From: a virus
Direction: 5' to 3' (one strand)
Length of the DNA stretch: 64,000 nt
Virus record (IMG/VR): IMGVR_UViG_3300045972_000112
Location: 1 to 64,000 of that record
Part shown: positions 1 to 64,000 of the stretch, piece by piece
Layout of the letters: each line of letters begins with the position of its first letter
Position numbering within the stretch: the stretch's first letter is position 1
The notes under the pieces: generated by a model
Database searches by the model: none
Told to the model about the DNA's origin: nothing
The model's input: only the letters and a program-made list of their open reading frames with translations
Position numbers and translations under genes: made by a program

Positions 1-28
1 TCACCTACCAGGTCACTTGGGAGACATC

Positions 29-706
29 ATGACCGCCCCCGATGGGACCGCCTGCGCCCGCTGCGGACACCCTCTGAATGGGCACGTTCCCAGCGACGGT
101 CAGTGCTACCACGGAGCAGAGTTTCCGAACGCGGAGAACAAGTGGACGTTCGCTTGTCCCTGCCCCGCGTACCAGTCCGCCCCCACCCCGACCGCAGACG
201 ACGTGCTCGACATCGACGACTGGACCCGCGCAAGGCGACGCCCGCTCAGGTCGCTGGGTGAGCGGGACGACGCGGACGAAGCGCGACGGTGGAAGCGCGC
301 GTTCGCCAACGCTGAGGCTGAGGCCGCGCACTCGAAGCGGCTCGCTGACGCAGCGGAGGAGCGGGCCAGGACCGCCGAGGCCGAGGTGGCGGAGTCGCGT
401 CGAATCATCGGAGGACTGGACGAGGATCGGATCGCTGCCCGCACCGAGTCCCGCAAGGCGACCGCGTGGCACATGGAGGCGCTCGAAAGCCTCGCCGCTG
501 TTGTCGTCGAGCGTGACGCTGCTCGTGCTGAGGCCACTGCGACCCGCGAGGCCGAGGTCGAGCGGCTGCGGGCGCAGGTCCGTGACATCGCAGACGACCT
601 CGACTACGACGACGATGCCCGCGCGATCCGGGTGCGACTGATCCGGGCGCTCAACTCCGCCCCGTCCGAGCCCTCGCTGGGTCGCATCGCAAGGGAGACA
701 TCCTGA
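29..706 (+). CDS. Cys-rich N-terminus plus coiled-coil protein
   Basis: 225 aa, function not recognised. The first 50 residues hold paired cysteines (CARCGH, then CPCPAY), a likely small zinc-binding unit. Residues about 85-190 are an Ala/Glu/Arg-rich heptad-like stretch, probably a coiled coil. ATG at 29 is preceded by GGGAGA, better placed than the in-frame TTG at 17. The stop overlaps the next ATG (ATGA type), so translation is likely coupled, and the next gene's GGGAGA lies inside this gene's tail. It is a clear paralogue of the 23423 gene: shared APTPTADD, SLGERDDA, AAEERARTAEAEV and the ending IARET, with stretches of identical DNA. Confidence 0.75.
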   Translation: MTAPDGTACARCGHPLNGHVPSDGQCYHGAEFPNAENKWTFACPCPAYQSAPTPTADDVLDIDDWTRARRRPLRSLGERDDADEARRWKRAFANAEAEAAHSKRLADAAEERARTAEAEVAESRRIIGGLDEDRIAARTESRKATAWHMEALESLAAVVVERDAARAEATATREAEVERLRAQVRDIADDLDYDDDARAIRVRLIRALNSAPSEPSLGRIARETS

Positions 707-1209
707 TGGCGAACTGCGGACAACTGCCTATCGGAGGCTGCTGGCTGCCCATCGACCACGACGGGAAGTGCATCAACCCCGAGGTCGCTGAGCGGGTCCT
801 TGACCATCTTCCGCAGCGTCGCGTCCAGTGCGTCGGGTGTGGGATCACCTGGCCTTCCCACCCCGACTTCCTCAACCATCTGGCGGCTATCGAGCGTCAC
901 CGAGATCTCGATGGTCCCTGGTTCCGCTCCGTGGTCCACGAGTGCTGCACCCGGCCCGCCGAGATCGCGGACGGGATCAAGTCCCTGCGTGACCGAGGGA
1001 CCTACATACCCGTCCGTCGTGGCCAGAACGGTGTCTACGACGCGCTCGTGGATGCGGAGAACATCGCTCGGGGCGAGACCTGCGCTCGTTGCCTCTACTG
1101 GATCAACGAGCGCACCCACGCCAACGGGGACTGCCTTCTCCCTATGCGGACAGACGCTCTAGTCCTGCCCTACAACGTCGAACGAGCCGCATTGGAGAGG
1201 CTGACATGA
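706..1209 (+). CDS. Hypothetical Cys/His-rich protein
   Basis: 167 aa, not recognised. Cysteines and histidines come in pairs along the chain (CVGCGI near residue 43, CARCLYW near 127), as in small zinc-binding folds. It is translationally coupled on both sides: it starts on the stop codon of the upstream gene and its TGA overlaps the next ATG. The position in a run of mini zinc-ribbon genes suggests an early accessory role, but nothing in the sequence fixes the function. Confidence 0.7.
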   Translation: MANCGQLPIGGCWLPIDHDGKCINPEVAERVLDHLPQRRVQCVGCGITWPSHPDFLNHLAAIERHRDLDGPWFRSVVHECCTRPAEIADGIKSLRDRGTYIPVRRGQNGVYDALVDAENIARGETCARCLYWINERTHANGDCLLPMRTDALVLPYNVERAALERLT

Positions 1210-1454
1210 GCACCCTGGCGATGAACTGCGTCCGATGCGGCGACGGCTTCGAGATGACCTCCGACGACATGACGGCCATCCTCGCGATGACGAAGGTCTG
1301 GGACACCGAGCACAAGAAGACGTGTCCTCCCAAGACTCCGCATTCCGTGATCGCGGGAACCCTTGGCATAGAGCGGCTCGTGGACGGGCGCGAGCGCTGC
1401 TCACACTGCGGGGGAGACCCCTGGTCCGACGCCTGCCAGAGGAGTCACCGATGA
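1206..1454 (+). CDS. Small double CxxC protein
   Basis: 82 aa. Two CxxC knuckles (CVRC near residue 8 and CSHC near 66), with another Cys between them, suggest one structural zinc site. ATG at 1206 overlaps the upstream TGA by 4 bases. Longer in-frame upstream reading is possible but would overlap the previous gene extensively. Function unknown. Confidence 0.7.
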   Translation: MSTLAMNCVRCGDGFEMTSDDMTAILAMTKVWDTEHKKTCPPKTPHSVIAGTLGIERLVDGRERCSHCGGDPWSDACQRSHR

Positions 1455-1618
1455 GGTTCGTGCTCGTACCGGCTGGGCCGTACGTCCCTGATCCGTTCGA
1501 CCCCGACGAGACGTGGCGTGACGATCCGGACGACTGCCGTCACGAGTGGGTATCAGCAGGAATGACCGACTACGGAACCCTCTACGAATGCACCAAGTGC
1601 GGAGGCCTGACGCCGTGA
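1451..1618 (+). CDS. Small zinc-ribbon-like protein
   Basis: 55 aa, acidic and aromatic, with C..H near residue 29 and a C-terminal CTKC followed by GG, the usual shape of a half zinc ribbon. The ATGA overlap with the upstream gene sets the start. Function unknown. Confidence 0.6.
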   Translation: MRFVLVPAGPYVPDPFDPDETWRDDPDDCRHEWVSAGMTDYGTLYECTKCGGLTP

Positions 1619-1782
1619 GTGACTTCGAGCCCCGACAGATCGTCATCGCCCACGAGTCCGTCTGGGAAGGCCTGGAGCGTTGGGCCGGGATCCACAGCCT
1701 CGAACTGATCCCGCTGGGATACCAGCCCCAGGACGACCTGCCCTGCTACATCTTCGCGCCGATTGCGAGGGACAAGCCGTGA
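1615..1782 (+). CDS. Hypothetical small protein
   Basis: 55 aa from a GTG start that overlaps the upstream TGA (GTGA). It has no cysteine pair and no membrane segment, and the family is not recognised. It is part of the coupled run 29-2015. Confidence 0.55.
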   Translation: MSDFEPRQIVIAHESVWEGLERWAGIHSLELIPLGYQPQDDLPCYIFAPIARDKP

Positions 1783-2015
1783 GCAGCAGCCACCCGAGCG
1801 TGCAGGAGTTCTGGGGTCCCTGGATGTCACAGGGTGCTCAGGAGATACGTCACGCGACCGGGGCCCTGCTGCCGAACCCCTGCAAGCACGAGGTCTGGGA
1901 GGTCGAGGACGGAGTGCTGCACTGTCTCTGGTGTCTCAATAGCGTCGAGGCTCCAGATGATCTGCGGGACGCGGACGACAACTACGCCCAGAGACTTCTT
2001 AGGAACAGGGCTTGA
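1779..2015 (+). CDS. Small protein with C..H..CxxC motif
   Basis: 78 aa, GTG start in a GTGA overlap. C, H and CLWC around residues 35-50 resemble a treble-clef or ribbon zinc site. It is the last gene of the first coupled run, and a promoter-like sequence follows at once. Confidence 0.6.
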   Translation: MSSSHPSVQEFWGPWMSQGAQEIRHATGALLPNPCKHEVWEVEDGVLHCLWCLNSVEAPDDLRDADDNYAQRLLRNRA

Positions 2016-2040
2016 CGACTGTCGGAAGCGTCTACTAGAG
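2012..2040 (+). promoter_or_regulatory. Promoter-like site before winged-helix gene
   Basis: TTGACG at 2012 is followed 15-17 bases later by TACTAG/CTAGAG. The spacer holds GGAAGCG, a hexamer context that recurs in other intergenic gaps of this window. No transcript evidence. Confidence 0.45.
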
Positions 2041-2072
2041 TCGCTTTCACCACCACAGCCAAGGAGGCAGCA

Positions 2073-2438
2073 ATGTCTGTAGACCAGATCGAGATTCATC
2101 CGGGGAGCACGCTGGAGGACAGCCGTGCTCTGACCTTCATCCGCACGCAGGGCTTCTACGGGACCAACTTCGACGAGTTGGGTCAGTACCTCGGAGTCCA
2201 CCACGGATCCTCGTCCGCGATCCTCTCGAAGTTGCACGATGACGGCGCGATCCTCCGCCTCGCGGAGCAGCGTCGCGGAAAGTCGGTCTACGTGACCCCC
2301 GAGTACCAGGACCGCCGCAAGACCGTCCCGCGTCGCAAGAACCTGGACGAGCAGGCCCTGCGCGAGAAGATCGCGGCGGAACTGGACGACTACGGCTTCT
2401 ACGCCGCAGCCGGACTTGTGCGGGGTCCTGATGCGTGA
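2073..2438 (+). CDS. Winged-helix DNA-binding protein
   Basis: 121 aa. Residues about 25-85 read as a winged helix: a helix, then a recognition helix around HHGSSSAILSKLHDDG, then a basic beta wing (RRGKSVYVTPEY). The C-terminus is helical and charged. It has a strong Shine-Dalgarno (AAGGAGG) and its own promoter-like sequence, so it heads the second small-gene operon and is a candidate regulator of it. Which operator it binds is not visible. Confidence 0.65.
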   Translation: MSVDQIEIHPGSTLEDSRALTFIRTQGFYGTNFDELGQYLGVHHGSSSAILSKLHDDGAILRLAEQRRGKSVYVTPEYQDRRKTVPRRKNLDEQALREKIAAELDDYGFYAAAGLVRGPDA

Positions 2439-2595
2439 CGAGAAGTACGGCTACTGGGACCGCGTCTTCGACCGCGTCTTCTTCATGATCGCCGCGTTCT
2501 TCGGTTCCCTGCAACTCGATGCCCACGACTACGGGGCAGCCGCGCTGCTCTACTTCGTGGCCATCACCCTGATGGTTCGGGAGTCGCTGCGATGA
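2431..2595 (+). CDS. Small two-helix membrane protein
   Basis: 54 aa from ATG at 2431. It has two hydrophobic segments (about residues 16-28 and 36-49) joined by a short polar turn (DAHDYG), so it is probably a membrane hairpin. It overlaps the upstream gene by 8 bases in another frame and shares an ATGA overlap with the next gene. Function unknown. Confidence 0.55.
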   Translation: MRDEKYGYWDRVFDRVFFMIAAFFGSLQLDAHDYGAAALLYFVAITLMVRESLR

Positions 2596-2966
2596 GGGCC
2601 CCGGGATCCACCGAGAGGGTCTACTACCAGACCGTCGTCGAAATGCACCACGACAGGTACGACGGCGACTGGAAGAGCACTCGTGAGGTGGTCACGACCC
2701 CCGGAATGGGGAACCTGGTCTCCTCGGAGATCTCGGGCAGGAAGGGGCTACACGCTCCCGCACTGGACCTCGACCTACCGGCGTACCTGATCCCCTCGTC
2801 CACGCCAGGGCACTCCCACCTGTACATCGACGTCGAGATCCCTTGGTGGCGCTACCGCGTCATGCTGTGGGCGATGGCGTACGCCGGAGTGATCGAGCGT
2901 GGCTACTACCGCGCGAGCGTCGCACGCAAGGGAACACATCTACGACAGCCAGGAGTGAAGAAGTGA
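2592..2966 (+). CDS. Hypothetical protein
   Basis: 124 aa, not recognised. Mixed charged and aromatic residues, with a central IPSSTPGHSHLYIDVEIPWW segment and a basic C-terminus. Coupled at both ends by 4-base overlaps. Confidence 0.6.
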   Translation: MRAPGSTERVYYQTVVEMHHDRYDGDWKSTREVVTTPGMGNLVSSEISGRKGLHAPALDLDLPAYLIPSSTPGHSHLYIDVEIPWWRYRVMLWAMAYAGVIERGYYRASVARKGTHLRQPGVKK

Positions 2967-3199
2967 AGGTCGTCTACGTGAAGACCTACAACTCCCGGCC
3001 TACCTACAAGTACCGGCCCCGTAGCAGCGACAACGCTGCAACCCTCATCGGCGTTGCCTGGCTCATCGTGGTCCTGGTGGTCGCGGTACTGGGGACGCGG
3101 TTCTACTGGAGCGAGCGATCCTCCTGCAACGCCAAGGGAGGTGTCCTGGTCAAGTCCCAGGACTTCCTTCATCCCTACGGGTGCGTCAGCGCCCCGTAA
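2963..3199 (+). CDS. Single-pass membrane protein
   Basis: 78 aa from GTG in a GTGA overlap. A basic, Tyr-rich N-terminus (about 25 residues) precedes one strong transmembrane segment (about residues 28-46), then a short tail with two cysteines. The positive-inside rule suggests N-in, C-out. Function unknown. Confidence 0.6.
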   Translation: MKVVYVKTYNSRPTYKYRPRSSDNAATLIGVAWLIVVLVVAVLGTRFYWSERSSCNAKGGVLVKSQDFLHPYGCVSAP

Positions 3200-3239
3200 C
3201 CCAGCAAGTCCAACCAACCCAACCAGCACTGGAGTCACC

Positions 3240-3503
3240 ATGTCCGACCACCTGCTCTTCACGCTCACCCCGAAGTCGGAGAACTCGTTCGTCCTCTCCG
3301 CCGAGTTCGAGGACGAGCCCGGTATCCGTCTCGTCTTCGAGGTCGACGACGCGTCGATCATCGCGGACAACGCGATCCCGAAGATCTTCGACCACCTCGT
3401 CACCGACGCATACCTCCAGGCCGCGTACAGCACCCTGGAGCAGATGGACGCGCTCGTCGAGGAGATGGACGCGGACGCCGCACGGGAGGGAGCCTCCGTC
3501 TAG
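3240..3503 (+). CDS. Small acidic alpha/beta protein
   Basis: 87 aa, acidic. It starts with strands (LLFTLTPK, FVLSAEF) and ends with a helix rich in Asp/Glu and a DALVEEMDADAA tail. The 5036 gene ends the same way (DLLDKMDAEAAQ), and the 3842 and 4189 products have the same strand-strand-helix layout, so these look like diverged paralogues. Function unknown. Confidence 0.6.
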   Translation: MSDHLLFTLTPKSENSFVLSAEFEDEPGIRLVFEVDDASIIADNAIPKIFDHLVTDAYLQAAYSTLEQMDALVEEMDADAAREGASV

Positions 3504-3546
3504 TTCGGATAGTCTTCAAGGAAGCGTTACCTAACAAGGAGACAAC

Positions 3547-3753
3547 ATGTTCGCCGTAGCCAACCGCCCGCTCGTCAACTACTACACCCCGGTCCGTATC
3601 GGGAGCAAGGCGCTCGACGTGCGCGACCCCTACCAGCGCATCGGGACCGTGACCGAACAGAACGACGGCCAGGTCACGATCACCTTCGGACCCTCCGACT
3701 TCGTCGAGATCCCCGAGACGTACGCCCGCATCATCCCGCTCGACAAGAACTGA
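3547..3753 (+). CDS. Hypothetical small beta-rich protein
   Basis: 68 aa behind a good AAGGAGA Shine-Dalgarno. The sequence alternates strands and turns (RIGTVTEQNDGQVTITFG), like a small SH3-type barrel. No catalytic motif. GGAAGCG lies 20 bases upstream, in the gap before it. Confidence 0.6.
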   Translation: MFAVANRPLVNYYTPVRIGSKALDVRDPYQRIGTVTEQNDGQVTITFGPSDFVEIPETYARIIPLDKN

Positions 3754-3766
3754 CACAGCAAGACGG

Positions 3767-3795
3767 TTGACGCTGTCGCTTCCGTGTGATTGAAT
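3767..3795 (+). promoter_or_regulatory. Promoter-like site
   Basis: TTGACG, 17 bases, TTGAAT, upstream of the 3842 gene. The spacer contains CGCTTCC, the reverse complement of the recurrent GGAAGCG element. Confidence 0.45.
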
Positions 3796-3841
3796 CGGCA
3801 GCGTCCAACCGGAACCCCCGGTCCACGAATCTGGAGCAGAG

Positions 3842-4192
3842 ATGACCACCACGCCAGAGCAAGACCAGTTCCCCGTCGTGCAGACGGCCCTTCATATCCA
3901 CCCTGTCGACGGAGGATTCGTCGCCACCTTCTACGACATGGACAACGGCGACGCAATCGCCATCCAGGTCGTGGCCCCCGATCTGTCCCTCCTCGCGCAT
4001 CCCGTGAGCGGCACGAAGGCTGACCTCTTCGCCACCGCCGTCCTCTCGGAGCACGGTCTCGATCTTCTCCGCAACGGGATCGCGCGCCTCTACTCCGTCG
4101 AGCCCGACAGTGACGGAACCGAGGAGCCGGAACTCTCCGACGAGGAGAAGGCCGTCATCCGGGCCCGCGAGATCCTCGGGGGGAAGGAATGA
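3842..4192 (+). CDS. Hypothetical acidic protein, paralogue group
   Basis: 116 aa. The N-terminal half is strand-rich (VVQTALHIHPVDGGFVATF), then comes a helix and an acidic C-terminus that ends in a charged helix. It resembles the 3240, 4189 and 5036 products in layout and charge. The ATGA overlap with the next gene implies coupling. Function unknown. Confidence 0.6.
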   Translation: MTTTPEQDQFPVVQTALHIHPVDGGFVATFYDMDNGDAIAIQVVAPDLSLLAHPVSGTKADLFATAVLSEHGLDLLRNGIARLYSVEPDSDGTEEPELSDEEKAVIRAREILGGKE

Positions 4193-4443
4193 GCCTCAAG
4201 GTCTCCGTGCAGGTCCTCGCTGATGAGGCCCAGGACCGCTGCACCTTCGTCCTCAGCCCCGAGGGCAAGGAGGATCTCTGCTCCGTCTCGATCTCCTACC
4301 TGGGGATCTCCAAGGACGTCACCGTCGAGGAGGCCGCCCTACAGGAGGAGTTCCTCACCAGCATCCTCACCGAGCACAGCGGCCAGATCATCGACGCCGC
4401 ACTCGACGAGATCATCGCCATCAAGATCGGATCACAGGCATGA
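4189..4443 (+). CDS. Hypothetical acidic protein, paralogue group
   Basis: 84 aa with the same strand-strand-long-helix layout as its neighbours, and C-terminal hydrophobic/acidic heptads (QIIDAALDEIIAIKIG). Coupled on both sides by ATGA overlaps. Function unknown. Confidence 0.6.
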   Translation: MSLKVSVQVLADEAQDRCTFVLSPEGKEDLCSVSISYLGISKDVTVEEAALQEEFLTSILTEHSGQIIDAALDEIIAIKIGSQA

Positions 4444-4703
4444 GCAACTACAAGTACGGCCCCACCAACCTTCATACGGGTGACTACTACCAGCAGGACT
4501 TCCCCACGATCACCGTGGAGACGCTGGTGGCGGTCGAGCCCAGCAACCGTCGCAACCTCCGAGCCTGGAAGCGTGAGCGGGCAGCCATCGCGAAGAAGGT
4601 CCACCGTCGCTCCGCGCGCGAGCACCTGGCACGACAGCGGGTCACCCCTGCCCTGTCGCGACGTCAGCGCATCCTCGTCGACCGGATCCTGGCCGAGGCC
4701 TGA
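4440..4703 (+). CDS. Small basic protein
   Basis: 87 aa. From residue 35 on it is strongly basic (RRNLRAWKRERAAIAKK, RRSAREHLARQR), suggesting nucleic-acid binding or a ribosome contact. No recognised domain. It contains one of the in-frame CTTCATAC octamers. Confidence 0.55.
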   Translation: MSNYKYGPTNLHTGDYYQQDFPTITVETLVAVEPSNRRNLRAWKRERAAIAKKVHRRSAREHLARQRVTPALSRRQRILVDRILAEA

Positions 4704-4704
4704 G

Positions 4705-4821
4705 ATGGATCCCCGCGACTTCGAGCCAGGGAAGGGGGAGAAGTGGGCTATCGCAATCTTCTTCGGCGCGTGGCTACTGGCCTACGCGACCGCAGTCGCG
4801 TGGAGCCTCTCCCGCCAGTAG
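4705..4821 (+). CDS. Mini membrane protein overlapping the next gene
   Basis: 38 aa, one hydrophobic segment (residues about 14-33). ATG at 4705 lies one base after the upstream stop. Its last 79 bases are also read in another frame by the 4743 gene, so either this is a true overlapping pair or one of the two is not translated. Confidence 0.4.
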   Translation: MDPRDFEPGKGEKWAIAIFFGAWLLAYATAVAWSLSRQ

Positions 4822-5039
4822 CCGAAGAGGCTGAGGAGCAGGGGATCGATACCCGAGGCATCCCGTCCCACGAATGCCTCAACTGCGGCAACAACTGCTT
4901 CAAGATCGTGGCCTGGTTCGAGGACTACAAGATCGCTGGCTACACCACAAGCGGCTACTGCTACCTCTGCGGAGCACCAGTGACCGTACCCACCGAGATC
5001 GACGATCCATACTTCGTAAGGGACTGGGAATACTCATGA
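4743..5039 (+). CDS. Zinc-ribbon protein
   Basis: 98 aa from GTG with GGGGGAGA just upstream. CLNC near residue 45 and CYLC near 73 form a classic two-knuckle zinc ribbon, preceded by a basic and then acidic N-terminus. The start could lie further in, since the first 26 residues overlap the 4705 gene. Function unknown. Confidence 0.6.
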   Translation: MGYRNLLRRVATGLRDRSRVEPLPPVAEEAEEQGIDTRGIPSHECLNCGNNCFKIVAWFEDYKIAGYTTSGYCYLCGAPVTVPTEIDDPYFVRDWEYS

Positions 5040-5302
5040 CTGAGCAGATTCATACCGAGGACGACCCACAGGTCGTCGACCTCCTCCTGGAGACCCGCTA
5101 CCTCCCCGACGAGCACGCGTTCATGTACTCCTGGTCGGTCGAGGGTTACAGCGGCGCGCAGGCCGGATTCATCTTCACGAGCGACGACCCGGAGAGGGCC
5201 GCACTCCTCCTGCGGACCCTCTTCACCCCTGAGGCCATCGCGTCGGTCAGGCAGGGAACCGAGGATCTCCTCGACAAGATGGACGCCGAGGCCGCGCAGT
5301 GA
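5036..5302 (+). CDS. Hypothetical acidic protein, paralogue group
   Basis: 88 aa with C-terminal DLLDKMDAEAAQ resembling the end of the 3240 product. Strands at residues 25-50 are followed by an amphipathic helix. Coupled to both neighbours by 4-base overlaps, directly upstream of the HslV-like gene. Confidence 0.6.
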   Translation: MTEQIHTEDDPQVVDLLLETRYLPDEHAFMYSWSVEGYSGAQAGFIFTSDDPERAALLLRTLFTPEAIASVRQGTEDLLDKMDAEAAQ

Positions 5303-5883
5303 CGGTTATCGTCGCGGCGAGGACCCTCGACCGTGGCGTCGTCGTCGCGGCAGACTCCGAGATCAGCGACGACTGGACCAAGCAGCGCGCCGCCACCCCG
5401 AAGATCTGGACCTCGTCCGGTGCCCTCTTCGGATTCTGCGGCGACCTGCGACCGGCCCAGGTGGTCAAGCATTTCGCGGAGTGGCCGGATCTCTGGCCTG
5501 GCGACGATGAGCCGCTGCTCGACGTGGAGAAGTTCCTCCTCAAGGAGATCTGGGGAGCCATCCAGTGGGCCTCGGAGAGCCACCACACGGTCAAGACGAT
5601 CCTGGAGACCAACCTCCAGTCCGTCGATGCCGACTTCATCGTGGCATGGGGGGACAACCTGGCAGCGGTCTACGGCAACGGCGAGGTCCTGATCCCCTTC
5701 AAGGGCTCTGTGGCCATCGGTAGCGGCTTCGTGCATGCCCAGGGCCATCTGGCCGACGAGGGTCCGTACGAGTACGAGGACGTCCTTGCTGCCGTCCGAA
5801 AGGCCAAGAACGGGGCGGTGGGAGTCGGGGGACCGATCTACGTCGCCAACACCATCGACCTGGAGATCGAGGAGGTCTCATGA
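5299..5883 (+). CDS. HslV/proteasome-beta-like Ntn hydrolase
   Basis: 194 aa, close to HslV length. It starts M-T-V-I-V, so removing Met would expose Thr as the N-terminal nucleophile. An Asp in VVAADSE (18th after Met removal) and a Lys in TPKIW (34th) match the conserved Asp17/Lys33 of HslV and proteasome beta subunits with one extra residue. The GSG turn in AIGSGFVHAQG and the closing strand ANTIDLEIEEV also fit. No HslU/ClpX-type unfoldase is visible in the window, so a host ATPase or peptide-only activity is possible. GTG start in a GTGA overlap. Fold assignment is confident; activity is inferred. Confidence 0.75.
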   Translation: MTVIVAARTLDRGVVVAADSEISDDWTKQRAATPKIWTSSGALFGFCGDLRPAQVVKHFAEWPDLWPGDDEPLLDVEKFLLKEIWGAIQWASESHHTVKTILETNLQSVDADFIVAWGDNLAAVYGNGEVLIPFKGSVAIGSGFVHAQGHLADEGPYEYEDVLAAVRKAKNGAVGVGGPIYVANTIDLEIEEVS

Positions 5884-6185
5884 AGCGCACGCCGTTCGTC
5901 AGCCGCAGGCGTCACAACGACGCCCTAGTTCGCGCCACCTACTGGCATTCGCATTACCAGAACTTGCTGACCAGAGTGGGAAGCCTGAGCGGGGAACTAC
6001 ATCAGCAGGACAAGAAGATCCGGGCCCTGGAACAGGAGAACGCTCTCCTGATAGAGGACAACCGGCGCTGGCGAGACCGTGCCCTGTCCTCCCTGGCTGA
6101 CACCAAGGCCTTGTCGAAGACCCAGGTGCTCGGATCCATCTTCGCCCCAGACCGCTTCGACGTCTTCGGGCATGACGATCCGTGA
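5880..6185 (+). CDS. Coiled-coil protein
   Basis: 101 aa. A basic N-terminus, then residues about 35-75 form a heptad-rich helix (LHQQDKKIRALEQENALLIE). It is coupled to the protease-like gene by an ATGA overlap, so it could be an adaptor or partner of that enzyme, but nothing in the sequence proves this. Confidence 0.6.
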   Translation: MKRTPFVSRRRHNDALVRATYWHSHYQNLLTRVGSLSGELHQQDKKIRALEQENALLIEDNRRWRDRALSSLADTKALSKTQVLGSIFAPDRFDVFGHDDP

Positions 6186-6339
6186 CTGTCATACCCCCTC
6201 GATAGCGTTCTAGACCTGCAAGAAGCGATTCCTTGAGATAGTTCATCTTCCGTTCATCGGGGGAACTGGACAATCGATATAGAAACGCGCAAAGATCTGC
6301 AAACACACCAGAAGCAACAACGAACATCAGGAGCCCCAC
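6186..6339. promoter_or_regulatory. Intergenic control gap with AGAAGCGATT element
   Basis: 154 bases without a gene. It holds AGAAGCGATT (6221-6230), identical to sites at 8328 and 59262. A weak promoter-like pair (TTCATC, 17 bases, GATATA) lies downstream of it. Shine-Dalgarno CAGGAG precedes the ATG at 6340. Confidence 0.4.
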
Positions 6340-6609
6340 ATGAGCACTGGCAGCCTCTACCGCGAGCGAACCCTCATCAACGACGTCGACCTCGCTGGTG
6401 TTTCCGCCACGGTCGAGATCGACCAGGACGGGGACGTCTTCGCCAACGTCGTCATCGCCAGCAAGTACCAGCAGGTCGACCTCGACTTCTCCCCGATCCT
6501 CGGGAGCACGCCGGAGGAGGCCCTCGGGAACCTCATCACCTACCGCGACGCGCTCAACGAGTTCTTCGCGCTGGCCGAGGAAGCGCTCGCGGAGGTCATC
6601 AATGGCTGA
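6340..6609 (+). CDS. Hypothetical acidic protein
   Basis: 89 aa. Strands (VSATVEIDQDGDVFANVVI) are followed by a C-terminal helix ending EEALAEVING, close in layout to the 3240/5036 group. It begins a coupled run of four genes. Function unknown. Confidence 0.6.
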   Translation: MSTGSLYRERTLINDVDLAGVSATVEIDQDGDVFANVVIASKYQQVDLDFSPILGSTPEEALGNLITYRDALNEFFALAEEALAEVING

Positions 6610-6775
6610 GGAGCAGGAACTCCCCTTCATCACTCCGGCGCAGAAGGAGCACGTCATCGATGTGCTTCATACCAGGCGTGACAACGCCTACGCCGCCTTC
6701 GACGTACTGGGGTGGCACGAAGAGGCCCAACTGGGCTACGAGTACGCCATGGCGACGCTCAAGGACGTCCTGTGA
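6602..6775 (+). CDS. Hypothetical small helical protein
   Basis: 57 aa starting inside the end of the upstream gene. Helical, with no cysteine pair. Contains an in-frame CTTCATAC (Leu-His-Thr). Function unknown. Confidence 0.5.
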   Translation: MAEEQELPFITPAQKEHVIDVLHTRRDNAYAAFDVLGWHEEAQLGYEYAMATLKDVL

Positions 6776-7002
6776 GCACCGGGATCAACATCGACCCCAC
6801 CGACCACGTCGAGGACCTGGAGCGGGTACGCAGGGTCCAGGAGTGGCACGGCTGGGTAGAGCACACGGAGATGGATACTGACGTTCTCATCTCGCAGTTT
6901 CTGGACATCCTCCGGGAGACGCTCATCCGTCCCGTCGTTCCTGCCCCGGTGAAGGCCCTCGTGGACCGCATCCTCACGAAGTGGGACGGCGAAGATGAGT
7001 GA
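6772..7002 (+). CDS. Hypothetical small helical protein
   Basis: 76 aa from GTG in a GTGA overlap. Predicted helices around LISQFLDILRETLI and APVKALVDRILTKW. The ending ALVDRILTKW resembles the ending ILVDRILAEA of the 4440 product. Function unknown. Confidence 0.5.
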   Translation: MSTGINIDPTDHVEDLERVRRVQEWHGWVEHTEMDTDVLISQFLDILRETLIRPVVPAPVKALVDRILTKWDGEDE

Positions 7003-7324
7003 CGTAACCGCCGTCGGAACGGACGACCTGGACCCCGAGTTCGCGATCACCGGATCACTCATCGAGATCTGGGTGGATGACGACGACGACCCGCTCATCA
7101 CGGTTCAGAGCCTCGATGACTCCGATTCCATCAACTCGGATCTGGAGGAGAGCCTGGTTGAGGTCGATCACTTCGATGTCGCGCCGTTCCTCACCTTCAC
7201 GCACTTCGACGGCGTCACCGATTACGTCCGAACCGATACCGTCTCGCGTGTTCGAGTCAGCCGGGTGACGCTAGTGGACCTCAACGCTCCGGAGTCATTC
7301 AGTGACGACAAGTCAGAAGACTGA
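6995..7324 (+). CDS. Very acidic protein
   Basis: 109 aa with a DDDDD run near residue 30 and an acidic end. It is beta-rich between the acidic runs. DNA-mimic inhibitors are often this acidic, but charge alone does not prove it. Function unknown. Confidence 0.5.
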   Translation: MSDVTAVGTDDLDPEFAITGSLIEIWVDDDDDPLITVQSLDDSDSINSDLEESLVEVDHFDVAPFLTFTHFDGVTDYVRTDTVSRVRVSRVTLVDLNAPESFSDDKSED

Positions 7325-7353
7325 CGCACTCGGTTCATAGGACGTTCACCTGC

Positions 7354-7382
7354 TTGTCATCTAAGTCTCCGTATGGAAGTAT
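7354..7382 (+). promoter_or_regulatory. Promoter-like site for Lsr2-like gene
   Basis: TTGTCA, 17 bases, AAGTAT. The -10 region runs into an inverted repeat (7379-7420), so binding there could block initiation. Confidence 0.45.
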
Positions 7383-7420
7383 CCGAGTAAAGCAACACTA
7401 GGTCGAAACTACTCAGATAC
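7379..7420. repeat. Inverted repeat in the Lsr2-like gene leader
   Basis: GTATCCGAGTA (7379-7389) and TACTCAGATAC (7410-7420) are 11-base arms with one mismatch and a 20-base gap, just before the Shine-Dalgarno of the Lsr2-like gene. The left arm core ATCCGAGTA recurs at 22058 with an inverted partner. Confidence 0.6.
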
Positions 7421-7434
7421 AAGGAGGCATCGTC

Positions 7435-7797
7435 ATGAAGCAGGAATCCCGGTACTGCGACAGGCAGATCACCAAGGGAAAGTCCAAGCAGGAGTGCATG
7501 AAGCCGGTGACAGAGCCGACGCTCTTCGCGCTTCGAAGCACCGCTTACGAGGTGGATCTGTGTGAGCAGCATCTGGCGGAGTTCGAGGTTCTGCTAGCGG
7601 ACTACATCAAGAACGCCACTCCCACTCGCGAGGTCCGTGCCACGACATTGAACGGTCGCGCGGTTATGCGCGGGAAGACAGGAACCTTCACCACCAAGGA
7701 CGTCCGTATCTGGCTACAGAAGAACGGCTACGACGTCTCTGAGACCGGTCGAATCTCGAACGAACTGATCGAGGAGTACCGGAACAAGACCCGCTAA
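7435..7797 (+). CDS. Lsr2-family DNA-binding protein
   Basis: 120 aa. The last 35 residues (KDVRIWLQKNGYDVSETG, then RISNELIEEY) match the C-terminal domain of Lsr2 and its phage relatives, in which a two-helix unit binds the minor groove of AT-rich DNA. The N-terminus has Cys at residues 8, 21 and 43 with His, possibly a zinc site replacing the usual Lsr2 dimerisation strand. Strong Shine-Dalgarno (AAGGAGG), own promoter-like site and inverted repeat. Lsr2 is an actinobacterial xenogeneic silencer; a phage copy may counter host silencing or control phage genes. Confidence 0.75.
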   Translation: MKQESRYCDRQITKGKSKQECMKPVTEPTLFALRSTAYEVDLCEQHLAEFEVLLADYIKNATPTREVRATTLNGRAVMRGKTGTFTTKDVRIWLQKNGYDVSETGRISNELIEEYRNKTR

Positions 7798-7952
7798 CAG
7801 CAACCGGCGCAAGCGGAGCAGAGTGTTGCTGACTGCTTCACCACGAAGTGAATCATCCCGGTCTCGTCCATCATGGTTTCGAGGCCGGGATGTGTCATGA
7901 GTGCCCACCAGATGAGGTCCTGCGGGTCGGCACCGTCCGGTAGCGCGAACAT
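7794..7952 (-). CDS. Small Cys-rich protein, convergent with Lsr2-like gene
   Basis: 52 aa from ATG at 7952, with GGGGAGAT placed as a Shine-Dalgarno. It begins MFALPDGADPQDLIWW and ends in a cysteine cluster (CSACAGCC). Its stop codon overlaps the stop of the Lsr2-like gene on the other strand, so the two genes converge with no spacer. Function unknown. Confidence 0.5.
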   Translation of the reverse strand: MFALPDGADPQDLIWWALMTHPGLETMMDETGMIHFVVKQSATLCSACAGCC

Positions 7953-8225
7953 TGTCTATCTCCCCGTTTCTTTGATCGATCTTGTCTGTTTCTTCGACGA
8001 GGGGAACGTATCACCTACCACGGACACACGAAATCGGCTACCTAACGAAGTCGTGTGACGTGTAGCCTCTAGACATGACCTACGGAATGTTGTACAAGCA
8101 CGAGGCCGGTAGCACCCGCCTCGGCTTCGTCGCGCCCGTATGGTCGAACCAGCCGATCCGCTAGGGCCGTCCTCAAACGAGTTGACGTAAGTCCCGGTGT
8201 TCACAGCAAGTTGGTAGACAATCCT
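7953..8225. other. Control gap before the tRNA array
   Basis: No convincing gene. A 29-codon forward ORF (ATG 8075 to TAG 8164) exists but lacks a Shine-Dalgarno. TTGACG at 8182 is -35-like without a clear -10. The stretch holds the leader of the minus-strand gene and the start of the tRNA transcript. Confidence 0.4.
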
Positions 8226-8297
8226 GCGCCCTTGGTGTAACGGCAGCACAGTGGCTTCCAAACCCACTAGGTCCGAGTTCAAATCTTGGGGGGCGTG
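8226..8297 (+). tRNA. tRNA-Trp (CCA)
   Basis: Acceptor GCGCCCT/GGGGCGT (two G-T pairs). Anticodon stem GTGGC/CCCAC with a C-C mismatch next to loop TTCCAAA, T arm CCGAG/CTTGG. Discriminator G, next base C, no encoded CCA. Confidence 0.7.
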
Positions 8298-8322
8298 CTG
8301 AGGAACTGGTTCAGACAGTCGC

Positions 8323-8351
8323 TTGACAGAAGCGATTCGACTCGGCTAAGT
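8323..8351 (+). promoter_or_regulatory. Promoter of the main tRNA array
   Basis: TTGACA at 8323 is followed, 16-17 bases on, by GCTAAGT. The spacer begins with GAAGCGATT, the recurrent element. It lies upstream of 23 of the 24 tRNAs. Confidence 0.6.
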
Positions 8352-8359
8352 TCCTCTTC

Positions 8360-8434
8360 GTGGCCAGGAAGAGCGGCCACAACTTGATCCTTGAGAACTG
8401 AACAGGGTGTGAGACCTCGGGAGGAGATCCCGAG
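8360..8434. other. Two leader hairpins before tRNA-Pro
   Basis: GTGGCC/GGCCAC (8360-8380) and CTCGGGA/TCCCGAG (8416-8434), both perfect stems. No gene here. They may shape or process the array transcript. Confidence 0.5.
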
Positions 8435-8437
8435 TAT

Positions 8438-8512
8438 CTAGGTGTGGGGCAGTAGGTCAGCCCGCCTGGTTTGGATCCAGGAGTACCGCAGGTTCGAATC
8501 CTGCCACCTAGA
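8438..8512 (+). tRNA. tRNA-Pro (TGG)
   Basis: Perfect acceptor CTAGGTG/CACCTAG, D stem GGGC/GCCC, anticodon stem CCTGG/CCAGG around TTTGGAT, T arm GCAGG/CCTGC. Discriminator A, then C. Confidence 0.9.
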
Positions 8513-8520
8513 CGAGAGGC

Positions 8521-8552
8521 GCGGAGAGGGTTCGAATCCCTCCGTGGGCCCC
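8521..8552 (+). pseudogene. Orphan tRNA 3' part (T arm and acceptor strand)
   Basis: GAGGG/CCCTC around TTCGAAT followed by CGTGGGC reads as the 3' end of a tRNA, but no D or anticodon arm precedes it. The matching type of 5' part lies just downstream (8578-8613). Confidence 0.5.
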
Positions 8553-8577
8553 GTTAGCCTTCGGGTGTAAGCGGGAC

Positions 8578-8613
8578 AACCTGCGTGGTGTAACGGCAGC
8601 ACACGTCTCGCTA
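8578..8613 (+). pseudogene. Orphan tRNA 5' part (acceptor strand and D arm)
   Basis: CCTGCG then TG, a D arm GTG/CAC around TAACGGCAG, and the start of an anticodon stem (ACGTCTC), cut off by tRNA-Ile. CCTGCG can pair with CGTGGG of the orphan 3' part upstream with two wobbles. Decayed gene or permuted tRNA. Confidence 0.4.
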
Positions 8614-8616
8614 TAT

Positions 8617-8690
8617 CGATCCCGTCCCGGCTTGGTGAAGGGTCCCGTCTGATACGCGGGTATTGCGAGGTTCAAATCCTCGGGGATCGA
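8617..8690 (+). tRNA. tRNA-Ile (GAT)
   Basis: Acceptor CGATCCC/GGGATCG, D stem CCC/GGG, anticodon stem CCCGT/GCGGG around CTGATAC, T arm CGAGG/CCTCG. Discriminator A, then C. Confidence 0.9.
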
Positions 8691-8752
8691 CAGCCTGGCC
8701 ACTCCCTCTTTCCGCGATCCTCTATAGGCGTGGGGGAGCACGTAGGCTCAAA

Positions 8753-8788
8753 GACGTGGGGTCATCAGTGGCCATAGGGCCCCACGTC
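8753..8788. other. Spacer hairpin
   Basis: GACGTGGGG/CCCCACGTC, 9 perfect pairs, 18-base loop, between tRNA-Ile and tRNA-Gly. Confidence 0.6.
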
Positions 8789-8907
8789 AACATCACGGAA
8801 CCATGTCCAGTAAGGCTGATGGCCTAAGCCGCCCGCTCGCGCGGGTGATCGCTGGTCTCGGAGGGTGGCTTGATCACCACTACAGCGTCGGATCCTGATC
8901 AGGTCCG

Positions 8908-8959
8908 GCCACAACTCGGAGATCCGCGTGTTCGTCGGTTCGAATCCGGCACTGTGGCT
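8908..8959 (+). pseudogene. Shortened tRNA-like sequence
   Basis: GCCACA and TGTGGC close a 52-base unit with a good T arm (GTCGG/CCGGC) but no D arm and no readable anticodon arm. Probably a deleted tRNA. A palindrome CCTGATCAGG lies just upstream. Confidence 0.4.
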
Positions 8960-9053
8960 GCTCCGACTGACCGAAGAACGAGGCGACAGAGCGCGCCTAC
9001 CCCGCTAGGTCGGGGGTCGACGGGAGGCTCGTGGTTCCGCAATGCAAGTCAAT

Positions 9054-9127
9054 GGGGTTGTTGCCAAGTGGCCTAAGGCATCTGTCTTCCAAACAGATAA
9101 TCGCGGGTTCGAATCCCGCCTGCCCCT
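9054..9127 (+). tRNA. tRNA-Gly (TCC)
   Basis: Acceptor GGGGTTG/CTGCCCC with one T-T mismatch, D stem GCC/GGC, anticodon stem TCTGT/ACAGA around CTTCCAA, T arm GCGGG/CCCGC. Discriminator T, then C. Confidence 0.85.
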
Positions 9128-9131
9128 CTCT

Positions 9132-9204
9132 GCCGTTGGAACTCTTTAGGAAGAGTGCCTGCCTTGTAAGCAGGATGCAGCAGGTTCGAATCCTGTCAGC
9201 GGCT
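9132..9204 (+). tRNA. tRNA-Thr (TGT)
   Basis: Acceptor GCCGTTG/CAGCGGC, D stem ACTC/GAGT, anticodon stem CCTGC/GCAGG around CTTGTAA, T arm GCAGG/CCTGT. Only 4 bases separate it from tRNA-Gly. Confidence 0.9.
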
Positions 9205-9261
9205 CTGGGTGAAGCGAGTCCTAGCCTGTTGCGACGGGCCGCATATCTCGTGGATCCCTAT

Positions 9262-9335
9262 TGCTCTCTAGGGGAATTGGCAGACCCACCCGGCTCTGAA
9301 CCGGGAGTGTCCAGGTTCGAGACCTGGGAGAGCAG
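9262..9335 (+). tRNA. tRNA-Gln (CTG)
   Basis: Perfect acceptor TGCTCTC/GAGAGCA, D stem GGG/CCC, anticodon stem CCCGG/CCGGG around CTCTGAA, T arm CCAGG/CCTGG. Discriminator G, then C. Confidence 0.9.
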
Positions 9336-9336
9336 C

Positions 9337-9483
9337 GTGAAGGTGCTGCACACCTTCATCCCGGCCCGAGCGGGACAAATCAACGGGAGTGCGCGGGTGC
9401 ATCTTAGGGACTCGGATAACGGTAGCGCTGTCCTGGAATACAGCGTCGGCTGGGCGAGGGTGTGCAGACCGTCTCGCCCAGCC
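9337..9483. other. Two spacer hairpins
   Basis: GTGAAGGTG/CACCTTCAT (9337-9359) and GGCTGGGCGAG/CTCGCCCAGCC (9448-9483, 11 perfect pairs, 14-base loop) lie between tRNA-Gln and tRNA-Glu. No gene seen. Confidence 0.6.
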
Positions 9484-9488
9484 ACCAC

Positions 9489-9560
9489 GTCCCCATGGGC
9501 TATGGGATAGGCCTTCTCCCTTTCACGGAGACAGAGTGGGTTCGAGTCCCACTGGGGGTA
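9489..9560 (+). tRNA. tRNA-Glu (TTC)
   Basis: Acceptor GTCCCCA/TGGGGGT with two wobble pairs, D stem GGC/GCC, anticodon stem TCTCC/GGAGA around CTTTCAC, T arm GTGGG/CCCAC. Discriminator A, then C. Confidence 0.85.
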
Positions 9561-9678
9561 CTAGATCGGAGCGCCTGATCCGCCCACTCTTTCGGTCGCG
9601 GATGAACGGGATTCCTCGGAAAGCGTCGGGTTCGAGCATGACCGGCGAGGCGGAAAGGATCCCTGGCCCGATCTTTAA

Positions 9679-9751
9679 GGGGTAGTAGCACAACTGGCAG
9701 TGCATCTGCTTTGCAAGCAGACGGTTCGGGGTTCGAGTCCCCGCTATTCCA
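9679..9751 (+). tRNA. tRNA-Ala (TGC)
   Basis: Acceptor GGGGTAG/CTATTCC, D stem GCAC/GTGC, anticodon stem TCTGC/GCAGA around TTTGCAA, T arm CGGGG/CCCCG. Followed by CGCAAG, a trailer shared with three other tRNAs here. Confidence 0.9.
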
Positions 9752-9801
9752 CGCAAGTAGTTCGGCACCTATACCCACCACGCGCACGAGGAGGTTCGAC
9801 A

Positions 9802-10182
9802 GTGGCCTTGCAGCACAAGCATCTACTGGTCCAGGGCAGGATCAACCAGCCCCTTACCGACGAGCGTGAGGCCGAGCGTTGGCTTCACTGGCTCGTTCAG
9901 CAGATCGATATGAAGGTCGTACTCTCGCCTCGCGCGTTCTACGTGCAGGCGGTCGGGAATCGCGGGATCACGGCGAGCGTCAATATCGAGACGTCGCATA
10001 TCGCGTTTCATATCTGGGACGAGCAGGAGCCGCCGCTCATCCAGTTCGATCTCTACACCTGCGGCCCGCTCGACCACGAGCAGGTCATAGGACTGCTCAA
10101 CCGCAAGTTGGACTTCGAGTCGATGCAGTACCTGGTGCTGGATCGCGAAGATGGATTCCAGGTCACGCACGTCAAGACCTGA
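9802..10182 (+). CDS. S-adenosylmethionine decarboxylase-like (SpeD family) protein
   Basis: 126 aa, the length of the short bacterial SpeD/SpeH class. KHLL near the start, then S65-H66 in ETSHIAFH, H70, and C87 in LYTCG match the pyruvoyl-forming serine and the catalytic His and Cys of the family at the usual spacing. The residue before the serine is Thr, where family members usually have Glu. SpeD enzymes self-cleave at that Ser and decarboxylate SAM for spermidine synthesis; some relatives act on arginine or ornithine instead. GTG start after GAGGAGG. It lies between tRNA-Ala and tRNA-Glu in the same direction. Family call is firm, substrate unknown. Confidence 0.8.
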   Translation: MALQHKHLLVQGRINQPLTDEREAERWLHWLVQQIDMKVVLSPRAFYVQAVGNRGITASVNIETSHIAFHIWDEQEPPLIQFDLYTCGPLDHEQVIGLLNRKLDFESMQYLVLDREDGFQVTHVKT

Positions 10183-10190
10183 GATCCTCC

Positions 10191-10265
10191 GTCCCCATGG
10201 AGGAATTGGGTAGACTCACCGCCCTCTCAAGGCGGGTCTTGCGGGTTCAAATCCCGCTGGGGATG
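10191..10265 (+). tRNA. tRNA-Glu (CTC)
   Basis: Acceptor GTCCCCA/TGGGGAT, D stem GAG/CTC, anticodon stem CCGCC/GGCGG around CTCTCAA, T arm GCGGG/CCCGC. Second glutamate tRNA, starting 8 bases after the SpeD-like gene. Discriminator G, then C. Confidence 0.9.
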
Positions 10266-10269
10266 CTCT

Positions 10270-10343
10270 GGTTTCATGGCGCAGTCAGGTAGCGCAGCCG
10301 GTTGTCAGCCGGAAGGTCGCGGGTTCAAGTCCCGCTGGAACCG
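10270..10343 (+). tRNA. tRNA-Asp (GTC)
   Basis: Acceptor GGTTTCA/TGGAACC, D stem GCGC/GCGC, anticodon stem GCCGG/CCGGA (one mismatch at the base) around TTGTCAG, T arm GCGGG/CCCGC. Discriminator G as usual for Asp, then C. Confidence 0.9.
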
Positions 10344-10416
10344 CTCGGTGTCTGGTGGGGTCGAGCCCGCCAGTGTTGGAGTTCATATGCCAACAGGGGA
10401 GGCCCGCACCTGCAAT

Positions 10417-10490
10417 GCCCCTCTAGTCCAACTGGCAGAGGCGTCCGGCTTAGATCCGGAATGTTGGGGGTTCGAATCCCTCGGGGGGCA
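10417..10490 (+). tRNA. tRNA-Leu (TAG), short variable loop
   Basis: Acceptor GCCCCTC/GGGGGGC, D stem GTC/GGC, anticodon stem TCCGG/CCGGA around CTTAGAT, T arm GGGGG/CCCTC. The variable loop is only about 5 bases, whereas bacterial leucine tRNAs normally carry a long arm. Discriminator A, then C. Confidence 0.85.
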
Positions 10491-10597
10491 CGGGAGTTTC
10501 TTGCTTCTCCTGCGGCGCGTCCGCGTCAAGAGCAAGTGGTGGGCCGTGTGGGAGACCGCACCCCCTGTGTTGGCACACTAGGCAGTGTCAGCGCGAC

Positions 10598-10646
10598 ACG
10601 GTGGGATCCGTGGCATCACAAAGAGAAACGAAGCGGATCCCACCGT
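10598..10646. other. Spacer hairpin, 13 perfect pairs
   Basis: ACGGTGGGATCCG (10598-10610) pairs perfectly with CGGATCCCACCGT (10634-10646), 23-base loop, ending 3 bases before tRNA-Leu(CAA). No T run follows, so a simple terminator is unlikely. Confidence 0.7.
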
Positions 10647-10648
10647 TT

Positions 10649-10722
10649 GCCCGTCTAGTCCAATTGGCAGAGACGTCGGCTTCAAACCCCGAAGGTTCTC
10701 GGTTCGAATCCGAGGATGGGCA
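10649..10722 (+). tRNA. tRNA-Leu (CAA), short variable loop
   Basis: Acceptor GCCCGTC/GATGGGC, D stem GTC/GAC, anticodon stem TCGGC/CCCGA (C-C mismatch next to the loop) around TTCAAAC, T arm CTCGG/CCGAG. Also lacks a long variable arm. Discriminator A, then C. Confidence 0.8.
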
Positions 10723-10724
10723 CT

Positions 10725-10796
10725 GTGACAGTAGTTCAGCGGTAGAACGCCCGACTGTGACTCGGGTCGTCGCGGGTTCAAATCCCGCCTGTCACC
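10725..10796 (+). tRNA. tRNA-His (GTG)
   Basis: Perfect acceptor GTGACAG/CTGTCAC, D stem GTTC/GAAC, anticodon stem CCCGA/TCGGG around CTGTGAC, T arm GCGGG/CCCGC. Discriminator C as in bacterial His tRNA. The base before position 1 is T, so the usual encoded G-1 is absent. Confidence 0.9.
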
Positions 10797-10799
10797 CCA

Positions 10800-10870
10800 G
10801 GTCCTGTGGCTGAAAGGCTAGGCAGCGGGTTGCAACCCCGTCGATGTCGGTTCGATTCCGGCCAGGTCCT
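10800..10870 (+). tRNA. tRNA-Cys (GCA)
   Basis: Acceptor GGTCCTG/CAGGTCC with one T-T mismatch, D stem GCT/GGC, anticodon stem GCGGG/CCCGT around TTGCAAC, T arm GTCGG/CCGGC. Discriminator T, then C. Confidence 0.85.
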
Positions 10871-10872
10871 CC

Positions 10873-10945
10873 CTCGGTGTAGTTCAATGGATGAACGAAG
10901 CGCTACGAACGCTTGCGTATGGGGGTTCGAGTCCCTTCACCGAGA
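10873..10945 (+). tRNA. tRNA-Arg (ACG)
   Basis: Perfect acceptor CTCGGTG/CACCGAG, D stem GTTC/GAAC, anticodon stem AAGCG/CGCTT around CTACGAA, T arm GGGGG/CCCTT. A34 would need deamination to inosine by the host TadA to read all CGN partners. Confidence 0.9.
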
Positions 10946-11002
10946 CTGGGTACGTCCTCACCTCCCGGCGCTTCTGGGCCTGAACCCCAGCGAGTACCCA
11001 GT
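10945..11002. other. Spacer hairpin
   Basis: ACTGGGTAC/GTACCCAGT, 9 perfect pairs. The left arm begins on the discriminator base of tRNA-Arg, so folding and tRNA 3' processing could compete. Confidence 0.55.
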
Positions 11003-11020
11003 ACGGGTTAACGAGGACAT

Positions 11021-11092
11021 GGGTTCCTGGCGTAAGCGGAAACGCACTGGTTTGAAGAACCAGGGTTGGAGGTTCGAGTCCTTCGGTTCCCA
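11021..11092 (+). tRNA. tRNA-Phe (GAA)
   Basis: D stem GCGT/ACGC, anticodon stem CTGGT/ACCAG around TTGAAGA, T arm GGAGG/CCTTC. The acceptor GGGTTCC/GGTTCCC has two adjacent T-T mismatches in its middle, which is unusual. Followed by CGCAAGA. Confidence 0.8.
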
Positions 11093-11102
11093 CGCAAGAT
11101 AG

Positions 11103-11175
11103 CGACGTGTGGCGCAATTGGCAGCGCAGATGGCCTACACCCATCCGGCTGGGGGTTCGAGTCCCTCCGCGTCGA
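11103..11175 (+). tRNA. tRNA-Val (TAC)
   Basis: Acceptor CGACGTG/CGCGTCG, D stem GCGC/GCGC, anticodon stem GATGG/CCATC around CCTACAC, T arm GGGGG/CCCTC. Discriminator A, then C. Confidence 0.9.
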
Positions 11176-11210
11176 CTGCACCATCCACCCGCGCTCAGGT
11201 GAGCATGTAG

Positions 11211-11234
11211 CGCTAGGACTTCATCTGCCTAGCG
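11211..11234. other. Spacer hairpin
   Basis: CGCTAGG/CCTAGCG, 7 perfect pairs, 10-base loop, flanked by CCCGCGC and GCGCGGG that could extend the structure. It sits before the 11328 gene. Confidence 0.5.
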
Positions 11235-11327
11235 GTGCGCGGGATGCACGGGCCCTGGCTGCGGGTGGCTAAGCCGGGGCCACACTTCCCAGTAAACTAG
11301 AGGCTGGACAAGCCCGGGAGATCAACG

Positions 11328-11663
11328 ATGGCTCATAGCAACGCCCTCTACCAGCGCGACGTTCGACTCAAGTCGGTGGAGCGGGTGACTGTAGCCATCG
11401 CTGCGGTGGCGCTAGCGGCCACCTGCGCCCTAGTGGCTGGGATCGAGGCAAGCGCTCACCGAACGGTAGCCGCCCCGGTTCCTGGCCCGACCGTGTACGT
11501 CACAGAGACGGTAACGGTGACCCAAACTCCAGTGCCTACCCCAAGCCCGCGTCATGCGATCAAGGCAGTAGCCGCGCCGAAGCCGTCACCAACACCGCAC
11601 AAGGTGCTGTACACCCCAAAGACGACCCCCAAGAAGCCGGTAGCGGCTAGCGGGGGCAGTTAA
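11328..11663 (+). CDS. Membrane-anchored Pro/Thr-rich protein
   Basis: 111 aa. A basic N-terminus (about 20 residues), one hydrophobic segment (about residues 21-43), then a long Thr/Pro/Lys-rich tail (PTVYVTETVTVTQTPVPTPS) that is likely extracytoplasmic and extended. Shine-Dalgarno GGGAGA. It is embedded in the tRNA array and its stop codon abuts tRNA-Asn. Such tails span or bind the cell wall; a superinfection or lysis-timing role is possible but unproven. Confidence 0.65.
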   Translation: MAHSNALYQRDVRLKSVERVTVAIAAVALAATCALVAGIEASAHRTVAAPVPGPTVYVTETVTVTQTPVPTPSPRHAIKAVAAPKPSPTPHKVLYTPKTTPKKPVAASGGS

Positions 11664-11747
11664 TCCTCTGTCGCCTAACGGTATGGCACCTGGCTGTTAA
11701 CCAGGCGTGGCGCAAGCCATGTACAGGTTCGAATCCTGTCGGAGGAG
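11664..11747 (+). tRNA. tRNA-Asn (GTT) with long variable arm
   Basis: Acceptor TCCTCTG/CGGAGGA, D stem GCC/GGC, anticodon stem CCTGG/CCAGG around CTGTTAA, T arm ACAGG/CCTGT. The 17-base variable region forms a TGGC-GCAA-GCCA hairpin, a class II arm normally restricted to Leu, Ser and Tyr. Discriminator G fits both Asn and Ser. The anticodon says Asn, the arm looks like Ser. Confidence 0.8.
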
Positions 11748-11759
11748 CGCAAGAACTAC

Positions 11760-11840
11760 GTGTCGGAGGCCCCAAGGTGGGGCTGGTGGCTGTAACCCAC
11801 CCGCTTTCGAGCATGCTTGGTTCGATTCCAAGTCGGCACA
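11760..11840 (+). tRNA. tRNA-Tyr (GTA)
   Basis: Acceptor GTGTCGG/TCGGCAC, D stem GCCC/GGGC, anticodon stem GGTGG/CCACC around CTGTAAC, class II variable arm GCT-TTCG-AGC as expected for bacterial Tyr, T arm CTTGG/CCAAG. Discriminator A, then C. Confidence 0.9.
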
Positions 11841-11996
11841 CAACCTCTCAAACTGCCCGGTGATTCTGAGTCCGTGTTGGGGAATCGGGGCAAGTGGGAA
11901 GGCCAGGGTAGACCCGGCGTCCTTATCTCTCGGGTGAGTCTGAGAAGGGGACGCTACGGACGAAACCGGGGATCCACGGACACCTCGGTCGTCTCA

Positions 11997-12068
11997 GCCG
12001 TGATAGTTCAACGGAAGAACGCCCGCCTCCTAAGCGGGTGGCTGGTGGTTCGAATCCACCTCATGGCA
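11997..12068 (+). tRNA. tRNA-Arg (CCT)
   Basis: Acceptor GCCGTGA/TCATGGC, D stem GTTC/GAAC, anticodon stem CCCGC/GCGGG around CTCCTAA, T arm GGTGG/CCACC. It reads AGG, a rare codon in GC-rich actinobacteria. The 156-base spacer before it holds no gene. Confidence 0.9.
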
Positions 12069-12118
12069 CGGGGTCTACGGCCACACTCCGACCCCTACTA
12101 AACGGTGTGGCGCTCTAC

Positions 12119-12165
12119 CCTCCTCCTCCCGGCCACACTGGGCCCAAACTGTCGGGAGGGGGAGG
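12119..12165. other. Spacer hairpin, 13 pairs
   Basis: CCTCCTCCTCCCG (12119-12131) pairs with CGGGAGGGGGAGG (12153-12165) with one G-T, 21-base loop, just before tRNA-Lys. Confidence 0.65.
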
Positions 12166-12169
12166 TCCA

Positions 12170-12243
12170 GCCTCGCTAACTCAGTTGGTCAGAGTAGCGG
12201 ACTCTTAATCCGCGAGTCGTTGGTTCGAATCCAACGCGGGGCA
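12170..12243 (+). tRNA. tRNA-Lys (CTT)
   Basis: Acceptor GCCTCGC/GCGGGGC, D stem ACTC/GAGT, anticodon stem GCGGA/TCCGC around CTCTTAA, T arm GTTGG/CCAAC. Followed by CGCAAGA and then the tmRNA. Confidence 0.9.
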
Positions 12244-12255
12244 CGCAAGACCTAC

Positions 12256-12636
12256 GGGGTCGACAGGTTTCGACTTGTTGGAGACTCTTCTAGGAGCGAC
12301 CGGACTTGGGCAGAGTCTTGAAACGGCCCGACGCAATACTCGGCAACATCGAGAAGGTCAACTTCCTCGGTGCAGTCCGTGACGCCAACCTCGTCACTGT
12401 CTGAACCTAGGTAACGGCCAAACCAGGGACCTAACAAGGCACCCGGGGTTCGGGTAGAACGACCTAGCAACAGAACCTACCCCCCACGCGCGAGGGCAGC
12501 GCGCTGACAGTGTCCGGAAAGACGGGCAGGACTGCTGGAGAGACAGATGAAACACGGACCTCGACGTCGAGGAATGGTCGTACGTCTTAGTCGTTAGTCA
12601 ATACCAAGGACGGGGGTTCGATTCCCCCCGACTCCA
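12256..12636 (+). ncRNA. ssrA: tmRNA (trans-translation RNA)
   Basis: About 380 bases. The 5' end GGGGTCGACAGGTTTCGAC is typical of tmRNA, and GGGGTCG pairs with CGACTCC at the 3' end after a T arm (GGGGG/CCCCC around TTCGATT). The tag frame probably resumes at GCA (12333) and ends at TGA (12402-12404): 23 residues beginning AILGN and ending NLVTV. The end is unlike the usual LAA, so host protease targeting may differ. GC-rich pairable segments downstream fit the pseudoknots. It would rescue stalled ribosomes and recycle amino acids during infection. Confidence 0.85.
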
Positions 12637-12643
12637 AGAGCGC

Positions 12644-13129
12644 TTAGCCAGTAGCACTGAGCGTTGTTGGAGTCGCGTCAATGTCCCCGTACTTGGAAAG
12701 GATCTCGTTAGCCCAGGCAACCGCATCCCTAGCGCGGATACCAGCGGGTTGCGGTCGAATCCATAGTTCTAGGTTCTCTAGGCGGTTGTCACCCTTTACG
12801 CCATTCATATGGTGAACGTTCTCTCCTTCTGAGAGAAACCTGCCTAGGTGATCCTCCATTACAAGTATGTGCTCGAAGACATATGGGCCTCCGCGAGGGT
12901 GCCCATCGATACGACGCATGACGTACCCCTTCTTGTGTCGGGCGACACCGCCCTTCCAGTTCCCGTTTGCCGAGCCGGTGTAGTCGGTGCAGGCCCGACA
13001 CTTCGGGGCTTCCTTAGCCTTTCTCTCTCCGCAGATGCACTCGTTGTACCTTACGGCGCGACAACGCGGGCAGTTGAGATGGCGGCTTGACGGGGAGAAC
13101 TCTTCCTTGCATGATCTACAGGTACGCAT
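12644..13129 (-). CDS. HNH homing endonuclease
   Basis: 161 aa. The N-terminus has several knuckles (CRSC, CPRC, CICG, CRAC), probably two zinc ribbons. The C-terminal half holds the HNH core: YVFEHILVMEDHLGR, then ENVHHMNGVKGDNRLENLE, with paired His and the closing Asn/Asp. The start is set at ATG 13129, because upstream reading runs through tRNA genes. It is opposite to the tRNA array and ends 8 bases from the tmRNA, as expected of a mobile endonuclease gene settled among tRNAs. Confidence 0.8.
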   Translation of the reverse strand: MRTCRSCKEEFSPSSRHLNCPRCRAVRYNECICGERKAKEAPKCRACTDYTGSANGNWKGGVARHKKGYVMRRIDGHPRGGPYVFEHILVMEDHLGRFLSEGENVHHMNGVKGDNRLENLELWIRPQPAGIRARDAVAWANEILSKYGDIDATPTTLSATG

Positions 13130-13177
13130 GTGGAGAAGCGTATCGTAGAAGCAACAACTCTTGTCTTCTCCACGCAC

Positions 13178-13251
13178 TGCGGTGTGACTGGAGCGGTTCC
13201 AGCCCTGCCTCATAAGCAGAACAGACGTCGGTTCGAATCCGACCACCGCTA
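13178..13251 (+). tRNA. tRNA-Met (CAT)
   Basis: Acceptor TGCGGTG/CACCGCT with a T-T mismatch at 1-72, D stem CTGG/CCAG, anticodon stem CCTGC/GCAGA (one mismatch at the base) around CTCATAA, T arm GTCGG/CCGAC. It lacks the GGG/CCC stem of initiators, so an elongator or a lysidine-type Ile tRNA. Discriminator A, then C. Confidence 0.75.
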
Positions 13252-13393
13252 CGCGTTCTTCCCGTGCTTTCCGGGCCACGTAGGCTTTGGTAAGCGTGAA
13301 CCTCCGAACTAACCGGGTAAGGTTCGGACGCCAGAGAGCGGCCCGTCGGTGCCGTGAGTGTTCTCTCGTACGGCGAAGATCAGAAACCGACAT

Positions 13394-13477
13394 GGGAGGT
13401 CTAACATCGGTGGCGTGTCGCGGTCTTGAAAACCGTAGGTTGTAACAGACCTGGGGGTTCGAATCCCTCACCTCCCG
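13394..13477 (+). tRNA. tRNA-Ser (TGA)
   Basis: Perfect acceptor GGGAGGT/ACCTCCC, D stem ACA/TGT, anticodon stem GCGGT/ACCGT around CTTGAAA, long variable arm AGGT/ACCT, T arm GGGGG/CCCTC. Discriminator G, then C. Confidence 0.9.
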
Positions 13478-13482
13478 CGTAC

Positions 13483-13518
13483 CCCCCATACTCGCCTCTG
13501 ATTCAAGCGGTATGGGGG
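13483..13518. other. Spacer hairpin overlapping a tRNA 5' end
   Basis: CCCCCATAC/GTATGGGGG, 9 perfect pairs. The right arm includes the first two bases of tRNA-Ser(GCT), so it could affect RNase P access. Confidence 0.55.
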
Positions 13519-13610
13519 ACAGATACGGGCGGCGTCCGGCTGGACGAGGAGCACGATTGCTAGTCGTGTAGCAGGTAGAACTGCTGGGGGTTCGAGTCCC
13601 TCGCTGTCCG
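13517..13610 (+). tRNA. tRNA-Ser (GCT), enlarged D region
   Basis: Anticodon stem CACGA/TCGTG around TTGCTAG, variable arm AGCAG/CTGCT, T arm GGGGG/CCCTC, acceptor GGACAGA/GCTGTCC with one mismatch. Between acceptor and anticodon stem there are 28 bases instead of about 19, including GTCC-GGCT-GGAC, so the D arm is expanded or rearranged. Confidence 0.75.
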
Positions 13611-13649
13611 CGTTCTCACACCCTGTTCGGTCTCAGGGACACTTGTCTC

Positions 13650-14168
13650 ATGACAGAGACGCTTGAGGTCGGGGATCTGATCCTCCTTCATACGACCGAC
13701 CCGTTTGCACGCGCGATTCAGGTCTTCACCCTGAGTCCGTACAACCATGTCGCGTGCTACATCGGTGAGGTCAAGGGAGTCCCGACGGCCATCGAGGCGC
13801 ACCCCACGGGAATCACCGAGACCCCAGTATCCACCTGGGACCTCAGCGACCCGGCCAAGGCCCTCATCGTCAAGTTTCCGCTGACCGACGCGCAGCGCAA
13901 GAAGGCTGTCATATTCTGGTACACCCTGCTCGGGCTCAAGTACGGCTGGATCGACATCTTCGCGATGCTGTTCACCAGGCTTGGATTCAAGGCGAAGTGG
14001 CTTGTGAATCGCGCGAAGAGCGACAAGCGCTGGGTGTGCTCGCAGGTTGCGACCGGGGGATTCGCTGCGGCAGGATTCGAGATCCCGTTCGACCCAGCGC
14101 GGGAAGACTGGGCTGCCTCTCCGTCCGACATCGCGAACGCTTACCTTCTCTACAAGGCGGCGCTATGA
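13650..14168 (+). CDS. Permuted NlpC/P60-like hydrolase (YiiX type)
   Basis: 172 aa. GDLILLHTTD and NHVACYIG (His near residue 31) open a circularly permuted papain-like fold, and the nucleophile is probably Cys in WVCSQVATGGF near residue 130. The YiiX/YebB family has this order, His first and Cys late, and acts on lipids or peptidoglycan-type amides. It is the first protein gene after the tRNA array. Overlaps the next gene by ATGA. A lysis or entry role is possible, not shown. Confidence 0.65.
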   Translation: MTETLEVGDLILLHTTDPFARAIQVFTLSPYNHVACYIGEVKGVPTAIEAHPTGITETPVSTWDLSDPAKALIVKFPLTDAQRKKAVIFWYTLLGLKYGWIDIFAMLFTRLGFKAKWLVNRAKSDKRWVCSQVATGGFAAAGFEIPFDPAREDWAASPSDIANAYLLYKAAL

Positions 14169-14308
14169 GCACCCTGAGCCCTGAGCAGTTCGGTGCGGTG
14201 GCCCCCGCTGCGAGCCAGACATGCCGTTGTGGGCACACCAAGGACACCCATAGCAGGCGCGTGTGCCAGGACGCGCACTGCGGCTGCGACCGATTCAAGT
14301 CCGCCTGA
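14165..14308 (+). CDS. Mini zinc-binding protein
   Basis: 47 aa with C-x-C-G-H and then H..C...H-C-x-C, enough ligands for a zinc site. ATG in an ATGA overlap with the upstream hydrolase-like gene. It is another of the small Cys/His proteins that fill the accessory parts of this window. Confidence 0.55.
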   Translation: MSTLSPEQFGAVAPAASQTCRCGHTKDTHSRRVCQDAHCGCDRFKSA

Positions 14309-14351
14309 CGGTAACTAGACAGGGAAGCGTTTCCCGGCTATCGTCACCCCT

Positions 14352-14480
14352 ATGACGCTTGACGAGTTCATCGAAGAGACGCTTCTTGGCTGGAAGCCGG
14401 AGCCGTGGCAGTTGCGGATCCTTCATACGGTCGCTTCTACCTCAGAATCACTCGAATTGAGTCAAAGGGCAGGGGCTTAA
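14352..14480 (+). CDS. Short ORF running into the integrase gene end
   Basis: 42 aa starting MTLDEFIEETLLGW. The first half looks like real coding sequence, including an in-frame CTTCATAC; the last 14 codons overlap the 3' end of the integrase gene on the other strand. GAAGCG (14324) and a -10-like GGCTAT lie 10-25 bases upstream and there is no Shine-Dalgarno. It may be the truncated head of a gene cut when the integrase module arrived. Confidence 0.4.
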   Translation: MTLDEFIEETLLGWKPEPWQLRILHTVASTSESLELSQRAGA

Positions 14481-15777
14481 CCGCTCCGTAGCCCCCCTTT
14501 CCGATGGGAAGCACCAGGATCCGCTCGATCAGAGCCTCTGCGACGCTCCTACGGGACTCGAACGAACCTTCCAACCATACCTGGGCCAGTTCCGGGGACT
14601 CCTGACGCGTCAGAGCGCCCTGTTCGGCCCGTAGTGTCAGAAGTTTGTGCCGAATATCTGACATCAGTTCCAGTCCCTCGGCTCCCAGGGCCCCTGAGAG
14701 GACCTGCTCACGCGTCCTGGTGGCCAGATCCTCCAGCCTGGCGATCTCTGCGCCCAGATCGGGCCCTACGAGTTCCATGGAGGCCTCAGGAACGCGCTGG
14801 AGGGCCGCTAGGACGACCTGGTCCACTGTGTCGTTGAGCCAGCGATAGTCCCTGGAGACCTTGTTGCAGCCCCCTCGACCGGCATCGCAGGCCCATCGGG
14901 CTCGATCCTTGGTCACCTGAGCCGCCATCTTGGAGTCACAGAGCCCACAGACGACCAATCCGGCCAGAAGATGGACCTTCGGGGGCCTACCCCTCTTGGA
15001 GTACCCCCGGAGGACCTTCTGGAGGGCCCGGAAAGTGTCCTCGTCGATGAGTGGGACCATGTCTCCCCGACCTATCTCCTGGCCCTTGTAGGTCAGGATC
15101 CCGGCTGTGCGGGGGTTGGTGAGGACCCTGCGGACCGCTGTGCGACTCGTGGGGGCTCCTATGTCTCTGCTACCCCAGTCGCGTAGTACGTCACCGACAG
15201 TGGCCCCGTCCAGGATCATCTGGGCACCCTCTCGGACGGCCCGGGCCTGCGCCAGGTTGATCACCCGGTAGGAGCCGTCGTCCCACCCGAAGGCGGGATG
15301 TCCCCCCGAGGATGCCCCACCGTTCTCACGGCGCTGGGACAGTGCCCGCTCGACGCGCTCGGAGATCCGCTCGGCCTCCTGCTGCGCCACGGCTGCCTTG
15401 ATATTGATGATCATGCGACCGCTGGCGGACTCGGTGTCGTCCCCCTCTGTGGTCATGAAGGGGATGGAACGCTCCTCGCGCCAGGACAGGAACTTGGCCA
15501 TCTCGAAGACGCGCCTGGTGAGGCGGTCCATGTTGTAGACGATGATCCCGTCGAGACGTCCAGCCTCCGCGTCAGCCAGCAGACGGTCGTACTCGGGCCG
15601 GGGTGCCTTGGAGCGGGTCGAGGCGGAGACGTCGTTGTCGATGTAGGTCCCCGCGACGCCCCAGCCCTTGGACAGTGCCAGGGCCTGACAGTCCTCTATC
15701 TGGCGCTCGACGCCGAGGGCCTGACCAGTACGGTCCTTGGAGATCCGGGCGTAGATACCAGCCTGCTGTGGGGACAT
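14437..15777 (-). CDS. int: Large serine recombinase (integrase)
   Basis: 446 aa. The N-terminal resolvase domain holds YARISKDRTG with the catalytic Ser and the Arg motif YNMDRLTRR near residue 85. The recombinase domain follows (HPAFGWDDGS, then the NPRTAGILTYKG region), a zinc ribbon (CGLCDSK, WACDAG, GGCNK) near residues 275-310, and a coiled-coil C-terminus. This is the plan of phage serine integrases such as phiC31 or Bxb1, though on the short side. Leftward, opposite to most genes. No att site could be proven; the inverted repeat at 15800 is adjacent. Confidence 0.9.
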   Translation of the reverse strand: MSPQQAGIYARISKDRTGQALGVERQIEDCQALALSKGWGVAGTYIDNDVSASTRSKAPRPEYDRLLADAEAGRLDGIIVYNMDRLTRRVFEMAKFLSWREERSIPFMTTEGDDTESASGRMIINIKAAVAQQEAERISERVERALSQRRENGGASSGGHPAFGWDDGSYRVINLAQARAVREGAQMILDGATVGDVLRDWGSRDIGAPTSRTAVRRVLTNPRTAGILTYKGQEIGRGDMVPLIDEDTFRALQKVLRGYSKRGRPPKVHLLAGLVVCGLCDSKMAAQVTKDRARWACDAGRGGCNKVSRDYRWLNDTVDQVVLAALQRVPEASMELVGPDLGAEIARLEDLATRTREQVLSGALGAEGLELMSDIRHKLLTLRAEQGALTRQESPELAQVWLEGSFESRRSVAEALIERILVLPIGKGGYGAVKPLPFDSIRVILR

Positions 15778-15799
15778 ACCCGCAGGCTACGGCCTCATC

Positions 15800-15831
15800 A
15801 AATAGACCGCAACGAAGGTAACGGTCTATTT
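15800..15831. repeat. Perfect inverted repeat upstream of integrase
   Basis: AAATAGACCG and CGGTCTATTT, 10-base arms, 12-base gap, between the integrase start and the end of the preceding minus-strand gene. AT at the outside and GC inside fits a bidirectional terminator, an operator, or part of an attP site. Confidence 0.6.
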
Positions 15832-16087
15832 AGTAGGGGTATTCGGGCAGGTCAGGGGCCCCGAGGATCTTCCCTGTCCGCGCGAAGTGGATCCGGTCCT
15901 CGATGACGTCGTGGCCCATCCCCAGGAGGTCGAGGATCTCCCGGGCAGTGTCAAAGTCTGGGACGAGGACAGCCTCGCCGTGCCGGATCAGGTGCAGCGC
16001 CCTCTTGACAGTGGAGGGGCGCAGGTGGGATAGGGCAGGGCCCTCGCTCCCCACGAACAGTGTCGGGGTAACCCAGAAGGTCTTCAC
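15830..16087 (-). CDS. Hypothetical protein upstream of integrase
   Basis: 85 aa from GTG that overlaps the stop of the ParB-like gene (GTGA). Strand-helix pattern with HLIRHGEAVLVPDFDTARE and an ending LPEYPY. Not recognised. The stop codon lies in the right arm of the inverted repeat before the integrase gene. It is co-directional with ParB-like and integrase genes, so probably one transcript. Confidence 0.55.
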   Translation of the reverse strand: MKTFWVTPTLFVGSEGPALSHLRPSTVKRALHLIRHGEAVLVPDFDTAREILDLLGMGHDVIEDRIHFARTGKILGAPDLPEYPY

Positions 16088-16536
16088 TTCCTCGGTGGTC
16101 CCCACGGTCCCTCCAACTGGATCGCACGGAACTGCGACCCCTTGATGAGGGACGCGGTAGCCCGGTGGTGGCCGGACAGCAGCAGGTTGGTGCCGTCCTC
16201 TCGTGCGTACAGTACCGGCCTTCGGTTCCCCGCGTTGTTCTGATCGGCGTAGGTCGTTCCGGTCTCCTCGTAGTCGGGGTGCTCCAGGTAGTGCTGCACC
16301 GCCGAACGGGTGACGGAGGGCTGGGTCGCAGACAGTGTCTTGAGATCGACGTCCACCATCTGGTGACCCTGGGGATGAAGCAGCGCCGCGCGGACGACGT
16401 CCGGGTTGTAGTCCTGGCGGTCCCGGCGCTTGCCCGCCTGGGACCACGGAGCCGACGTGATGGGCGCTCCATCGGGGAAGAGCCGGTCAAGGCTTCCTGA
16501 GCCTGCTGCGCGCTCGCCGCGAGGTGTGAGTGACAT
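16084..16536 (-). CDS. ParB/sulfiredoxin-like nuclease-fold protein
   Basis: 150 aa. VDVDLKTLSATQPSVTR introduces a ParB-type site-setting segment, and the C-terminal part has PVLYAREDGTNLLLSGHHRA and then TASLIKG, the GHHR-type loop that binds nucleotide in ParB/Srx folds. It is the first gene of the minus-strand module. In phages such proteins are often nucleases or CTP-switch DNA-binding proteins; which applies here is not clear. Confidence 0.6.
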   Translation of the reverse strand: MSLTPRGERAAGSGSLDRLFPDGAPITSAPWSQAGKRRDRQDYNPDVVRAALLHPQGHQMVDVDLKTLSATQPSVTRSAVQHYLEHPDYEETGTTYADQNNAGNRRPVLYAREDGTNLLLSGHHRATASLIKGSQFRAIQLEGPWGPPRK

Positions 16537-16623
16537 CGAATGCTCCGTATGACTAGACAGGGGTGTTGATACCCATGTTACGGTTTCCCAGAACCACCAT
16601 CAAGAGTCGATTCGAGGAGCCGC
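16537..16623. promoter_or_regulatory. Divergent control region of the integrase module
   Basis: Leftward, TTGATG, 17 bases, TAACAT could drive the ParB-integrase run. GTTGATACCC at 16565 is shared exactly with the control region at 23105, where it also precedes a minus-strand operon. A GGGTGTTGATACCC core is partly palindromic. Confidence 0.45.
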
Positions 16624-17967
16624 ATGGCAACCCTGTCAGAGATCGCAGACGAATACCCCACCATCCGAGAGGTGCTCGAAGGACCACACCTTCATACCGA
16701 GGCCGTCACACGGCTTTCCGAACTTGGCGTCGAGACATCGGAGACGGCTGTCCGCCGATTCCGAGCCAAGATCAAGTGGGTTCGTCCTGAGCCAGAAGAG
16801 GACGAGACCCCCCTCAGGCCGACCGTTCGTGCCGACGAGGACCCCGATGGTCTGACCGTCTATCACGACAGTTGGCCCGTCCAGTTGGGTGAGGACTACG
16901 CCCCGCTGATCGAGTTCTTCGGCTATGACCCCCAGCACTTCTACGTCGATGACAACGGCGTGAAGATGTCGAAGTGGCAGCAGTCCAAGGGGAACAAGAA
17001 CGGCAGCCGCGACGTCATCTGGCTGTACTCCTACAAGATCCGGCTCAAGCGGATCAAGGAGCCCATCACCGGGATCGAGGATCTCGACGAGGCCGTCAAG
17101 CGGATCAACAAGATCAAGCCGATCAAGCGAACGCTCGGGATCCCGATGGACCCGATCTTCTACGTCCACCAGCAGGGCGACGAGCAGATCGGTAAGAGCG
17201 AGGGCGGCGGGATCGCAGGCGTCACAAGGCGTATCGAGGACACGCTCCAGAGGACGTACGACAACCTCAAGGCAGAACTCAAGACGCACCCGAACATCGT
17301 GGGGATCCTGGACGTCGCCAACGGGGACACGGTCGAGAACATCTTCGGCCACTACCCCAGCCAGCAGCGCACCACGGAGACGCTCCGCAAGCAGTTCCAG
17401 GCCGGTCGCAATCTCGACATCCAGCGAACCCGTGGCCTGGCCGAGTTTGGTCTTCCGATCACGAAGAAGTACGTGACCGACAACCACGGCGAGATGCGGC
17501 AGAGCATCGGGATGGCTCCCTTCACCTCGGAGTCGGACAACCTGGGGCTCATCCTCGCGGAGAGCGTGCGGGACGTCCTGACGGAGTCGAATCTCGCGGA
17601 CCTGCTGACCTTCCTGATCCCGCACGACGAGTGGTGGACCCTCCTTCCGGACGCGTTCGGTACGGGCCTCAACATCGCCACGGGTCACGGTCACAAGGCC
17701 AAGGGGACGACGGCGGCGTGGGTGAAGTCACAGCGCGACTACCTGCACTTCCACCACGGCTTCAAGGCTCACCTGGCCCTGCTCGGGCACAAGCACCACT
17801 TCTACCTGGAGGACATCTCCGGGACGACGGTGATCCAGACCCCGAGCCTGGACGGTGGGTCCGACTACTTCACCGCTGGATACGGCAACACCTCCAAGAG
17901 CGGGGCAGTGGCCTACCTGGCTGGCCCGCAGTTCAACCAGTACTTCACGAACCTGGTGGTCCTATGA
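16624..17967 (+). CDS. Mre11-like metallophosphoesterase with N-terminal HTH
   Basis: 447 aa. The first 60 residues look like a helix-turn-helix (EAVTRLSELGVETSETAVRR). The calcineurin-like motifs follow: GDEQIG near residue 187, NGDTVEN near 236, DNHGEM near 287, then GHGH near 358 and LLGHKHHF near 386. The order and metal ligands fit Mre11/SbcD-type nucleases used in recombination or DNA end processing. The Shine-Dalgarno is GAGGAG. It starts the rightward operon across from the integrase module. Confidence 0.75.
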   Translation: MATLSEIADEYPTIREVLEGPHLHTEAVTRLSELGVETSETAVRRFRAKIKWVRPEPEEDETPLRPTVRADEDPDGLTVYHDSWPVQLGEDYAPLIEFFGYDPQHFYVDDNGVKMSKWQQSKGNKNGSRDVIWLYSYKIRLKRIKEPITGIEDLDEAVKRINKIKPIKRTLGIPMDPIFYVHQQGDEQIGKSEGGGIAGVTRRIEDTLQRTYDNLKAELKTHPNIVGILDVANGDTVENIFGHYPSQQRTTETLRKQFQAGRNLDIQRTRGLAEFGLPITKKYVTDNHGEMRQSIGMAPFTSESDNLGLILAESVRDVLTESNLADLLTFLIPHDEWWTLLPDAFGTGLNIATGHGHKAKGTTAAWVKSQRDYLHFHHGFKAHLALLGHKHHFYLEDISGTTVIQTPSLDGGSDYFTAGYGNTSKSGAVAYLAGPQFNQYFTNLVVL

Positions 17968-18305
17968 GCAAGCGGACAGTTATCACGGAGAAGTTCGATA
18001 CGCAGGGTCGTCTCATCGAGCGGAGGACGGAGTCCATCGAGGACCGTCCTCCGCTTCCTCTTCCCGCACCTGGGCAGTGGCCCCTCTTCCCGAACACCCC
18101 GGCCTACCCCTCCTTCCCGACGACGAGTCCTTGGGACCGGTGGCCCAACAGCCCCATCACCTGGACAAGCACGGCGAGGCAGGGGAAGGACTACATGACG
18201 TTCAACGCGGATGACATCCGTGACCACGTATACGACTGGCAGAACGACCATCACGAGGTTCTGGGAGACAACGTCATCCAGGGCCCGTGGACCCCCATCG
18301 CCTAG
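17964..18305 (+). CDS. Hypothetical Pro-rich protein
   Basis: 113 aa. A short strand-rich start (VITEKFDTQGRLIERR) is followed by about 45 Pro/Trp-rich residues and an acidic aromatic tail. ATGA overlap with the phosphoesterase gene. Function unknown. Confidence 0.55.
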   Translation: MSKRTVITEKFDTQGRLIERRTESIEDRPPLPLPAPGQWPLFPNTPAYPSFPTTSPWDRWPNSPITWTSTARQGKDYMTFNADDIRDHVYDWQNDHHEVLGDNVIQGPWTPIA

Positions 18306-18334
18306 ACACCAGAAACACAACCAGGAGCATTGAC

Positions 18335-18550
18335 ATGACTGACACAGAGACGTTCGAGACAGTGGCGGACGCCTACGCCAAGAAGGCAATCGACGAAGTA
18401 AACGCTGGGCACTTGCAGACGGCACAGGTGCTTTCCAACCTTGCCATCGCCTCCGCGATCAAGGCGGGATCCAAGGTCATCGGAGACGCCATCGAGAAGG
18501 CGTTCACGGCGAAGCCGACCGGCATCTACCATGGGGGCCGGTCGTGGTGA
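18335..18550 (+). CDS. Hypothetical small helical protein
   Basis: 71 aa, mostly Ala-rich amphipathic helix (FETVADAYAKKAIDEV, LQTAQVLSNLAIAS). Shine-Dalgarno CAGGAG. Its end overlaps the MazG-like gene. Confidence 0.55.
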   Translation: MTDTETFETVADAYAKKAIDEVNAGHLQTAQVLSNLAIASAIKAGSKVIGDAIEKAFTAKPTGIYHGGRSW

Positions 18551-18963
18551 ACAACCAGAAGAAGGTCGCCAAGTTCCACAAGGCCTTCGGGCAGGAGAAG
18601 CCCACCGAAAGCCAGATTCCTAGTGCCCTCCAACTACGGATGAGCCTCATCCACGAGGAGTGGCGCGAAGTCGACGAGGCCCTGGCTAACCTGGCTGAGA
18701 CGTACACCGAGGGACGTCCCTGGCGACAGCGGATGCTGGAGGCTGCGGCTAAGGAACTGGCCGACCTCCTGTACGTCGCCTACGGCACGGCTGACGTGCT
18801 GGGGATCCCCCTGGACAAGGTCTTCGCTGAGGTCCACCGCTCGAACATGAGCAAGTTGGGCCAGGACGGCAAGCCGGTCGTGCGGGAGGACGGCAAGTTC
18901 CTCAAGGGCCCCAACTACCGCCCAGCGGACATCCGGGGTGTGCTCACGGGGGAGTGGCTGTGA
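18544..18963 (+). CDS. MazG-like nucleotide pyrophosphohydrolase
   Basis: 139 aa. The metal-binding pattern EEWREVDEA (near residue 39) and KELADLLYVAYGTAD (near 75) is the EExxE ... ExxD signature of all-alpha NTP pyrophosphohydrolases. The ending FLKGPNYRPADI is common in phage members. They hydrolyse (d)NTPs or alarmones to monophosphates, which can clean the pool or dampen the stringent response. The start is one of two tandem GTG codons. Confidence 0.8.
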   Translation: MVNNQKKVAKFHKAFGQEKPTESQIPSALQLRMSLIHEEWREVDEALANLAETYTEGRPWRQRMLEAAAKELADLLYVAYGTADVLGIPLDKVFAEVHRSNMSKLGQDGKPVVREDGKFLKGPNYRPADIRGVLTGEWL

Positions 18964-19280
18964 GCAAGGTCTCGTGGCTGCGTAAGGCCACGAGCAACGC
19001 GCCTCGCACACCTGATGGTCGCCGGATCTTGGTCCTTGCTGGTAGTTTCCGAGAGGCTAACTACTACGCCAAGGAGGAGAAGTGGCCCCAGGGCTGGAAG
19101 TTCATATCGAACCCGCACGACCTGTACGGGCATCGTCCCGAGAACGCTGTCCTGCTCCTTCGAGGACGCTACTTCGACCACCCCCTCTGGCCAGAACTCT
19201 GGGAGATCGTGCAGTGGCAGGGGCTCGACGACACGCCGGAGATCGAGCAGATGTCCTGGGAAGACCTGGAGGAGCAGTAG
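18960..19280 (+). CDS. Hypothetical protein
   Basis: 106 aa, GTG in a GTGA overlap. Strands and helices alternate (RILVLAGSFREANYYAKEE, AVLLLRGRYFDHPLW), suggesting a small Rossmann-like fold. It follows MazG, so a nucleotide-related role is conceivable but not shown. Confidence 0.55.
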   Translation: MSKVSWLRKATSNAPRTPDGRRILVLAGSFREANYYAKEEKWPQGWKFISNPHDLYGHRPENAVLLLRGRYFDHPLWPELWEIVQWQGLDDTPEIEQMSWEDLEEQ

Positions 19281-19329
19281 AATCGTCTCTTACCCCATAC
19301 TTGCGCGCTTGTGATTGCAGGCGTACGTT

Positions 19330-19367
19330 GTTGTCTAGTTGAAGCGATACACCACACCACAGACAAC
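19330..19367. promoter_or_regulatory. Inverted repeat with GAAGCG element
   Basis: GTTGTCT (19330-19336) and AGACAAC (19361-19367) flank GAAGCGATAC in the gap before the HicA-like gene. Possible operator. Confidence 0.4.
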
Positions 19368-19385
19368 TGGGAGATGAGATGGGAA

Positions 19386-19595
19386 ATGGCTACCTACGGA
19401 GCAGACAAGGACACCGCGAAACTGATCAAGGCCGCTGAGAAGGCTGGCTGGACAGTGACCCTGACCGGCAACAACCACCTCAAGTTCCTACCCCCTGCGA
19501 AGGATCAGCCGATTCTTATCGGGGCCCTCACGGGCTGTGGCCCAGGGCAGAAGATGCTGCGTCGCCAGTTGGCCAAGGCTGGCGTAACGGTATAG
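19386..19595 (+). CDS. HicA-like small protein
   Basis: 69 aa. LIKAAEKAGWTVTLTGNNH and then LKFLPP follow the HicA layout: helix, AGW turn, strand, conserved His (here in NNHLKF), strand, and a closing helix (MLRRQLAKAGV). HicA toxins are dsRBD-fold mRNA nucleases. No HicB antitoxin lies next to it, so it may be a solitary phage member with a changed role. An earlier ATG at 19377 is in frame; ATG 19386 is preferred by similarity. Confidence 0.65.
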   Translation: MATYGADKDTAKLIKAAEKAGWTVTLTGNNHLKFLPPAKDQPILIGALTGCGPGQKMLRRQLAKAGVTV

Positions 19596-19607
19596 GTCGT
19601 CAAGCCG

Positions 19608-19660
19608 TCCGCCCGGTACTCTTGTCGTAGTGCCTTCTCCTTCGACGTGTACCGGGCGGA
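19608..19660. terminator. Long hairpin after HicA-like gene
   Basis: TCCGCCCGGTAC/GTACCGGGCGGA, 12 perfect pairs, 29-base loop, followed by TTCTGT. It ends 6 bases before the ATG at 19667, so it could stop transcription or control that start. Confidence 0.5.
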
Positions 19661-19666
19661 TTCTGT

Positions 19667-20074
19667 ATGTCAACGATTCTTGCGGATCTGGTGCTCGCCA
19701 CTACTGGCTACGCGACACCTGACTGGGTCCGTGAGGTTGGGGACGTGGGAATTGTCTGCACCATGATCCTGGCAGCGGTCGGCGTAGTCACCGTGATCTA
19801 CCGGCTTAGCCTCTCAGCCACCCACAAGAAGGACGAGAAGTTCGTCAAGAGGGTTGTCGAGATCGTGGACCCTCTCCTAGACGAGAAGTTCGAGAGGTAC
19901 ACGAAGCCGATTCAGCCGGAGTCCAACGGAGGAAAGTCCCTCCCTGACGTCCACAAGAAGTTGAACTTCCTGCTAGAGGCGATGGGCTACGACCTGTCGG
20001 ACGTTCCTGGTAGTGCGCTCGCGTTCGACGCGAACGTCAAGGCGCTTGAGGGTATCCCCGATGCCAGCACTTAA
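19667..20074 (+). CDS. Membrane-anchored protein
   Basis: 135 aa. One transmembrane segment at about residues 27-47 (GIVCTMILAAVGVVTVIYRL), then a charged cytoplasmic helix with heptads. No Shine-Dalgarno is visible and a strong hairpin ends just before the ATG. The size and layout would also fit a holin-associated or Rz-like protein. Not recognised. Confidence 0.55.
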   Translation: MSTILADLVLATTGYATPDWVREVGDVGIVCTMILAAVGVVTVIYRLSLSATHKKDEKFVKRVVEIVDPLLDEKFERYTKPIQPESNGGKSLPDVHKKLNFLLEAMGYDLSDVPGSALAFDANVKALEGIPDAST

Positions 20075-20231
20075 GCGACCCACTGGTCCCGGTGTAGAGC
20101 CCTGGGATCCTCCCTACTCCGCCGCGCTTAGCAACGTCTACGTTGGCGGTCTGCTGTCCCCGCTCCAGTTCGGAGACGGAGTCCTTCCGGGTATGGCGGT
20201 AGGATCGGATTCAGCAACAGGCGCTAGTTAG
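20061..20231 (+). CDS. Hypothetical small protein
   Basis: 56 aa, Gly/Pro/Ser-rich, starting inside the end of the upstream gene. No domain seen. Confidence 0.45.
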   Translation: MPALKRPTGPGVEPWDPPYSAALSNVYVGGLLSPLQFGDGVLPGMAVGSDSATGAS

Positions 20232-20241
20232 GAATCGACTC

Positions 20242-20394
20242 ATGGCCGAACGGGTTATCGGATTCGTAGACCGGTGCGTCTATTTCGACGGCGAACACGT
20301 CAAGGCCGCAGTCAACTGCCCTCACCAGGAAGAGACCTGGGACCAGGAGGGCCCCTTCATCCCCGAAGGCTGGACAGTCCAGCAGATCTCCTAA
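20242..20394 (+). CDS. Hypothetical small protein
   Basis: 50 aa, with two Cys and one His (CVYFDGEHV and NCPHQEE), possibly metal-binding. TAGGAA upstream is a fair Shine-Dalgarno. Function unknown. Confidence 0.45.
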   Translation: MAERVIGFVDRCVYFDGEHVKAAVNCPHQEETWDQEGPFIPEGWTVQQIS

Positions 20395-20404
20395 GGACAC
20401 AGAC

Positions 20405-20791
20405 ATGAGCGAGACACCCATCGAGGCATCGGTCGAAGAGGCAACGGGCGTGGTCCCGACCGCCGAGGCGGATGCCCAGGCGGCTGAGGCAGCCGCTAAG
20501 GCAGCAGAAGAGGCCGCGAAGGTCGCCGAGGCCAAGGCTGCCGCTGAGGCTGCCGCAGCAACTGTGGAGCCGGTCGTGGAGACGGGCCCTGCCGGTGACT
20601 GGGTCTCCCAGCATGGCGCGCAGCCGTTGCAGACCGAGGAGTTCAACCGCTACGTGGTCACGAAGGCCGAACTCCCTGACCCCGAGGCGCAGCGCGCATT
20701 CGGAATCGACCCCGAGGCCTGGCTCGCCAAGCAGAACTTCGTCGTGGTCGAGGACGAGGCCGCGAAGAAGGCATACCTCGGTCTCGCGTGA
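20405..20791 (+). CDS. Ala/Glu-rich helical protein
   Basis: 128 aa. Residues about 18-52 are an Ala/Glu/Lys helix (low complexity), and the C-terminal 65 residues form a compact domain (DWVSQHGAQPLQTEEF, AYLGLA). It resembles small virion or assembly proteins of phages but is not identified. Confidence 0.5.
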   Translation: MSETPIEASVEEATGVVPTAEADAQAAEAAAKAAEEAAKVAEAKAAAEAAAATVEPVVETGPAGDWVSQHGAQPLQTEEFNRYVVTKAELPDPEAQRAFGIDPEAWLAKQNFVVVEDEAAKKAYLGLA

Positions 20792-20862
20792 ACGACGGCT
20801 GACGGAGCGGGCTACCTGCTGCTGGGCTCCCGGTAGCCCGCTTCACCATCTAGGAGGTACCC

Positions 20863-21396
20863 GTGGCCCCACGCCCACCGCGTAGGAATCCACAGCCACC
20901 GAACCGCAACCGTGGTCCGGCGCGTCGTGCTGTCGTCCCCACCTTCGGACAGATCCAGCAGAGCACCTCCAACGGTAGTGGTGCTTACGATGAGAGCGTC
21001 CTGGGGCAGGCCGCTCTGGGAACCGGTCGCCGTGAGACGCCGCAGCACGCTGTAGCCAAGGGTCTCGACTACTCGTCGGCCCCAGAGGCAATGACGGCTC
21101 GTCGCAACATGTCCTATGAGACAGCGCTCGCGATGCAGGACGCGCGAGAGGGCGACGACAGCCTTCTCCTCCCATACCAGCCGACCCCGTCCATCGACCC
21201 GCCTCGTCCTCGCACCCTGGCCGCAGGTTATGACGCGAAGACCAAGACGCTGCGTGTCCGATTCCGCGACGGCGTGGGATACGAGTACTACGACGTTCCC
21301 CCGTCGGTCTGGCGCAACTTCAAGCGCGTGAAGAGCCCGGGTCGCCTGATCAACCGGACCCTGAACAACTACCCCTACGCAAGGGCCTCCTGGTGA
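20863..21396 (+). CDS. KTSC-domain protein
   Basis: 177 aa. The C-terminal 60 residues (LAAGYDAKTKTLRVRF, YEYYDVPPSVWRNF, RLINRTLNNYPY) match the KTSC domain, named for lysyl-tRNA synthetase and recurrent in phage proteins. The first 100 residues are Pro/Arg-rich and disordered. GTG start behind TAGGAGG. The role of KTSC is unclear, nucleic-acid or peptide binding being suggested for the family. Confidence 0.75.
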   Translation: MAPRPPRRNPQPPNRNRGPARRAVVPTFGQIQQSTSNGSGAYDESVLGQAALGTGRRETPQHAVAKGLDYSSAPEAMTARRNMSYETALAMQDAREGDDSLLLPYQPTPSIDPPRPRTLAAGYDAKTKTLRVRFRDGVGYEYYDVPPSVWRNFKRVKSPGRLINRTLNNYPYARASW

Positions 21397-22031
21397 GCAT
21401 GGAGCCTGGTCCCCAGTTCCGGCTGCGTACCACCAGGGGTCGCTCCGGGAAGACCGCCGTGGCGGAGGTGGCTGTCAAGGGTGGCGAGCACGGGGACCAG
21501 TACGGCGTTGTGGCGGTGAGTCGACCTAGCACGCACTACTCCTACTCCGCTGACCCCAGCCAGCACAGCGGGCAGGGCCGTCTATTCAACGCGAGCCATA
21601 GCCCGGGTGACGTGGACGCCTTCTTCTCCAAGGGTGCCCGACACCTCTTCCCGACGGCAGTAGGTGCGGCGGTCAACGAGAGCAGGGCCCGAGGATGGGG
21701 GACCCCCGTCCCGAGCAGTAGCCTCTCGCAGTTCTCCGCGCACGTCGTGCAGCATCTGGTCAACAAGGGGATCGTCGAGAACCCCACTGGACAGGGCAAC
21801 TTCGTCGAGCCCTCGAACTTCGAGACCTGGGACGCGGGACACCGTGTGGCCCACGAGTCCTGGAAGTTGGCGGAGACAACGCAGGACAGCACCAGGAACC
21901 TTCATACCGGCGAGGTGGCCAACGGTCGCCAGACGATGCGCGATGCACTCCGTGCAGGGACACACTTCCCTGGGAAGTCGTCAAGCGTCATGAAGGGCAA
22001 GCAGTTCAAGCAGTTGGCAATCGACGACTAA
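21393..22031 (+). CDS. Hypothetical protein
   Basis: 212 aa, GTG in a GTGA overlap with the KTSC gene. Strand-rich first half, helical second half. Contains an in-frame CTTCATAC. Not recognised; pairing with the KTSC gene suggests a joint function. Confidence 0.55.
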   Translation: MSMEPGPQFRLRTTRGRSGKTAVAEVAVKGGEHGDQYGVVAVSRPSTHYSYSADPSQHSGQGRLFNASHSPGDVDAFFSKGARHLFPTAVGAAVNESRARGWGTPVPSSSLSQFSAHVVQHLVNKGIVENPTGQGNFVEPSNFETWDAGHRVAHESWKLAETTQDSTRNLHTGEVANGRQTMRDALRAGTHFPGKSSSVMKGKQFKQLAIDD

Positions 22032-22057
22032 CAATCCCCCAACCGTCAAGTCATAGG

Positions 22058-22086
22058 ATCCGAGTACTAGACGCACAACTACTCGG
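22058..22086. repeat. Inverted repeat related to the Lsr2 leader repeat
   Basis: ATCCGAGTA (22058-22066) and TACTCGG (22080-22086): the 7-base arms CCGAGTA/TACTCGG are perfect. The left part is identical to the core at 7381. It precedes the 22100 gene. Confidence 0.5.
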
Positions 22087-22099
22087 GAAACGAACACAG

Positions 22100-22405
22100 A
22101 TGGCAGACACCCATGACCTCGGACCGTTCTTCGCTCATGCGATCCGTCTTGAGCACGATGCCCCTCTACACCATCGCGCCGTCACTAACGAGATCGACGA
22201 GCCCTTCCGGTACTCCGTCTCCCACGTCCTCCACCTCTGGCCAGGACGAGGACTCGTCTTCGGAAAGTGGCACCACACTGATCGCACGGAGGACGAGGCC
22301 CTCCTCGACGCTATTGGTCTCACCACCCCCGACGGAACCTTCGGAGGACGAGAAGACGTCCTTCGAGCCCGACCCGACTGGTTCGGAGCCACCGCTAGTG
22401 AGTAA
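22100..22405 (+). CDS. Hypothetical protein
   Basis: 101 aa, His-rich (LHHRAV, HVLHLWPG, KWHHTD). Three conserved-looking His clusters could bind metal. A competing frame is open over the same bases, but this one has typical codon use and couples to the next gene. Function unknown. Confidence 0.5.
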   Translation: MADTHDLGPFFAHAIRLEHDAPLHHRAVTNEIDEPFRYSVSHVLHLWPGRGLVFGKWHHTDRTEDEALLDAIGLTTPDGTFGGREDVLRARPDWFGATASE

Positions 22406-22541
22406 CCTCCGGATGCTCATGGCTCGCGTGGATTCCTCGGATCCCAAGGTTCGAGCCAGCGCTCGCCGCGTTGTGGCGCATAACGCACAGGACCTCGACG
22501 AGGAGTACCGCATCCTCGACATGCTGGATCTTCTGGCATGA
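22398..22541 (+). CDS. Hypothetical small helical protein
   Basis: 47 aa from GTG 22398, overlapping the upstream stop by 8 bases. Helical and charged (DPKVRASARRVVAHNAQD). Coupled to the 22538 gene. Confidence 0.5.
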   Translation: MSNLRMLMARVDSSDPKVRASARRVVAHNAQDLDEEYRILDMLDLLA

Positions 22542-22756
22542 GGCGTCGCGAGGACAAGCGCAGGACACTGGCCTACAAGAGGCTCAAGAAGTTGCCGACC
22601 ACAGAGGTCCTCAACTGGGCGGACAGCACGGGGTCAGGGATCGTCAAGGCACTCGACGACTACCGACGGCTGGGCCAGGCGGTATCGCTGGAGGAAGCGA
22701 AGCAGGGACTCTGGGCCCTGATCGGAGTGGTGGACGCTCTCGAAGAGCGGGTCTAG
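22538..22756 (+). CDS. Hypothetical small helical protein
   Basis: 72 aa, basic N-terminus, two amphipathic helices. ATGA overlap with the upstream gene. Its stop overlaps the stop of the convergent minus-strand gene. Function unknown. Confidence 0.5.
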   Translation: MRRREDKRRTLAYKRLKKLPTTEVLNWADSTGSGIVKALDDYRRLGQAVSLEEAKQGLWALIGVVDALEERV

Positions 22757-22902
22757 CGGCGGGGGGAGAACAGCCACGCGAACAGGGACGTGAGCAGGAC
22801 GCTGAGCAGTGCTCCCTCTGCCGCTTGCCTGTTGTTCTCCTGCTGTCTCTGCTGGAGACCCCGGACGTACCCGTCGATGTTGTTCAGTCCGTCGCCGCTC
22901 AT
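22753..22902 (-). CDS. Tail-anchored small membrane protein
   Basis: 49 aa. A Gln/Arg-rich helix (GLQQRQQENNRQAAEG) is followed by a C-terminal hydrophobic segment (ALLSVLLTSLFAWLF) and a basic end. ATG overlaps the TAA of the upstream minus-strand gene by one base. Function unknown. Confidence 0.55.
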   Translation of the reverse strand: MSGDGLNNIDGYVRGLQQRQQENNRQAAEGALLSVLLTSLFAWLFSPRR

Positions 22903-23075
22903 TACTGCTCCCGAATTAGTGGTTCGGCCTTCCAGTGAAGGACGTTCGTCTTGTCCCACATGTGCCAGCGGAGGCCACAGTCGTGACACTGCCAGTACAG
23001 GCCGTTCTTGTCCACGATCCTGTGCCCACGGCAACGCTCGCAGAACGCAATCGTGTTGATCTTCTGGTCGCTCAT
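22902..23075 (-). CDS. Zinc-ribbon protein
   Basis: 57 aa with CERC near residue 12 and CHDC near 30, a compact zinc ribbon, plus aromatic residues (WHMWDK, LHWK). Strong Shine-Dalgarno AGGAGG and a good leftward promoter upstream. It forms a two-gene minus-strand operon with the membrane protein. Function unknown. Confidence 0.65.
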   Translation of the reverse strand: MSDQKINTIAFCERCRGHRIVDKNGLYWQCHDCGLRWHMWDKTNVLHWKAEPLIREQ

Positions 23076-23098
23076 GATGACCTCCTCTCGTTCCTGCG

Positions 23099-23127
23099 AG
23101 GCTAGTTGATACCCGGTCCAGTGTCAA
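23099..23127 (-). promoter_or_regulatory. Leftward promoter
   Basis: Read leftward: TTGACA, 17 bases, TAGCCT. The spacer ends with GGGTATCAAC, the reverse complement of GTTGATACCC also present at 16565, directly against the -10, an ideal operator position. Confidence 0.6.
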
Positions 23128-23159
23128 GCAGACCGCGTGAAGCGCTGCCAGCGAATGGC

Positions 23160-23188
23160 TTGACACACCAGGTCCGAGAGTGGACTAT
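23160..23188 (+). promoter_or_regulatory. Rightward promoter
   Basis: TTGACA, 17 bases, GACTAT, divergent from the leftward promoter. It drives the 23214-24520 gene run. Confidence 0.6.
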
Positions 23189-23213
23189 GTCTGTCAACAC
23201 CACAGGAGGAACC

Positions 23214-23426
23214 ATGACCACCGAGCGCAAGATCTACCAGCGCATCCCGAGCCGTCCCGACATCGAGATTCATGTCTATTCGCGGACGGTCGAGGGTCAG
23301 ATCTACTTCGACGTTCGCGAGTACGTGATCTCCAAGGACGAGTACGGGCGGGGGATCACCTTCCGCGCCGAGCAGTTCGATCCCATCTGGACAGGCCTTG
23401 AGGCCGCATGGAAGGACCTGCCATGA
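23214..23426 (+). CDS. Hypothetical small protein
   Basis: 70 aa with an AGGAGGAACC Shine-Dalgarno. Strand-rich (IEIHVYSRTVEGQIYFDVRE), no cysteines. It heads the second zinc-ribbon block. Function unknown. Confidence 0.6.
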   Translation: MTTERKIYQRIPSRPDIEIHVYSRTVEGQIYFDVREYVISKDEYGRGITFRAEQFDPIWTGLEAAWKDLP

Positions 23427-24061
23427 CCACCGCCCCCGGCACCGCCTGCGCCCGCGAGGGCTGCGGACACGACAAGGACGAGCACGTCGGCCTAGGACTC
23501 GGCGGTCGCGATTCGTGCTCAGAATGGTGCGGATGGTGCGGCTGCCCCGCATACCTCGCCCCCACCCCCTGCGCTGGATGCGGTCACGCGGTCGAGTACG
23601 CGGACGATGGCATGGTCATCGAGCCGTACCAGCCCGCCCCCACCCCGACCGCCGATGATCTGCCGGTGTCGGTGTTTCCGTCGCGCGCTGGCGAGGACAC
23701 CGACGACCTGGCCGCTCCGTCGCTGGGTGAGCGGGACGACGCTGCGGATCAGTGGCGCGAACCACTGGCGCGTGAGGTCGAGCGTCTCCGCGCGGAGTTC
23801 GACGCGGAGAAGGACCGCGCCGACGCAGCGGAGGAGCGGGCCAGGACCGCCGAGGCCGAGGTCGAGCGGCTGCGGAAGCACGAACTCTGCGACGAGCGGT
23901 GGCGCACTGAGCGCGACGCTGCTCGTGCTGAGGTCAAGGCGCTGGGGGAGCGGATCGCACTAGCCATCGAAGCGGAATGTCTCACCGCGCGCCACGCAAA
24001 CGGCATCGTCTGCCGCTACTGCCGCGGAGCCGCTCACATCGCAAGGGAGACGACACCATGA
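23423..24061 (+). CDS. Cys-rich N-terminus plus coiled-coil protein, paralogue of first gene
   Basis: 212 aa. The N-terminus has more Cys pairs than the 29-706 protein (CAREGCGH, CGWCGCPAY, CAGCGH) and is followed by the shared APTPTADD, SLGERDDA and AAEERARTAEAEV stretches, then CRYCRG and the shared IARET end. The two genes also share identical DNA in the coiled-coil part, so they derive from duplication. ATG in an ATGA overlap. Function unknown. Confidence 0.7.
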   Translation: MTTAPGTACAREGCGHDKDEHVGLGLGGRDSCSEWCGWCGCPAYLAPTPCAGCGHAVEYADDGMVIEPYQPAPTPTADDLPVSVFPSRAGEDTDDLAAPSLGERDDAADQWREPLAREVERLRAEFDAEKDRADAAEERARTAEAEVERLRKHELCDERWRTERDAARAEVKALGERIALAIEAECLTARHANGIVCRYCRGAAHIARETTP

Positions 24062-24153
24062 TCTGTCACTACTGCGGACGCTACGAGGGCTACCCCACCT
24101 GGGTTGTCATTGAGGTCTGGGTGTGCCGCTTCTGCATGGGGTTCGTGGCGTGA
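24058..24153 (+). CDS. Mini double-knuckle zinc protein
   Basis: 31 aa: C-H-Y-C near residue 3 and C-R-F-C near 23. Start embedded in the end of the upstream gene with GGGAGA upstream; stop overlaps the next GTG. Small but well placed. Confidence 0.5.
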   Translation: MICHYCGRYEGYPTWVVIEVWVCRFCMGFVA

Positions 24154-24281
24154 CCAAGTGTCAGTGCCTACTCGCCAATCACCTCCTGACGTCGACAGGG
24201 ACGGGTGAACCCAACTGCCCGAACGTCGTGACGGACCCCAACCGCACGACCTGCGACGAGTGCTGGTGGTGTGTGCCGTGA
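24150..24281 (+). CDS. Small Cys-rich protein
   Basis: 43 aa with C-Q-C near residue 4, a middle Cys, and CDECWWC at the end. GTGA overlaps on both sides. Probably a zinc knuckle protein. Confidence 0.5.
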   Translation: MTKCQCLLANHLLTSTGTGEPNCPNVVTDPNRTTCDECWWCVP

Positions 24282-24520
24282 CCCTCTACGAGGTCCGTTG
24301 CCGTGGCTGCATGGCGCTGCTCGGCGTCGCGACCACGCAGAAGTACACCGTCTACTGCGACGAGTTCTGCGCCAGCGAGCGAGCAGCCGTGGCTGAGGAG
24401 GAGCGGGACGCCTTCATCGTGTCTCGATACTTCAACCCTGCCCACAAGGTAGCCAGTTCTACGCTAGGTGCGGAGTACGGGATCAGCCGTCAGAGGATCC
24501 ATCAGATCGTCCACGGTTAA
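24278..24520 (+). CDS. Zinc knuckle plus helix-turn-helix protein
   Basis: 80 aa. CRGC near residue 8 and two further Cys near 28-32 form an N-terminal zinc unit. The C-terminus (LGAEYGISRQRIHQIVHG) is a sigma-region-4-like helix-turn-helix. It is the last gene before the terminase and could regulate late genes; this is inference from position. Confidence 0.6.
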   Translation: MTLYEVRCRGCMALLGVATTQKYTVYCDEFCASERAAVAEEERDAFIVSRYFNPAHKVASSTLGAEYGISRQRIHQIVHG

Positions 24521-24538
24521 CAGAAAGGCTTACATAAG

Positions 24539-24582
24539 TCAATACCCTGGTTGCAACACGTAGAAGCAACCAGGGGTATTGA
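24539..24582. repeat. Inverted repeat overlapping terminase start
   Basis: TCAATACCCTGGTTGC and GCAACCAGGGGTATTGA pair over 16 bases with one bulge, 11-base loop. The right arm ends on the A of the terminase ATG. It could end the upstream transcript or hide the start. Confidence 0.65.
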
Positions 24583-26156
24583 TGACCGCCGTAGCAGAAG
24601 AACTCGAACTCGAAGAGGACGAGTACACCGACGAGACCGACGAAGAGCGCCAGGCCAGGATCGACACCGACATCATCCTGGACGAGGTCTCCCAGGCGAT
24701 GGTCGATAAGTTGGTCGACAAGATGCTGCTGGTGGTCGATGAGATCTCCGGTCACCCGCTCTACGGCTACCAGGTCCCCTTCGCGCGCCGCCTCATCGAG
24801 TCCCTGATCATCAACGACGGGGCCACCCTCACCGCGCTCTTCTCCCGACAGTCCGGCAAGTCTGAGACCGTGGCCAACGTCGTGGCTGCGGTCATGATCA
24901 TGTTCCCCAGGCTGGCCAAGGCATTCCCTGCGCTGCTTGGGAAGTACAAGGAGGGTGTCTGGGTTGGTGCCTTCGCTCCGGTCGAGGACCAGGCCGACAC
25001 CCTATTCGGTCGCATCGTGGCCCGACTCACCAGCGACCGGGCCCAGGAGGTCATGGCGGACCCCGAGATCGACGACAAGGTCGACGGGGGATCTCGCGTC
25101 ATCACCCTCAAGAACAGCGGCTCCCTGGTCCGCAAGCAGACTGCCCACCCCCGCGCCACCATCGAGGGCCGCACCTATCACCTGATCCTCATCGACGAGT
25201 GCCAGGGTGCCGACGAGCGCGTCGTCAACAAGTCCATCGGACCGATGGGTGCCTCCACCAACGCGACCATGGTCTTCACAGGCACCCCGACGTATGAGGT
25301 CGGCGTCTTCTACAAGCAGATCCAGATCAACAAGAGGCAGTCCACCAGGCGCGGCCAGCGAATGAACCACTTCGAGGCCGACTGGAAGGAGGTCTCCAAG
25401 TGGAACAAGAACTACGAGCGCTTCGTGAAGAAGGAGATGCTCCGTATCGGTGAGGACGCCGACGAGTTCAAGTTGTCCTACCGACTCATGTGGCTGCTCG
25501 ACCGAGGCATGTTCGTCACGGGGGAGAGGCTCGATGATCTCGGGGACCTCTCCATGCAGACGATCCCCTCCTGGCACAAGACTCCAGTCGTGGTGGGCAT
25601 CGACCCTGCCCGAAAGCAGGACTCCACCATCGTGACGGTGGTCTGGGTCCACTGGGACAACCCTGACGAGTTCGGGTACTACGAGCACCGCATCCTCAAC
25701 TGGCTCGACCTTTCCGGACTGGGCTGGGAGGAGCAGTACGCCCGCATCGTGGAGTTCCTCTCCAACTACAACGTCTTCGCCATCGGCGTGGACGCGGGCG
25801 GCGTGGGCGACGTCGTGATCGACCGTCTGCGTGTCCTCATGCCGCAGACCCCGATCCAGGAACTGGGAAGCCAGAGGCCCGACCAGTCCAAGCGCTGGAA
25901 GCACCTCATGGAGTTGATCGACCGAGGAAAGATCGGTTGGCCAGCCCACGCCAAGACTCGCCGAAACAAGACATGGCGTCGCTTCCGTCAGCAGATGGAG
26001 GACCTGGAGAAGAAGTTCGAGGGTCCCTACGTCCTGGCTGCTGCGCCGCGAGCCGCTGACGCACACGACGACTACGCCGACAGTCTGGCGATGGCCTGCG
26101 TACTCACCAAGGACTTCACGCTGCCCGAGATCGAGGTATCCCGAAGCCCTTGGTAG
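24582..26156 (+). CDS. terL: Terminase large subunit
   Basis: 524 aa. Walker A-like FSRQSGKSE near residue 87, Walker B LILIDECQ near 202, a coupling motif near FTGTPT (about 228), then the RNase H-like nuclease with acidic residues in VVGIDPARKQDST, AIGVDAGGVGD and DAHDDYADSLAMA. It cuts and pumps DNA into the prohead. No clear Shine-Dalgarno; the ATG lies at the edge of a strong inverted repeat. No small subunit was recognised next to it. Confidence 0.9.
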   Translation: MTAVAEELELEEDEYTDETDEERQARIDTDIILDEVSQAMVDKLVDKMLLVVDEISGHPLYGYQVPFARRLIESLIINDGATLTALFSRQSGKSETVANVVAAVMIMFPRLAKAFPALLGKYKEGVWVGAFAPVEDQADTLFGRIVARLTSDRAQEVMADPEIDDKVDGGSRVITLKNSGSLVRKQTAHPRATIEGRTYHLILIDECQGADERVVNKSIGPMGASTNATMVFTGTPTYEVGVFYKQIQINKRQSTRRGQRMNHFEADWKEVSKWNKNYERFVKKEMLRIGEDADEFKLSYRLMWLLDRGMFVTGERLDDLGDLSMQTIPSWHKTPVVVGIDPARKQDSTIVTVVWVHWDNPDEFGYYEHRILNWLDLSGLGWEEQYARIVEFLSNYNVFAIGVDAGGVGDVVIDRLRVLMPQTPIQELGSQRPDQSKRWKHLMELIDRGKIGWPAHAKTRRNKTWRRFRQQMEDLEKKFEGPYVLAAAPRAADAHDDYADSLAMACVLTKDFTLPEIEVSRSPW

Positions 26157-26202
26157 TTGCGGCTACCCTGGTGAAAGACAATCCGCATCAGGGAGACGCT
26201 TC

Positions 26203-27063
26203 ATGACGTATGCCGATCAGTTCGCCGCAGCGGGGTCCGCAGCCGGAGCAGTGGCTGACAAGGACGTCGCGGGGCTCAATGCCACCATCGCGGGGCTCAA
26301 TGCCACCATCGCCTCATTGAGGGCATCTGCTGTGCAGCCTCTGGCGGTCTCAGGATCACCGGTGGCTGGCAAGTCGTGGTCAAAGGTATGGGGTGACGAG
26401 TTCAACTACATCGGACCTGCCGACCCGACGAAGTGGAGCACGGGCCGATGGGCACCGACCACTACCGCAGACGAGCCCTGGAACCATGGCAAGGAGGGCG
26501 CTTACCTGGCGTCATCGCAGGTAAAGGCTGACGGTGCCAACCTCGTTATCGCGACGGGTAGTGGTGCTCCCAAGACGATCAACGGCGTTGTGTATCCGAC
26601 AGCCTCCGGACTGATCCAGTCTGCTGGCCACTACTCCATGGTCCCTGGACAGTTCATCGAGGCGAACATCTACATCCCCACCGCCTACGGATGCTGGCCC
26701 GCGATGTGGCTCCTTCCGATGCCAGTCAACACCTGGCCACCGGAGATCGACATCTTGGAGATCGACACTCGAACCGGAAAGAGGCCTGCGTTCAACTATC
26801 ACCCGCTCGCTGGCGGTCCGAGCGGTCCGGACTCCTACGGGGAAACGACCAGCAACTACCTCGGAGCCTTCCATGTCTATGGACTTCACTGGGGCACTGA
26901 CGGAATTCTCACCCCGTATCTCGACGGGAAGCCTTACGCGGTTCGACAGTTGCCGGTCGATCCTCGTCCGCACTATCTGCTCATCAACCTGTCCACCTAC
27001 GCGGGTACCCAGCCACCTGCGGGTACTCAGATGAAGGTTGACTGGGTCCGGGCCTGGGCTTAA
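26203..27063 (+). CDS. GH16-family glycan hydrolase
   Basis: 286 aa. The first 45 residues have a repeated VAGLNATIAGLNATIASL coiled coil, probably a trimeric or docking stem. The rest is a GH16 jelly roll: WGDEFNYIG, CWPAMWLLP, the catalytic EIDILE (E181, D183, E186), then FHVYGLHWG and YLDG. GH16 enzymes cut beta-1,3/1,4-glucans and related polymers, so this is likely a capsule or wall-polysaccharide depolymerase on the virion. No signal peptide. Confidence 0.85.
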   Translation: MTYADQFAAAGSAAGAVADKDVAGLNATIAGLNATIASLRASAVQPLAVSGSPVAGKSWSKVWGDEFNYIGPADPTKWSTGRWAPTTTADEPWNHGKEGAYLASSQVKADGANLVIATGSGAPKTINGVVYPTASGLIQSAGHYSMVPGQFIEANIYIPTAYGCWPAMWLLPMPVNTWPPEIDILEIDTRTGKRPAFNYHPLAGGPSGPDSYGETTSNYLGAFHVYGLHWGTDGILTPYLDGKPYAVRQLPVDPRPHYLLINLSTYAGTQPPAGTQMKVDWVRAWA

Positions 27064-27121
27064 GCAACCCGGAACCGATTCACCCTATCCTTAGCAGGAA
27101 GACTTCACTCAAGGAGACATC

Positions 27122-27340
27122 ATGGGACTTCCCACAGACTCTGCCTGGACGGTTCTCGTCGACCGAGTAACCCCGGCCTCGTACGGCCCGACCCCGCAGG
27201 TCGGTCAGGGCACAACTGCTCAGCGCCCCGCAGGGCTTCCGGCTGACGGTCGCTCCTTCCAGTTCTACGACACGACACTCGGCAAGCCGGTGTGGTTCAA
27301 CGGAACTGTCTGGAAGGACGCCACCGGGGCGACCGTCTGA
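27122..27340 (+). CDS. Small tail/fibre accessory protein
   Basis: 72 aa. RPAGLPADGRSFQFYDTTLG then KPVWFNG is a motif often found at the C-terminal part of phage fibre proteins. Shine-Dalgarno AAGGAGA. Likely virion-associated. Confidence 0.6.
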   Translation: MGLPTDSAWTVLVDRVTPASYGPTPQVGQGTTAQRPAGLPADGRSFQFYDTTLGKPVWFNGTVWKDATGATV

Positions 27341-27377
27341 CCTCAAAGTCAACTCATGAACACGGACGGTTAGGCCA

Positions 27378-27707
27378 ATGGCGGGACACGCAAACCTGGT
27401 AATGGACGCGGGTGCTACCTTCCGGCGAACCATTGCGGTCCGTAGGAACGGTGTGGACTTCACCTTCTCTGGCCGCACCGTCACCCTGTCGTTCTTCCTT
27501 CCCGGGGGAACGCCCTCTTCTGTGTTCACCAGCCCGTCGTCACAAGTCACCGTGGCCAGTGACGGGCTCTCCTTCACGATGACGCTGGACCCCACGACGC
27601 TTGCGTCGCTTCCAGTTTCGGGTAAGTACTTGATCGAGGTGTCCTCAACAGGTGGCGACACTCTTCGAATCCTAGAAGGGTCCGTAACACAGCGGACGCG
27701 GGGGTGA
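27378..27707 (+). CDS. Small fibre-domain protein
   Basis: 109 aa, all beta, N-terminal NLVMDAGATFRRTIAV resembles the first domain of baseplate upper proteins and fibre adaptors. It probably docks the collagen-like fibre encoded next. Function inferred from context. Confidence 0.5.
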   Translation: MAGHANLVMDAGATFRRTIAVRRNGVDFTFSGRTVTLSFFLPGGTPSSVFTSPSSQVTVASDGLSFTMTLDPTTLASLPVSGKYLIEVSSTGGDTLRILEGSVTQRTRG

Positions 27708-27713
27708 TCTCAG

Positions 27714-28991
27714 GTGTCTGACAACTGGGATCTCCTCATTGCGGCAGCCGGACCTGAGGGTCCTCCCGGTGCCGCCAGCACGGTGACCGGACCTACCGGA
27801 TCGGTGGGACCCACCGGTCCTGCTGGCGCTACCGGCCCTACCGGCGCAGCCTCTAACGTAACCGGGCCTTCTGGGGCCACCGGTCCCGCAGGCTCTGCTG
27901 GTCCGACCGGACCAACCGGACCCACTGGTAGCGCGGGTTCTGCTGGACCGACTGGCCCCACTGGTGGTGCAGGTGCTGCTGGTCCTACCGGGCCTACCGG
28001 TAGCACTGGTTCCGCTGGATCCACGGGTCCTTCGGGACCCACTGGGCCCACAGGATCTACTGGTGCTGCGTCAACCGTCACGGGACCTACTGGTCCTGCT
28101 GGAACGCTAGGACCTACCGGGGCCACCGGACCAACGGGCTCCACGGGCGCGGCCTCGACTGTCACGGGCCCCACTGGACCTGCCGGACCTACTGGTCCCA
28201 CCGGATCTGCTGGCGCAGCCTCTAACGTCACGGGACCAACCGGACCTGCTGGTAGTGCAGGCCCCACGGGTCCTACGGGTTCTGCTGGTGCGGCGTCCAA
28301 CGTCACGGGTCCCACTGGTGCCGCAGGACCAACCGGCCCCACTGGGGCTGCCAGCACAGTTACTGGTCCCACGGGTGCTACTGGTCCCACAGGTGCTACC
28401 GGTCCAGCCTCGACGGTTACTGGACCCACTGGACCCGCCTCTACGGTTACCGGGCCGACTGGACCCACAGGTGCCACCGGAGCCGCGAGCACCGTAACCG
28501 GTCCCACCGGAGCAGCGGGCCCTACCGGACCCACGGGTTCGGCTGGTGCCGCTTCGACGGTCACAGGTCCTACTGGCGCGGCGGGTCCTACGGGTCCTAC
28601 CGGTGCCGCTTCGACCGTCACCGGTCCTACCGGCGCGCTCGGACCTACTGGACCCACGGGTGCAACCGGAGCGGCCTCGACGGTCACCGGTCCTACCGGT
28701 CCGACAGGTCCTTCGGGTGGTGCGTCTGTCACGGAGATCGAGGTCGACTTCGGCTCCGGAGTACCCCGCTATGACGAGACCTTCGTCATCACGGACGCCG
28801 CTGTGAATCCTTCGAGCCGAATTCTGGTGTTCCCGTCAGGTAACACGGCAACGAATCGCGTGGGTAACGACCAGGAGTGGGACGGCATACTGGTTGCAGC
28901 GGTTGCTGGAAGCGGTTCGTTCACCCTTTCTTGCGTAGCGCAGCCAGGCCCGGTAGTGGGGGCCCGACGCTTCTTCTATCAGGTTCTCTGA
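27714..28991 (+). CDS. Collagen-like tail fibre
   Basis: 425 aa. After a short head ([18 protein letters not shown]), residues about 15-340 are G-P-T / G-A-x triplets with recurring [10 protein letters not shown] blocks, then a 70-residue beta-rich knob. Collagen-like triple helices form thin stalks in phage fibres. GTG start; overlap-free, with CTCAG upstream. Repetitive DNA here and in the 31547 gene is similar enough to allow recombination. Confidence 0.85.
27756..28731 (+). repeat. Collagen-like coding repeats
   Basis: Tandem 9-base units coding Gly-x-Thr/Gly-Pro-Thr, with longer blocks coding [10 protein letters not shown]. Third bases vary, so the protein repeat is conserved more than the DNA. 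Confidence 0.85.
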
Positions 28992-29001
28992 GAGGTTCTC
29001 C

Positions 29002-30456
29002 ATGGCGGTTCTTGACACCGGTTCTAGCACAGCGGGTAAGGCGAACGTAACGGCAGACTACGAACTTGCCGTCGCGCTCCAGCGCACTGCTGCCAAGTCG
29101 GGTTTCGCTGTGGCTTCCTCTGAGGTTGACGCGGGATCAGTAAGCGGAAGCCGCGTGGTTCGCGCTGGCCTGACTTCGGCTAACCGCCGTCTTCTCGCCG
29201 CCACCGACCAGGTCATCTTCGACGACTCCTTCTCCTCGACCTCTCAGAACACAACGCTGTGGCGCTCTGCCGTAACGACCTTCACACTGGGCCTGGCTTC
29301 CGGATACGTGGTCTTCAACAACTCCCTGGTCACTACTACCACCTCTAGCCAGGTCTACCAGACGTGGCGAACCTTCACGCTCGTGGGACAGCAGGTCATC
29401 GCGACGCAGATCCGCGCGATGATCACGGCGGCTCCGCCGTCCAACTGGGTAGCCAACTTCGGATTCGCAGCAGCGAACGTCGCGTCGGCCCCGTACACCC
29501 CCTCGGACGGTGCCTACTTCCGAATCAACAGCATGGGGATCTACGGCGTCGTCAACTACAACGGTACGGAGACCGTGTCGGGACTCCTGCTGGCGGCTGC
29601 GGCCATCCCGGTCAACACCAACATCGGTTTCCGTGTCCTGGTCACCCAGTTCTCCACTGAGTTCTGGTACCAGGGAGGGTCCGGAGACTACATTCTCCTT
29701 GGAACCATCTCCACCCCGGCAGGTAACGGGCAGCCCTACTCCGCTGGCTCGGTTCCGGTCACCCTCCAGTTGACCCAGCCGGGTGTCGCATCCGCTGCGG
29801 TCTCCATCAAGTTCTCGGACGTCACGGTATGGACCGGTGACAACTTCGCCAACAAGCCGTACAACCACGTCGCCGCGCTCCAGGGGCAGCACTCATCCCA
29901 GGGACAGAACGGTGGAACGCTTGGTACCACTGCTCTCTACTCCAACAGCCTTGCTGCTGGTGCCGGTGCTGCTCTGACCAACACCACTGCCGCTGCCGGT
30001 TCGGGTCTCGGTGGTCAGTTCTCGGTTCAGCCGACGCTGGCTGCGGGTACTGACGGAGTTCTGACCTCGTACCAGAACCCCGCAGGTTCGGCCACAGCGC
30101 CTCCGCGCAATCTCGTGATCACAGGTCTCCGACTCCAGGGAACCGTCACAACCGCGCTGACTGGTGGACCCTGCATCTTCGCGATCTCCCTGGCGTACGG
30201 GCACACTGCGGTATCCCTGGCTACCGCTGAGGCGATCAACGCCAAGGCTCCGCGCCGTGTCCCGCTCGGAATCGATGCCGCCTACGTCGCTACCGCCGCA
30301 GTCGGCGTCACGGGAACAGCGCTCGACTTCAAGTTCTCTACCCCCATTGTGGTGAATCCTGGTGAGTTCATCCAGGTAGTCCTCAAGAACCTCGGAACCG
30401 TCACGTCGGCTGGTGTCATCACCTACCTCGTCGGGTTCGAGGGCTACTGGGACTGA
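29002..30456 (+). CDS. Virion structural protein, fibre-associated
   Basis: 484 aa. The N-terminal 70 residues (NVTADYELAVALQRTA) resemble fibre anchoring segments. A LamG/concanavalin-like region follows (FDDSFSS, ANFGFAAANV, GFRVLVTQFSTEFWY; residues about 72-275), and a C-terminal beta domain (residues about 340-484). It lies between the two collagen-like fibres. Exact place in the virion unknown. Confidence 0.6.
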   Translation: MAVLDTGSSTAGKANVTADYELAVALQRTAAKSGFAVASSEVDAGSVSGSRVVRAGLTSANRRLLAATDQVIFDDSFSSTSQNTTLWRSAVTTFTLGLASGYVVFNNSLVTTTTSSQVYQTWRTFTLVGQQVIATQIRAMITAAPPSNWVANFGFAAANVASAPYTPSDGAYFRINSMGIYGVVNYNGTETVSGLLLAAAAIPVNTNIGFRVLVTQFSTEFWYQGGSGDYILLGTISTPAGNGQPYSAGSVPVTLQLTQPGVASAAVSIKFSDVTVWTGDNFANKPYNHVAALQGQHSSQGQNGGTLGTTALYSNSLAAGAGAALTNTTAAAGSGLGGQFSVQPTLAAGTDGVLTSYQNPAGSATAPPRNLVITGLRLQGTVTTALTGGPCIFAISLAYGHTAVSLATAEAINAKAPRRVPLGIDAAYVATAAVGVTGTALDFKFSTPIVVNPGEFIQVVLKNLGTVTSAGVITYLVGFEGYWD

Positions 30457-30497
30457 CGGGTACTACCGACTCGGGAATCGTCACTAAGATTCGGTTC

Positions 30498-31538
30498 GTG
30501 AAGATCGCGGTATACACCATCGCCCTCAATGAGGCGAGTTACGTTCATACCTGGGCCGCTTCGGCAGCCGACGCGGACTACCGTTTGATCTTGGACACGG
30601 GCTCTACCGATGACACGGTTTCGCTCGCGCGAGCCGAGGGTGTCGACGTCTACACCGCGAAGATCGATCCATGGCGGTTCGACGAGGCCCGCAACGAGGC
30701 GCTGGATCTCCTGCCCACGGATATCGACCTCTGCATCGCCCTCGATATGGACGAGGTCCTGCTTCCCGGTTGGCGCGAGGAACTGGAGAAGTTGCCACCC
30801 GAGGTGACGCGTCCGCGCTACGAGTACACCTGGTCCTGGAACCCTGACGGCACACCAGGTCTCACCTACCACGGTGACAAGATTCACGCCCGGTACAAGG
30901 GATACCGCTGGAAGCACCCGGTGCATGAGGTGCTGGTAAGCGACCAGGAGATTCAGGGATGGTGCGACCTCAAGATCCACCACTTCCCGGATCCCGCTAA
31001 GTCGCGTGGGCAGTACTTCCCGATGCTCGAACTCGCGGTGGCAGAGGATCCCGAGGACGACAGGAACGCGCACTACCTGGCTCGCGAGTACTACTACCAC
31101 GGCATGTACGAGAAGGCTGCTGCTGAGTTCAAGCGGCACCTGTCCCTCCCCCGCGCCGTATGGAGCAGCGAGCGCGCGGAGTCCATGCGCTACCTCGCGA
31201 CGTCGGAGCCCTGGCTGGCAGAGACCTGGCTGCTTCGCTCGTGCGCTGAGGACTCGTCGCGTCGTGAGCCCTGGATCGGACTGGCTGAACACTACCTGTC
31301 CCAGGAGGACTGGCCAGGCTGCTACCACGCCGCGACTCGTGCCCTGTCCATCACCGAGCGCCCGACGACGTACATCAACCAGGCCGAGTCCTGGGGATGG
31401 AAGCCTCACGACCTCGCCGCGCTTGCTGCCCACTTCCTGGGAATGAAGCAGGAGGCAATCCGTCACGGGGAAGCAGCGGTGAACCTGAATCCCGATGACG
31501 ATAGACTGAATGCGAATCTGGCCTTCTATACCGCTTGA
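30498..31538 (+). CDS. GT2 glycosyltransferase with TPR-like tail
   Basis: 346 aa. The N-terminus is a GT-A fold: AVYTIALNEASYVHTW, LDTGSTDDT and the metal motif ALDMDEVLLPGW near residue 83. From about residue 185, helical repeats (HYLAREYYYHGMYEKAAAEF) resemble TPRs. Such enzymes add a sugar to protein or lipid acceptors. Its location between fibre genes suggests it may glycosylate the Thr-rich collagen-like stalks. GTG start, no strong Shine-Dalgarno. Confidence 0.8.
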   Translation: MKIAVYTIALNEASYVHTWAASAADADYRLILDTGSTDDTVSLARAEGVDVYTAKIDPWRFDEARNEALDLLPTDIDLCIALDMDEVLLPGWREELEKLPPEVTRPRYEYTWSWNPDGTPGLTYHGDKIHARYKGYRWKHPVHEVLVSDQEIQGWCDLKIHHFPDPAKSRGQYFPMLELAVAEDPEDDRNAHYLAREYYYHGMYEKAAAEFKRHLSLPRAVWSSERAESMRYLATSEPWLAETWLLRSCAEDSSRREPWIGLAEHYLSQEDWPGCYHAATRALSITERPTTYINQAESWGWKPHDLAALAAHFLGMKQEAIRHGEAAVNLNPDDDRLNANLAFYTA

Positions 31539-31546
31539 GGTAACTT

Positions 31547-34500
31547 GTGTCGACTCCTACAGTCTCTGACCGCTGGGTGGTCGAGTTTGACGGTGAAGAG
31601 ACCTTCACTGTCGACATCGCCCCGGCTGGTGTAGGACCGACGGGTCCATCAGGTCCCACAGGAGCGCTAGGTCCCACGGGTCCCACCGGGCCGCGAGGTT
31701 TCGACTCTGTAGTTACCGGTCCAACAGGAAGCCAGGGACCCACGGGTCCCGTAGGTGCGACTGGCCCAACGGGTCCTACCGGAGCCGCCTCGACCGTCAC
31801 CGGCCCTACTGGAGCCACCGGCCCTACTGGACCCGCTGTCACCGGCCCCACAGGCGCAGCGAGCACTGTCACCGGCCCTACCGGACCGACTGGGGCCACG
31901 GGTGCCACCGGTCCTGCTGGTGCGGCCTCGACCGTTACAGGACCGACAGGAGCCCTCGGACCTACCGGTAACAGCGGGCCAGCCGGAACGACGGGACCTA
32001 CCGGACCTACTGGTCCCCCTTCGACAGTTACCGGACCAACGGGTGCAACTGGACCGACCGGTCCGACGGGTGCCGCGTCGTTCATCACTGGACCTACGGG
32101 TGCCAGCGGAGCCACGGGTCCTACCGGTTTCATCGGACCGACCGGACCGACCGGACCTACCGGAGCGGCCAGCACAGTCACTGGTCCTACAGGATTCCAG
32201 GGACCTACTGGTCCAACGGGGCCCACCGGAGCAACGGGCGCAGCCAGCAACGTCACAGGCCCCACTGGTCCCGTGGGGCCTACTGGTCCTACCGGCCCCA
32301 TCGGTGCTGCCAGCACGGTCACGGGACCTACCGGAGCGCTAGGTCCCACTGGACCGACTGGACCTACAGGCGCGGCGTCGACCGTAACCGGTCCTACTGG
32401 ACCCGCTGGTTCCGGCCCTACCGGCCCTACTGGACCTACAGGTGCGGCTAGCACAGTCACGGGACCGACTGGACCAATGGGACCTACAGGCCCTGCCGGT
32501 GGCGGTGGTGGCGGAACGACTGGCCCTACCGGTCCCACGGGCCCCGCAGGTGCTGCCAGCACTGTCACCGGACCTACCGGAGCGCAGGGCCCTACTGGCC
32601 CTACCGGTGCTACTGGCGTGGCCTCGACTGTCACAGGACCGACAGGTGCTCTAGGTCCTACTGGTCCGACAGGTGCTACCGGAGCGGCTTCGACCGTCAC
32701 CGGTCCTACCGGCGCGCTTGGACCCACCGGACCTACCGGACCTACTGGGGCCAACCCGGTTGGTGCCCTCCTCTCGGCCAATAACCTGTCCGATGTCGCA
32801 AGCGTGGCCACGGCTCAGACCAACTTGCAGGTCTACTCCAAGACCGCGTCTGACGCACGGTTCATGCCCCTGGTCGCTGTCGCGCCTCGCTTCCCTGCCG
32901 AGACGGCGTATGCCGCGTCCCTGTTGGCTGCGACTGTCGGTGTTACCGCATACTCCTGGATCAACAACGCGGGAATTGAGACCTACGAGAACGGGGACCC
33001 CGGTGTGGCCGCAGCGCCCACGGGATTCATTGCCACATCCTCGACTCGAACATCAGCAAACCTGGTATGGGACCCGATCTTCAACGGTAATGCCGCGCTC
33101 ACGTCGCTGATCGTCTCGTGGAACAACGCTGCTACTGGGGCAATCGCAGGTGTTACCACCATCTCTACGGCTGCCACCAGTTACACCATCACGGGGCTGT
33201 CAGCAAACACCTCGTACACAGTCTCCCTAACTGCGCGCAACGCGTACGGGGACGCCGTGTCCACGGTCGCGCTGCCCGTCCAGATCCCTATTTCGACCAT
33301 GCCGATCTCCCCAGCCAGCCTCACGCTCACCCCGGGTGGAAACCAGATCACGGCTTCCTGGGCCGTTCCGAGCGACACTGGCGGCGCGTCGGTAACCAAC
33401 TACACCTACATCATCTCCGCTACAGACGGCACCTACTCGGTAACAGGAACGACCTCCAGCACCTCCGTGGTTCTCACCGGCTTGGCCAAGAAGCCCTACG
33501 TCGTTTCCGTTCGCGCGAGCAATGCCTCGAACACGGGATGGGCCGAGGCGATTGCCACACCGACGCTGGCAAGCCTGGCTGGCGCTCCGACTGGCCTGAC
33601 TCCCACCGCTGGAAACCGCCAGGTGGCACTGGCCTGGACCGCACCGGTCAGCACGGGTGGAGTCTCGCTGACCGACTACTTCGTAGAGTGGTCTACGGAC
33701 GGCATCAACTTCACCGGGTCGGGCTATGTCGGATCAGCGACAGCGGCGTACACCGTGACGAGCCTGATCTACGGAAACACCTACACCTTCCGGGTCTCCG
33801 CAGTTAACGGCATCGGAATTGGCTCTCCTTCAAGTACAACCACATCCACGCCTACCGCGTCGGCTCCGGCGACACCTTCGGCACCTACAGTCGCCGCTGG
33901 TAACGCCCAGGTAACCGTGCAGTATGTCCTCCCTGCGGACAACGGTGCCGCGATCACTGCCTTCAAGGTGGAGAAGTCGGACTCGACGTCGACCTACACC
34001 ACCTGGACAACGGTGACGACTGCGGCTTCGACCTCAGGAAGTTACACCGCTACCGGACTCACCAACGGCTTGAGTTACAAGTTCCGCGTCTCTGCCATCA
34101 ACCCGGTAGGGACGGGCTCGGCTTCGACCGCCAGTTCCGTTGTGACGCCGATCAATATCCCAGCCACCGTGGTATTCGGGCTGGGCAGCGACGGTGCCAG
34201 CAACTCCTACCTAGTCGCTCCGAACACCGGTTACACGACCTGGACCGGAAGCACCCCGACCGACACGACACTCAACGTGTGGTTGTACGGGCTTAACGTG
34301 CCGAGCGGTATGGCGTTCAACCCGTCCGGCGTCGGGGTGGTCAACTCCACTGGACAGATCGGTCGCAGCACCGACGGTGGGGCAACCTGGTCAGATGCCA
34401 ATGGTGGAACACAGGTAGCCCCGCAGGCGACCTCTGTGACTGCGAAGGTCATGACTTGGGTCAATGGCTACTTCCTGATGGGTACCTCGGCTCGCAAGGT

Positions 34501-35113
34501 GAACTACTCCACGGACGGAAACACCTGGTCGCAGAACGCGCCTGGTGGTGTCGGAAACGTCAAGGCGTTCGCCTACGGAATCGGATCCGGTGCTGGTGGC
34601 CAGGCGCGATACATCCTTGTTGGTACCGGTGCCAGCACCAGCGTGGCCGGGGCGGCGTACACCAACACAGACCCGTCAGGTACCTGGACCTGGTCCGGCT
34701 CCGTTACTGGAAACCCCTGGTACGGCGCGGCGTTTGGTAACGGAACCTTCGTCGCCGTCGGTGGTGCTTCTGGTGTGGCCCGATTCTCCACCTCTACGGA
34801 GGGAATCACCTGGGCCGACTCGACGACCCCAGGATCCGTGTCCGCGCAGATGTGGGACGTCTGCTGGGGCGGAGGAAAGTTCGTGGCAGTCGGCAAGGGT
34901 GGCCTCATCGTCACGGCTCTCGACTCTGCACCGACATCCTGGACGAAGCAGACCTCCCCGGTCACGACGGACCTCAAGACCGTCATCTACGTCAACAGCA
35001 AGTTCTTCGCCAACACGGTCGACGGCAAGGTGATCGTGTCCAGCGACGGCGTGACCTGGAACTCCTACACGGCCACAAGCGCCACCGTCCTCTACTGCAT
35101 CGCGGGGTACTGA
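31547..35113 (+). CDS. Long collagen-like/fibronectin/BNR-propeller fibre
   Basis: 1188 aa. Residues 1-26 head; about 27-405 collagen-like GPTG repeats; about 406-485 a fibre linker with [20 protein letters not shown]; four fibronectin type III domains from about 490, 587, 680 and 778; then a beta-propeller-like end (about 875-1188) with BNR-type [22 protein letters not shown] repeats. The plan is stalk, spacer, glycan-binding head, so probably a receptor-binding fibre. TTG or GTG start close behind the glycosyltransferase gene. Confidence 0.85.
31630..32760 (+). repeat. Collagen-like coding repeats
   Basis: Second tract of GPT/GPTG-coding units, with [10 protein letters not shown] blocks like those at 27756-28731. 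Confidence 0.85.
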
Positions 35114-35116
35114 GAA

Positions 35117-36457
35117 ATGACACAGCGAAAGATCACGGGCGACGCCACCGCTACTGGCAACGGTGCGGTCCGTCTCGCTGGTGACCTCCAGGGAAGTGCG
35201 GCCTCCCCCAAGGTGGCTCCCACTGGGACGCTCTCACTGCATACGCACAGCCACCTGCACAGCCCGGTAGGGGCGCTACTTCACACCAACAACGGGGCTC
35301 CGACGACGCTGTACCCGGCCAATGCGGATAGCACCATCGGTCACGGTGGCAACTACCTGATCACGCTGAATTCGAGTCTGACGTTCACGCTCTCGCCGCG
35401 ATTCAACGACACCACTCGCGCGGGCACAACGATGGACGCGCGCTACTACCGTGAGGCGACGCAGAAGTCTCTGGGGCTGGCTGACTTGGGTCTTCACGGA
35501 TTCGAGGTCGGCGGTGACATCAATGTCACGTTCGTCCAGGACGACGTGGGCGGTTGGACTCCTACCATCGCCTCCGCACTGTCCCTGAACGCGACCTTCG
35601 CTCCCACTATGGGAAGCGGAACTGCGGGTCAGCACAAGACCGCAATCTTCCGATACATGGGGCCCTGGCTGGGATTCAAGACGATCTACGTCGACTCTTC
35701 CTGGACCACCTTCCCGTACACGATGGCACCGTCGTCCACTCGTTCTGGCAAGTATGTTCGAGCCATCCTGGGAAACAACTACGCGGCAAGGACGACGTCC
35801 TACACCGGAAACCTGGACGCGGTAGTGCTCAACACCCCCTTGCAGTACCGCAAGTGGTTGTACAACGCGGGCTGCACATTCGAGTTCAACACCCCCGACT
35901 CCAACGCGTACTCACAGATGCTTACCAGTGTCACGGGTTCGGCGTCTGTGAGCAGCGCTGTCGGTGTCACCCTCATGGATATCCCGCACAACCCAATCGC
36001 GATGATCTCTGGGTACTCCCAGTTCGCGGCTACCCACGAGACCGGTCACATCACCGACTACCTGTGGTTCCGTCAGGACGGAACTGGGGTCGGGTACGAC
36101 GTCCAGAGCGACACCGTCCTAGCAGCGCTCTACGCGCAGGACTTCACGGACTGGAACGCCGCTGCCGGTCTTGGATCTCTGGTCTACAACAACGGGCAAC
36201 TGGTGGGAACCAGCGACCAATCCAAGGACACCGTTGGCGCGCTCGGTTGGTCTGGGTCGTACGGCTACTTCGTGTCCAGCCGAAGGGAGTGGATCGCGGA
36301 ACTGATCTCCACGTACATGGCCTACCGAATGGTCACGTACTACGGAGGAACCGGAACCTCGATCCCCGACAGCATGGATTCCTGCACCAACCCGTCACGT
36401 CGAACAGCGGTACTGGCACGACTGGACACGCTGTTCTCGACCATCAATACCAACTAG
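35117..36457 (+). CDS. Tail protein with zincin metalloprotease-like domain
   Basis: 446 aa. The N-terminus (VRLAGDLQGSAASPKVAPTG) is a common fibre entry motif. The second half has FAATHETGHITDYLW, a HExxH zinc motif (H307, E308, H311), and REWIAELISTYMAYR (E391, E395), which can supply the third zinc ligand, as in gluzincins and the anthrax lethal factor-like group. No signal peptide. It could cut a cell-surface protein or mature the fibres. Catalysis is inferred from the motif. Confidence 0.7.
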   Translation: MTQRKITGDATATGNGAVRLAGDLQGSAASPKVAPTGTLSLHTHSHLHSPVGALLHTNNGAPTTLYPANADSTIGHGGNYLITLNSSLTFTLSPRFNDTTRAGTTMDARYYREATQKSLGLADLGLHGFEVGGDINVTFVQDDVGGWTPTIASALSLNATFAPTMGSGTAGQHKTAIFRYMGPWLGFKTIYVDSSWTTFPYTMAPSSTRSGKYVRAILGNNYAARTTSYTGNLDAVVLNTPLQYRKWLYNAGCTFEFNTPDSNAYSQMLTSVTGSASVSSAVGVTLMDIPHNPIAMISGYSQFAATHETGHITDYLWFRQDGTGVGYDVQSDTVLAALYAQDFTDWNAAAGLGSLVYNNGQLVGTSDQSKDTVGALGWSGSYGYFVSSRREWIAELISTYMAYRMVTYYGGTGTSIPDSMDSCTNPSRRTAVLARLDTLFSTINTN

Positions 36458-36464
36458 TTACCAG

Positions 36465-36492
36465 GACAAGCAGGCAGCGCCATACGCTTGTC
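36465..36492. terminator. Hairpin after fibre block
   Basis: GACAAGC/GCTTGTC, 7 perfect pairs, 14-base loop, in the gap between the zincin gene and the next gene. Weak, no T run. Confidence 0.35.
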
Positions 36493-36526
36493 AGTGAGTC
36501 TGCATCACCTTGAGGAAGGTCCCAAC

Positions 36527-36934
36527 ATGGCAGCACAGGACATCGCCCCGGCCCCGGGTTTCCCGGAGCGGGCAGACACGGTCTACGAGCGCAAGATCGC
36601 GCCGTCGATCCCAGGTAACCGTGGACCTCTCCGCTTCGAAGAGGGCATCGCGACCGACACGGACGTCCCGAACGACTTCCAGAAGGGCATCCTCCAGGGC
36701 TACATCACCCCGGCTGGTCGCCCAAACCACAACCAGAACGTCTTCGAGAAGTTCCCCGAGGAGACCATGAAGGAGCGGGCCCACGTCGGCTCCGCTGCCT
36801 GGGTCGAGGCTCCTACCTACCTCGGAGAGTTCGCGCACGGGTCGTTCAACGACTACGCGGCGCAGGTGTTCGAGCAGGTCGACCGCAGCGGCGGACGCTA
36901 CGAGCGTCTCAACCCTGCCGAGATCGACTCGTAG
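36527..36934 (+). CDS. Hypothetical protein before portal region
   Basis: 135 aa, soluble, Pro/Gly-rich first half and acidic helical second half (FNDYAAQVFEQVDRSGGRYE). Shine-Dalgarno GAGGAAGG. Possibly a virion or packaging accessory. Not recognised. Confidence 0.55.
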   Translation: MAAQDIAPAPGFPERADTVYERKIAPSIPGNRGPLRFEEGIATDTDVPNDFQKGILQGYITPAGRPNHNQNVFEKFPEETMKERAHVGSAAWVEAPTYLGEFAHGSFNDYAAQVFEQVDRSGGRYERLNPAEIDS

Positions 36935-36946
36935 GTTCTCTGACTC

Positions 36947-37219
36947 ATGGTCGCGTTCCACGACCGGCGTAGCGCACACGTCGAATCTGTCGATGACGTA
37001 CTCCCTGGCCTCCCCTTCAATCCCGGGGACACGCTAGGGAAGCACGTCATCGACGGTCGATACGTGGTGCGTGGGGAGAAGACCGAGACCGGACGAGAGT
37101 TCGTGGTCCATGAAGTCCTCCCTAACGGTCGTGTGATTGAAGTGGATCGAACCGACCGTCGGTACAAGGCCAACAAGGCGACCGAGGGCCGAGCGCCCAC
37201 GAGCGTCTACGACATCTGA
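36947..37219 (+). CDS. Hypothetical small protein
   Basis: 90 aa with a beta-rich centre (HVIDGRYVVRGEKTETGREF, VVHEVLPNGRVIEV), like a small barrel. Stop lies 20 bases before the endonuclease VII gene. Function unknown. Confidence 0.5.
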   Translation: MVAFHDRRSAHVESVDDVLPGLPFNPGDTLGKHVIDGRYVVRGEKTETGREFVVHEVLPNGRVIEVDRTDRRYKANKATEGRAPTSVYDI

Positions 37220-37239
37220 TAAGTGCTACGCTAAGTGCT

Positions 37240-37713
37240 ATGAATCAGTGCATTCGTAGAACCTGCGGGATCGAGTTCGACCACGAGCCGACAGTCTCAA
37301 AGCGCAGCGACTCAATCGTTCGCGGTGAGGTCTTCTGCTCGGTGAAGTGCAAGAATTATGAGGCGGAGTACCGGAAGCAGAAGATCCGGCGCGCTAAGGG
37401 CCTCGACACAATTAGCCGACGACGTCGTGACTTCCGTAAGAAGTACGGAATCACCCTCGAAGACTGGGACAAGATGTACACGGATCAGACTGGCAAGTGC
37501 GCCATCTGTGACGTCTCGTTCGACGGTCTCAAGGTGTGTGTGGATCACGACCACAAGACCGGCGCAGTACGCGGCCTTCTTTGCGTCGAGTGCAATCACG
37601 GACTAGGAAAGTTCAAGGACGACTCGTCTGTGCTGTTCGCAGCAGCGACGTACCTCCTTCGTGAGCCCCTTCATACGGGCGTTAGCACCCGGCTGGGGGT
37701 GATGAGCGAATGA
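37240..37713 (+). CDS. Endonuclease VII-like homing endonuclease
   Basis: 157 aa. YGITLEDWDKMYTDQTGKCA, CDVSF, VCVDHDHKTGAVRGLLC, then CNHGLGKFKDD is the recombination endonuclease VII fold with its two CxxC zinc pairs and the catalytic DHDH. An extra N-terminal zinc unit (CGIEFD, FCSVKCK) is present. Its stop overlaps the portal start (ATGA). Free-standing members act as homing nucleases or Holliday junction resolvases; the site next to a frame-broken portal gene sugg ests mobility. Confidence 0.85.
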   Translation: MNQCIRRTCGIEFDHEPTVSKRSDSIVRGEVFCSVKCKNYEAEYRKQKIRRAKGLDTISRRRRDFRKKYGITLEDWDKMYTDQTGKCAICDVSFDGLKVCVDHDHKTGAVRGLLCVECNHGLGKFKDDSSVLFAAATYLLREPLHTGVSTRLGVMSE

Positions 37714-39441
37714 GTGTTACCTTCGCATCCCCCTCGATGCGCGCGGCGGCTAGCGACCTTACGGTTGCTATTTCCCCGCTAGGTTTGGTCGAACTCGCGG
37801 ACGAAGAATTTGAAGTCCATGGGCCACGACTGAACAGGTACGCTCAGAATTTACTGGGCGATGTACCTGGGACACCACTGGGCCTACCAGCGCGAGTTCG
37901 GAGAGCCGCAGATCACCTTCAACTACGTGAAGGCGTTCGCTGACTGGATCAACAACTTCACCTTCTCCCGTGGCTGCAACTTCACCACCGCCAAGCAGTA
38001 CCAGCACATCGTCCCTTCCCTCTACAAGAGGATCTGGGAGATCGACAACGACAAGACCAACCTTCTCTGGGAGATGGGAAACCAGGGTGGTGTCGGTGGC
38101 GACTGCTTCGCGAAGGTCGCGTACGAGCCTGAGTGGACGGACTCGGTAGGACTTACCCACCCTGGCCGCGTCCGCATCCTCCCGCTGAACTCGGCGTTCT
38201 GCTTCCCCGAGTGGCACCCCCACGACCGCTCGCGCCTACTCCGATTCAAGTTGAAGTACCGATTCTGGGGCACCAGCACCGAGGGAACGCGACAGGTCTA
38301 CACGTACACCGAGATCATCACCGAGCAGTGGATCGAGGAGTACGTCAACGACGAACTCATCGACGGTCGACCCAACCCGCTGGGCGAGATCCCCATCGTT
38401 CATATCCCGAACATCCCCGTGTCCGGATCCCCCTGGGGTCTCTCGGATATCGGGGACATCATCTCGTTGAACCGTGAGTACAACGAGAAGGCCACCGACA
38501 TCTCGGACATCATCAACTACCACGCGTCCCCGGTCACGATCATCACGGGCGCGAAGGCCTCGAACCTTGAGAAGGGTGCGAAGAAGGTCTGGGGCGGTCT
38601 CCCCAAGGACGCCAACGTCTTCAACCTGGAGAACGGCGTTAACCTCGCCGGTCCCTTGGAGTACCTGGAGACGATCAAGCGCTCCATGCACGAACTGACT
38701 GGCGTCCCCGAGACGGCTCTTGGACAGGTCCAGCCCATCTCCAATACCTCAGGTGTCGCGCTCGCGATCATGTACCAGCCTGCGATGCAGCGCTACAACA
38801 TGAAGAAGTTGACCTACACCAAGGGAATCAAGGAGATCAACCGCCTGGCCCTCAAGACGCTCTTCATCTTCGAGCCGGACTCGGTCTACTACGACCCGAA
38901 TACCGAGGGGATCCTTGAGGACCCCCAGACGCAGCCGATGGAGATCGACCCTGAGGACCCGCTGGTCTACCAGCACGAGGTCGAGTGGGTACCTCCGCTT
39001 CCTGTCGATGCCCTGATCAAGTTGCAGGAGATCCAGCAGAAGATGCTGCTGGGCATCGAGTCTCGCCGTGGTGCTCTTCGTGACCTGGGTAACGCCTTCC
39101 CGGACGAGAAGATGCAGGAGATCTTCGAGGAGAAGATGCGGGACGCCAACGACGACGGCGCGATGCGTCTCCTCCAGGCGCAGATCGACTCCACGATCAC
39201 GGCCCTAACTGGTGTGGTACCAGAGGGATCCGAGCAGCCTGGCACGACACAGACCGACGCGGATGGTCAGCCGATCCAGCCTGTTGGCGGGCCCGGTGCC
39301 GTCAGCGCGCCACCAGTTGACCCAGCGAACGCCGCAGTCGGTGCGGACCAGCACTACGAACTCATGAACCAGTTGGTCACCCAGGCGTACGGCACGAAGT
39401 TGGGCGTTCGTCGCCCTGCCCTGCCAGAGACAAGTGACTGA
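37710..39441 (+). CDS. Portal protein, reading frame broken near 37851
   Basis: As read, ATG 37710 runs 46 codons (ending in EEFEVHGPRLNRYAQN) and leaves frame, and a second frame continues with YWAMYLGHHWAYQREFGE to 39441. Removing one T of the run 37850-37852 joins them into about 576 aa typical of portals: LTFNY-like QITFNYVKAF, TSGVALAIMYQP and a helical C-terminus. The portal ring threads DNA. The second part alone could start at ATG 37861. The break could be an assembly error, a mutation, or a +1 shift. Confidence 0.8.
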
Positions 39442-39489
39442 TTACAACTGCTTGACGAACCCGTGGAAGCATTGGGTCCGTTGAAGAGA

Positions 39490-39505
39490 ATGCACTCGCA
39501 TTCGG
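39490..39505. other. Small hairpin before scaffold gene
   Basis: GAATGC-ACTC-GCATTC in the 105-base gap after the portal gene. TTGACG with GGAAGCAT in its spacer lies at 39452 without a good -10. Confidence 0.35.
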
Positions 39506-39546
39506 GGTACTAATCCGGAGAATCACATCCATCCGTGGAGAGAACT

Positions 39547-40410
39547 ATGACTAAGCGACACAGTGGGCCGTCCCTCGCCCCGAAGACCCTGCTCGGCTTC
39601 CGCAAGAACGGGATGCCGATCTACAACCTCGCTGGTGGGTCCGAGCCCGCCGTCGAGCCTGAGACCATCACGATCCCCGCCCCCCCTGCTCCGGCTGTGA
39701 ACCCTGACAAGGTCTTCACCCCCGAGCAGGTTGCCGCCGCCATCGAGAAGGCGCGCAAGGAGGAGAAGGACAAGGTCTACAACCGCCTTGAGTCCCTTGA
39801 AGAGGGCTGGAAGAAGGCACAGTCCGACCTCGAAGCCGCGCAGTCTGCCAAGCAGGCCGAGATCGACGCAGCCGCAGCGGCTGCACGCGAGGCAGCAGAG
39901 GCCGAGGCACGCAAGCGTTTCGAAGAGTCGGACGCCAAGACGCTCCTCGCTGAGGCCCAGAAGACCTGGGAGCAGAAGTTCTCAGAGATCGAGGCTGCAC
40001 GCGAGGCAGAGAAGGCACTCTTCGCCAAGGAGCGTGAGTTCAACGAACTCGCTGACTTCACCCGCAGCAAGGTTCAGGCTGCGCTAGACAACAACGAAAT
40101 CGCTCCGCAACTGGCCGCATTCGTCTCAGGTAACACTCCTGCCGAAGTCGAGGCTAGCCTGGAGTTTGTAAAGGCGAAGTCGGAGGAGATTGCTGAGGCA
40201 ATCGTCTCGACTACGAAGCAGGCAAGGGCGCAGCAGCGCGGCGTTTCCTCATCGGGTTACGCGCCAGTTGGCCCCACGGACACCAACCCGGGCACGGTCA
40301 CGTTCACACCTGACCAGTTGAAGAACATGTCGATGCAGGATTTCGCAAAGTACCGGGGCAGCCTCCTGGGAGCCGCAGGCACTCAGAACAACCGAGGTCT
40401 CTTCGGCTGA
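39547..40410 (+). CDS. Capsid scaffolding protein
   Basis: 287 aa. A Pro-rich N-terminus, a long Ala/Glu/Lys coiled coil (residues about 60-165) and a C-terminal tail ending LLGAAGTQNNRGLFG. The composition and the position just before the major capsid gene are typical of scaffolds, whose end binds the inner coat surface. ATG 39547 has GTGGAGAG upstream. Confidence 0.75.
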   Translation: MTKRHSGPSLAPKTLLGFRKNGMPIYNLAGGSEPAVEPETITIPAPPAPAVNPDKVFTPEQVAAAIEKARKEEKDKVYNRLESLEEGWKKAQSDLEAAQSAKQAEIDAAAAAAREAAEAEARKRFEESDAKTLLAEAQKTWEQKFSEIEAAREAEKALFAKEREFNELADFTRSKVQAALDNNEIAPQLAAFVSGNTPAEVEASLEFVKAKSEEIAEAIVSTTKQARAQQRGVSSSGYAPVGPTDTNPGTVTFTPDQLKNMSMQDFAKYRGSLLGAAGTQNNRGLFG

Positions 40411-40448
40411 CACACGTCAGTCCGAACTACTAACGTAAGGGAACTTCC

Positions 40449-41486
40449 ATGGCTTCTGTAATCACAGGAACCCCGAACATCTCCGGTTCGCCTACCGGCT
40501 ACGCGGGCGGCTCGTCTTCCCTCGGCTACGCGATCCAGACCATCTGGTCGAAGGAGATCCTGTTCCAGGCGATGCCGATCCTTCGCTTCGAGCAGTTCGC
40601 GGTCAAGAAGACGGAACTGGGTGTGCAGCCCGGTCTCCAGATCAACTTCATGCGGTACAACAACCTCGGTGCCGCGAGCACCCTCGTTGAAGGTGTCCGC
40701 CTGACGACCAACGCGCTGACCTCCACTCAGTTCACCATCACGGTTGCTGAGCAGGGCTACGCCATCGCGGTCTCCGAACTGCTTCTGAACGCGTCCTTCG
40801 ACGACGTCATGGCTTCGGGCTCGCGTCTCCTGGGCCGTAACATGGCGCAGTTCCTCGACACGCAGGCGCGTGACACGCTCTACGGTGCCACCTCTGTCCT
40901 CTACGGCTACTACCGTGACCCGGCTGCGGCCATCACGAGCCTGTCGCCGTACGACCAGGGTGCTGTCGCCTCCGCTCGTACCGGCCTTCTCGGCGCGCAC
41001 AACCTGACCCCCGCTGTGGTCAAGGACGCGGTCGAGACCCTGGCCACCAAGAACGTCCCGCGTCTGGGCGAGACCTACGTCGCGTTCGTTCATCCCCACC
41101 AGTCGCGCAAGTTGCGCGACAACCCGGAGTTCATCGAGGTCACGAAGTACGCGGCCCCCGGTAACTTCCTACTCGGAGAGATCGGTCGCCTCAACGACGT
41201 CGTCTTCATCGAGACGACTCAGGTGAAGCGCACGATCCTCGGTGCGGGTACGGGTTACACCTCCGACACCGCTGGTTCCGGTGGAACGCAGGGTAACGGT
41301 ATCGCTGACCGTTACGACGCCCTGTTCATCGGTGACAACGCGTTCGGTCACGCGATCTCCCTCCCTGTCGAACTGCGCGACGGCGGTATCCTCGACTTCG
41401 GTCGTGAGCACGCCCTCGCCTGGTACGCCATCTGGGGCCTCGGTCTGATCACGGACATCTCGGTCGTCCGCGCAGAGACCAACTGA
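40449..41486 (+). CDS. Major capsid protein (HK97 fold)
   Basis: 345 aa. The sequence reads as an HK97-fold coat subunit of the N4-gp56 type: IWSKEILFQAMPILRFEQFA, then LLNASFDDVMASGSRLLG near the backbone helix and FVHPHQSRKLRDNPEF in the P domain, ending LGLITDISVVRAE. Shine-Dalgarno AAGGGA. It follows the scaffold and is itself followed by a strong terminator. Confidence 0.85.
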   Translation: MASVITGTPNISGSPTGYAGGSSSLGYAIQTIWSKEILFQAMPILRFEQFAVKKTELGVQPGLQINFMRYNNLGAASTLVEGVRLTTNALTSTQFTITVAEQGYAIAVSELLLNASFDDVMASGSRLLGRNMAQFLDTQARDTLYGATSVLYGYYRDPAAAITSLSPYDQGAVASARTGLLGAHNLTPAVVKDAVETLATKNVPRLGETYVAFVHPHQSRKLRDNPEFIEVTKYAAPGNFLLGEIGRLNDVVFIETTQVKRTILGAGTGYTSDTAGSGGTQGNGIADRYDALFIGDNAFGHAISLPVELRDGGILDFGREHALAWYAIWGLGLITDISVVRAETN

Positions 41487-41504
41487 CCTAGTCAGCAGCA
41501 CGTC

Positions 41505-41540
41505 AGGAAGCGGGGTCGGGAGTTACCTCCTGGCCCCGCT
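41505..41540 (+). terminator. Terminator after major capsid gene
   Basis: GAAGCGGGGTC/GGCCCCGCTTC, 11 pairs with one G-T, inner GAG/CTC, followed by TTCTTCG. Confidence 0.7.
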
Positions 41541-41598
41541 TCTTCGCTAGCGTTCAGTGCAAGAACAGTCGAGTCACTAAGAAACCTCGGAGAATCCC

Positions 41599-41985
41599 AT
41601 GGCAGCACCGCGTAAGCGTCCCGGTGACTTCACCGGACGCGAGACAGAGCGTCTTGAGACGCAGGTCAAGCAGGACAAGGCGGACCGTGAGGCGGAACTC
41701 AGCCTCATCACCGCTAAGAAGAAGCGCCGCCGTACCGGCGTAGTCGATCTCTCCCAGAGCACCATTCCGGTGTTCGAGGAAGAGGAGTACGACGAGGAAG
41801 AGGACGACGTCGAGTACGTCGAGAGCCCCGACGCGACACGCGTGATCACGATGGCCGCGACGCTGGAGCAGTTCACGTTCGGCGTAGGCAACACGTACGA
41901 ACTCCTGGAAGAGGGACAGCAGTACCGCCTCCCCAAGGCAGTTGCTGATCACCTCCACCGCCAGGGTTACGTCTGGGGTCGTTGA
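41599..41985 (+). CDS. Hypothetical head-tail region protein
   Basis: 128 aa. Basic N-terminus, a very acidic middle (EEEEYDEEEDDVEYVE) and a C-terminal barrel-like part (TFGVGNTYELLEEGQQYRLP). Position suggests a head completion or decoration role; no family recognised. Confidence 0.5.
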   Translation: MAAPRKRPGDFTGRETERLETQVKQDKADREAELSLITAKKKRRRTGVVDLSQSTIPVFEEEEYDEEEDDVEYVESPDATRVITMAATLEQFTFGVGNTYELLEEGQQYRLPKAVADHLHRQGYVWGR

Positions 41986-42005
41986 CCCCGAAGGGAGCAC
42001 CACCA

Positions 42006-42287
42006 GTGTCCGATCCGACCGTGGGATCCCAGTTCACACTCACCCTTCCGGGAGGGCTAGGCCGCGACGTCTACGCCCTCCCCGAGGGTCTGACGGTTAC
42101 CGTCGAAGAGGTAGTGGAGCCACTCACATCCGGCGTAGCCGTCGTGAACGAGCCGACCGTGCTGGTCTCCTACTCGCACCCCGCGTGCAGCCTGAACGAT
42201 CTCGGTGATCTAGTTCCCACCGATATCACGCGGCACACTGCCTTCGCGCTGTCCGAGTTCAACAACCTCTTCACAGCGGTGGCATGA
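42006..42287 (+). CDS. Small head-tail protein
   Basis: 93 aa from GTG with AAGGGAGC upstream. Beta-rich (TLTLPGGLGRDVYALPEGLT), coupled to the next gene by an ATGA overlap. Unidentified structural-region protein. Confidence 0.5.
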   Translation: MSDPTVGSQFTLTLPGGLGRDVYALPEGLTVTVEEVVEPLTSGVAVVNEPTVLVSYSHPACSLNDLGDLVPTDITRHTAFALSEFNNLFTAVA

Positions 42288-42739
42288 TGTCTGGATTCCT
42301 GAGCACCTATTCCGTCCAGATCGGCCTGGAGTTCATGTACGGCAAGGCGATTGCCTACACGTCAACGTCCAACCGCTACGTGATGCTCCTGACGGCTGCC
42401 CCCGCGAGCCACAACAGCCCGCTAAGTTCTCTGACTGAACTATCAGCGCCGGGATACGCACGCCAGGCAGTGACTCCTTCGGGATGGACGACGACCGTTC
42501 CTACTGCGGACTTCACTCAGCCGACGTACGAAAGCAACGCGGGAACCCTCGTCTATGGCCCCTTCACAGCGACAACGGGATCTGGGTCCGCCCCGGCCAC
42601 CTGGGCCGCAGTAGTCGATGTCCTGACGGGCACGAGCGGGCACGTCTACGGCTTCTACCTTCTCGACGTACCGGCTACTGCCGCGCAGAGCGAGACGCTT
42701 GCCTTCGCCCCCAACACCCTAGTCATGGGGCTGGTCTGA
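42284..42739 (+). CDS. Virion structural protein
   Basis: 151 aa. Two tandem ATGs at 42284 and 42287. Strand-rich with NRYVMLLTAAP and TWAAVVDVLTGTSGHVYGFYLL, a pattern of phage tail/head decoration domains with jelly-roll-like cores. Lies between head completion genes. Confidence 0.55.
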   Translation: MMSGFLSTYSVQIGLEFMYGKAIAYTSTSNRYVMLLTAAPASHNSPLSSLTELSAPGYARQAVTPSGWTTTVPTADFTQPTYESNAGTLVYGPFTATTGSGSAPATWAAVVDVLTGTSGHVYGFYLLDVPATAAQSETLAFAPNTLVMGLV

Positions 42740-42742
42740 CGG

Positions 42743-43546
42743 ATGGCCACGACGCAGGGACTGATCGACCGTGTTCGACTAGAACTCGGTGATACAGGCA
42801 ACCCTGTGCGCGACTCCTTCCTCTCGGACGGGGTGCAGGTCGAGTACTTCCTCTCCGCGCAGAACGTCCGGGGATCCTCGCTGGTGGTGAACCTTGTCGG
42901 CAATGGAGTGTCTACTCCCACGATATCTTTCACGCTCGACGAGGCGCTGGGTCTTCTCACCCTCGATACCACGCCGACGGAGGAACTGACGGTCCAGGTT
43001 TCGGGGACGACCTACGGGATGTTCTCCGACGCAGAGTTGGCGCAGTACGTCAATGACGCCTTCATCCAGCACACCGAGGGACGCCACATCCAGACGAGGT
43101 ACCGCACGTCTGACGGCTTCATCCGGTACAACGATGACCCCATGACGGTCGCCACCCTCCCGGAGATCGAAGAGAAGTTGGTGGCGATGCTGGCCACCAT
43201 CGAGTGCCTTTGGACGCTGTCCACAGATACATCCACAGACGTGGACATCCAGACCGCCGAGGGAACCTTCGTACCCCGGTCTCAGCGCTTCATCCAGATC
43301 CGCCAGCAGATCGAGAGCATGACGGAGTACTACACCCGTCTGTGCCAGCAGTTGAACGTCGGCCTCTTCCGCATCGAGGTCAGCACCCTGCGCCGCGTCA
43401 GCAAGACGACCGGTCGCCTGGTGCCCGTCTTCCGTCCTCGCGAGTACGACGACTACGCACTGCCGCAGCGAATCCTGCCGGAGATCGACGAGCGCGGCGA
43501 GGATGAGTCGGGAATCCCGAGCCCTGCCTACGGGATGTACTGGTGA
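42743..43546 (+). CDS. Head-tail connector protein
   Basis: 267 aa. Starts MATTQGLIDRVRLELGDTG, a start common in connector (adaptor) proteins, with a beta domain in the first 90 residues and long helices in the middle (IEEKLVAMLATIECLWTL). It probably attaches to the portal. ATGA overlap with the next gene. Confidence 0.6.
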   Translation: MATTQGLIDRVRLELGDTGNPVRDSFLSDGVQVEYFLSAQNVRGSSLVVNLVGNGVSTPTISFTLDEALGLLTLDTTPTEELTVQVSGTTYGMFSDAELAQYVNDAFIQHTEGRHIQTRYRTSDGFIRYNDDPMTVATLPEIEEKLVAMLATIECLWTLSTDTSTDVDIQTAEGTFVPRSQRFIQIRQQIESMTEYYTRLCQQLNVGLFRIEVSTLRRVSKTTGRLVPVFRPREYDDYALPQRILPEIDERGEDESGIPSPAYGMYW

Positions 43547-44058
43547 GCGGGAACCGTCTCGACTACAAGATCGGTCGCTTCACCCGCGACTACGAGACCA
43601 CAGATATCAAGGACGGACTGCACGGCTGGGAGTACACGACCGGCGACTTCATCGACTGGTACCGCTTCGAGTCCGACAGCGCCGAGGTGGATGACGTCTA
43701 CGACGAGGGAACCGGGATCGGGAAGATCTACCGTGGTCCTATCCGAGTACCTGTGATCCGGCTGGTCCACAGTGAAGGCTCGAAGGACGACAGCGACGTC
43801 GGTCGCTACTACAACGACGACTTCACGGCCACCCTCCAGGTACGCGCGCTTGAGCGGCTGGGTTTCGACGGCGTGGACATCAATACCTTCGCGTTCGCCG
43901 CAGATCGTGTGGCCTACGACCAGAAGTTGTTCCGGGTCATGGACCTCCGCGTCATGGGTCAGATGAACCACCGAGACATCATCGTGGCCCTCACGGCCAC
44001 CCAGTTGCGCCCGGACGAGATCGTCAACGACCCGCAGTTCATGCAGTTCACTCTCTGA
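43543..44058 (+). CDS. Head-tail/neck protein
   Basis: 171 aa from GTG. Strand-rich centre (FTATLQVRALERLGFDGVDI), C-terminus VALTATQLRPDEIVND. Position between the connector and tail terminator genes suggests a neck component. Confidence 0.5.
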   Translation: MSGNRLDYKIGRFTRDYETTDIKDGLHGWEYTTGDFIDWYRFESDSAEVDDVYDEGTGIGKIYRGPIRVPVIRLVHSEGSKDDSDVGRYYNDDFTATLQVRALERLGFDGVDINTFAFAADRVAYDQKLFRVMDLRVMGQMNHRDIIVALTATQLRPDEIVNDPQFMQFTL

Positions 44059-44125
44059 GTCGATTCCCTGTCATCCTGGTAAGGCGAAAGACAACTGCCC
44101 ATACTGGATAGACAAGCGAGGCGAC

Positions 44126-44296
44126 ATGCCTACTTCTACGCGTGCCCAGGCACCCGTTGACCTTGTTGCGATCCAGTCGTTCATCCAGGGCATTCAGGCG
44201 GGCCAGGCCAGGCAGAAGAACGACGGTCTCAAGACCCTGATGGTCGGTCTCGGTGCGGGTGCAGCCGCCACAATCATCAGCCAGCGACGTCGCTGA
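44126..44296 (+). CDS. Small protein with hydrophobic C-terminal segment
   Basis: 56 aa. GLKTLMVGLGAGAAATIISQ is a hydrophobic Gly/Ala stretch followed by RRR. Could be a small membrane or virion protein. Start after GCGAGGCG; overlap of one base with the next gene (TGATG). Confidence 0.5.
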   Translation: MPTSTRAQAPVDLVAIQSFIQGIQAGQARQKNDGLKTLMVGLGAGAAATIISQRRR

Positions 44297-44913
44297 TGTC
44301 CTACATCATCAACGAGGACCGGGCCCTCAAGAAGAAGTTGTCCGGCATCGTCGTGCAGGACGCCAACGCGTATGTCCCGGGCCGACCGATCAAGGTTCGC
44401 TACCGGCTCCCCGAGAACGAGATCGCGGAGATGGTCTTCCCGAGCATCATCATCGAGCACGCGGGGATCACCAAGGAATCGGACCGCGAGCATCGTGGCT
44501 TCATCCAGATTCCTTATGCACCCGAGGGCTATCCCCTATGGGACGGGGACCAGGCAGACATCTCCCTGTCCCCTTACTGGAGCGACTTCCCGATCCCTGT
44601 GGGGCTCGACTACCAGATCACGGTATACGCCAGGAAGTTCTCCCACGTCGAGCAGATCATGTCGACGCTGGTCACCTTTGACTACCTACCCTTCCGATTC
44701 GGTTACCTGGCGATTCCGGAAGACGGAACAGTTCGACGTCTCGACGTCCTGGGAAGCACCGACATCCAGTCGGACAAGGACCAGGAAGGGAAGCGCATCT
44801 TCCGTATCGTCTATTCTGTAAGGGTCTCCTCGGAACTTCTGATGTCTCAGATCCAGACGTTCCACGAGGCGCTGACGGTGGACGTGAATCTCGACCTAAC
44901 GTCGTGGTCGTAA
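44296..44913 (+). CDS. Putative tail terminator/completion protein
   Basis: 205 aa, beta-rich with a long hairpin, directly upstream of the tail sheath gene, where contractile phages carry their tail terminator. The fit is by position, length and all-beta look; no signature motif. Confidence 0.5.
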   Translation: MSYIINEDRALKKKLSGIVVQDANAYVPGRPIKVRYRLPENEIAEMVFPSIIIEHAGITKESDREHRGFIQIPYAPEGYPLWDGDQADISLSPYWSDFPIPVGLDYQITVYARKFSHVEQIMSTLVTFDYLPFRFGYLAIPEDGTVRRLDVLGSTDIQSDKDQEGKRIFRIVYSVRVSSELLMSQIQTFHEALTVDVNLDLTSWS

Positions 44914-44947
44914 TGCCGCAGTTCACAACCAAGTTCTAGGAGATCGC

Positions 44948-46492
44948 ATGGCTTACAAGCGTCCGGGTGTCTTCGTGCAGGAGAGCCTGACCCCGTTCAG
45001 TTCTGCGCCTGATGTTGCTGGTGAGGCGGTTGCGGCGTTCGTTGGTACCCACAACCAGGGTCCCACCACGCCCACTCTCATCACTTCGTGGGCCCAGTGG
45101 CTCGCGATCTTCGGTGCATACGGCAACGGCTTCGGTAGCGGTACCGACTACCTGCCGTTCGCGGTGTACCAGTACTTCAACAACGGAGGCCACCAGGCCT
45201 ACGTCGTACGCACGGTACCGTCCGACGCGGTAGCCGCGAGCGTAACCATCAAGGACCGCGCGGGTACTCCGGTCAACCTGTTCAAGGTCGCGGCCAACTG
45301 GGCGGGGGCTGCCTCCAACCAGATCTTCGTGGACATCACGGACACCGGCACGACGGGCCGCTTCAACCTCACCCTCCACTTCGGCGGTGCTGGGGACGCG
45401 TACATCGTCGAGCGCTTCGTCGACCTGTCGCTGAACCCGACCGACTCCCGCTACGCGCCGGGAATCATCAACTCCCCAGTGACTGGATCCAACTACGTGA
45501 CCGTCACGTCGCTGCTGTCCGCTACATGGACAGCCATCAATGGAACCCCTGCGCTGTCCGCTGGGGTGGCCCTCACGAGCGGTGCCGACGGTGCTGCGGC
45601 GGTAGACTACGTGGCTGCTGCCAGGACGCTGGAGTCTGTCACAGGGATCATCAACCTGAACCTCCCTGGCGTCACCGACCAGGCCACGATCAACAGCGTC
45701 ATCACCTGGTTGACTGCGCTTCCGGCGCTCAACGTCTTCCTGGTGATCGACACTCCTGCCGCAAGTTCCACGGAGTCCGCGTCAGTGACCGCCTACCAGG
45801 CCTTCGGATCCGGTGGCTCTACCTCCTACACCGCGACCTCCTACGCAGCGGTGTACGGACCATGGCTCCTTGTGGACGACCCGCAGTCGACAACCCCGGG
45901 CGCGATCCGCAAGTTGCCTGCCGGTGGCGCGGTGCTGGGTCGCTACGCCTACACCGACTCCTCTCGTGGTGTGCAGAAGTCTCCGGCTGGTCTGGCCACA
46001 GGCGCGCTCGCGGGTGTGCTCGGGGTCGACCAGACCTTCACGCTCGCGAACCAGGACATTCTGGCTGTCGCGAACGTCAACCTGATCAAGCCGGTTCCTG
46101 GATCTGGTTACACGATCTGGGGTGACCGTACCCTCAAGAACGGAACGGCTGACGCCTACGTTCCGGTGCGCCGCACGCTCCAGTACATCGAGAAGACGCT
46201 TCGCGACCTGACCCGCTTCGCGGTATTCGAGCCCAACTCAGACACGCTTTGGGGTCAGATCGAGGCCGGGGTATCGCAGTTCCTCCAGGCACAGTGGCAG
46301 ATCGGAATGCTCGCGGGAGCCTCCCTGGAGCAGGCCTTCTTCGTCATCTGCGACTCCTCGAACAACACCCCGAGCACCGTGGCTGCTGGCCAGGTCAACG
46401 TCCAGGTTGGTGTGGCTCTCCTGAGCCCTGCCGAGTTCATCGTCATCAACATCGGCCAGTACGACGGCGGATCTACCGCCAGTGAGTCCTGA
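44948..46492 (+). CDS. Tail sheath protein
   Basis: 514 aa. MAYKRPGVFVQESLTP is the classical sheath N-terminus (the strand that links to the neighbour), followed by AFVGTHNQGP and the C-terminal LQYIEKTLRDLTRFAVFEPN and AQWQIGMLAGASLEQAFFV of the conserved sheath core. It makes the contractile tube of a myovirus tail. Shine-Dalgarno AGGAGA. Confidence 0.95.
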   Translation: MAYKRPGVFVQESLTPFSSAPDVAGEAVAAFVGTHNQGPTTPTLITSWAQWLAIFGAYGNGFGSGTDYLPFAVYQYFNNGGHQAYVVRTVPSDAVAASVTIKDRAGTPVNLFKVAANWAGAASNQIFVDITDTGTTGRFNLTLHFGGAGDAYIVERFVDLSLNPTDSRYAPGIINSPVTGSNYVTVTSLLSATWTAINGTPALSAGVALTSGADGAAAVDYVAAARTLESVTGIINLNLPGVTDQATINSVITWLTALPALNVFLVIDTPAASSTESASVTAYQAFGSGGSTSYTATSYAAVYGPWLLVDDPQSTTPGAIRKLPAGGAVLGRYAYTDSSRGVQKSPAGLATGALAGVLGVDQTFTLANQDILAVANVNLIKPVPGSGYTIWGDRTLKNGTADAYVPVRRTLQYIEKTLRDLTRFAVFEPNSDTLWGQIEAGVSQFLQAQWQIGMLAGASLEQAFFVICDSSNNTPSTVAAGQVNVQVGVALLSPAEFIVINIGQYDGGSTASES

Positions 46493-46506
46493 GAGGACCT
46501 GACTAC

Positions 46507-47064
46507 ATGGGTACCACGACAGTCACGCAGAAGGCCTCTATCGGGCATATCGCTACTGACCCGCTGAGGAACTTCAAGTTCATCGTGCGGATCAACCACA
46601 ACTCCAAGTTGGCCGTGCTTGGCTTCATGTCAGTGTCTGGATTCAACATCAGCACTGAGGTGATCCCTTACCGCCAGGGTGGCTACAACACGACGACGCA
46701 GAAGATGCCGGGTCAGTCCGACTTCGCACCGATCACGATGGCCAACGGTCTCGCTGTCGGCAACGACGCACAGTTCGCGTGGATGAAGGAACTCTTCACC
46801 GTGCAGCAGGGCTCCGGCGCTGGCGCACCTGGCCACGACTTCCGCTCGACGGTAGACGTCTTCGTCCTCGATCATCCGGTGACCACTCCTGTGGTCCCCG
46901 TGAAGGCTGCCTTCCGTGTCTACAACGCATGGCCCACCTCGGTCGCGTTCTCTGACCTGGATGCTGGAGCCAACGCGATCATCGTGCAGCAGTTGACGCT
47001 GGCGCACGAGGGCTTCGACTTCAAGGTCGCCGCGAAGGTCGGGACGTCAGGCGTCACCTTCTAA
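46507..47064 (+). CDS. Tail tube protein
   Basis: 185 aa. DPLRNFKFIVRINHNS, VSGFNISTEVIPYRQGGYN and QQLTLAHEGFDF fit the gp19-like tube fold of contractile tails. Follows the sheath gene directly, as in most myoviruses. Confidence 0.9.
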   Translation: MGTTTVTQKASIGHIATDPLRNFKFIVRINHNSKLAVLGFMSVSGFNISTEVIPYRQGGYNTTTQKMPGQSDFAPITMANGLAVGNDAQFAWMKELFTVQQGSGAGAPGHDFRSTVDVFVLDHPVTTPVVPVKAAFRVYNAWPTSVAFSDLDAGANAIIVQQLTLAHEGFDFKVAAKVGTSGVTF

Positions 47065-47118
47065 GCACTTCCCGATAGACTTCACCCGGACACAACTCGT
47101 GACAACAGAAGGATCCCA

Positions 47119-47985
47119 ATGACCTCGGCATACGACCATCTCAACTTCGACGACGTTGAGGCTCCAGTCCTCAAGGCAGTCGAGGGTGACGCCGCTACGA
47201 TCAACGCCTCGATCCAGGCTGTCCTTGGTGACGTGGGGGAGCGTCCTGTAGTCGACTTCCCCTCGGACACCGAGGTTCTGCTGCCCGGTGGGCTTCTCCG
47301 TGACGGAGTGACCTTCCGCGAGGCCGAGGTTCGGGAACTTACTGGTGAGGACGAAGAGGCGCTGTCACGCGCGCAGGGGAACAACCTCCGCTTCGTCGGG
47401 ACACTGCTGCGTCAGGGTGTCGTCTCCATCGGCGGCGACCGGGTGACCAACGAGGTCCTCAAGGAACTCCTGATCGGTGACCGCGACGCCCTCGTCCTGG
47501 GGATCCGTCGCGCCACGTTCGGGAACGACCTGGACTTCAAGGACCTGATCTGCCCAGGCTGCAACGCGAAGTTGGACGTCACCGTTCATCTCGACGAGGT
47601 TCCGATCCGCAAGTTGGATAACCCGCTGATCCGAGAGTTCACCGTGGAACTGTCGCGTGGTGCTAGCGCAGTGGTTCGCCTGCCGAACGGTGGGGACCAG
47701 GAAGCCATCTTCGCGGACCCGGAACTGACATCGGCAGAGCAGAACACGATCCTGCTGTCCCGCGTCGTGCAGACGATCACCGACCGAACCGGTCGCGAGA
47801 CCAAGGTACGCAACAACCCGCTGCCGGTTCGCTCGCTGGGAGTCGCGGATCGCAAGAGGATCCTGACCTTCCTTGACGAACACGTACCCGGGCCCGCCTA
47901 CAATGAAGTTACCTTCAAGCACGAGGAGTGCGGGAAGGAGACGCCGCTGTCTTTGACAGTAGGCGATCTGTTTCTCGATCTCTAG
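47119..47985 (+). CDS. Tail assembly chaperone, first frame
   Basis: 288 aa. Helical N-terminus, LTGEDEEALSRAQGNNLRF region, then CPGCNAKLD and FKHEECG, a zinc-binding insertion seen in tail chaperones of large phages. Lies between the tube and tape measure genes, the fixed place of chaperones. The end DLFLDL is followed by an open +1 frame (47975-48142), so a longer form is likely. Confidence 0.75.
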   Translation: MTSAYDHLNFDDVEAPVLKAVEGDAATINASIQAVLGDVGERPVVDFPSDTEVLLPGGLLRDGVTFREAEVRELTGEDEEALSRAQGNNLRFVGTLLRQGVVSIGGDRVTNEVLKELLIGDRDALVLGIRRATFGNDLDFKDLICPGCNAKLDVTVHLDEVPIRKLDNPLIREFTVELSRGASAVVRLPNGGDQEAIFADPELTSAEQNTILLSRVVQTITDRTGRETKVRNNPLPVRSLGVADRKRILTFLDEHVPGPAYNEVTFKHEECGKETPLSLTVGDLFLDL

Positions 47986-48142
47986 GTACGACCACCTGTA
48001 CTCCGATTACGAAGCACTTTCTGAGGCGCATCCCGGCTGGAGCCTACGTGACATTCGCCGGTTGTCAGTACGTGAACGACGGCACTGGGTTGCCCTGTTC
48101 GAACACGCACTCGCTCTAGCACGGAAGCGCATCAATGGCTAA
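47975..48142 (+). CDS. Tail assembly chaperone +1-frame extension
   Basis: 55 codons in the +1 frame of the chaperone: YDHLYSDYEALSEAHPGWSL, then RDIRRLSVRERRHW and LARKRING. It has no start of its own and coding-quality sequence begins right at the upstream stop. A Phe codon TTT at 47971 followed by C allows +1 slippage to TTC. The fused product would be about 340 aa. Ends overlapping the tape measure start. Confidence 0.7.
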   Translation, partial: SISRYDHLYSDYEALSEAHPGWSLRDIRRLSVRERRHWVALFEHALALARKRING

Positions 48143-51100
48143 CGAAGAAGCCTCTGTAGGCGGACGTCTCCTGGGAACCTCTAAGGTCCAGGAGGCTATT
48201 GACGCGCTTGCAACCACCATCAATACCCTCACCCACTCACTCCAGGGAATCAAGCCCGGGATGCAGTCGGTGGGAGGGTTGCTCAAGTCTGGATGGAACT
48301 CTGCGTCCAACTGGAGTGGTGGCAACAACGGCGGTGGGTTCACCTTCGGTGGCGTCCCAGCAGGACGCCACCAGATGCCCGCAGCCGGTGGTGGTGGTGG
48401 TAGCACTCCCGTAGGCCATCACCAGATGCCTGCATCACAGAGCCCGCTCGGTAACGGCGGTGTCGTTCGTGCATCCGCTGCGGCGGGTCTAGGCGCGGGA
48501 TTCCAGGCCCTGTCGGCCTACGGAAACCGTACCCTTCCTGACGTCGCGCAGATCGATGCCTGGGGCAACTACGCGTCTATCTCATCTGGTGGTAACTACG
48601 GCTCGGGGTACCGCCAGGCCATCGGTATGTCCTACATGCCGAACGGTGGGGCTCGGTCATCATCCCTGGGTGCCCTGGACACGGCGCAGGGTAACTTCTC
48701 CATCGCTGCCGCGTCCGGCCAGGTACCTACCTCCGCTACCTTCGGGCAGTACCAGAACGCTGTAGGCGGATACGCCTACGGAAACCCCGGACTCGGCTAC
48801 GGGGGTGCCGGTGCTGCGTGGCGTCAGCAGGTCAGCCCGCAGTCCTTCTACGCCCTTCGTGGCTACGGCATCAGCGTGCTGGGACAGGGTGGGGCCAGGG
48901 CCACTCCAGCACAGATCGCCAACCAGATCTTCCAGCGCACCTTCCAGGGCCGCTCGCAGGTCTCCAGTGCCACGCTGAACGCCGCGCTTGGTGACGGCGG
49001 ATCCCTGAGTCGAAACCTGAGCCAGATTGCCTCTTCGGCGGGCTGGGACCAGAACACTGTCGACTCTGTGACGACGTACCTTCGACAGCAGAACAACTTC
49101 ACCAGCCAGTCCGGGCAGTCCGCCACGCAGTACCAGTCACTCCTGTCTAAGGCTGGCAACGGAGACTCAGGGGCCCAGTCGACGCTATCCAAGTACGGCG
49201 TGGGCGCGGACGCTGCTAGCCAGTTGCGTAACCTCAACGCGATCCGAACCGCACGTACTGCTGACATCACACCTGACTTCGTTGCGGGACTGACGTCGTC
49301 CACCCAGTTGCTGGGTCAGTTCTCCCAGGCCCTGACCAGCGCCATCAATGCGATCCCCGGTGGCACGGCTGCGCTTGGTGGTGGTGGTGCTGCGCTCTCA
49401 CAGATCCAGGGCGCTGTTGGTGGCATGAGTGGGATCGGTGGATCCCTGCTAAGCAGTTACACCACGGCCAAGATTCTGTCTAAGGCCATGGGGTACGGCG
49501 GTGCGGGTGGGGCTGCTGGAAAGCACGCCATTGGAGCAGCCGCGCGTACCGGGGCTACGGACGTTCTCGCATCCGGGGGTGGCAGGGCCCTGTCCACCAT
49601 CCCTATCGTGGGGACAGTGGCAGCGGGCGCTGCTCTAGCCACGCAGACGAGCGGGTACGGGAAGGCCTCGGCAGCGGACAAGATTGGTGCGTTCAGCAAC
49701 TCCGCCACTGCCGCTGGTATCGGCTGGAGCAACCTGGGAGCCGCTTGGCAGGGCTTGCAGTCCGGTGGCCTCTCTGGTGCCTGGAATGCCGTCATGGGAG
49801 GTTCTACGCTGACCGAGGCTGGAGCAACAGGTACTCCCGGAGCCCCAGCAGGTACCGGGGGCGGCGGAGGTGGCTCGGTAGGCAAGAAGTACCCGCACAC
49901 TGGTGCTGGTGTCGTGCAGGCGGCTCTGAGCGTCCTGGGAACCCCTTACTCGAAGACGGGTTCAAGCCCTGGCAAGGGGTTCGGATGCGCCACCCTGACG
50001 TCCTGGGCATACCGCCAGGTCGGTGTCACCATCCACCCGTCGCTGTCGGCTGAGCAGTTCAAGCAGGGACGACCGGTCGACCGCGCGTCATTGCAGCAGG
50101 GTGACCTGGTCTTCTTCTACTACGCCAATGGGGTTAACACCCAGAACGCTGTCAACCACGTCGGAATCTTCTACCAGAACGGTCGCATGATCCACGCGCC
50201 TCATACCGGATCCGTGGTGCAGGTGGCTCCCATCGACTGGGCGAACTTCAAGGGCGCGCGACGCTACATCGGTGCTGGTGGTTCCACCTCTCCGACAAGT
50301 TCCAACGTCGGCGCGAACTCGAACGGCTCCAACTCCCTGACGACAGCGGACGCTGGGCAGCCCCCGTTCTCCGCATCGATCTCCGGATCGGTGAACGAGA
50401 TCGACGCGTTCAGTTCCATCGTGGGTGGCAAGGGGAGGGCCTCCGCGTCTGGCTGGTCTCCGTCGGGTGGCGGTGGTGCCGGAGCCTTCGGTAGCGCCAC
50501 GAACAACTTCACCACGGCTGGAACAGGAGCCAGCGGTGGAGGCGGAGCGGCTCCTGCCGGAGTTACCGCCTGGGCCAAGAGCCTTCTCTCCAAGATGGCG
50601 ATGCCGACTACCGGCTCGAACATCACTGCGGTGTCTCGCTGGGCCCAGCAGGAGGGTGGCAACTGGCACAACTCGGCGCACTACAACCCCCTGAACACGA
50701 CGCAGCGCGAGCCGGGGTCAACCTCCATGAACGGTGTTGGAGTCCAGTCGTACACGTCCTGGGCTCAGGGGTTCGCGGCCACAATCCAGACCCTGAACAA
50801 CGGTCGCTACGGTGGGATCCTCAGCGCGCTCAAGGCGGGCAACAACCCGTCTGCCGTCTACGGTGCCATCGTTCACTCTCCGTGGGGTACGAAGAACCTT
50901 CCGGGGTACGCGAAGGGCTCCTTCAATATCCCTGAGGACCACATCGCGCAGGTACACAAGCGCGAGATGATCCTCCCTGCTGACATCGCGGATGCCGTTC
51001 GCGGTGCGATGGGACAGAAGGGCGGGGGACGCGGAGGAATCACCTTCGAGAACGGGGCCATCCGGGTCAGCCTGCCAGCCGGGGCACAGATCAACGACCA

Positions 51101-51182
51101 GACAGCCAACTCGTTCGCGAACCAGGTAGGTACCGCAGTGGCCAAGCAGGTCGAAGAAGTCATGGTAAGGAGGGGTCTCTGA
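48135..51182 (+). CDS. Tape measure protein with NlpC/P60 and lysozyme-like domains
   Basis: 1015 aa. Early helices, then Gly/Ala-rich hydrophobic stretches (about residues 395-510). Residues about 590-715 are an NlpC/P60 peptidase: FGCATLTSWAYR (Cys), QQGDLVFFY, VNHVGIFY (His), MIHAPHTG. Residues about 820-925 resemble a lysozyme/glucosaminidase-like lobe (VSRWAQQEGGNWHNSAHYN, GVQSYTSWAQGFAATI). It sets tail length and probably opens peptidoglycan during DNA entry. Confidence 0.85.
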   Translation: MANEEASVGGRLLGTSKVQEAIDALATTINTLTHSLQGIKPGMQSVGGLLKSGWNSASNWSGGNNGGGFTFGGVPAGRHQMPAAGGGGGSTPVGHHQMPASQSPLGNGGVVRASAAAGLGAGFQALSAYGNRTLPDVAQIDAWGNYASISSGGNYGSGYRQAIGMSYMPNGGARSSSLGALDTAQGNFSIAAASGQVPTSATFGQYQNAVGGYAYGNPGLGYGGAGAAWRQQVSPQSFYALRGYGISVLGQGGARATPAQIANQIFQRTFQGRSQVSSATLNAALGDGGSLSRNLSQIASSAGWDQNTVDSVTTYLRQQNNFTSQSGQSATQYQSLLSKAGNGDSGAQSTLSKYGVGADAASQLRNLNAIRTARTADITPDFVAGLTSSTQLLGQFSQALTSAINAIPGGTAALGGGGAALSQIQGAVGGMSGIGGSLLSSYTTAKILSKAMGYGGAGGAAGKHAIGAAARTGATDVLASGGGRALSTIPIVGTVAAGAALATQTSGYGKASAADKIGAFSNSATAAGIGWSNLGAAWQGLQSGGLSGAWNAVMGGSTLTEAGATGTPGAPAGTGGGGGGSVGKKYPHTGAGVVQAALSVLGTPYSKTGSSPGKGFGCATLTSWAYRQVGVTIHPSLSAEQFKQGRPVDRASLQQGDLVFFYYANGVNTQNAVNHVGIFYQNGRMIHAPHTGSVVQVAPIDWANFKGARRYIGAGGSTSPTSSNVGANSNGSNSLTTADAGQPPFSASISGSVNEIDAFSSIVGGKGRASASGWSPSGGGGAGAFGSATNNFTTAGTGASGGGGAAPAGVTAWAKSLLSKMAMPTTGSNITAVSRWAQQEGGNWHNSAHYNPLNTTQREPGSTSMNGVGVQSYTSWAQGFAATIQTLNNGRYGGILSALKAGNNPSAVYGAIVHSPWGTKNLPGYAKGSFNIPEDHIAQVHKREMILPADIADAVRGAMGQKGGGRGGITFENGAIRVSLPAGAQINDQTANSFANQVGTAVAKQVEEVMVRRGL

Positions 51183-52009
51183 TGGCTGTAACGGCTACTC
51201 GCGTTACGACGGCCAAGAAGACCAAGGGTCACGCAGTCCGCAAGGTGACCCCATCAAAGACGATCTGGAATCCCAAGTTCGACCCGAGGATTCTGACTCA
51301 CCCGGACTTCGCACTCCCAGGAGTCAAGAACGGCAACGTCATCAACCGAGGCGCGATCATCGGCGCGGACAACAAGTATGGGATCAACTTCCTCTACAAC
51401 CCGAGTGTCTACTCGCTGTCGCACGCCATCGATTCCAGCAACCCGATCATTCCCCAGATCGACCGCAACGTAGCGGACACGGGGTCCTACTTCGGAGACA
51501 CTGGTACGACGCTGACCTTCGATCTCCTGTTCGACAGGACCTATGAACTCTGGGACAGCAGCATCAAGGGAAAGAAGCCTGCTGGTATCTACGGAACCGC
51601 CGTGGACGTCTTCGCGATCTACCAGTTGACCGGAGTGGCAACCAACATCGACTGGAGCACAGCAACGCAGTACGACGCTGCGGTCGCGCTGAACAAGGCC
51701 ACTGCGGCGGCTCCGATCACGGCACCCATCCAGCCGAACCCTTGCACGGTCTACTTCGGAGGGGTGACAGCCCAGCAGTACTACGGCTTCATCTCCGGGT
51801 TGGCCGTCAACCACATCCACTTCGCGTCGAACATGGTGCCAATGCGAACAACCGTGTCGATCAGCATGAACATCCTTCCTGCAACGACATCATTCACGAC
51901 GGCTCCAGTGGCTTCCCCGGCTTCAACAGGAACTGCTTGGAAGGGTGGCGGTGGGGGATCCTTCGCGAACCCAGGGAAGACCTCCGGCTTTCGAGCAGGA
52001 GGTGCCTGA
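51182..52009 (+). CDS. Baseplate/tail hub accessory protein
   Basis: 275 aa. Basic start, then a beta-rich core (DTGTTLTFDLLFDRTYELWD), as in tube-initiator or LysM-associated baseplate proteins of contractile tails. Gly-rich tail. Position between tape measure and LysM-like gene supports a hub role. Confidence 0.6.
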   Translation: MAVTATRVTTAKKTKGHAVRKVTPSKTIWNPKFDPRILTHPDFALPGVKNGNVINRGAIIGADNKYGINFLYNPSVYSLSHAIDSSNPIIPQIDRNVADTGSYFGDTGTTLTFDLLFDRTYELWDSSIKGKKPAGIYGTAVDVFAIYQLTGVATNIDWSTATQYDAAVALNKATAAAPITAPIQPNPCTVYFGGVTAQQYYGFISGLAVNHIHFASNMVPMRTTVSISMNILPATTSFTTAPVASPASTGTAWKGGGGGSFANPGKTSGFRAGGA

Positions 52010-52287
52010 TGGCCATCATCAGTGGCTCTCGATACCAGAGCACAGAGATCACCCAGGCCCCTGGACGTGGTGGCGTTGTCACCTCCGTGCTGTCTCACTC
52101 GGAGGCGTTCGACCGACAGTACGCCTTCACGCTCTACCAGTGGACCCAGGACGACCGACCCGATCTAGTGGCTGCCGGGTTCTACGGCAACGACCAGTTG
52201 TGGTGGCAGATCGCTAGGGCCAACCCGGAGATCCTCGACTGGAACTCGGTACCGATGGGAACGATCATCAGGGTCCCCAATGCGTAA
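52009..52287 (+). CDS. Baseplate LysM-like protein (gp53-type)
   Basis: 92 aa. The C-terminus WWQIARANPEILDWNSVPMG and then TIIRVPN is a LysM-like fold, as in T4 gp53 and related baseplate wedge proteins. ATGA overlap with the upstream gene. Confidence 0.65.
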   Translation: MAIISGSRYQSTEITQAPGRGGVVTSVLSHSEAFDRQYAFTLYQWTQDDRPDLVAAGFYGNDQLWWQIARANPEILDWNSVPMGTIIRVPNA

Positions 52288-53461
52288 CAACGTAGCGGTG
52301 TCACTGTGGGTCAACGATGACTACGTGACAAGCCGACTCTCGGCTATCGAGATCACACAGGAGGACGGGCTCCACGAGGTCGCGAAGATCGATGTCCTCT
52401 ACACGGTGAAGCAGGGACTCCTCGCGCAGGTGACCACCACCTCGGACCTACAGGACCGATGGGCGGAGGAGTCTCGCGTTCGCCTCGAATACGGTGCCCA
52501 TTCGCTGCTCTCGGAGTTCTTCGGGTACGTCATCGGTAGTGCCATCATCCCCACGGAGCAGCCCGTTCGGCAGTCGAGCGCAGCCACCACCTACTGCGTC
52601 CGGTACACCTGTCTGGGGATGTCCTATCCGATGCAGAACCAGAAGTACCGGGAGTGGCGGAACCAGTCGTACTCCTCAATCGCTCGCGCCATCGCGAAGG
52701 AGCATGGCCTGCATGCTGCCGTGGACCTGGCGACGACGCAGATCCCCTACCGGATGCAGAACGGTCAGTCGGACTTCCGGTTCCTGGCCGACCTCGCTGA
52801 CGAGATCGGGTACCGCTTCGTGGTGCATCAGGGTGTTCTGTACTTCCGAAACGTCTTCGACGCCTTCCTCGACGCGCAGAAGGGGATCGTCCCGTCGTTC
52901 TACCAGAACAACACCCCGGGAAACCGTGGGCCGCTACGAGAGTTCCGGCTGACTCAGGGAACCACCCTCCCCACTGGTGGACGACTTACCTCCCAGCAGG
53001 CCCACGTCATCGCCAACGGCACGGTGGTACCCGTGACGGCTACACGCAGCACCGGCTCCGGAATCGCGGCCAAGTTCACGCAGGTGGTCGCAGACAGGGC
53101 CTTCACGGGATACGGGCAGGCCACAGCGCGCGTCGTCGGCGCTGCCAACACGAACGCACAGTGGGTAACCGCAGACCTTGTCGTGGACGGGGACTCCCGA
53201 GTATTCCCAGGAAGCGTGGTCAACATCTTCGGGACGTCACTACCGACTGGTACGTCCGGATTGTGGATGGTACGAAAGGCTGTCCATAGGATTCATATGG
53301 GTGCCAACCCGACGACAACCACGTACTTCTGTGACCTCTCGGTAGGTCGTGACGACGTGGATACGCTGACGCACTACCCAGCAGCGCTCACGTCGAAGAC
53401 GTCCCAGCCCGTCACGGTCTACTCCACGAACAACCAGTGGTTCTCAGTTGGTGCCTCATGA
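52280..53461 (+). CDS. Baseplate hub (gpD/gp27-like)
   Basis: 393 aa. VSLWVNDDYVTSRLSAIEIT, RVRLEYGAHSLLSEFFGYV and the C-terminal PGSVVNIFGTSLPTGTSGLW resemble late-control protein D/VgrG-type hubs. It forms the central ring under the tube and holds the spike. Overlaps the previous gene by 8 bases. Confidence 0.75.
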   Translation: MRNNVAVSLWVNDDYVTSRLSAIEITQEDGLHEVAKIDVLYTVKQGLLAQVTTTSDLQDRWAEESRVRLEYGAHSLLSEFFGYVIGSAIIPTEQPVRQSSAATTYCVRYTCLGMSYPMQNQKYREWRNQSYSSIARAIAKEHGLHAAVDLATTQIPYRMQNGQSDFRFLADLADEIGYRFVVHQGVLYFRNVFDAFLDAQKGIVPSFYQNNTPGNRGPLREFRLTQGTTLPTGGRLTSQQAHVIANGTVVPVTATRSTGSGIAAKFTQVVADRAFTGYGQATARVVGAANTNAQWVTADLVVDGDSRVFPGSVVNIFGTSLPTGTSGLWMVRKAVHRIHMGANPTTTTYFCDLSVGRDDVDTLTHYPAALTSKTSQPVTVYSTNNQWFSVGAS

Positions 53462-53697
53462 TCCCGGCACAGGGTATCTACGAGTCCATTGCAGTGGACG
53501 TCAGCGACCCAACCGGTCAGGGCAGGATCCGGGTGCAGGCTCCCCAGGCTCTAGGTACCGCTCGCTCCAACTGGGCCAGGCCAGCATTCCTCGGTGGGTA
53601 CGCACCCAAGATCGGGTCCAAGGTCTTCATCGCGTTTCTCGGAGGAGACCCGAACTCTCCAGTGTACTTTCCAAACCTGGCTGCTGGACTGGGATGA
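53458..53697 (+). CDS. Spike OB-fold protein (gp5/gpV-like)
   Basis: 79 aa. YESIAVDVSDPTGQGRIRVQ then VGSKV-like KIGSKVFIAFLGGDPNSPVY is the OB-fold that joins spikes to hubs. No lysozyme or needle domain follows in this gene. ATGA overlap with the hub gene. Confidence 0.75.
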   Translation: MIPAQGIYESIAVDVSDPTGQGRIRVQAPQALGTARSNWARPAFLGGYAPKIGSKVFIAFLGGDPNSPVYFPNLAAGLG

Positions 53698-53704
53698 TGT
53701 TGAC

Positions 53705-54124
53705 ATGAGTGTTCAGATGACGATTCCCTTTGCGCTTGGTGCCGATGGCGGCATCAGCGTGGAGTCGAACGCCGACGTGCAGATTCATCAGCGCGTCCTG
53801 GCGCTGGCGCAGATCGACGCGGGAACTCGACCGATGCTGACGTCTCTTGGAGTACCTCTCCATGGACTCCTGTTCGAGTCGATCACTGACCCGGTGGTGC
53901 AGCAGACAGCACAGGCCGTGAAGGACCTGATCACGGCGTACGAGCCAGGTGTCATCGTCATGGGGGTAACGCCGACGGTCAGCCCCAGCGACCCAACCAC
54001 GATCAACGTGACGGTCTCGTACGACCGACGAGATGCACAGAACTCTGACGCTTCGGCGCAGGCCAACAGCAATACCGTCGTCATCTCGGCAGGCGGAACT
54101 GTCACGGAGGTTATCCGAGGATGA
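53705..54124 (+). CDS. Baseplate wedge protein (gp25/gpW-like)
   Basis: 139 aa. QIHQRVLALAQIDAGTRPML, YGVPL-like SLGVPLHGLLFE and VTVSYDRRDAQ fit the gp25 fold at the base of contractile sheaths. Coupled to the J-like gene by an ATGA overlap. Confidence 0.8.
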   Translation: MSVQMTIPFALGADGGISVESNADVQIHQRVLALAQIDAGTRPMLTSLGVPLHGLLFESITDPVVQQTAQAVKDLITAYEPGVIVMGVTPTVSPSDPTTINVTVSYDRRDAQNSDASAQANSNTVVISAGGTVTEVIRG

Positions 54125-55617
54125 CGAACATCGACTACACCAGCAAGGACTTCGCGGGATTCAAGCAGTCCCTGCTCGACTACGCAGCCGTCAACTTCCC
54201 GGAGTGGACCGGTCGCTCCGAGGCTGACTTCGGTGTACTCCTGGTCGAACTGTTCGCATACCTCGGAGACATCCTGTCCTTCTACGGAGACCGTGCTGCC
54301 GACGAGGCCTTCCTGGCTACAGCGACGCAGCGAAGGTCTGTCATCAACCTGGCCCTGATGCTGGGCTACACGCCTGCTGAGGCCACGGCTGCCACAGGAT
54401 CAGTCAACCTGATCACGTCCACAGGATCACCTGCCGTTTCGGTGCCCGCTGGCACGGCGATCATGACTCCGTACCAGGCATCGGTAGACGGGCCCATCTT
54501 CTTCGAGACGACGGCAGACGTCACCGTCGCTGGATCAGGTGGCATCTCAGCAGTAACAGTGATCGAGGGACTTACCCAGGGAAGCACCACGATCACCGTG
54601 AACTCCTCCCCCTACAAGGTAGAGATCCCGGGATCCTCAGACGGAACTTCGTCACAGGTGTTCGTGCTTAGGGGAAGCCCGGTTATCTCAGGCTCGGTGA
54701 ACGTCTTCACTGACGCCAGCCTGTCGTCGAGCAGTTCCCCATACGAGCAGTGGAATATCGTCAACACGCTGGTTGAGTCCGGGCCCAGTTCCCGCGACGT
54801 CCTACTCAGTGCCACGTCCACTGGTGTCACCTACCTAACCTTCGGTGACGGCACTAACGGCTTCGTTCCCCCCATCGGTACCCAGGTCTACGTGAACTAC
54901 CGGGTGGGTGGCGGTGTCTACGGAAACGTCTCTGGCGGTGGTGCTTTCGATTTCGTGGAGACCGTCACTGGCGTAAGCGTCGGATCCTCTACAGACATGT
55001 CCGGTGGCGCTGACGCGGAGAGCATCGAGAGCATCCGCCGTAACGCCCCGCGCGCCTTCCGAACCATCGACCGAGCAGTGTCACTACAGGACTACGAGGA
55101 CCTCGCAGTCCGCGTCGGTGGGCTGGCTGACGCCAACGCCGTGGCTGGATCCGGGAACGCCGTCACAGTCTTCATCATCGGAACGGGTGGCAACGTCTCC
55201 TCGACTGCCACTCGGAATGCAGTCTCGCGCTACCTGTCGACGCGCATTGCAGCCGGTACAACCGTCCTAGTGAACGCAGCAACCACCGTCGGGATCAGCG
55301 TAGGCAACGGCACCTACCCAGTGCAGGTGACGGCGCTTCCCTCGTACTCCAACGCGACTGTCAAGGCTGCGGTCATCGCAGCGATCACCAACCTGATGCT
55401 TCCTGACAACTGGACCATTGGTGCCGTGGTCCCGCTTAGCCTCGTGCTCAAGACGATCCAGGACGTCCCCGGCGTGGCGTATGCATCCATCCCGGTCTTC
55501 TACCGTGCAGGAACCACACCCTCGCCGGGATCTGTGCAGACCGACATCATCATGGCCGTGTCTGAGTTCCCGTACCTGAACAACACCAGCGTCACAGTTA
55601 CTGGCGGAGTCGGATGA
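54121..55617 (+). CDS. Baseplate J-like wedge protein
   Basis: 498 aa. DYTSKDFAGFKQSLLDYA, LVELFAYLGDILSFYGDRAA and the RAFRTIDRAVSLQDYEDLAV segment are hallmarks of J/gp6-type wedge proteins. It forms the arms of the baseplate. Coupled on both sides. Confidence 0.9.
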   Translation: MTNIDYTSKDFAGFKQSLLDYAAVNFPEWTGRSEADFGVLLVELFAYLGDILSFYGDRAADEAFLATATQRRSVINLALMLGYTPAEATAATGSVNLITSTGSPAVSVPAGTAIMTPYQASVDGPIFFETTADVTVAGSGGISAVTVIEGLTQGSTTITVNSSPYKVEIPGSSDGTSSQVFVLRGSPVISGSVNVFTDASLSSSSSPYEQWNIVNTLVESGPSSRDVLLSATSTGVTYLTFGDGTNGFVPPIGTQVYVNYRVGGGVYGNVSGGGAFDFVETVTGVSVGSSTDMSGGADAESIESIRRNAPRAFRTIDRAVSLQDYEDLAVRVGGLADANAVAGSGNAVTVFIIGTGGNVSSTATRNAVSRYLSTRIAAGTTVLVNAATTVGISVGNGTYPVQVTALPSYSNATVKAAVIAAITNLMLPDNWTIGAVVPLSLVLKTIQDVPGVAYASIPVFYRAGTTPSPGSVQTDIIMAVSEFPYLNNTSVTVTGGVG

Positions 55618-57677
55618 ACGCCCTGACCGCGTCGCAGGTCGACTACGGTCGAGTTGACCTCACCTGGGACACCCCGGGCATCCCCTTCAACAAGATCCGC
55701 GTGGTCAAGGACAACAAGGGCTGGACTCATAGCCCTACCAGCGGAACAGTTCTCCTGGAATCCTCGATCCCCACGAACTCCGCATCGGACACGAAGGTCA
55801 TCCCGGGTGAGGTCGGCTACTACACACTATGGGTGGCTGCGTACCCGCCCGCCTGGGATGGATCCTCGTACTCCGAGGGGGCCCTGGTCCTGTACAACGG
55901 GGTCGTCTACCGCTGCCGCAGCAAGACCCTGGACTCCTCGGGCGTCACCCCCACCGACGCCTCGCGCGTCTTCGAGGTATGGACTGGTGACCTCAACTGG
56001 GTCATCGCTGGGCAGGCCTCCCTGCTGGCCACCGAGGACTTCGGATACCGCAGCCAGGTTTACGGCCTGATCCCAGACCCCTACCTTCCCGAGGACGACA
56101 GCCTAGAGAGGTTCGTCGGTGGATTCGGGTTCGGGTTCGACCAGATCCGTTCTCAGTACGGTCTTCTCGTTGACGTCAACAACGTCGACCGTCAGCACTC
56201 TGCCTGGACCAGGAACGCTGCCAGTCAGTACGGCGTGAAGCACCCGAACGTCAGCGACGTGCTGCTGCGTAACCAGTTGGCTCGCCAGGTGTCCCTGCTA
56301 TCCACCGACGGGACCTGGCCTGGTTTCCTCGACAGGATGCGTGCCTCTACCGGGCACAAGTTCAGCCTCCAGGGGACCGCCACGGAGTTGCTGCCGAACT
56401 CTGACGTCCGAGACTTCGGACGGTCCTACATCCCCAACTACAAGTCGGGGTACCCGTACAAGATCGGTGACCAGGTCGTCGCGGTCTACGGCGGAAACTT
56501 CCTGGTGTTCCAGGCGCAGGTGAACCTTCCCATCACTGCTCCCGACACGATTGGTGGAACCACCACCAGTGACTGGCTCAAGGTAACCAACCAGACCTCC
56601 AGCAGGCTGAACAACGCGCTGACCGGAGGTGTCGGGGTATGGGAGACCCTAGCCTCCACGTCTCCTAACAACGCCTGGTTGACCATGAAGCAGGGCGCGA
56701 CAATCTCCGGCGCGGTGGGATTCAACTACCTATCAGCAGCCAACTCCTCAGGAACCATGGAGACCGTCTTCGGACTGCGTGCGCTCACGATCAACGGAGT
56801 GACGCAGGGCCCTGCACTACTGGCCAACGCAGCGAAGTCTGCTGCCTACCTTCCTGAGGTCCTTCCCTGGGTCAGCACGTACGGCTACGCCGTGGGGGAC
56901 CAGGTTGTCTACGGTGGACTGCTGTTCCAGGCCCTGACAGCCAGCACCGGGGTACGTCCTCCGGACTCGAACAAGAGCACCACTGCCTGGTCCTGCAAGG
57001 GAACCTCCAGGAAGTCATACACGGCCTATGGGACGCTCTGGACATCCTCAAGCACGGATGTCTCAGCCAACATGGGTGTCGACGTCGTGGACGCCAATGG
57101 GTACCTCATGGGTCCCACCGGAGCCACGTACGCCAGGTATACCTACGACCAGATCCTCGACGGCTTCACCACCGATAACACCGGGGGTCTAACTTCCGTT
57201 GGCTCCTACACCTGGGCCGCGCTTCCGGGGACGGCTTCCACCTACTCGCAGGGACACAGTTACGCGTACGTGGATCCTAACTACTCCCAGCCGACCATCC
57301 GTGGTGCCTCCTTCGATGCGCCGTCTGCTGATGGGCAGGTCTTCCTGACCTTCGGACTGTCTCCCGCTACCGGTACCAACGGTCTGCTGTTCCGAGGAAA
57401 CTCTGGCCTCACGCAGTACCTGGTAGCCACACGCACGGCGCTGATCTCCTACAGCAGTGGTTCGATCACGACCCTTGCGACGTACTCGCAGAGCGTCGGG
57501 GACGGCGACAGGATCCAGGTCGCATACACCGGGCTTAACATCGTCGTCAGCGCGTACAAGGCACAGACCGACGCGGCCTACGCTGGACCGTCACTGATCA
57601 CGCTGTGCTCCTACACGCTCGGGTCCGGCGCGGTGGGTTCCTCGGGAACGAAGATCGGACTCTACGAGCATGCTTAG
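55614..57677 (+). CDS. Tail protein I-like with three carbohydrate-binding modules
   Basis: 687 aa. Residues about 135-270 look like a gpI-type wedge extension. Three CBM5/12-like modules are visible near residues 80-110 (YSEGALVLYNGVVYRCRS), 274-300 (YPYKIGDQVVAVYGGNF) and 418-460 (YGYAVGDQVVYGGLLFQAL). These small aromatic modules bind chitin-like or other glycans. A C-terminal LamG-like lobe follows. Probably links baseplate to host glycan. Confidence 0.75.
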   Translation: MNALTASQVDYGRVDLTWDTPGIPFNKIRVVKDNKGWTHSPTSGTVLLESSIPTNSASDTKVIPGEVGYYTLWVAAYPPAWDGSSYSEGALVLYNGVVYRCRSKTLDSSGVTPTDASRVFEVWTGDLNWVIAGQASLLATEDFGYRSQVYGLIPDPYLPEDDSLERFVGGFGFGFDQIRSQYGLLVDVNNVDRQHSAWTRNAASQYGVKHPNVSDVLLRNQLARQVSLLSTDGTWPGFLDRMRASTGHKFSLQGTATELLPNSDVRDFGRSYIPNYKSGYPYKIGDQVVAVYGGNFLVFQAQVNLPITAPDTIGGTTTSDWLKVTNQTSSRLNNALTGGVGVWETLASTSPNNAWLTMKQGATISGAVGFNYLSAANSSGTMETVFGLRALTINGVTQGPALLANAAKSAAYLPEVLPWVSTYGYAVGDQVVYGGLLFQALTASTGVRPPDSNKSTTAWSCKGTSRKSYTAYGTLWTSSSTDVSANMGVDVVDANGYLMGPTGATYARYTYDQILDGFTTDNTGGLTSVGSYTWAALPGTASTYSQGHSYAYVDPNYSQPTIRGASFDAPSADGQVFLTFGLSPATGTNGLLFRGNSGLTQYLVATRTALISYSSGSITTLATYSQSVGDGDRIQVAYTGLNIVVSAYKAQTDAAYAGPSLITLCSYTLGSGAVGSSGTKIGLYEHA

Positions 57678-57686
57678 GACTGAGTG

Positions 57687-58958
57687 ATGGCCGCACTATC
57701 GAGCACGGGGTACGCGCGTGGCAGCGGCTTCGCGTCGATCTTCCGGTACTCCGGAAGGAATCTGGCGAGTCTCGGGCTCGCCGCGTCCTCTGCCAGCGCG
57801 GCGCTGACGCGGTACCGACCAGCGGGTGGTGTCACGGACTTCGGGTGGGCCCCTCCAGGTGCTCCCGACCCCGCGATGCTCGGCGTGACGGTGACGGGCG
57901 GGCACACCGCGTACAGCACCGCCTCCAACGTCGCAGCCAACTCTCCGTACACCGAGGTCACCTTCCCTGAGGAGTACCGTCGCCCGGACGGTCAGATCCT
58001 CTGGAAGCGCGGGGACTACGCAGCCATCGTGGCCGAGTTTGACTACGTCCCCAACGGATACGTCGTGAGTGGGACGAACTTTAGCCTGCGACCGTACTCC
58101 GCTACCGACCCCGGAAACGTCATCCACGTAGAGCCGGACCGCTTCAACTTCGTCCCCGACTCCGGCTTCAATGACCAGGGCGTAGTCGCTGCCACTACCT
58201 CACTGGGGTTCGGGTACTCAGCCAGCACTGGTGGTGGCTCCTCGAACGTGGCAACGGCAACAACCTACGCGAAGAGCAGCACGTTCGGGCTTCGGTACAC
58301 ACAGGTGACCACGACCAGCATCGGTACGGACTACGTGCCGCTGACCGAGGGCGTGAAGATCACAGGACTACTGCCTCACGCAGGACAGTGGAACATCCTC
58401 AGCGCCTGGGTTCGCCACGTATCCAACGTCCCAACGGCGGGTGTCTACATCGAGGTCAGCGTAACCCCGGTGGGTGGCACCGCTGTGGTCACCCGGGGAT
58501 CCAGCACCGCGAAGCCTGATGACACCTATGTGGCTGCTGATGGGACTATCTGGAACAGGATCAGCGTCCCGTTCTTCGTACCCAACGGTGACTACAGCAG
58601 CGGAACCGCTGTCTTCGCGACAATCGGGCTGCGGCACATCACGCTGACAGCGGGCGTGATGCCCGTGTTCGACGTCGATGAGATCCTCGGGGAGCGCGGA
58701 GTCACCCTTCGCCCCTACTTCGGTCTCGACAAGAACGCGGACCCGGACGGATCTGGTGCCCTAGCCAGCGACTACTTCCGCGCTGCCAGCACCTCGACCT
58801 ACTGCGCCTACCTGGAGCACCGCACAGAGACGATCTCCAACCTGTCGCGGAACATCTCCCAGGAACTGCCCTGGTTCTCGACGGCTTCCTTCACGTATGT
58901 CGGTTACCCAAGCGACATCATCAATGCGACTCCGGTGACTGGTACGTTCGTGCTGTGA
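57687..58958 (+). CDS. Minor tail/fibre protein
   Basis: 423 aa. A short linker N-terminus, then two beta-sandwich regions, one with SVTPVGGTAVVTRGSS and FDVDEILGERG as in carbohydrate-binding jelly rolls. GTG 57684 is an alternative start. Completes the tail cluster. Confidence 0.6.
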   Translation: MAALSSTGYARGSGFASIFRYSGRNLASLGLAASSASAALTRYRPAGGVTDFGWAPPGAPDPAMLGVTVTGGHTAYSTASNVAANSPYTEVTFPEEYRRPDGQILWKRGDYAAIVAEFDYVPNGYVVSGTNFSLRPYSATDPGNVIHVEPDRFNFVPDSGFNDQGVVAATTSLGFGYSASTGGGSSNVATATTYAKSSTFGLRYTQVTTTSIGTDYVPLTEGVKITGLLPHAGQWNILSAWVRHVSNVPTAGVYIEVSVTPVGGTAVVTRGSSTAKPDDTYVAADGTIWNRISVPFFVPNGDYSSGTAVFATIGLRHITLTAGVMPVFDVDEILGERGVTLRPYFGLDKNADPDGSGALASDYFRAASTSTYCAYLEHRTETISNLSRNISQELPWFSTASFTYVGYPSDIINATPVTGTFVL

Positions 58959-59248
58959 TCCTCCACCTGGTGCTCTGCTCCCTGGCCGTCTTCTGGCTCT
59001 GGGAGGTCCTGCTGTCCTGGGTACCGGTCACCTCCGCGCTACGCGCCTTCCTGGTGGCTGGTCTGGGCTACTGGGCCTACGCCTACTGGCCGGACTCGGT
59101 CCTCGCTGCGCTCAGCATCGCGACAGCCGTAGGTCTGCTGCACCGGTACGCCGTCGGGGGAGACCCTGACCTCGTGGAACTCCGACTCCCGAGGCGTTCG
59201 AAGTCGTACCCGCCTGGTGTAGGCAACCGGATTCCGGATCTCCCCTAA
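58955..59248 (+). CDS. Multi-pass membrane protein, holin candidate
   Basis: 97 aa. Two or three hydrophobic segments (LHLVLCSLAVFWLWEVLLSW, ALRAFLVAGLGYWAYAYW, VLAALSIATAVGLL) and a charged tail with basic end, the look of a class I/II holin. Position after the tail genes fits a lysis function. No endolysin lies next to it. Confidence 0.55.
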   Translation: MILHLVLCSLAVFWLWEVLLSWVPVTSALRAFLVAGLGYWAYAYWPDSVLAALSIATAVGLLHRYAVGGDPDLVELRLPRRSKSYPPGVGNRIPDLP

Positions 59249-59343
59249 TTCGGGAAACCGAAGAAGCGATTAAGTCAGTCGCTTGCGGTAGGCTCTGGGT
59301 CGGCGGGAGGTCCGCCATTCCACCCACCCATGGGAGCACCACT
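59249..59343. promoter_or_regulatory. Control gap before AT-hook gene
   Basis: AGAAGCGATT at 59262-59271 (same as 6221 and 8328) and a partly inverted CGCTTGCGG nearby. -10-like GGTAGGCT. The gene start is TTG 59344 behind GGGAGCACC. Confidence 0.45.
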
Positions 59344-60447
59344 TTGAGTACCTCATCCATCGCGCTCGCGTTCGCGGGCCCTGGCGCGGTCACCCAGGAC
59401 AACGTCCGTGACCTTCTGAACGACTTCCTCGGCTTCGAGGGGGAGGACGCCGACGGCTTCCCGGTCCCCCCGGAGGATCGGGAGATCACCCTCATCATCG
59501 CCCTCACGGGTGACGAGGAGGAGGGCGACGGGATCCAGGAGGTCGTCGACTACACCGAGTACACCGACTGGCCCTTCATCGCCGTCGTCCCCAAGGGCGT
59601 CAAGATCAAGGACGCCAACGAGGTCGTCGAGGCGACAGCCACCTTCGGGATTCATGCCACCCTCCTCAACGCGCTCTCCGAGGCTGACGCCGACGAGAAG
59701 TACGTCGTGGCCCTCTGGGGCGAGGAGGAGATCACCGAGGATGACCCACGTGAGACCCTGCTCGATCTGGCCACGGCTGCCGGGTTCACCGTCAAGGATC
59801 TGACCGCAGGACTCGACGACGTCGTGTTCGATACCAGCAGCGACGAGCCCGTCGAGCCGGACCCTGAGCCCGAGCCGGAGGCCCCGAAGACCCGGGGGCG
59901 TCGAGGCAAGAAGGTCGAGCCCCTGGAGGAGGTCGAGGAGCCCCTCACCGAGGCCGCTGCCGAGCCCGCAGGTGACACCCTTGAGGAGCAGGTGGCCCGT
60001 GCCGCCAAGCCCGCCAAGAAGGCTCAGGTCGTCTCGGAGTCCTTCGACCTGACCGGCACGCTCGCGGTCCTCCAGAAGGTCTACACGCCGCTCCGGCTGG
60101 CCGACGAGATGCGTGCGGCTGCCAGCCTCACCGAGATCCAGTACGGGCCTCTCACAGCGCTCGTGAAGGGCGAGATCGACCGCCTCGCGGGACTGGCCAC
60201 GGAGTTCGTGGAGGTCCCGGAGGAGCCCGCACAGCCCCAGGTGGAGGCACCTGCTGCCGAGGAGCCCAAGCGTCGCGTCGGTCGTCCCCGCAAGGACCCG
60301 GACTCCGAGGACATGGTGACCCTCATCGACTACGAGGACGGCACGTTCAGCGTCGCGGGTCGAGGTCGTCCCCGCAAGGACGAGGTCCGCAAGCAGGTCA
60401 CGAAGGCCGAGTTCGAGGCACTCAAGAAGGCCGGGAAGATCGAGTAG
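59344..60447 (+). CDS. Acidic AT-hook protein
   Basis: 367 aa from TTG. Residues about 1-160 form an alpha/beta domain (TLIIALTGDEEEGDGIQ, FIAVVPKGVKIKDANEV). Then acidic Pro-rich linkers with AT-hook-like RGRRGKK (about 183), VGRPRK (about 314) and GRGRPRK (about 340). AT hooks bind the minor groove of AT-rich DNA, so this may work with the Lsr2-like protein or counter silencing. Confidence 0.6.
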   Translation: MSTSSIALAFAGPGAVTQDNVRDLLNDFLGFEGEDADGFPVPPEDREITLIIALTGDEEEGDGIQEVVDYTEYTDWPFIAVVPKGVKIKDANEVVEATATFGIHATLLNALSEADADEKYVVALWGEEEITEDDPRETLLDLATAAGFTVKDLTAGLDDVVFDTSSDEPVEPDPEPEPEAPKTRGRRGKKVEPLEEVEEPLTEAAAEPAGDTLEEQVARAAKPAKKAQVVSESFDLTGTLAVLQKVYTPLRLADEMRAAASLTEIQYGPLTALVKGEIDRLAGLATEFVEVPEEPAQPQVEAPAAEEPKRRVGRPRKDPDSEDMVTLIDYEDGTFSVAGRGRPRKDEVRKQVTKAEFEALKKAGKIE

Positions 60448-60455
60448 CAAGTAGC

Positions 60456-60505
60456 GAGGGCCCCTCCCCCCGGGACCGAAGTCAACCAGCCGGGGAGGGG
60501 CCCTC
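60456..60505 (+). terminator. Strong terminator-like hairpin
   Basis: GAGGGCCCCTCCCC/GGGGAGGGGCCCTC, 14 perfect pairs, 22-base loop, just after the AT-hook gene. Few T follow. Confidence 0.65.
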
Positions 60506-60592
60506 ACCGGCTACCGAGGCCCACCACAAACCTCTCGAACCGGCGCAACGCAAGAGTACTACAGGAATCAACTCACCACTAAGCGGGACATG

Positions 60593-61540
60593 ATGCTTGA
60601 AGCAGACGTTATCCGGATCGAGCGGAGCAACCCCTCGGTCTCCATCCCTATCGCCACACTCCAGGACGGAAGGCTCTCCTTCCGGGCCCGAGGAGTGCTC
60701 GTCTTCCTGCTCTCCCAGCCCTCTGTGGAGGTCTCCACAGCCGACCTCTGGGCCTTCTCTCCGGAAGGTATGGGGGAGGGTCGGGACAAGATCCGGGAGG
60801 CTCTGAACGAGTTGAAGGAGGCTGGTTACCTGACCCAGACGAGGGAGTCCAGGCCCGACGAGCGTGGCGTCAAGAAGTGGTTCACGATATCGACAGTGTC
60901 CGATACGCGGATTGACTCCCGAGCCCTGACTCCGGATACCGAATATTCAGGGGGTTCTGGGAATTCTCCCGAGCCCTGGACGTCCAGGGCCTCTACTAAC
61001 CAGTTACTAGTAACAAGTACTGGTAGTCCAATCAGCCATCCTTCGGATGAACGATTGACGGGCGTGACCGCCCGACGGGAGTCTCGACTGAGTCGACGTG
61101 AGCGTGCCCTACTCGAACAGCGGGAGCAGGACGCACAGGACCCGTCGAAGTTCATCGACCCGGACGAGCACGAGGACCCGGACCCAGTCGACATCGAGGC
61201 TCGGCGCGAGGAGATCACCCGGCGTCGCCGGACCCGGAGCGTGGGACCGGCTGAGAACCTGGCCCGCTCGTTCGAGTCACAGGCGGTCGAGACCAAGGTC
61301 CCCGGCCCGTTCAACCGGGCGGCACTGGCGAGCCAGATCGCGTCCTGGCGTCGCAGCGGTGTCAGCGACGACGTGATCAGGACCATGATCGAGATCTACT
61401 GGAGCCCGGGCTTCCGGCGCAGCGAGTCCGTCCCCGCCTGGCAGGACTTCCTGGCCCAGCGAGGAGCCCTCACCGACCAGGGTTCTCGGGCAGCCGAGAT
61501 CATCGAGCAGGATAGCCGACCCGACACGTACTGGGCATGA
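60593..61540 (+). CDS. Winged-helix replication-type protein
   Basis: 315 aa (an extra Met codon lies at 60590). Residues about 1-100 form a winged helix (LSFRARGVLVFLLSQP, REALNELKEAGYLTQT), as in phage replication initiators of the DnaD/RepA kind. A disordered charged middle and a C-terminal helical domain follow (IASWRRSGVSDDVIRTMIEI). Upstream of the DnaC-like loader, so probably origin or helicase recruitment. Confidence 0.65.
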   Translation: MLEADVIRIERSNPSVSIPIATLQDGRLSFRARGVLVFLLSQPSVEVSTADLWAFSPEGMGEGRDKIREALNELKEAGYLTQTRESRPDERGVKKWFTISTVSDTRIDSRALTPDTEYSGGSGNSPEPWTSRASTNQLLVTSTGSPISHPSDERLTGVTARRESRLSRRERALLEQREQDAQDPSKFIDPDEHEDPDPVDIEARREEITRRRRTRSVGPAENLARSFESQAVETKVPGPFNRAALASQIASWRRSGVSDDVIRTMIEIYWSPGFRRSESVPAWQDFLAQRGALTDQGSRAAEIIEQDSRPDTYWA

Positions 61541-61606
61541 GCCCGGGAGTCGTGATACGGTTCCCAACTGTCACCACACAGAAGCGCTTCACCACGAGGA
61601 GAGACC

Positions 61607-61885
61607 ATGGCATTCGAGTTCGATGAGCGGGACAAGCAGGACATCGAGACCACGATCTTCACGGCCATCGGTGCCGCCAGCACCTGCTGGGAGTCCTTGT
61701 GGGAGGCCGGGGTGTTCGATAGCGACCGCGCCAAGGAGATCGGGGACGCACTTCATACCGAGTTCCAGGCCTACGTCCGTCAGCACGAGGTCGCTGCCCG
61801 ACAGGCCATGGAGCAGGCCACCCACTACCGCGCCCTGTGGGAGATGGAGAAGGCCTCTCACCTGCCGACTGCGAGCCGGGTATGA
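61607..61885 (+). CDS. Hypothetical helical protein
   Basis: 92 aa, helical and acidic, with one Cys. AGGAGAG Shine-Dalgarno and GAAGCG 20 bases upstream. Contains an in-frame CTTCATAC. Coupled to the helicase loader by an ATGA overlap. Function unknown. Confidence 0.55.
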   Translation: MAFEFDERDKQDIETTIFTAIGAASTCWESLWEAGVFDSDRAKEIGDALHTEFQAYVRQHEVAARQAMEQATHYRALWEMEKASHLPTASRV

Positions 61886-62523
61886 CCACCGATCCCCGCG
61901 TCGACCTGCTCCGGTACCGGGAGTTCCAACTCCCCACGAAGTACTACCGGGCCCCGGATGGGTACCACCTCTCGCCCAAGGCGAAGGGCTTCGTGCTCAA
62001 CCTGCACGACCGACTGGTGACGCCCAGCCGACCTCTCGACAAGTGGCCGGTCGACCCGTCCACTGTGGGCAAGGGCGTCGTATGGGTGGGTCCTCCTGGT
62101 CGTGGCAAGACCACCGAGGCGGTGGAGACCCTCAAGTCGGTCTACCACACCTACTCGATCCCGGTCTTCTTCGTCGCGTTCGCTGACTACATCAGCCTTC
62201 GCAAGGAGCAGTGGGGCATCGAGGACCGTCCCGAGATGGCCGAGCGCTGGTCGGAGATCCAGACCATCCGAGACAAGGTTCTCGGTTCCCCGGTCCTCCT
62301 GCTCGACGACGTCGGCAAGGAGCACGACGGTCGCTCGCGTTTCGCGGCGGCGGAGTTGGACTCCCTGCTGCGCGAGAGGCACCGCGCTGCCCGACCCACC
62401 CTTCTCACCACCAATCTTCCTCGGAACGAGTGGGGCAGGGCCTACAACCCATCCATGGGCTCGTTCGTCAATGAGGCCTTCGACTGGATCATCATGAACG
62501 GAAAGGACCACCGCAGTGAGTGA
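61882..62523 (+). CDS. DnaC-like helicase loader (AAA+ ATPase)
   Basis: 213 aa. Walker A GPPGRGKTT near residue 75, Walker B VLLLDDVGKEH near 142, sensor 1 LLTTNLP near 177. The order and length match DnaC/IstB-type loaders, which open the replicative helicase ring onto DNA. It lies just upstream of the DnaB-like gene. Confidence 0.85.
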   Translation: MTTDPRVDLLRYREFQLPTKYYRAPDGYHLSPKAKGFVLNLHDRLVTPSRPLDKWPVDPSTVGKGVVWVGPPGRGKTTEAVETLKSVYHTYSIPVFFVAFADYISLRKEQWGIEDRPEMAERWSEIQTIRDKVLGSPVLLLDDVGKEHDGRSRFAAAELDSLLRERHRAARPTLLTTNLPRNEWGRAYNPSMGSFVNEAFDWIIMNGKDHRSE

Positions 62524-62779
62524 CCGCCAGCACGTTCGCTTCCATACCGGGTTCTCTGCCACGGAACTCCCGGTGATCGACATCGACACCGCCATCGAGC
62601 ATGCAGTTCGCCGCGTCGTAAGCCAGATGGCTGAACTGGGATTCTCTCCCGTCATGTTCCAGCACCCCGAGGTCGAGTTCAGGCCGTACGCCGAGAACCA
62701 TTCCTACGCCTACCTGGTATCCCTGGTGGGTTACTCGAATCATGGCAGGCTCGCACTCAGGGAGCCGATCCACGTATGA
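62516..62779 (+). CDS. Hypothetical small protein
   Basis: 87 aa, GTG overlapping the loader's end by 8 bases. Helix around DTAIEHAVRRVVSQMAELG, then strands. Function unknown; co-translated with replication genes. Confidence 0.55.
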   Translation: MSDRQHVRFHTGFSATELPVIDIDTAIEHAVRRVVSQMAELGFSPVMFQHPEVEFRPYAENHSYAYLVSLVGYSNHGRLALREPIHV

Positions 62780-63225
62780 GGGGCGGGGACATCAGCGCAA
62801 CCGTGAGTCCCCGTTTCGTCGTCGTGTTCGAGGACCTGCTCGGCTTCCCTCCGAAGGAGCCGGTTCATACCAGGACCCGTCTGGGTCGCAAGGTGGATCA
62901 CTCGAACGACGCACGCTACTGGGAGATCAACGACCAACTGGCGCGCAGCATCTGGGACGTGGTGTCCCGCTACGACTACAGCGTGGACGTCGTGACCTTC
63001 ATCGACCCCGAGTTCGCTGACCAGATCCGCGAGCGACTGGACGACGAGCGCCTTCCCGTGGGACGGGTCTGGTTCGAGCAGCCACACCAGTTGGCTCGAC
63101 GACTCGCCTACTCACCTGACATCGCTGGTGTCTTCTTCGCCAGCCCCGAGTACCGCTTCACCTTCGGTAGCAAGGGCTACCCGGTTGACGTCGCGTCCTC
63201 CAACCTGATGGGAGCCCTGCGCTAG
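62776..63225 (+). CDS. Hypothetical replication-region protein
   Basis: 149 aa. Strand-helix pattern with VDVVTFIDPEFADQIRERLD and a hydrophobic VVVFEDLLGFP start, as in small HAD-like or Rossmann proteins that recur in phage replication clusters. No catalytic motif complete enough to name. Its stop is adjacent to the helicase ATG. Confidence 0.5.
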   Translation: MRGGDISATVSPRFVVVFEDLLGFPPKEPVHTRTRLGRKVDHSNDARYWEINDQLARSIWDVVSRYDYSVDVVTFIDPEFADQIRERLDDERLPVGRVWFEQPHQLARRLAYSPDIAGVFFASPEYRFTFGSKGYPVDVASSNLMGALR

Positions 63226-64000
63226 ATGGACATCGACCGCCTCTTGGTATCCCGCATCATCCAGGACCAGTCGCTCACGGCTGTCGCTGAGGCTGCGATC
63301 ACCCCGAAGTTCTTCCGGGACGCGGAGTCCCGCTCCGTCTTCAAGGCGATCCTCGCGCATCACACGAAGCATGGTGCTGTGCCCAGCCTCGGAGCCATCC
63401 GACTGGACCACCCCACCTACAACTTCGTGAAGTGCTCGGACCCGATGTCCTTCCTGATCGACGAGATCCGGGAGAGGCACAAGTTCGCGCTGCTCGAAGA
63501 CGCGCTGGCGGAGGCAGCCGATACCTTCAACGAGGCCTCGTCCTCAGAGATCATGAACATCCTCCAGTCGGCCCTCAACAACGTGCATGCGGATGCACCG
63601 AGCACCCGCGACACCGACATCACGCTGACCGGCATGGAGCGACTGGCCCGATACCTGGAGCGCAAGGAGAACCCGGACAGCATGCTCGGGATCCCCACCG
63701 GGTTCAGCACCATCGACAAGGCAACCCAGGGGATCCAGAAGGAGCAACTCATCACCCTGGTGGGTCCTCCGAAGGCTGGCAAGACGACCCTCATGCTGCT
63801 GGTCGCCATCGCCGCGTGGCTCCAGGGATACAAGCCGCTGTTCTTCACGTTCGAGATGAGCACCGACGAACTGACCGAGCGACTCGACGCGTTCCGGTCC
63901 GGCATCAGCGCCTCCCGGCTCCGCAACGCCACCTTCACGAAGGAGGAGGAGGCACGCCTGGCCAAGCATCTTCGCGCCATCGATGCCATGCACTCCTTCA
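63226..64000 (+). CDS. dnaB: DnaB-like replicative helicase, truncated by window end
   Basis: First 258 residues. An N-terminal helical domain (residues about 1-120, AITPKFFRDAESRSVF, VPSLGAI) is followed by the RecA core: IPTGFSTIDKATQGIQ, Walker A LVGPPKAGKTTLM near residue 178, and FFTFEMSTDELTERL near 206. It unwinds the fork in phage replication. The rest lies outside the window. Confidence 0.9.
   Translation, partial: MDIDRLLVSRIIQDQSLTAVAEAAITPKFFRDAESRSVFKAILAHHTKHGAVPSLGAIRLDHPTYNFVKCSDPMSFLIDEIRERHKFALLEDALAEAADTFNEASSSEIMNILQSALNNVHADAPSTRDTDITLTGMERLARYLERKENPDSMLGIPTGFSTIDKATQGIQKEQLITLVGPPKAGKTTLMLLVAIAAWLQGYKPLFFTFEMSTDELTERLDAFRSGISASRLRNATFTKEEEARLAKHLRAIDAMHSF

Follow-up and report, generated by a model that had tools for sequence, protein, structure and literature searches.

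A dense tRNA array with its own tmRNA

The window analysed here is 64 kb of a 67,226-base IMG/VR contig from a soil virus of bacteria. Between 8226 and 13611, ARAGORN detected 24 tRNA genes, all on the plus strand, with anticodons for 20 of the 20 amino acids, together with a tmRNA; an earlier note had named the same 24 tRNAs and tmRNA by hand, and they were recovered exactly. With 20 isotypes (by anticodon) encoded by 24 genes in 5.4 kb, the array has the density of at least 2 tRNAs per kb that defines a dense cluster. No tRNA beyond these 24 was found across the 67,226-base contig.

The array opens with tRNA-Trp(CCA) (8226–8298; 44.8 bits against the Rfam model RF00005), Pro(UGG) (8438–8513; 63.6 bits), a weak Ile(GAU) (8617–8691; 27.1 bits, below the gathering score), Gly(UCC) (9054–9128; 62.2 bits), Thr(UGU) (9132–9205; 56.1 bits) and Gln(CUG) (9262–9336; 53 bits). 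It continues with Glu(UUC) (9489–9561; 49.5 bits), Ala(UGC) (9679–9752; 65.9 bits), Glu(CUC) (10191–10266; 53.8 bits), Asp(GUC) (10270–10344; 61.2 bits), two 75-nt Leu genes, UAG (10417–10491; 51.2 bits) and CAA (10649–10723; 51.6 bits), His(GUG) (10725–10799; 69.6 bits), Cys(GCA) (10799–10873; 51.5 bits), Arg(ACG) (10873–10946; 52.7 bits), Phe(GAA) (11021–11093; 51.3 bits) and Val(UAC) (11103–11176; 58 bits). An 85-nt Asn(GUU) (11664–11748; 57.2 bits), Tyr(GUA) (11760–11841; no RF00005 match), Arg(CCU) (11997–12069; 69.6 bits) and Lys(CUU) (12170–12244; 66.8 bits) precede the tmRNA, and beyond it lie an initiator-like tRNA with a CAU anticodon (13178–13252; 40.6 bits), Ser(UGA) (13394–13478), which is 86% identical to Ser-UGA of phage Alone3, and Ser(GCU) (13527–13611). 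All 23 codon boxes (23/23) are filled once, the sole extra gene being the second Glu, Glu(CUC), in the only redundant box. In 24 random draws, the probability of filling all 23 boxes is about 1.5 × 10−8.

How sound are these genes? The earlier note counted it as a refutation if covariance models stripped some amino acids of their only tRNA. Of the 24 genes, 20 exceed the RF00005 gathering score, with caveats to the full set for three. The weakest two, Ile and Tyr, are both sole tRNAs for their amino acids: Ile keeps intact acceptor, anticodon and T stems with a G at position 8, and Tyr has an atypical D arm and lacks the RF00005 match that Tyr genes of relatives obtain at 38–41 bits. The only CAU tRNA carries a U1·U72 mismatch, a typical trait of initiator tRNAs, so elongator Met may be missing. 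Ser(UGA) scores 27.9 bits, under the RF00005 cut-off; both Ser genes score higher on the class II tRNA-Sec model (36.7 and 32.2 bits), a behaviour shared with some Ser genes of cultured relatives. The long variable arm is absent from both Leu tRNAs, Asn(GUU) has an unusual long one, and the acceptor stem of Phe(GAA) holds two U·U pairs. Array-bearing phages have repeatedly lost the variable arm in Leu, whereas each phage that owns Ser or Tyr tRNAs keeps an armed one, as would be predicted under selection for charging.

The tmRNA (12256–12636, plus strand; ARAGORN; RF00023, 65.9 bits) is assigned as such from its sequence, which holds a tRNA-like domain, a retained G3·U70 pair (the alanine signal) and an internal frame for the predicted tag GNIEKVNFLGAVRDANLVTV. 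The usual tmRNA tag ends in LAA; the phage tag ends otherwise. A second ARAGORN call, a 'permuted tmRNA' at 12547–13012, overlaps the first and was discarded as spurious. Between the tmRNA and tRNA-Met, on the minus strand, lies a gene for a 161-aa HNH (homing-type) endonuclease (12644–13129; PF13392, phrog_20891). It is the credible part of the long minus-strand ORFs over the tRNAs (e.g., 12644–13489), which are otherwise antisense readings. When the array was scanned for consensus promoters and terminators, terminators did not clearly exceed those of shuffled sequences and four weak promoter-like sites emerged.

A BRock-like lineage with variable tRNA content

By sequence, the contig is placed among the BRock-like actinobacterial myoviruses (Borockvirus lineage), with identities to BRock-like homologues of 60–63% for terminase, 76% for capsid, 61% for portal and 69% for tube. 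In a terminase and capsid tree, whose deepest branches are poorly supported, it groups not with the BRock clade but with IMG/VR contig G043 and soil contigs that have few tRNAs. Relatives with terminases 75–79% identical carry only 0–5 tRNAs each. The late structural genes (terminase, portal, capsid, sheath, baseplate) occupy 24579–59248 on the plus strand, with a fibre module at 26.2–36.5 kb, and a serine recombinase integrase is encoded at 14437–15777. Scans of genome contigs with the terminase and the integrase, made to find the host through prophages, returned no match.

The Streptomyces phages BRock, GiJojo, pSt2308, Alone3 and LuckySocke are likewise myoviruses and carry 28–30 tRNAs (29 in BRock, for all 20 amino acids; PMC7453282). 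In this group as in the window, the array lies upstream of a phosphoesterase-MazG-terminase block. The window differs in having 24 tRNAs, one per box, in another order, with a Cys tRNA and a single isoacceptor each for Lys, Gln, Thr and Met. Its GC content is 62%, against 52% in the BRock group, and it has a serine integrase, whereas BRock lacks lysogeny genes. Contig G043 (100 kb, locus L164) also resembles the window: its structural genes are collinear, its 18 tRNAs begin in the same order, Trp-Pro-(Ile)-Gly-Thr with Gln nearby, its Lys and Gln tRNAs are Lys-CUU and Gln-CUG only, and its homologous 369-nt tmRNA conserves the tag frame. Unlike the window, G043 has no Phe, Ile, Met, Tyr, His or Cys tRNA and carries Arg-UCU instead of Arg-CCU.

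A set covering all 20 amino acids had been called rare, which is half right, as such sets are published for BRock (PMC7453282), Momo (PMC4472892) and XacN1 (PMC5852040), and eight clusters with 20 isotypes have been counted (PMC6409571). Cluster C1 mycobacteriophages (Momo, Bxz1) are also myoviruses with an all-20 set (34 tRNAs) and a tmRNA (PMC4472892), but they form an unrelated lineage with host-like codon use and no tRNA for TCN serine codons. The Xanthomonas jumbo phage XacN1 shares the all-20 set and a codon use linked to it (PMC5852040), but has 385 kb, tRNAs inside terminal repeats and extra tRNA-processing genes.

Codon use and the tRNA set

Does the phage use the codons that its own tRNAs read? 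We compared homologous genes of relatives rather than raw long ORFs, which suffer from antisense contamination. CGG apart, the codons unreadable by the set (AAA, CAA, TTA, AGA and ATA) occur twice among the 7,089 codons of 20 structural genes. In homologous genes of tRNA-poor relatives, AAA accounts for 9.6% of Lys, CAA for 4.0% of Gln and ATA for 3.2% of Ile codons; CAA, TTA and ATA are scarce there too. Unreadable codons are rarer in late genes (2 of 8,040) than in other genes (24 of 6,757; p = 8 × 10−7), classes being assigned by position and some small gene calls possibly wrong. The CGG share of CGN is 0.13 in late and 0.25 in other genes, and 161 CGG codons are retained, 17% of Arg overall.

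Conversely, A-ending codons with their own tRNA are raised relative to tRNA-poor relatives, CTA 6-fold; CTA makes up 6.4% of Leu codons and AGG 10.7% of Arg codons. In four-codon boxes A/(A+G) is 0.30, against 0.15 in tRNA-poor relatives, and C/(C+T) is lowered only in boxes served by U34 alone (0.65 versus 0.80; G34 boxes, 0.91 versus 0.89). If U34 tRNAs read A and G only, 32% of codons fall outside the set; codons ending in C depend on superwobble or on tRNAs of the host.

Across seven array-bearing lineages, which are few and not independent, the use of seven test codons (TTA, ATA, AGA, CAA and AAA, plus the host-style TCC and ACC) tracks the matching tRNA (stratified permutation, p = 5 × 10−5). 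TTA is absent from the 1,960 Leu codons of seven phages that lack Leu-UAA and makes up 3–31% in four phages with it. The observed/expected ratio of CGG is 0.36 here, 0–0.07 in most BRock-group phages, which possess no tRNA for it, and 0.85 in tRNA-poor relatives. Two apparent exceptions using AGA without Arg-UCU (G036, G041) both carry a D-armless 78-nt UCU tRNA missed by ARAGORN. A phage with 20 tRNAs (G038) was excluded from the statistics as too distant, with one homologous gene (capsid, 25.8% identity). BRock-group phages seldom use AAA even when they own Lys-UUU, so part of the codon avoidance has another cause. The near independence from host tRNA pools proposed earlier thus gains comparative support from the late-strongest avoidance of unreadable codons and the lineage-wise match of codons and tRNAs, but is limited by the persistence of CGG and by the roughly one-third of codons that need superwobble or the host.

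Possible roles of the array during infection

What is the function of the array? The genes are present, the 23 boxes are filled and codon use is fitted to the set, with the closest fit in the late structural genes. This match suggests that, late in infection, part of the decoding machinery comes from the phage itself. We favour, at a probability of about 60%, a nearly complete minimal decoding set plus tmRNA, host-charged, that carries a large share of decoding late in infection. One tRNA per codon family would be expressed and charged by host synthetases, U34 tRNAs would read entire four-codon boxes by superwobble, and phage tRNAs would do much of the late decoding because host tRNAs would be scarce, degraded or outcompeted. 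The host would meet residual needs, for example CGG, Ile or Tyr should their phage genes work poorly, and perhaps elongator Met; stalled ribosomes would be recycled by the tmRNA with its non-LAA tag. For other phages, depletion of host tRNAs has been put forward as a hypothesis (PMC10264068, PMC11025619), and the stronger fit of late genes is as expected if host translational degradation drives tRNA acquisition, the hypothesis of Yang et al. 2021 in the form cited in PMC11025619. A bolder version, which we regard as tentative and rather improbable, is that late decoding is self-contained as in an organelle, with one tRNA per box, superwobbling U34, reduced tRNAs, an own tmRNA, purged genes and host tRNAs effectively absent. 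If so, test-codon use family-wide should follow the phages' acquisition and loss of individual tRNAs.

Alternatively, host tRNAs may remain usable and the set may merely boost codons more frequent in the phage than in its GC-rich host. Such compensation, slightly less probable again, would account for the tRNAs matching the enriched codons (CTA, AGG, A-ending codons in four-codon boxes) and sits well with the low CAA, TTA and ATA of tRNA-poor relatives. However, it gives no call for Phe, Asp, Asn, Tyr, Ile, Gln-CUG or Lys-CUU tRNAs, whose codons any GC-rich host reads well, and predicts neither the one-tRNA-per-box layout nor the loss of a presumably host-readable codon such as CGG. Covariation of codons with tRNAs and the near-loss of CGG from BRock-group phages favour lost access to host tRNAs over simple compensation. 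The codon use might also reflect an extreme-bias host, the array being incidental; the codon baseline used here consists of relatives. This is unlikely, as the CTA and AGG levels are odd for a GC-rich host, and avoidance of unreadable codons changes with the array from lineage to lineage and is not the same in late genes as in the others.

Phage tRNAs could instead substitute for host tRNAs that the host's own anticodon nucleases or toxin tRNases have cleaved, an idea proposed for other phages, in which anticodon-loop changes would make phage tRNAs resistant (PMC10264068). Avoidance of unreadable codons is compatible with this, and in cultured relatives genes for an RNA ligase and a Ro-like RNA-binding protein lie inside or beside the arrays. 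Among the called proteins of the 64-kb window, from an incomplete contig, neither was recognised, and cutting one or two isotypes would not require a full set; we give this reading as little chance as an extreme-bias host. A degenerate, mostly non-functional collection is more improbable still: the atypical Ile, Tyr and Met, armless Leu and U·U-paired Phe genes would fit, but not 20 of 24 genes above the curated score, every box filled with almost no redundancy, or arms lost in Leu yet kept in Ser and Tyr, as if charging were selected. We also rejected tRNA-dependent lysogeny, which involves a tyrosine integrase, attP/attB located in a tRNA gene of the host and a phage tRNA that matches it (PMC10865867), because the integrase here is a serine recombinase.

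The purpose of phage tRNAs is a long-standing open question, for which this family is a natural experiment: tRNA sets range from 0 to about 30 genes among close relatives, and test-codon use follows these differences. Loss of access to host tRNAs is testable in the cultured members BRock or Alone3 on Streptomyces. As a separate observation, the BRock-group phages carry an unannotated, tagless tmRNA of 78–81 nt, whereas that of the window is full-length.

A tRNA array with one tRNA per codon box

Using ARAGORN, we found 24 tRNA genes with anticodons for 20/20 amino acids at 8226–13611, all on the plus strand, and a tmRNA at 12256–12636, which bears out the gene content claimed in an earlier note. 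Covariance models supported most of the array: 20/24 tRNAs and the tmRNA exceeded the curated Rfam scores, but Ile-GAT (27.1 bits) and Ser-TGA (27.9 bits) fell just under the cut-off and Tyr-GTA had no match in the Rfam scan of the window. Both Ser genes matched the class II Sec model. Because the Ser genes of cultured relatives likewise score low but their Tyr genes reach 38–41 bits, Tyr and Ile are, by score, the doubtful members. The sole CAU tRNA may be the initiator, since its U1.U72 is unpaired as in an initiator-like tRNA of Streptomyces phage BRock. No tRNA beyond the 24 was found on the whole 67,226-base IMG/VR contig, an incomplete genome. An HNH endonuclease gene, possibly homing into the array, lies between the tmRNA and tRNA-Met (12644–13129, minus strand).

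Arranged by codon family, the anticodons cover 23/23 codon boxes with one tRNA each, and the twenty-fourth is a second Glu (p about 1.5e-8 for 24 uniform draws). Four-codon boxes, Arg excepted, have a U34 tRNA only; every pyrimidine box has a G34 tRNA; and Gln, Lys, Leu-TTR and Arg-AGR have a C34 tRNA only. With superwobble (one U34 tRNA reading a whole four-codon box), 55/61 codons are readable, leaving AAA, AGA, ATA, CAA, TTA and CGG beyond the set.

Codon use and tRNA ownership

Does the phage write its genes for these tRNAs? Codon use in the window fits its own set. Across 20 structural genes (7,089 codons), unreadable codons are nearly missing (AAA 0/206, CAA 1/301, TTA 0/528, AGA 0/335, ATA 1/352), whereas homologous genes of tRNA-poor relatives, contigs with only 0–5 tRNAs and terminases 75–79% identical to the window's, use AAA at 9.6%, CAA at 4.0%, ATA at 3.2% and AGA at 1.1%; third-position G+C is higher in these relatives' genes. 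Conversely, two codons with a matching tRNA in the window are more frequent there, CTA (6.4% vs 1.0%) and AGG (10.7% vs 4.1%), A/(A+G) in four-codon boxes is doubled, and C-ending codons are lower only in U34-only boxes. Late genes (the structural block, 24579–59248, plus strand) contain 2/8,040 unreadable codons vs 24/6,757 outside the block (p=8e-7), and CGG/CGN is 0.13 vs 0.25. This bias is no general avoidance of A, because readable GAA runs opposite (0.18 in late genes, 0.12 outside). Thus, of the near independence from host tRNAs proposed earlier, the near-purging of late genes speaks in favour, but CGG persists and, without superwobble, 32% of used codons lie beyond the set's reach.

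Array-bearing relatives differing in tRNA ownership provide a natural experiment on codon use, and we compared homologous genes of 11 such phages. TTA makes up 0/1,960 Leu codons in seven phages without Leu-UAA and 3–31% in four owning it, although the Leu-UAA and Ile-UAU owners G036, G037 and G041 are close kin, with G042 as sister, and independent events are few. ATA follows the same pattern, except in G043, a 100-kb IMG/VR contig (7/246). G036 and G041 were dropped as AGA counterexamples: both turned out to carry a D-armless, 78-nt tRNA-Arg(UCU) whose variable arm is long and which ARAGORN overlooks (L135, 3023–3100, minus strand; L231, 10176–10253, plus strand). After collapsing the phages into seven lineages, a small number, seven codons including C-ending TCC and ACC separated by ownership, with ATA a near tie (stratified permutation, p=5e-5, kinship between lineages ignored). 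A weak point of the ownership rule is AAA, scarce even in phages owning Lys-UUU. Codon compensation by itself does not account for the loss of CGG, which a GC-rich host should read well: its observed/expected ratio is 0–0.07 in most BRock-group phages, 0.36 in the window and 0.85 in tRNA-poor relatives. Loss of host tRNAs as the driver is a published hypothesis (PMC10264068; also Yang et al. 2021, as cited in PMC11025619).

The phage, its relatives and precedents

Terminase, portal, capsid, sheath, tube and baseplate genes identify the phage, by gene content, as a myovirus; genes were called with a simple script. Its closest cultured phages are Streptomyces phages belonging to the BRock group (capsid 76%, terminase 61–63% identical), which carry a Ro-like gene, an RNA ligase and 28–30 tRNAs interspersed among genes. 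In our tree the window groups with the tRNA-poor contigs and G043, outside the BRock clade, with weak deep support. G043 has 18 tRNAs in a similar starting order and a homologous tmRNA. Together with the few tRNAs of near relatives, this argues that the array is labile. Both its Lsr2-like genes and its kinship suggest that the phage infects actinobacteria; terminase and integrase scans of genome contigs identified no host. A left block of small genes (29–7797) encodes an Lsr2-like protein, S-adenosylmethionine decarboxylase and an HslV-like peptidase family member, as assigned from a pooled scan also containing three other small genes. BRock is reported virulent, whereas the window carries a serine integrase directly after the array (14437–15777, minus strand), sharing about 32% identity with integrases of Streptomyces phages and with five unreadable codons, the most of any gene. 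A fibre module lies between terminase and portal (26203–36457); it encodes collagen-like tail fibres together with a beta-1,4-glycosyltransferase.

The window's set is of an already published kind: all-20 sets have been described for BRock (PMC7453282), Momo (PMC4472892) and XacN1 (PMC5852040), and a count of eight 20-isotype clusters is on record (PMC6409571). Whether BRock reaches all 20 may hinge on a questionable gene, because its annotated tRNA-Cys (L074, 24958–25038) does not share the strand of the array and was not found by ARAGORN. To these precedents the present analysis adds, from sequence alone, a set built on a single tRNA per box and a codon use that, compared across phages, fits the tRNAs each one owns.

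Variable arms, the tmRNA and a tagless small RNA

Both window Leu tRNAs (10417–10723) are 75 nt and lack a long variable arm, whose presence in relatives' Leu tRNAs is scattered. In all array-bearing phages with Tyr or Ser tRNAs, an armed copy is retained. Since the arm matters more to SerRS and TyrRS than to LeuRS, this pattern suggests selection for charging. Asn-GUU (11664–11748, 85 nt) has gained an arm seen in no relative examined; other arm changes affect the Ile tRNA of BRock (84 nt), the His tRNA of soil contigs (86 nt) and the initiator Met tRNA of the BRock group (81–84 nt).

The tmRNA acceptor keeps G3.U70. Its tag, GNIEKVNFLGAVRDANLVTV, and that of G043, GNVEKVDFLSGSRDLVLA, have a common frame and start, GN-EKV-FL, so the tag is probably translated; both lack the usual LAA end. 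We also found an unannotated 78–81-nt RNA in BRock-group phages (L123–L126) and G036–G042, detected with the tmRNA model in BRock (KX925554, 97140–97220, minus strand), pSt2308 (33356–33436), GiJojo (17025–17105) and Alone3 (18155–18234). It matches this model end to end (37–65 bits), with a CCG-CACG-CGG hairpin in place of the entire tag and pseudoknot part, an invariant G3.U70 and double-sided covariation at 8 pairs. This tagless mini-tmRNA may act as an SmpB decoy or bind the phage Ro protein.
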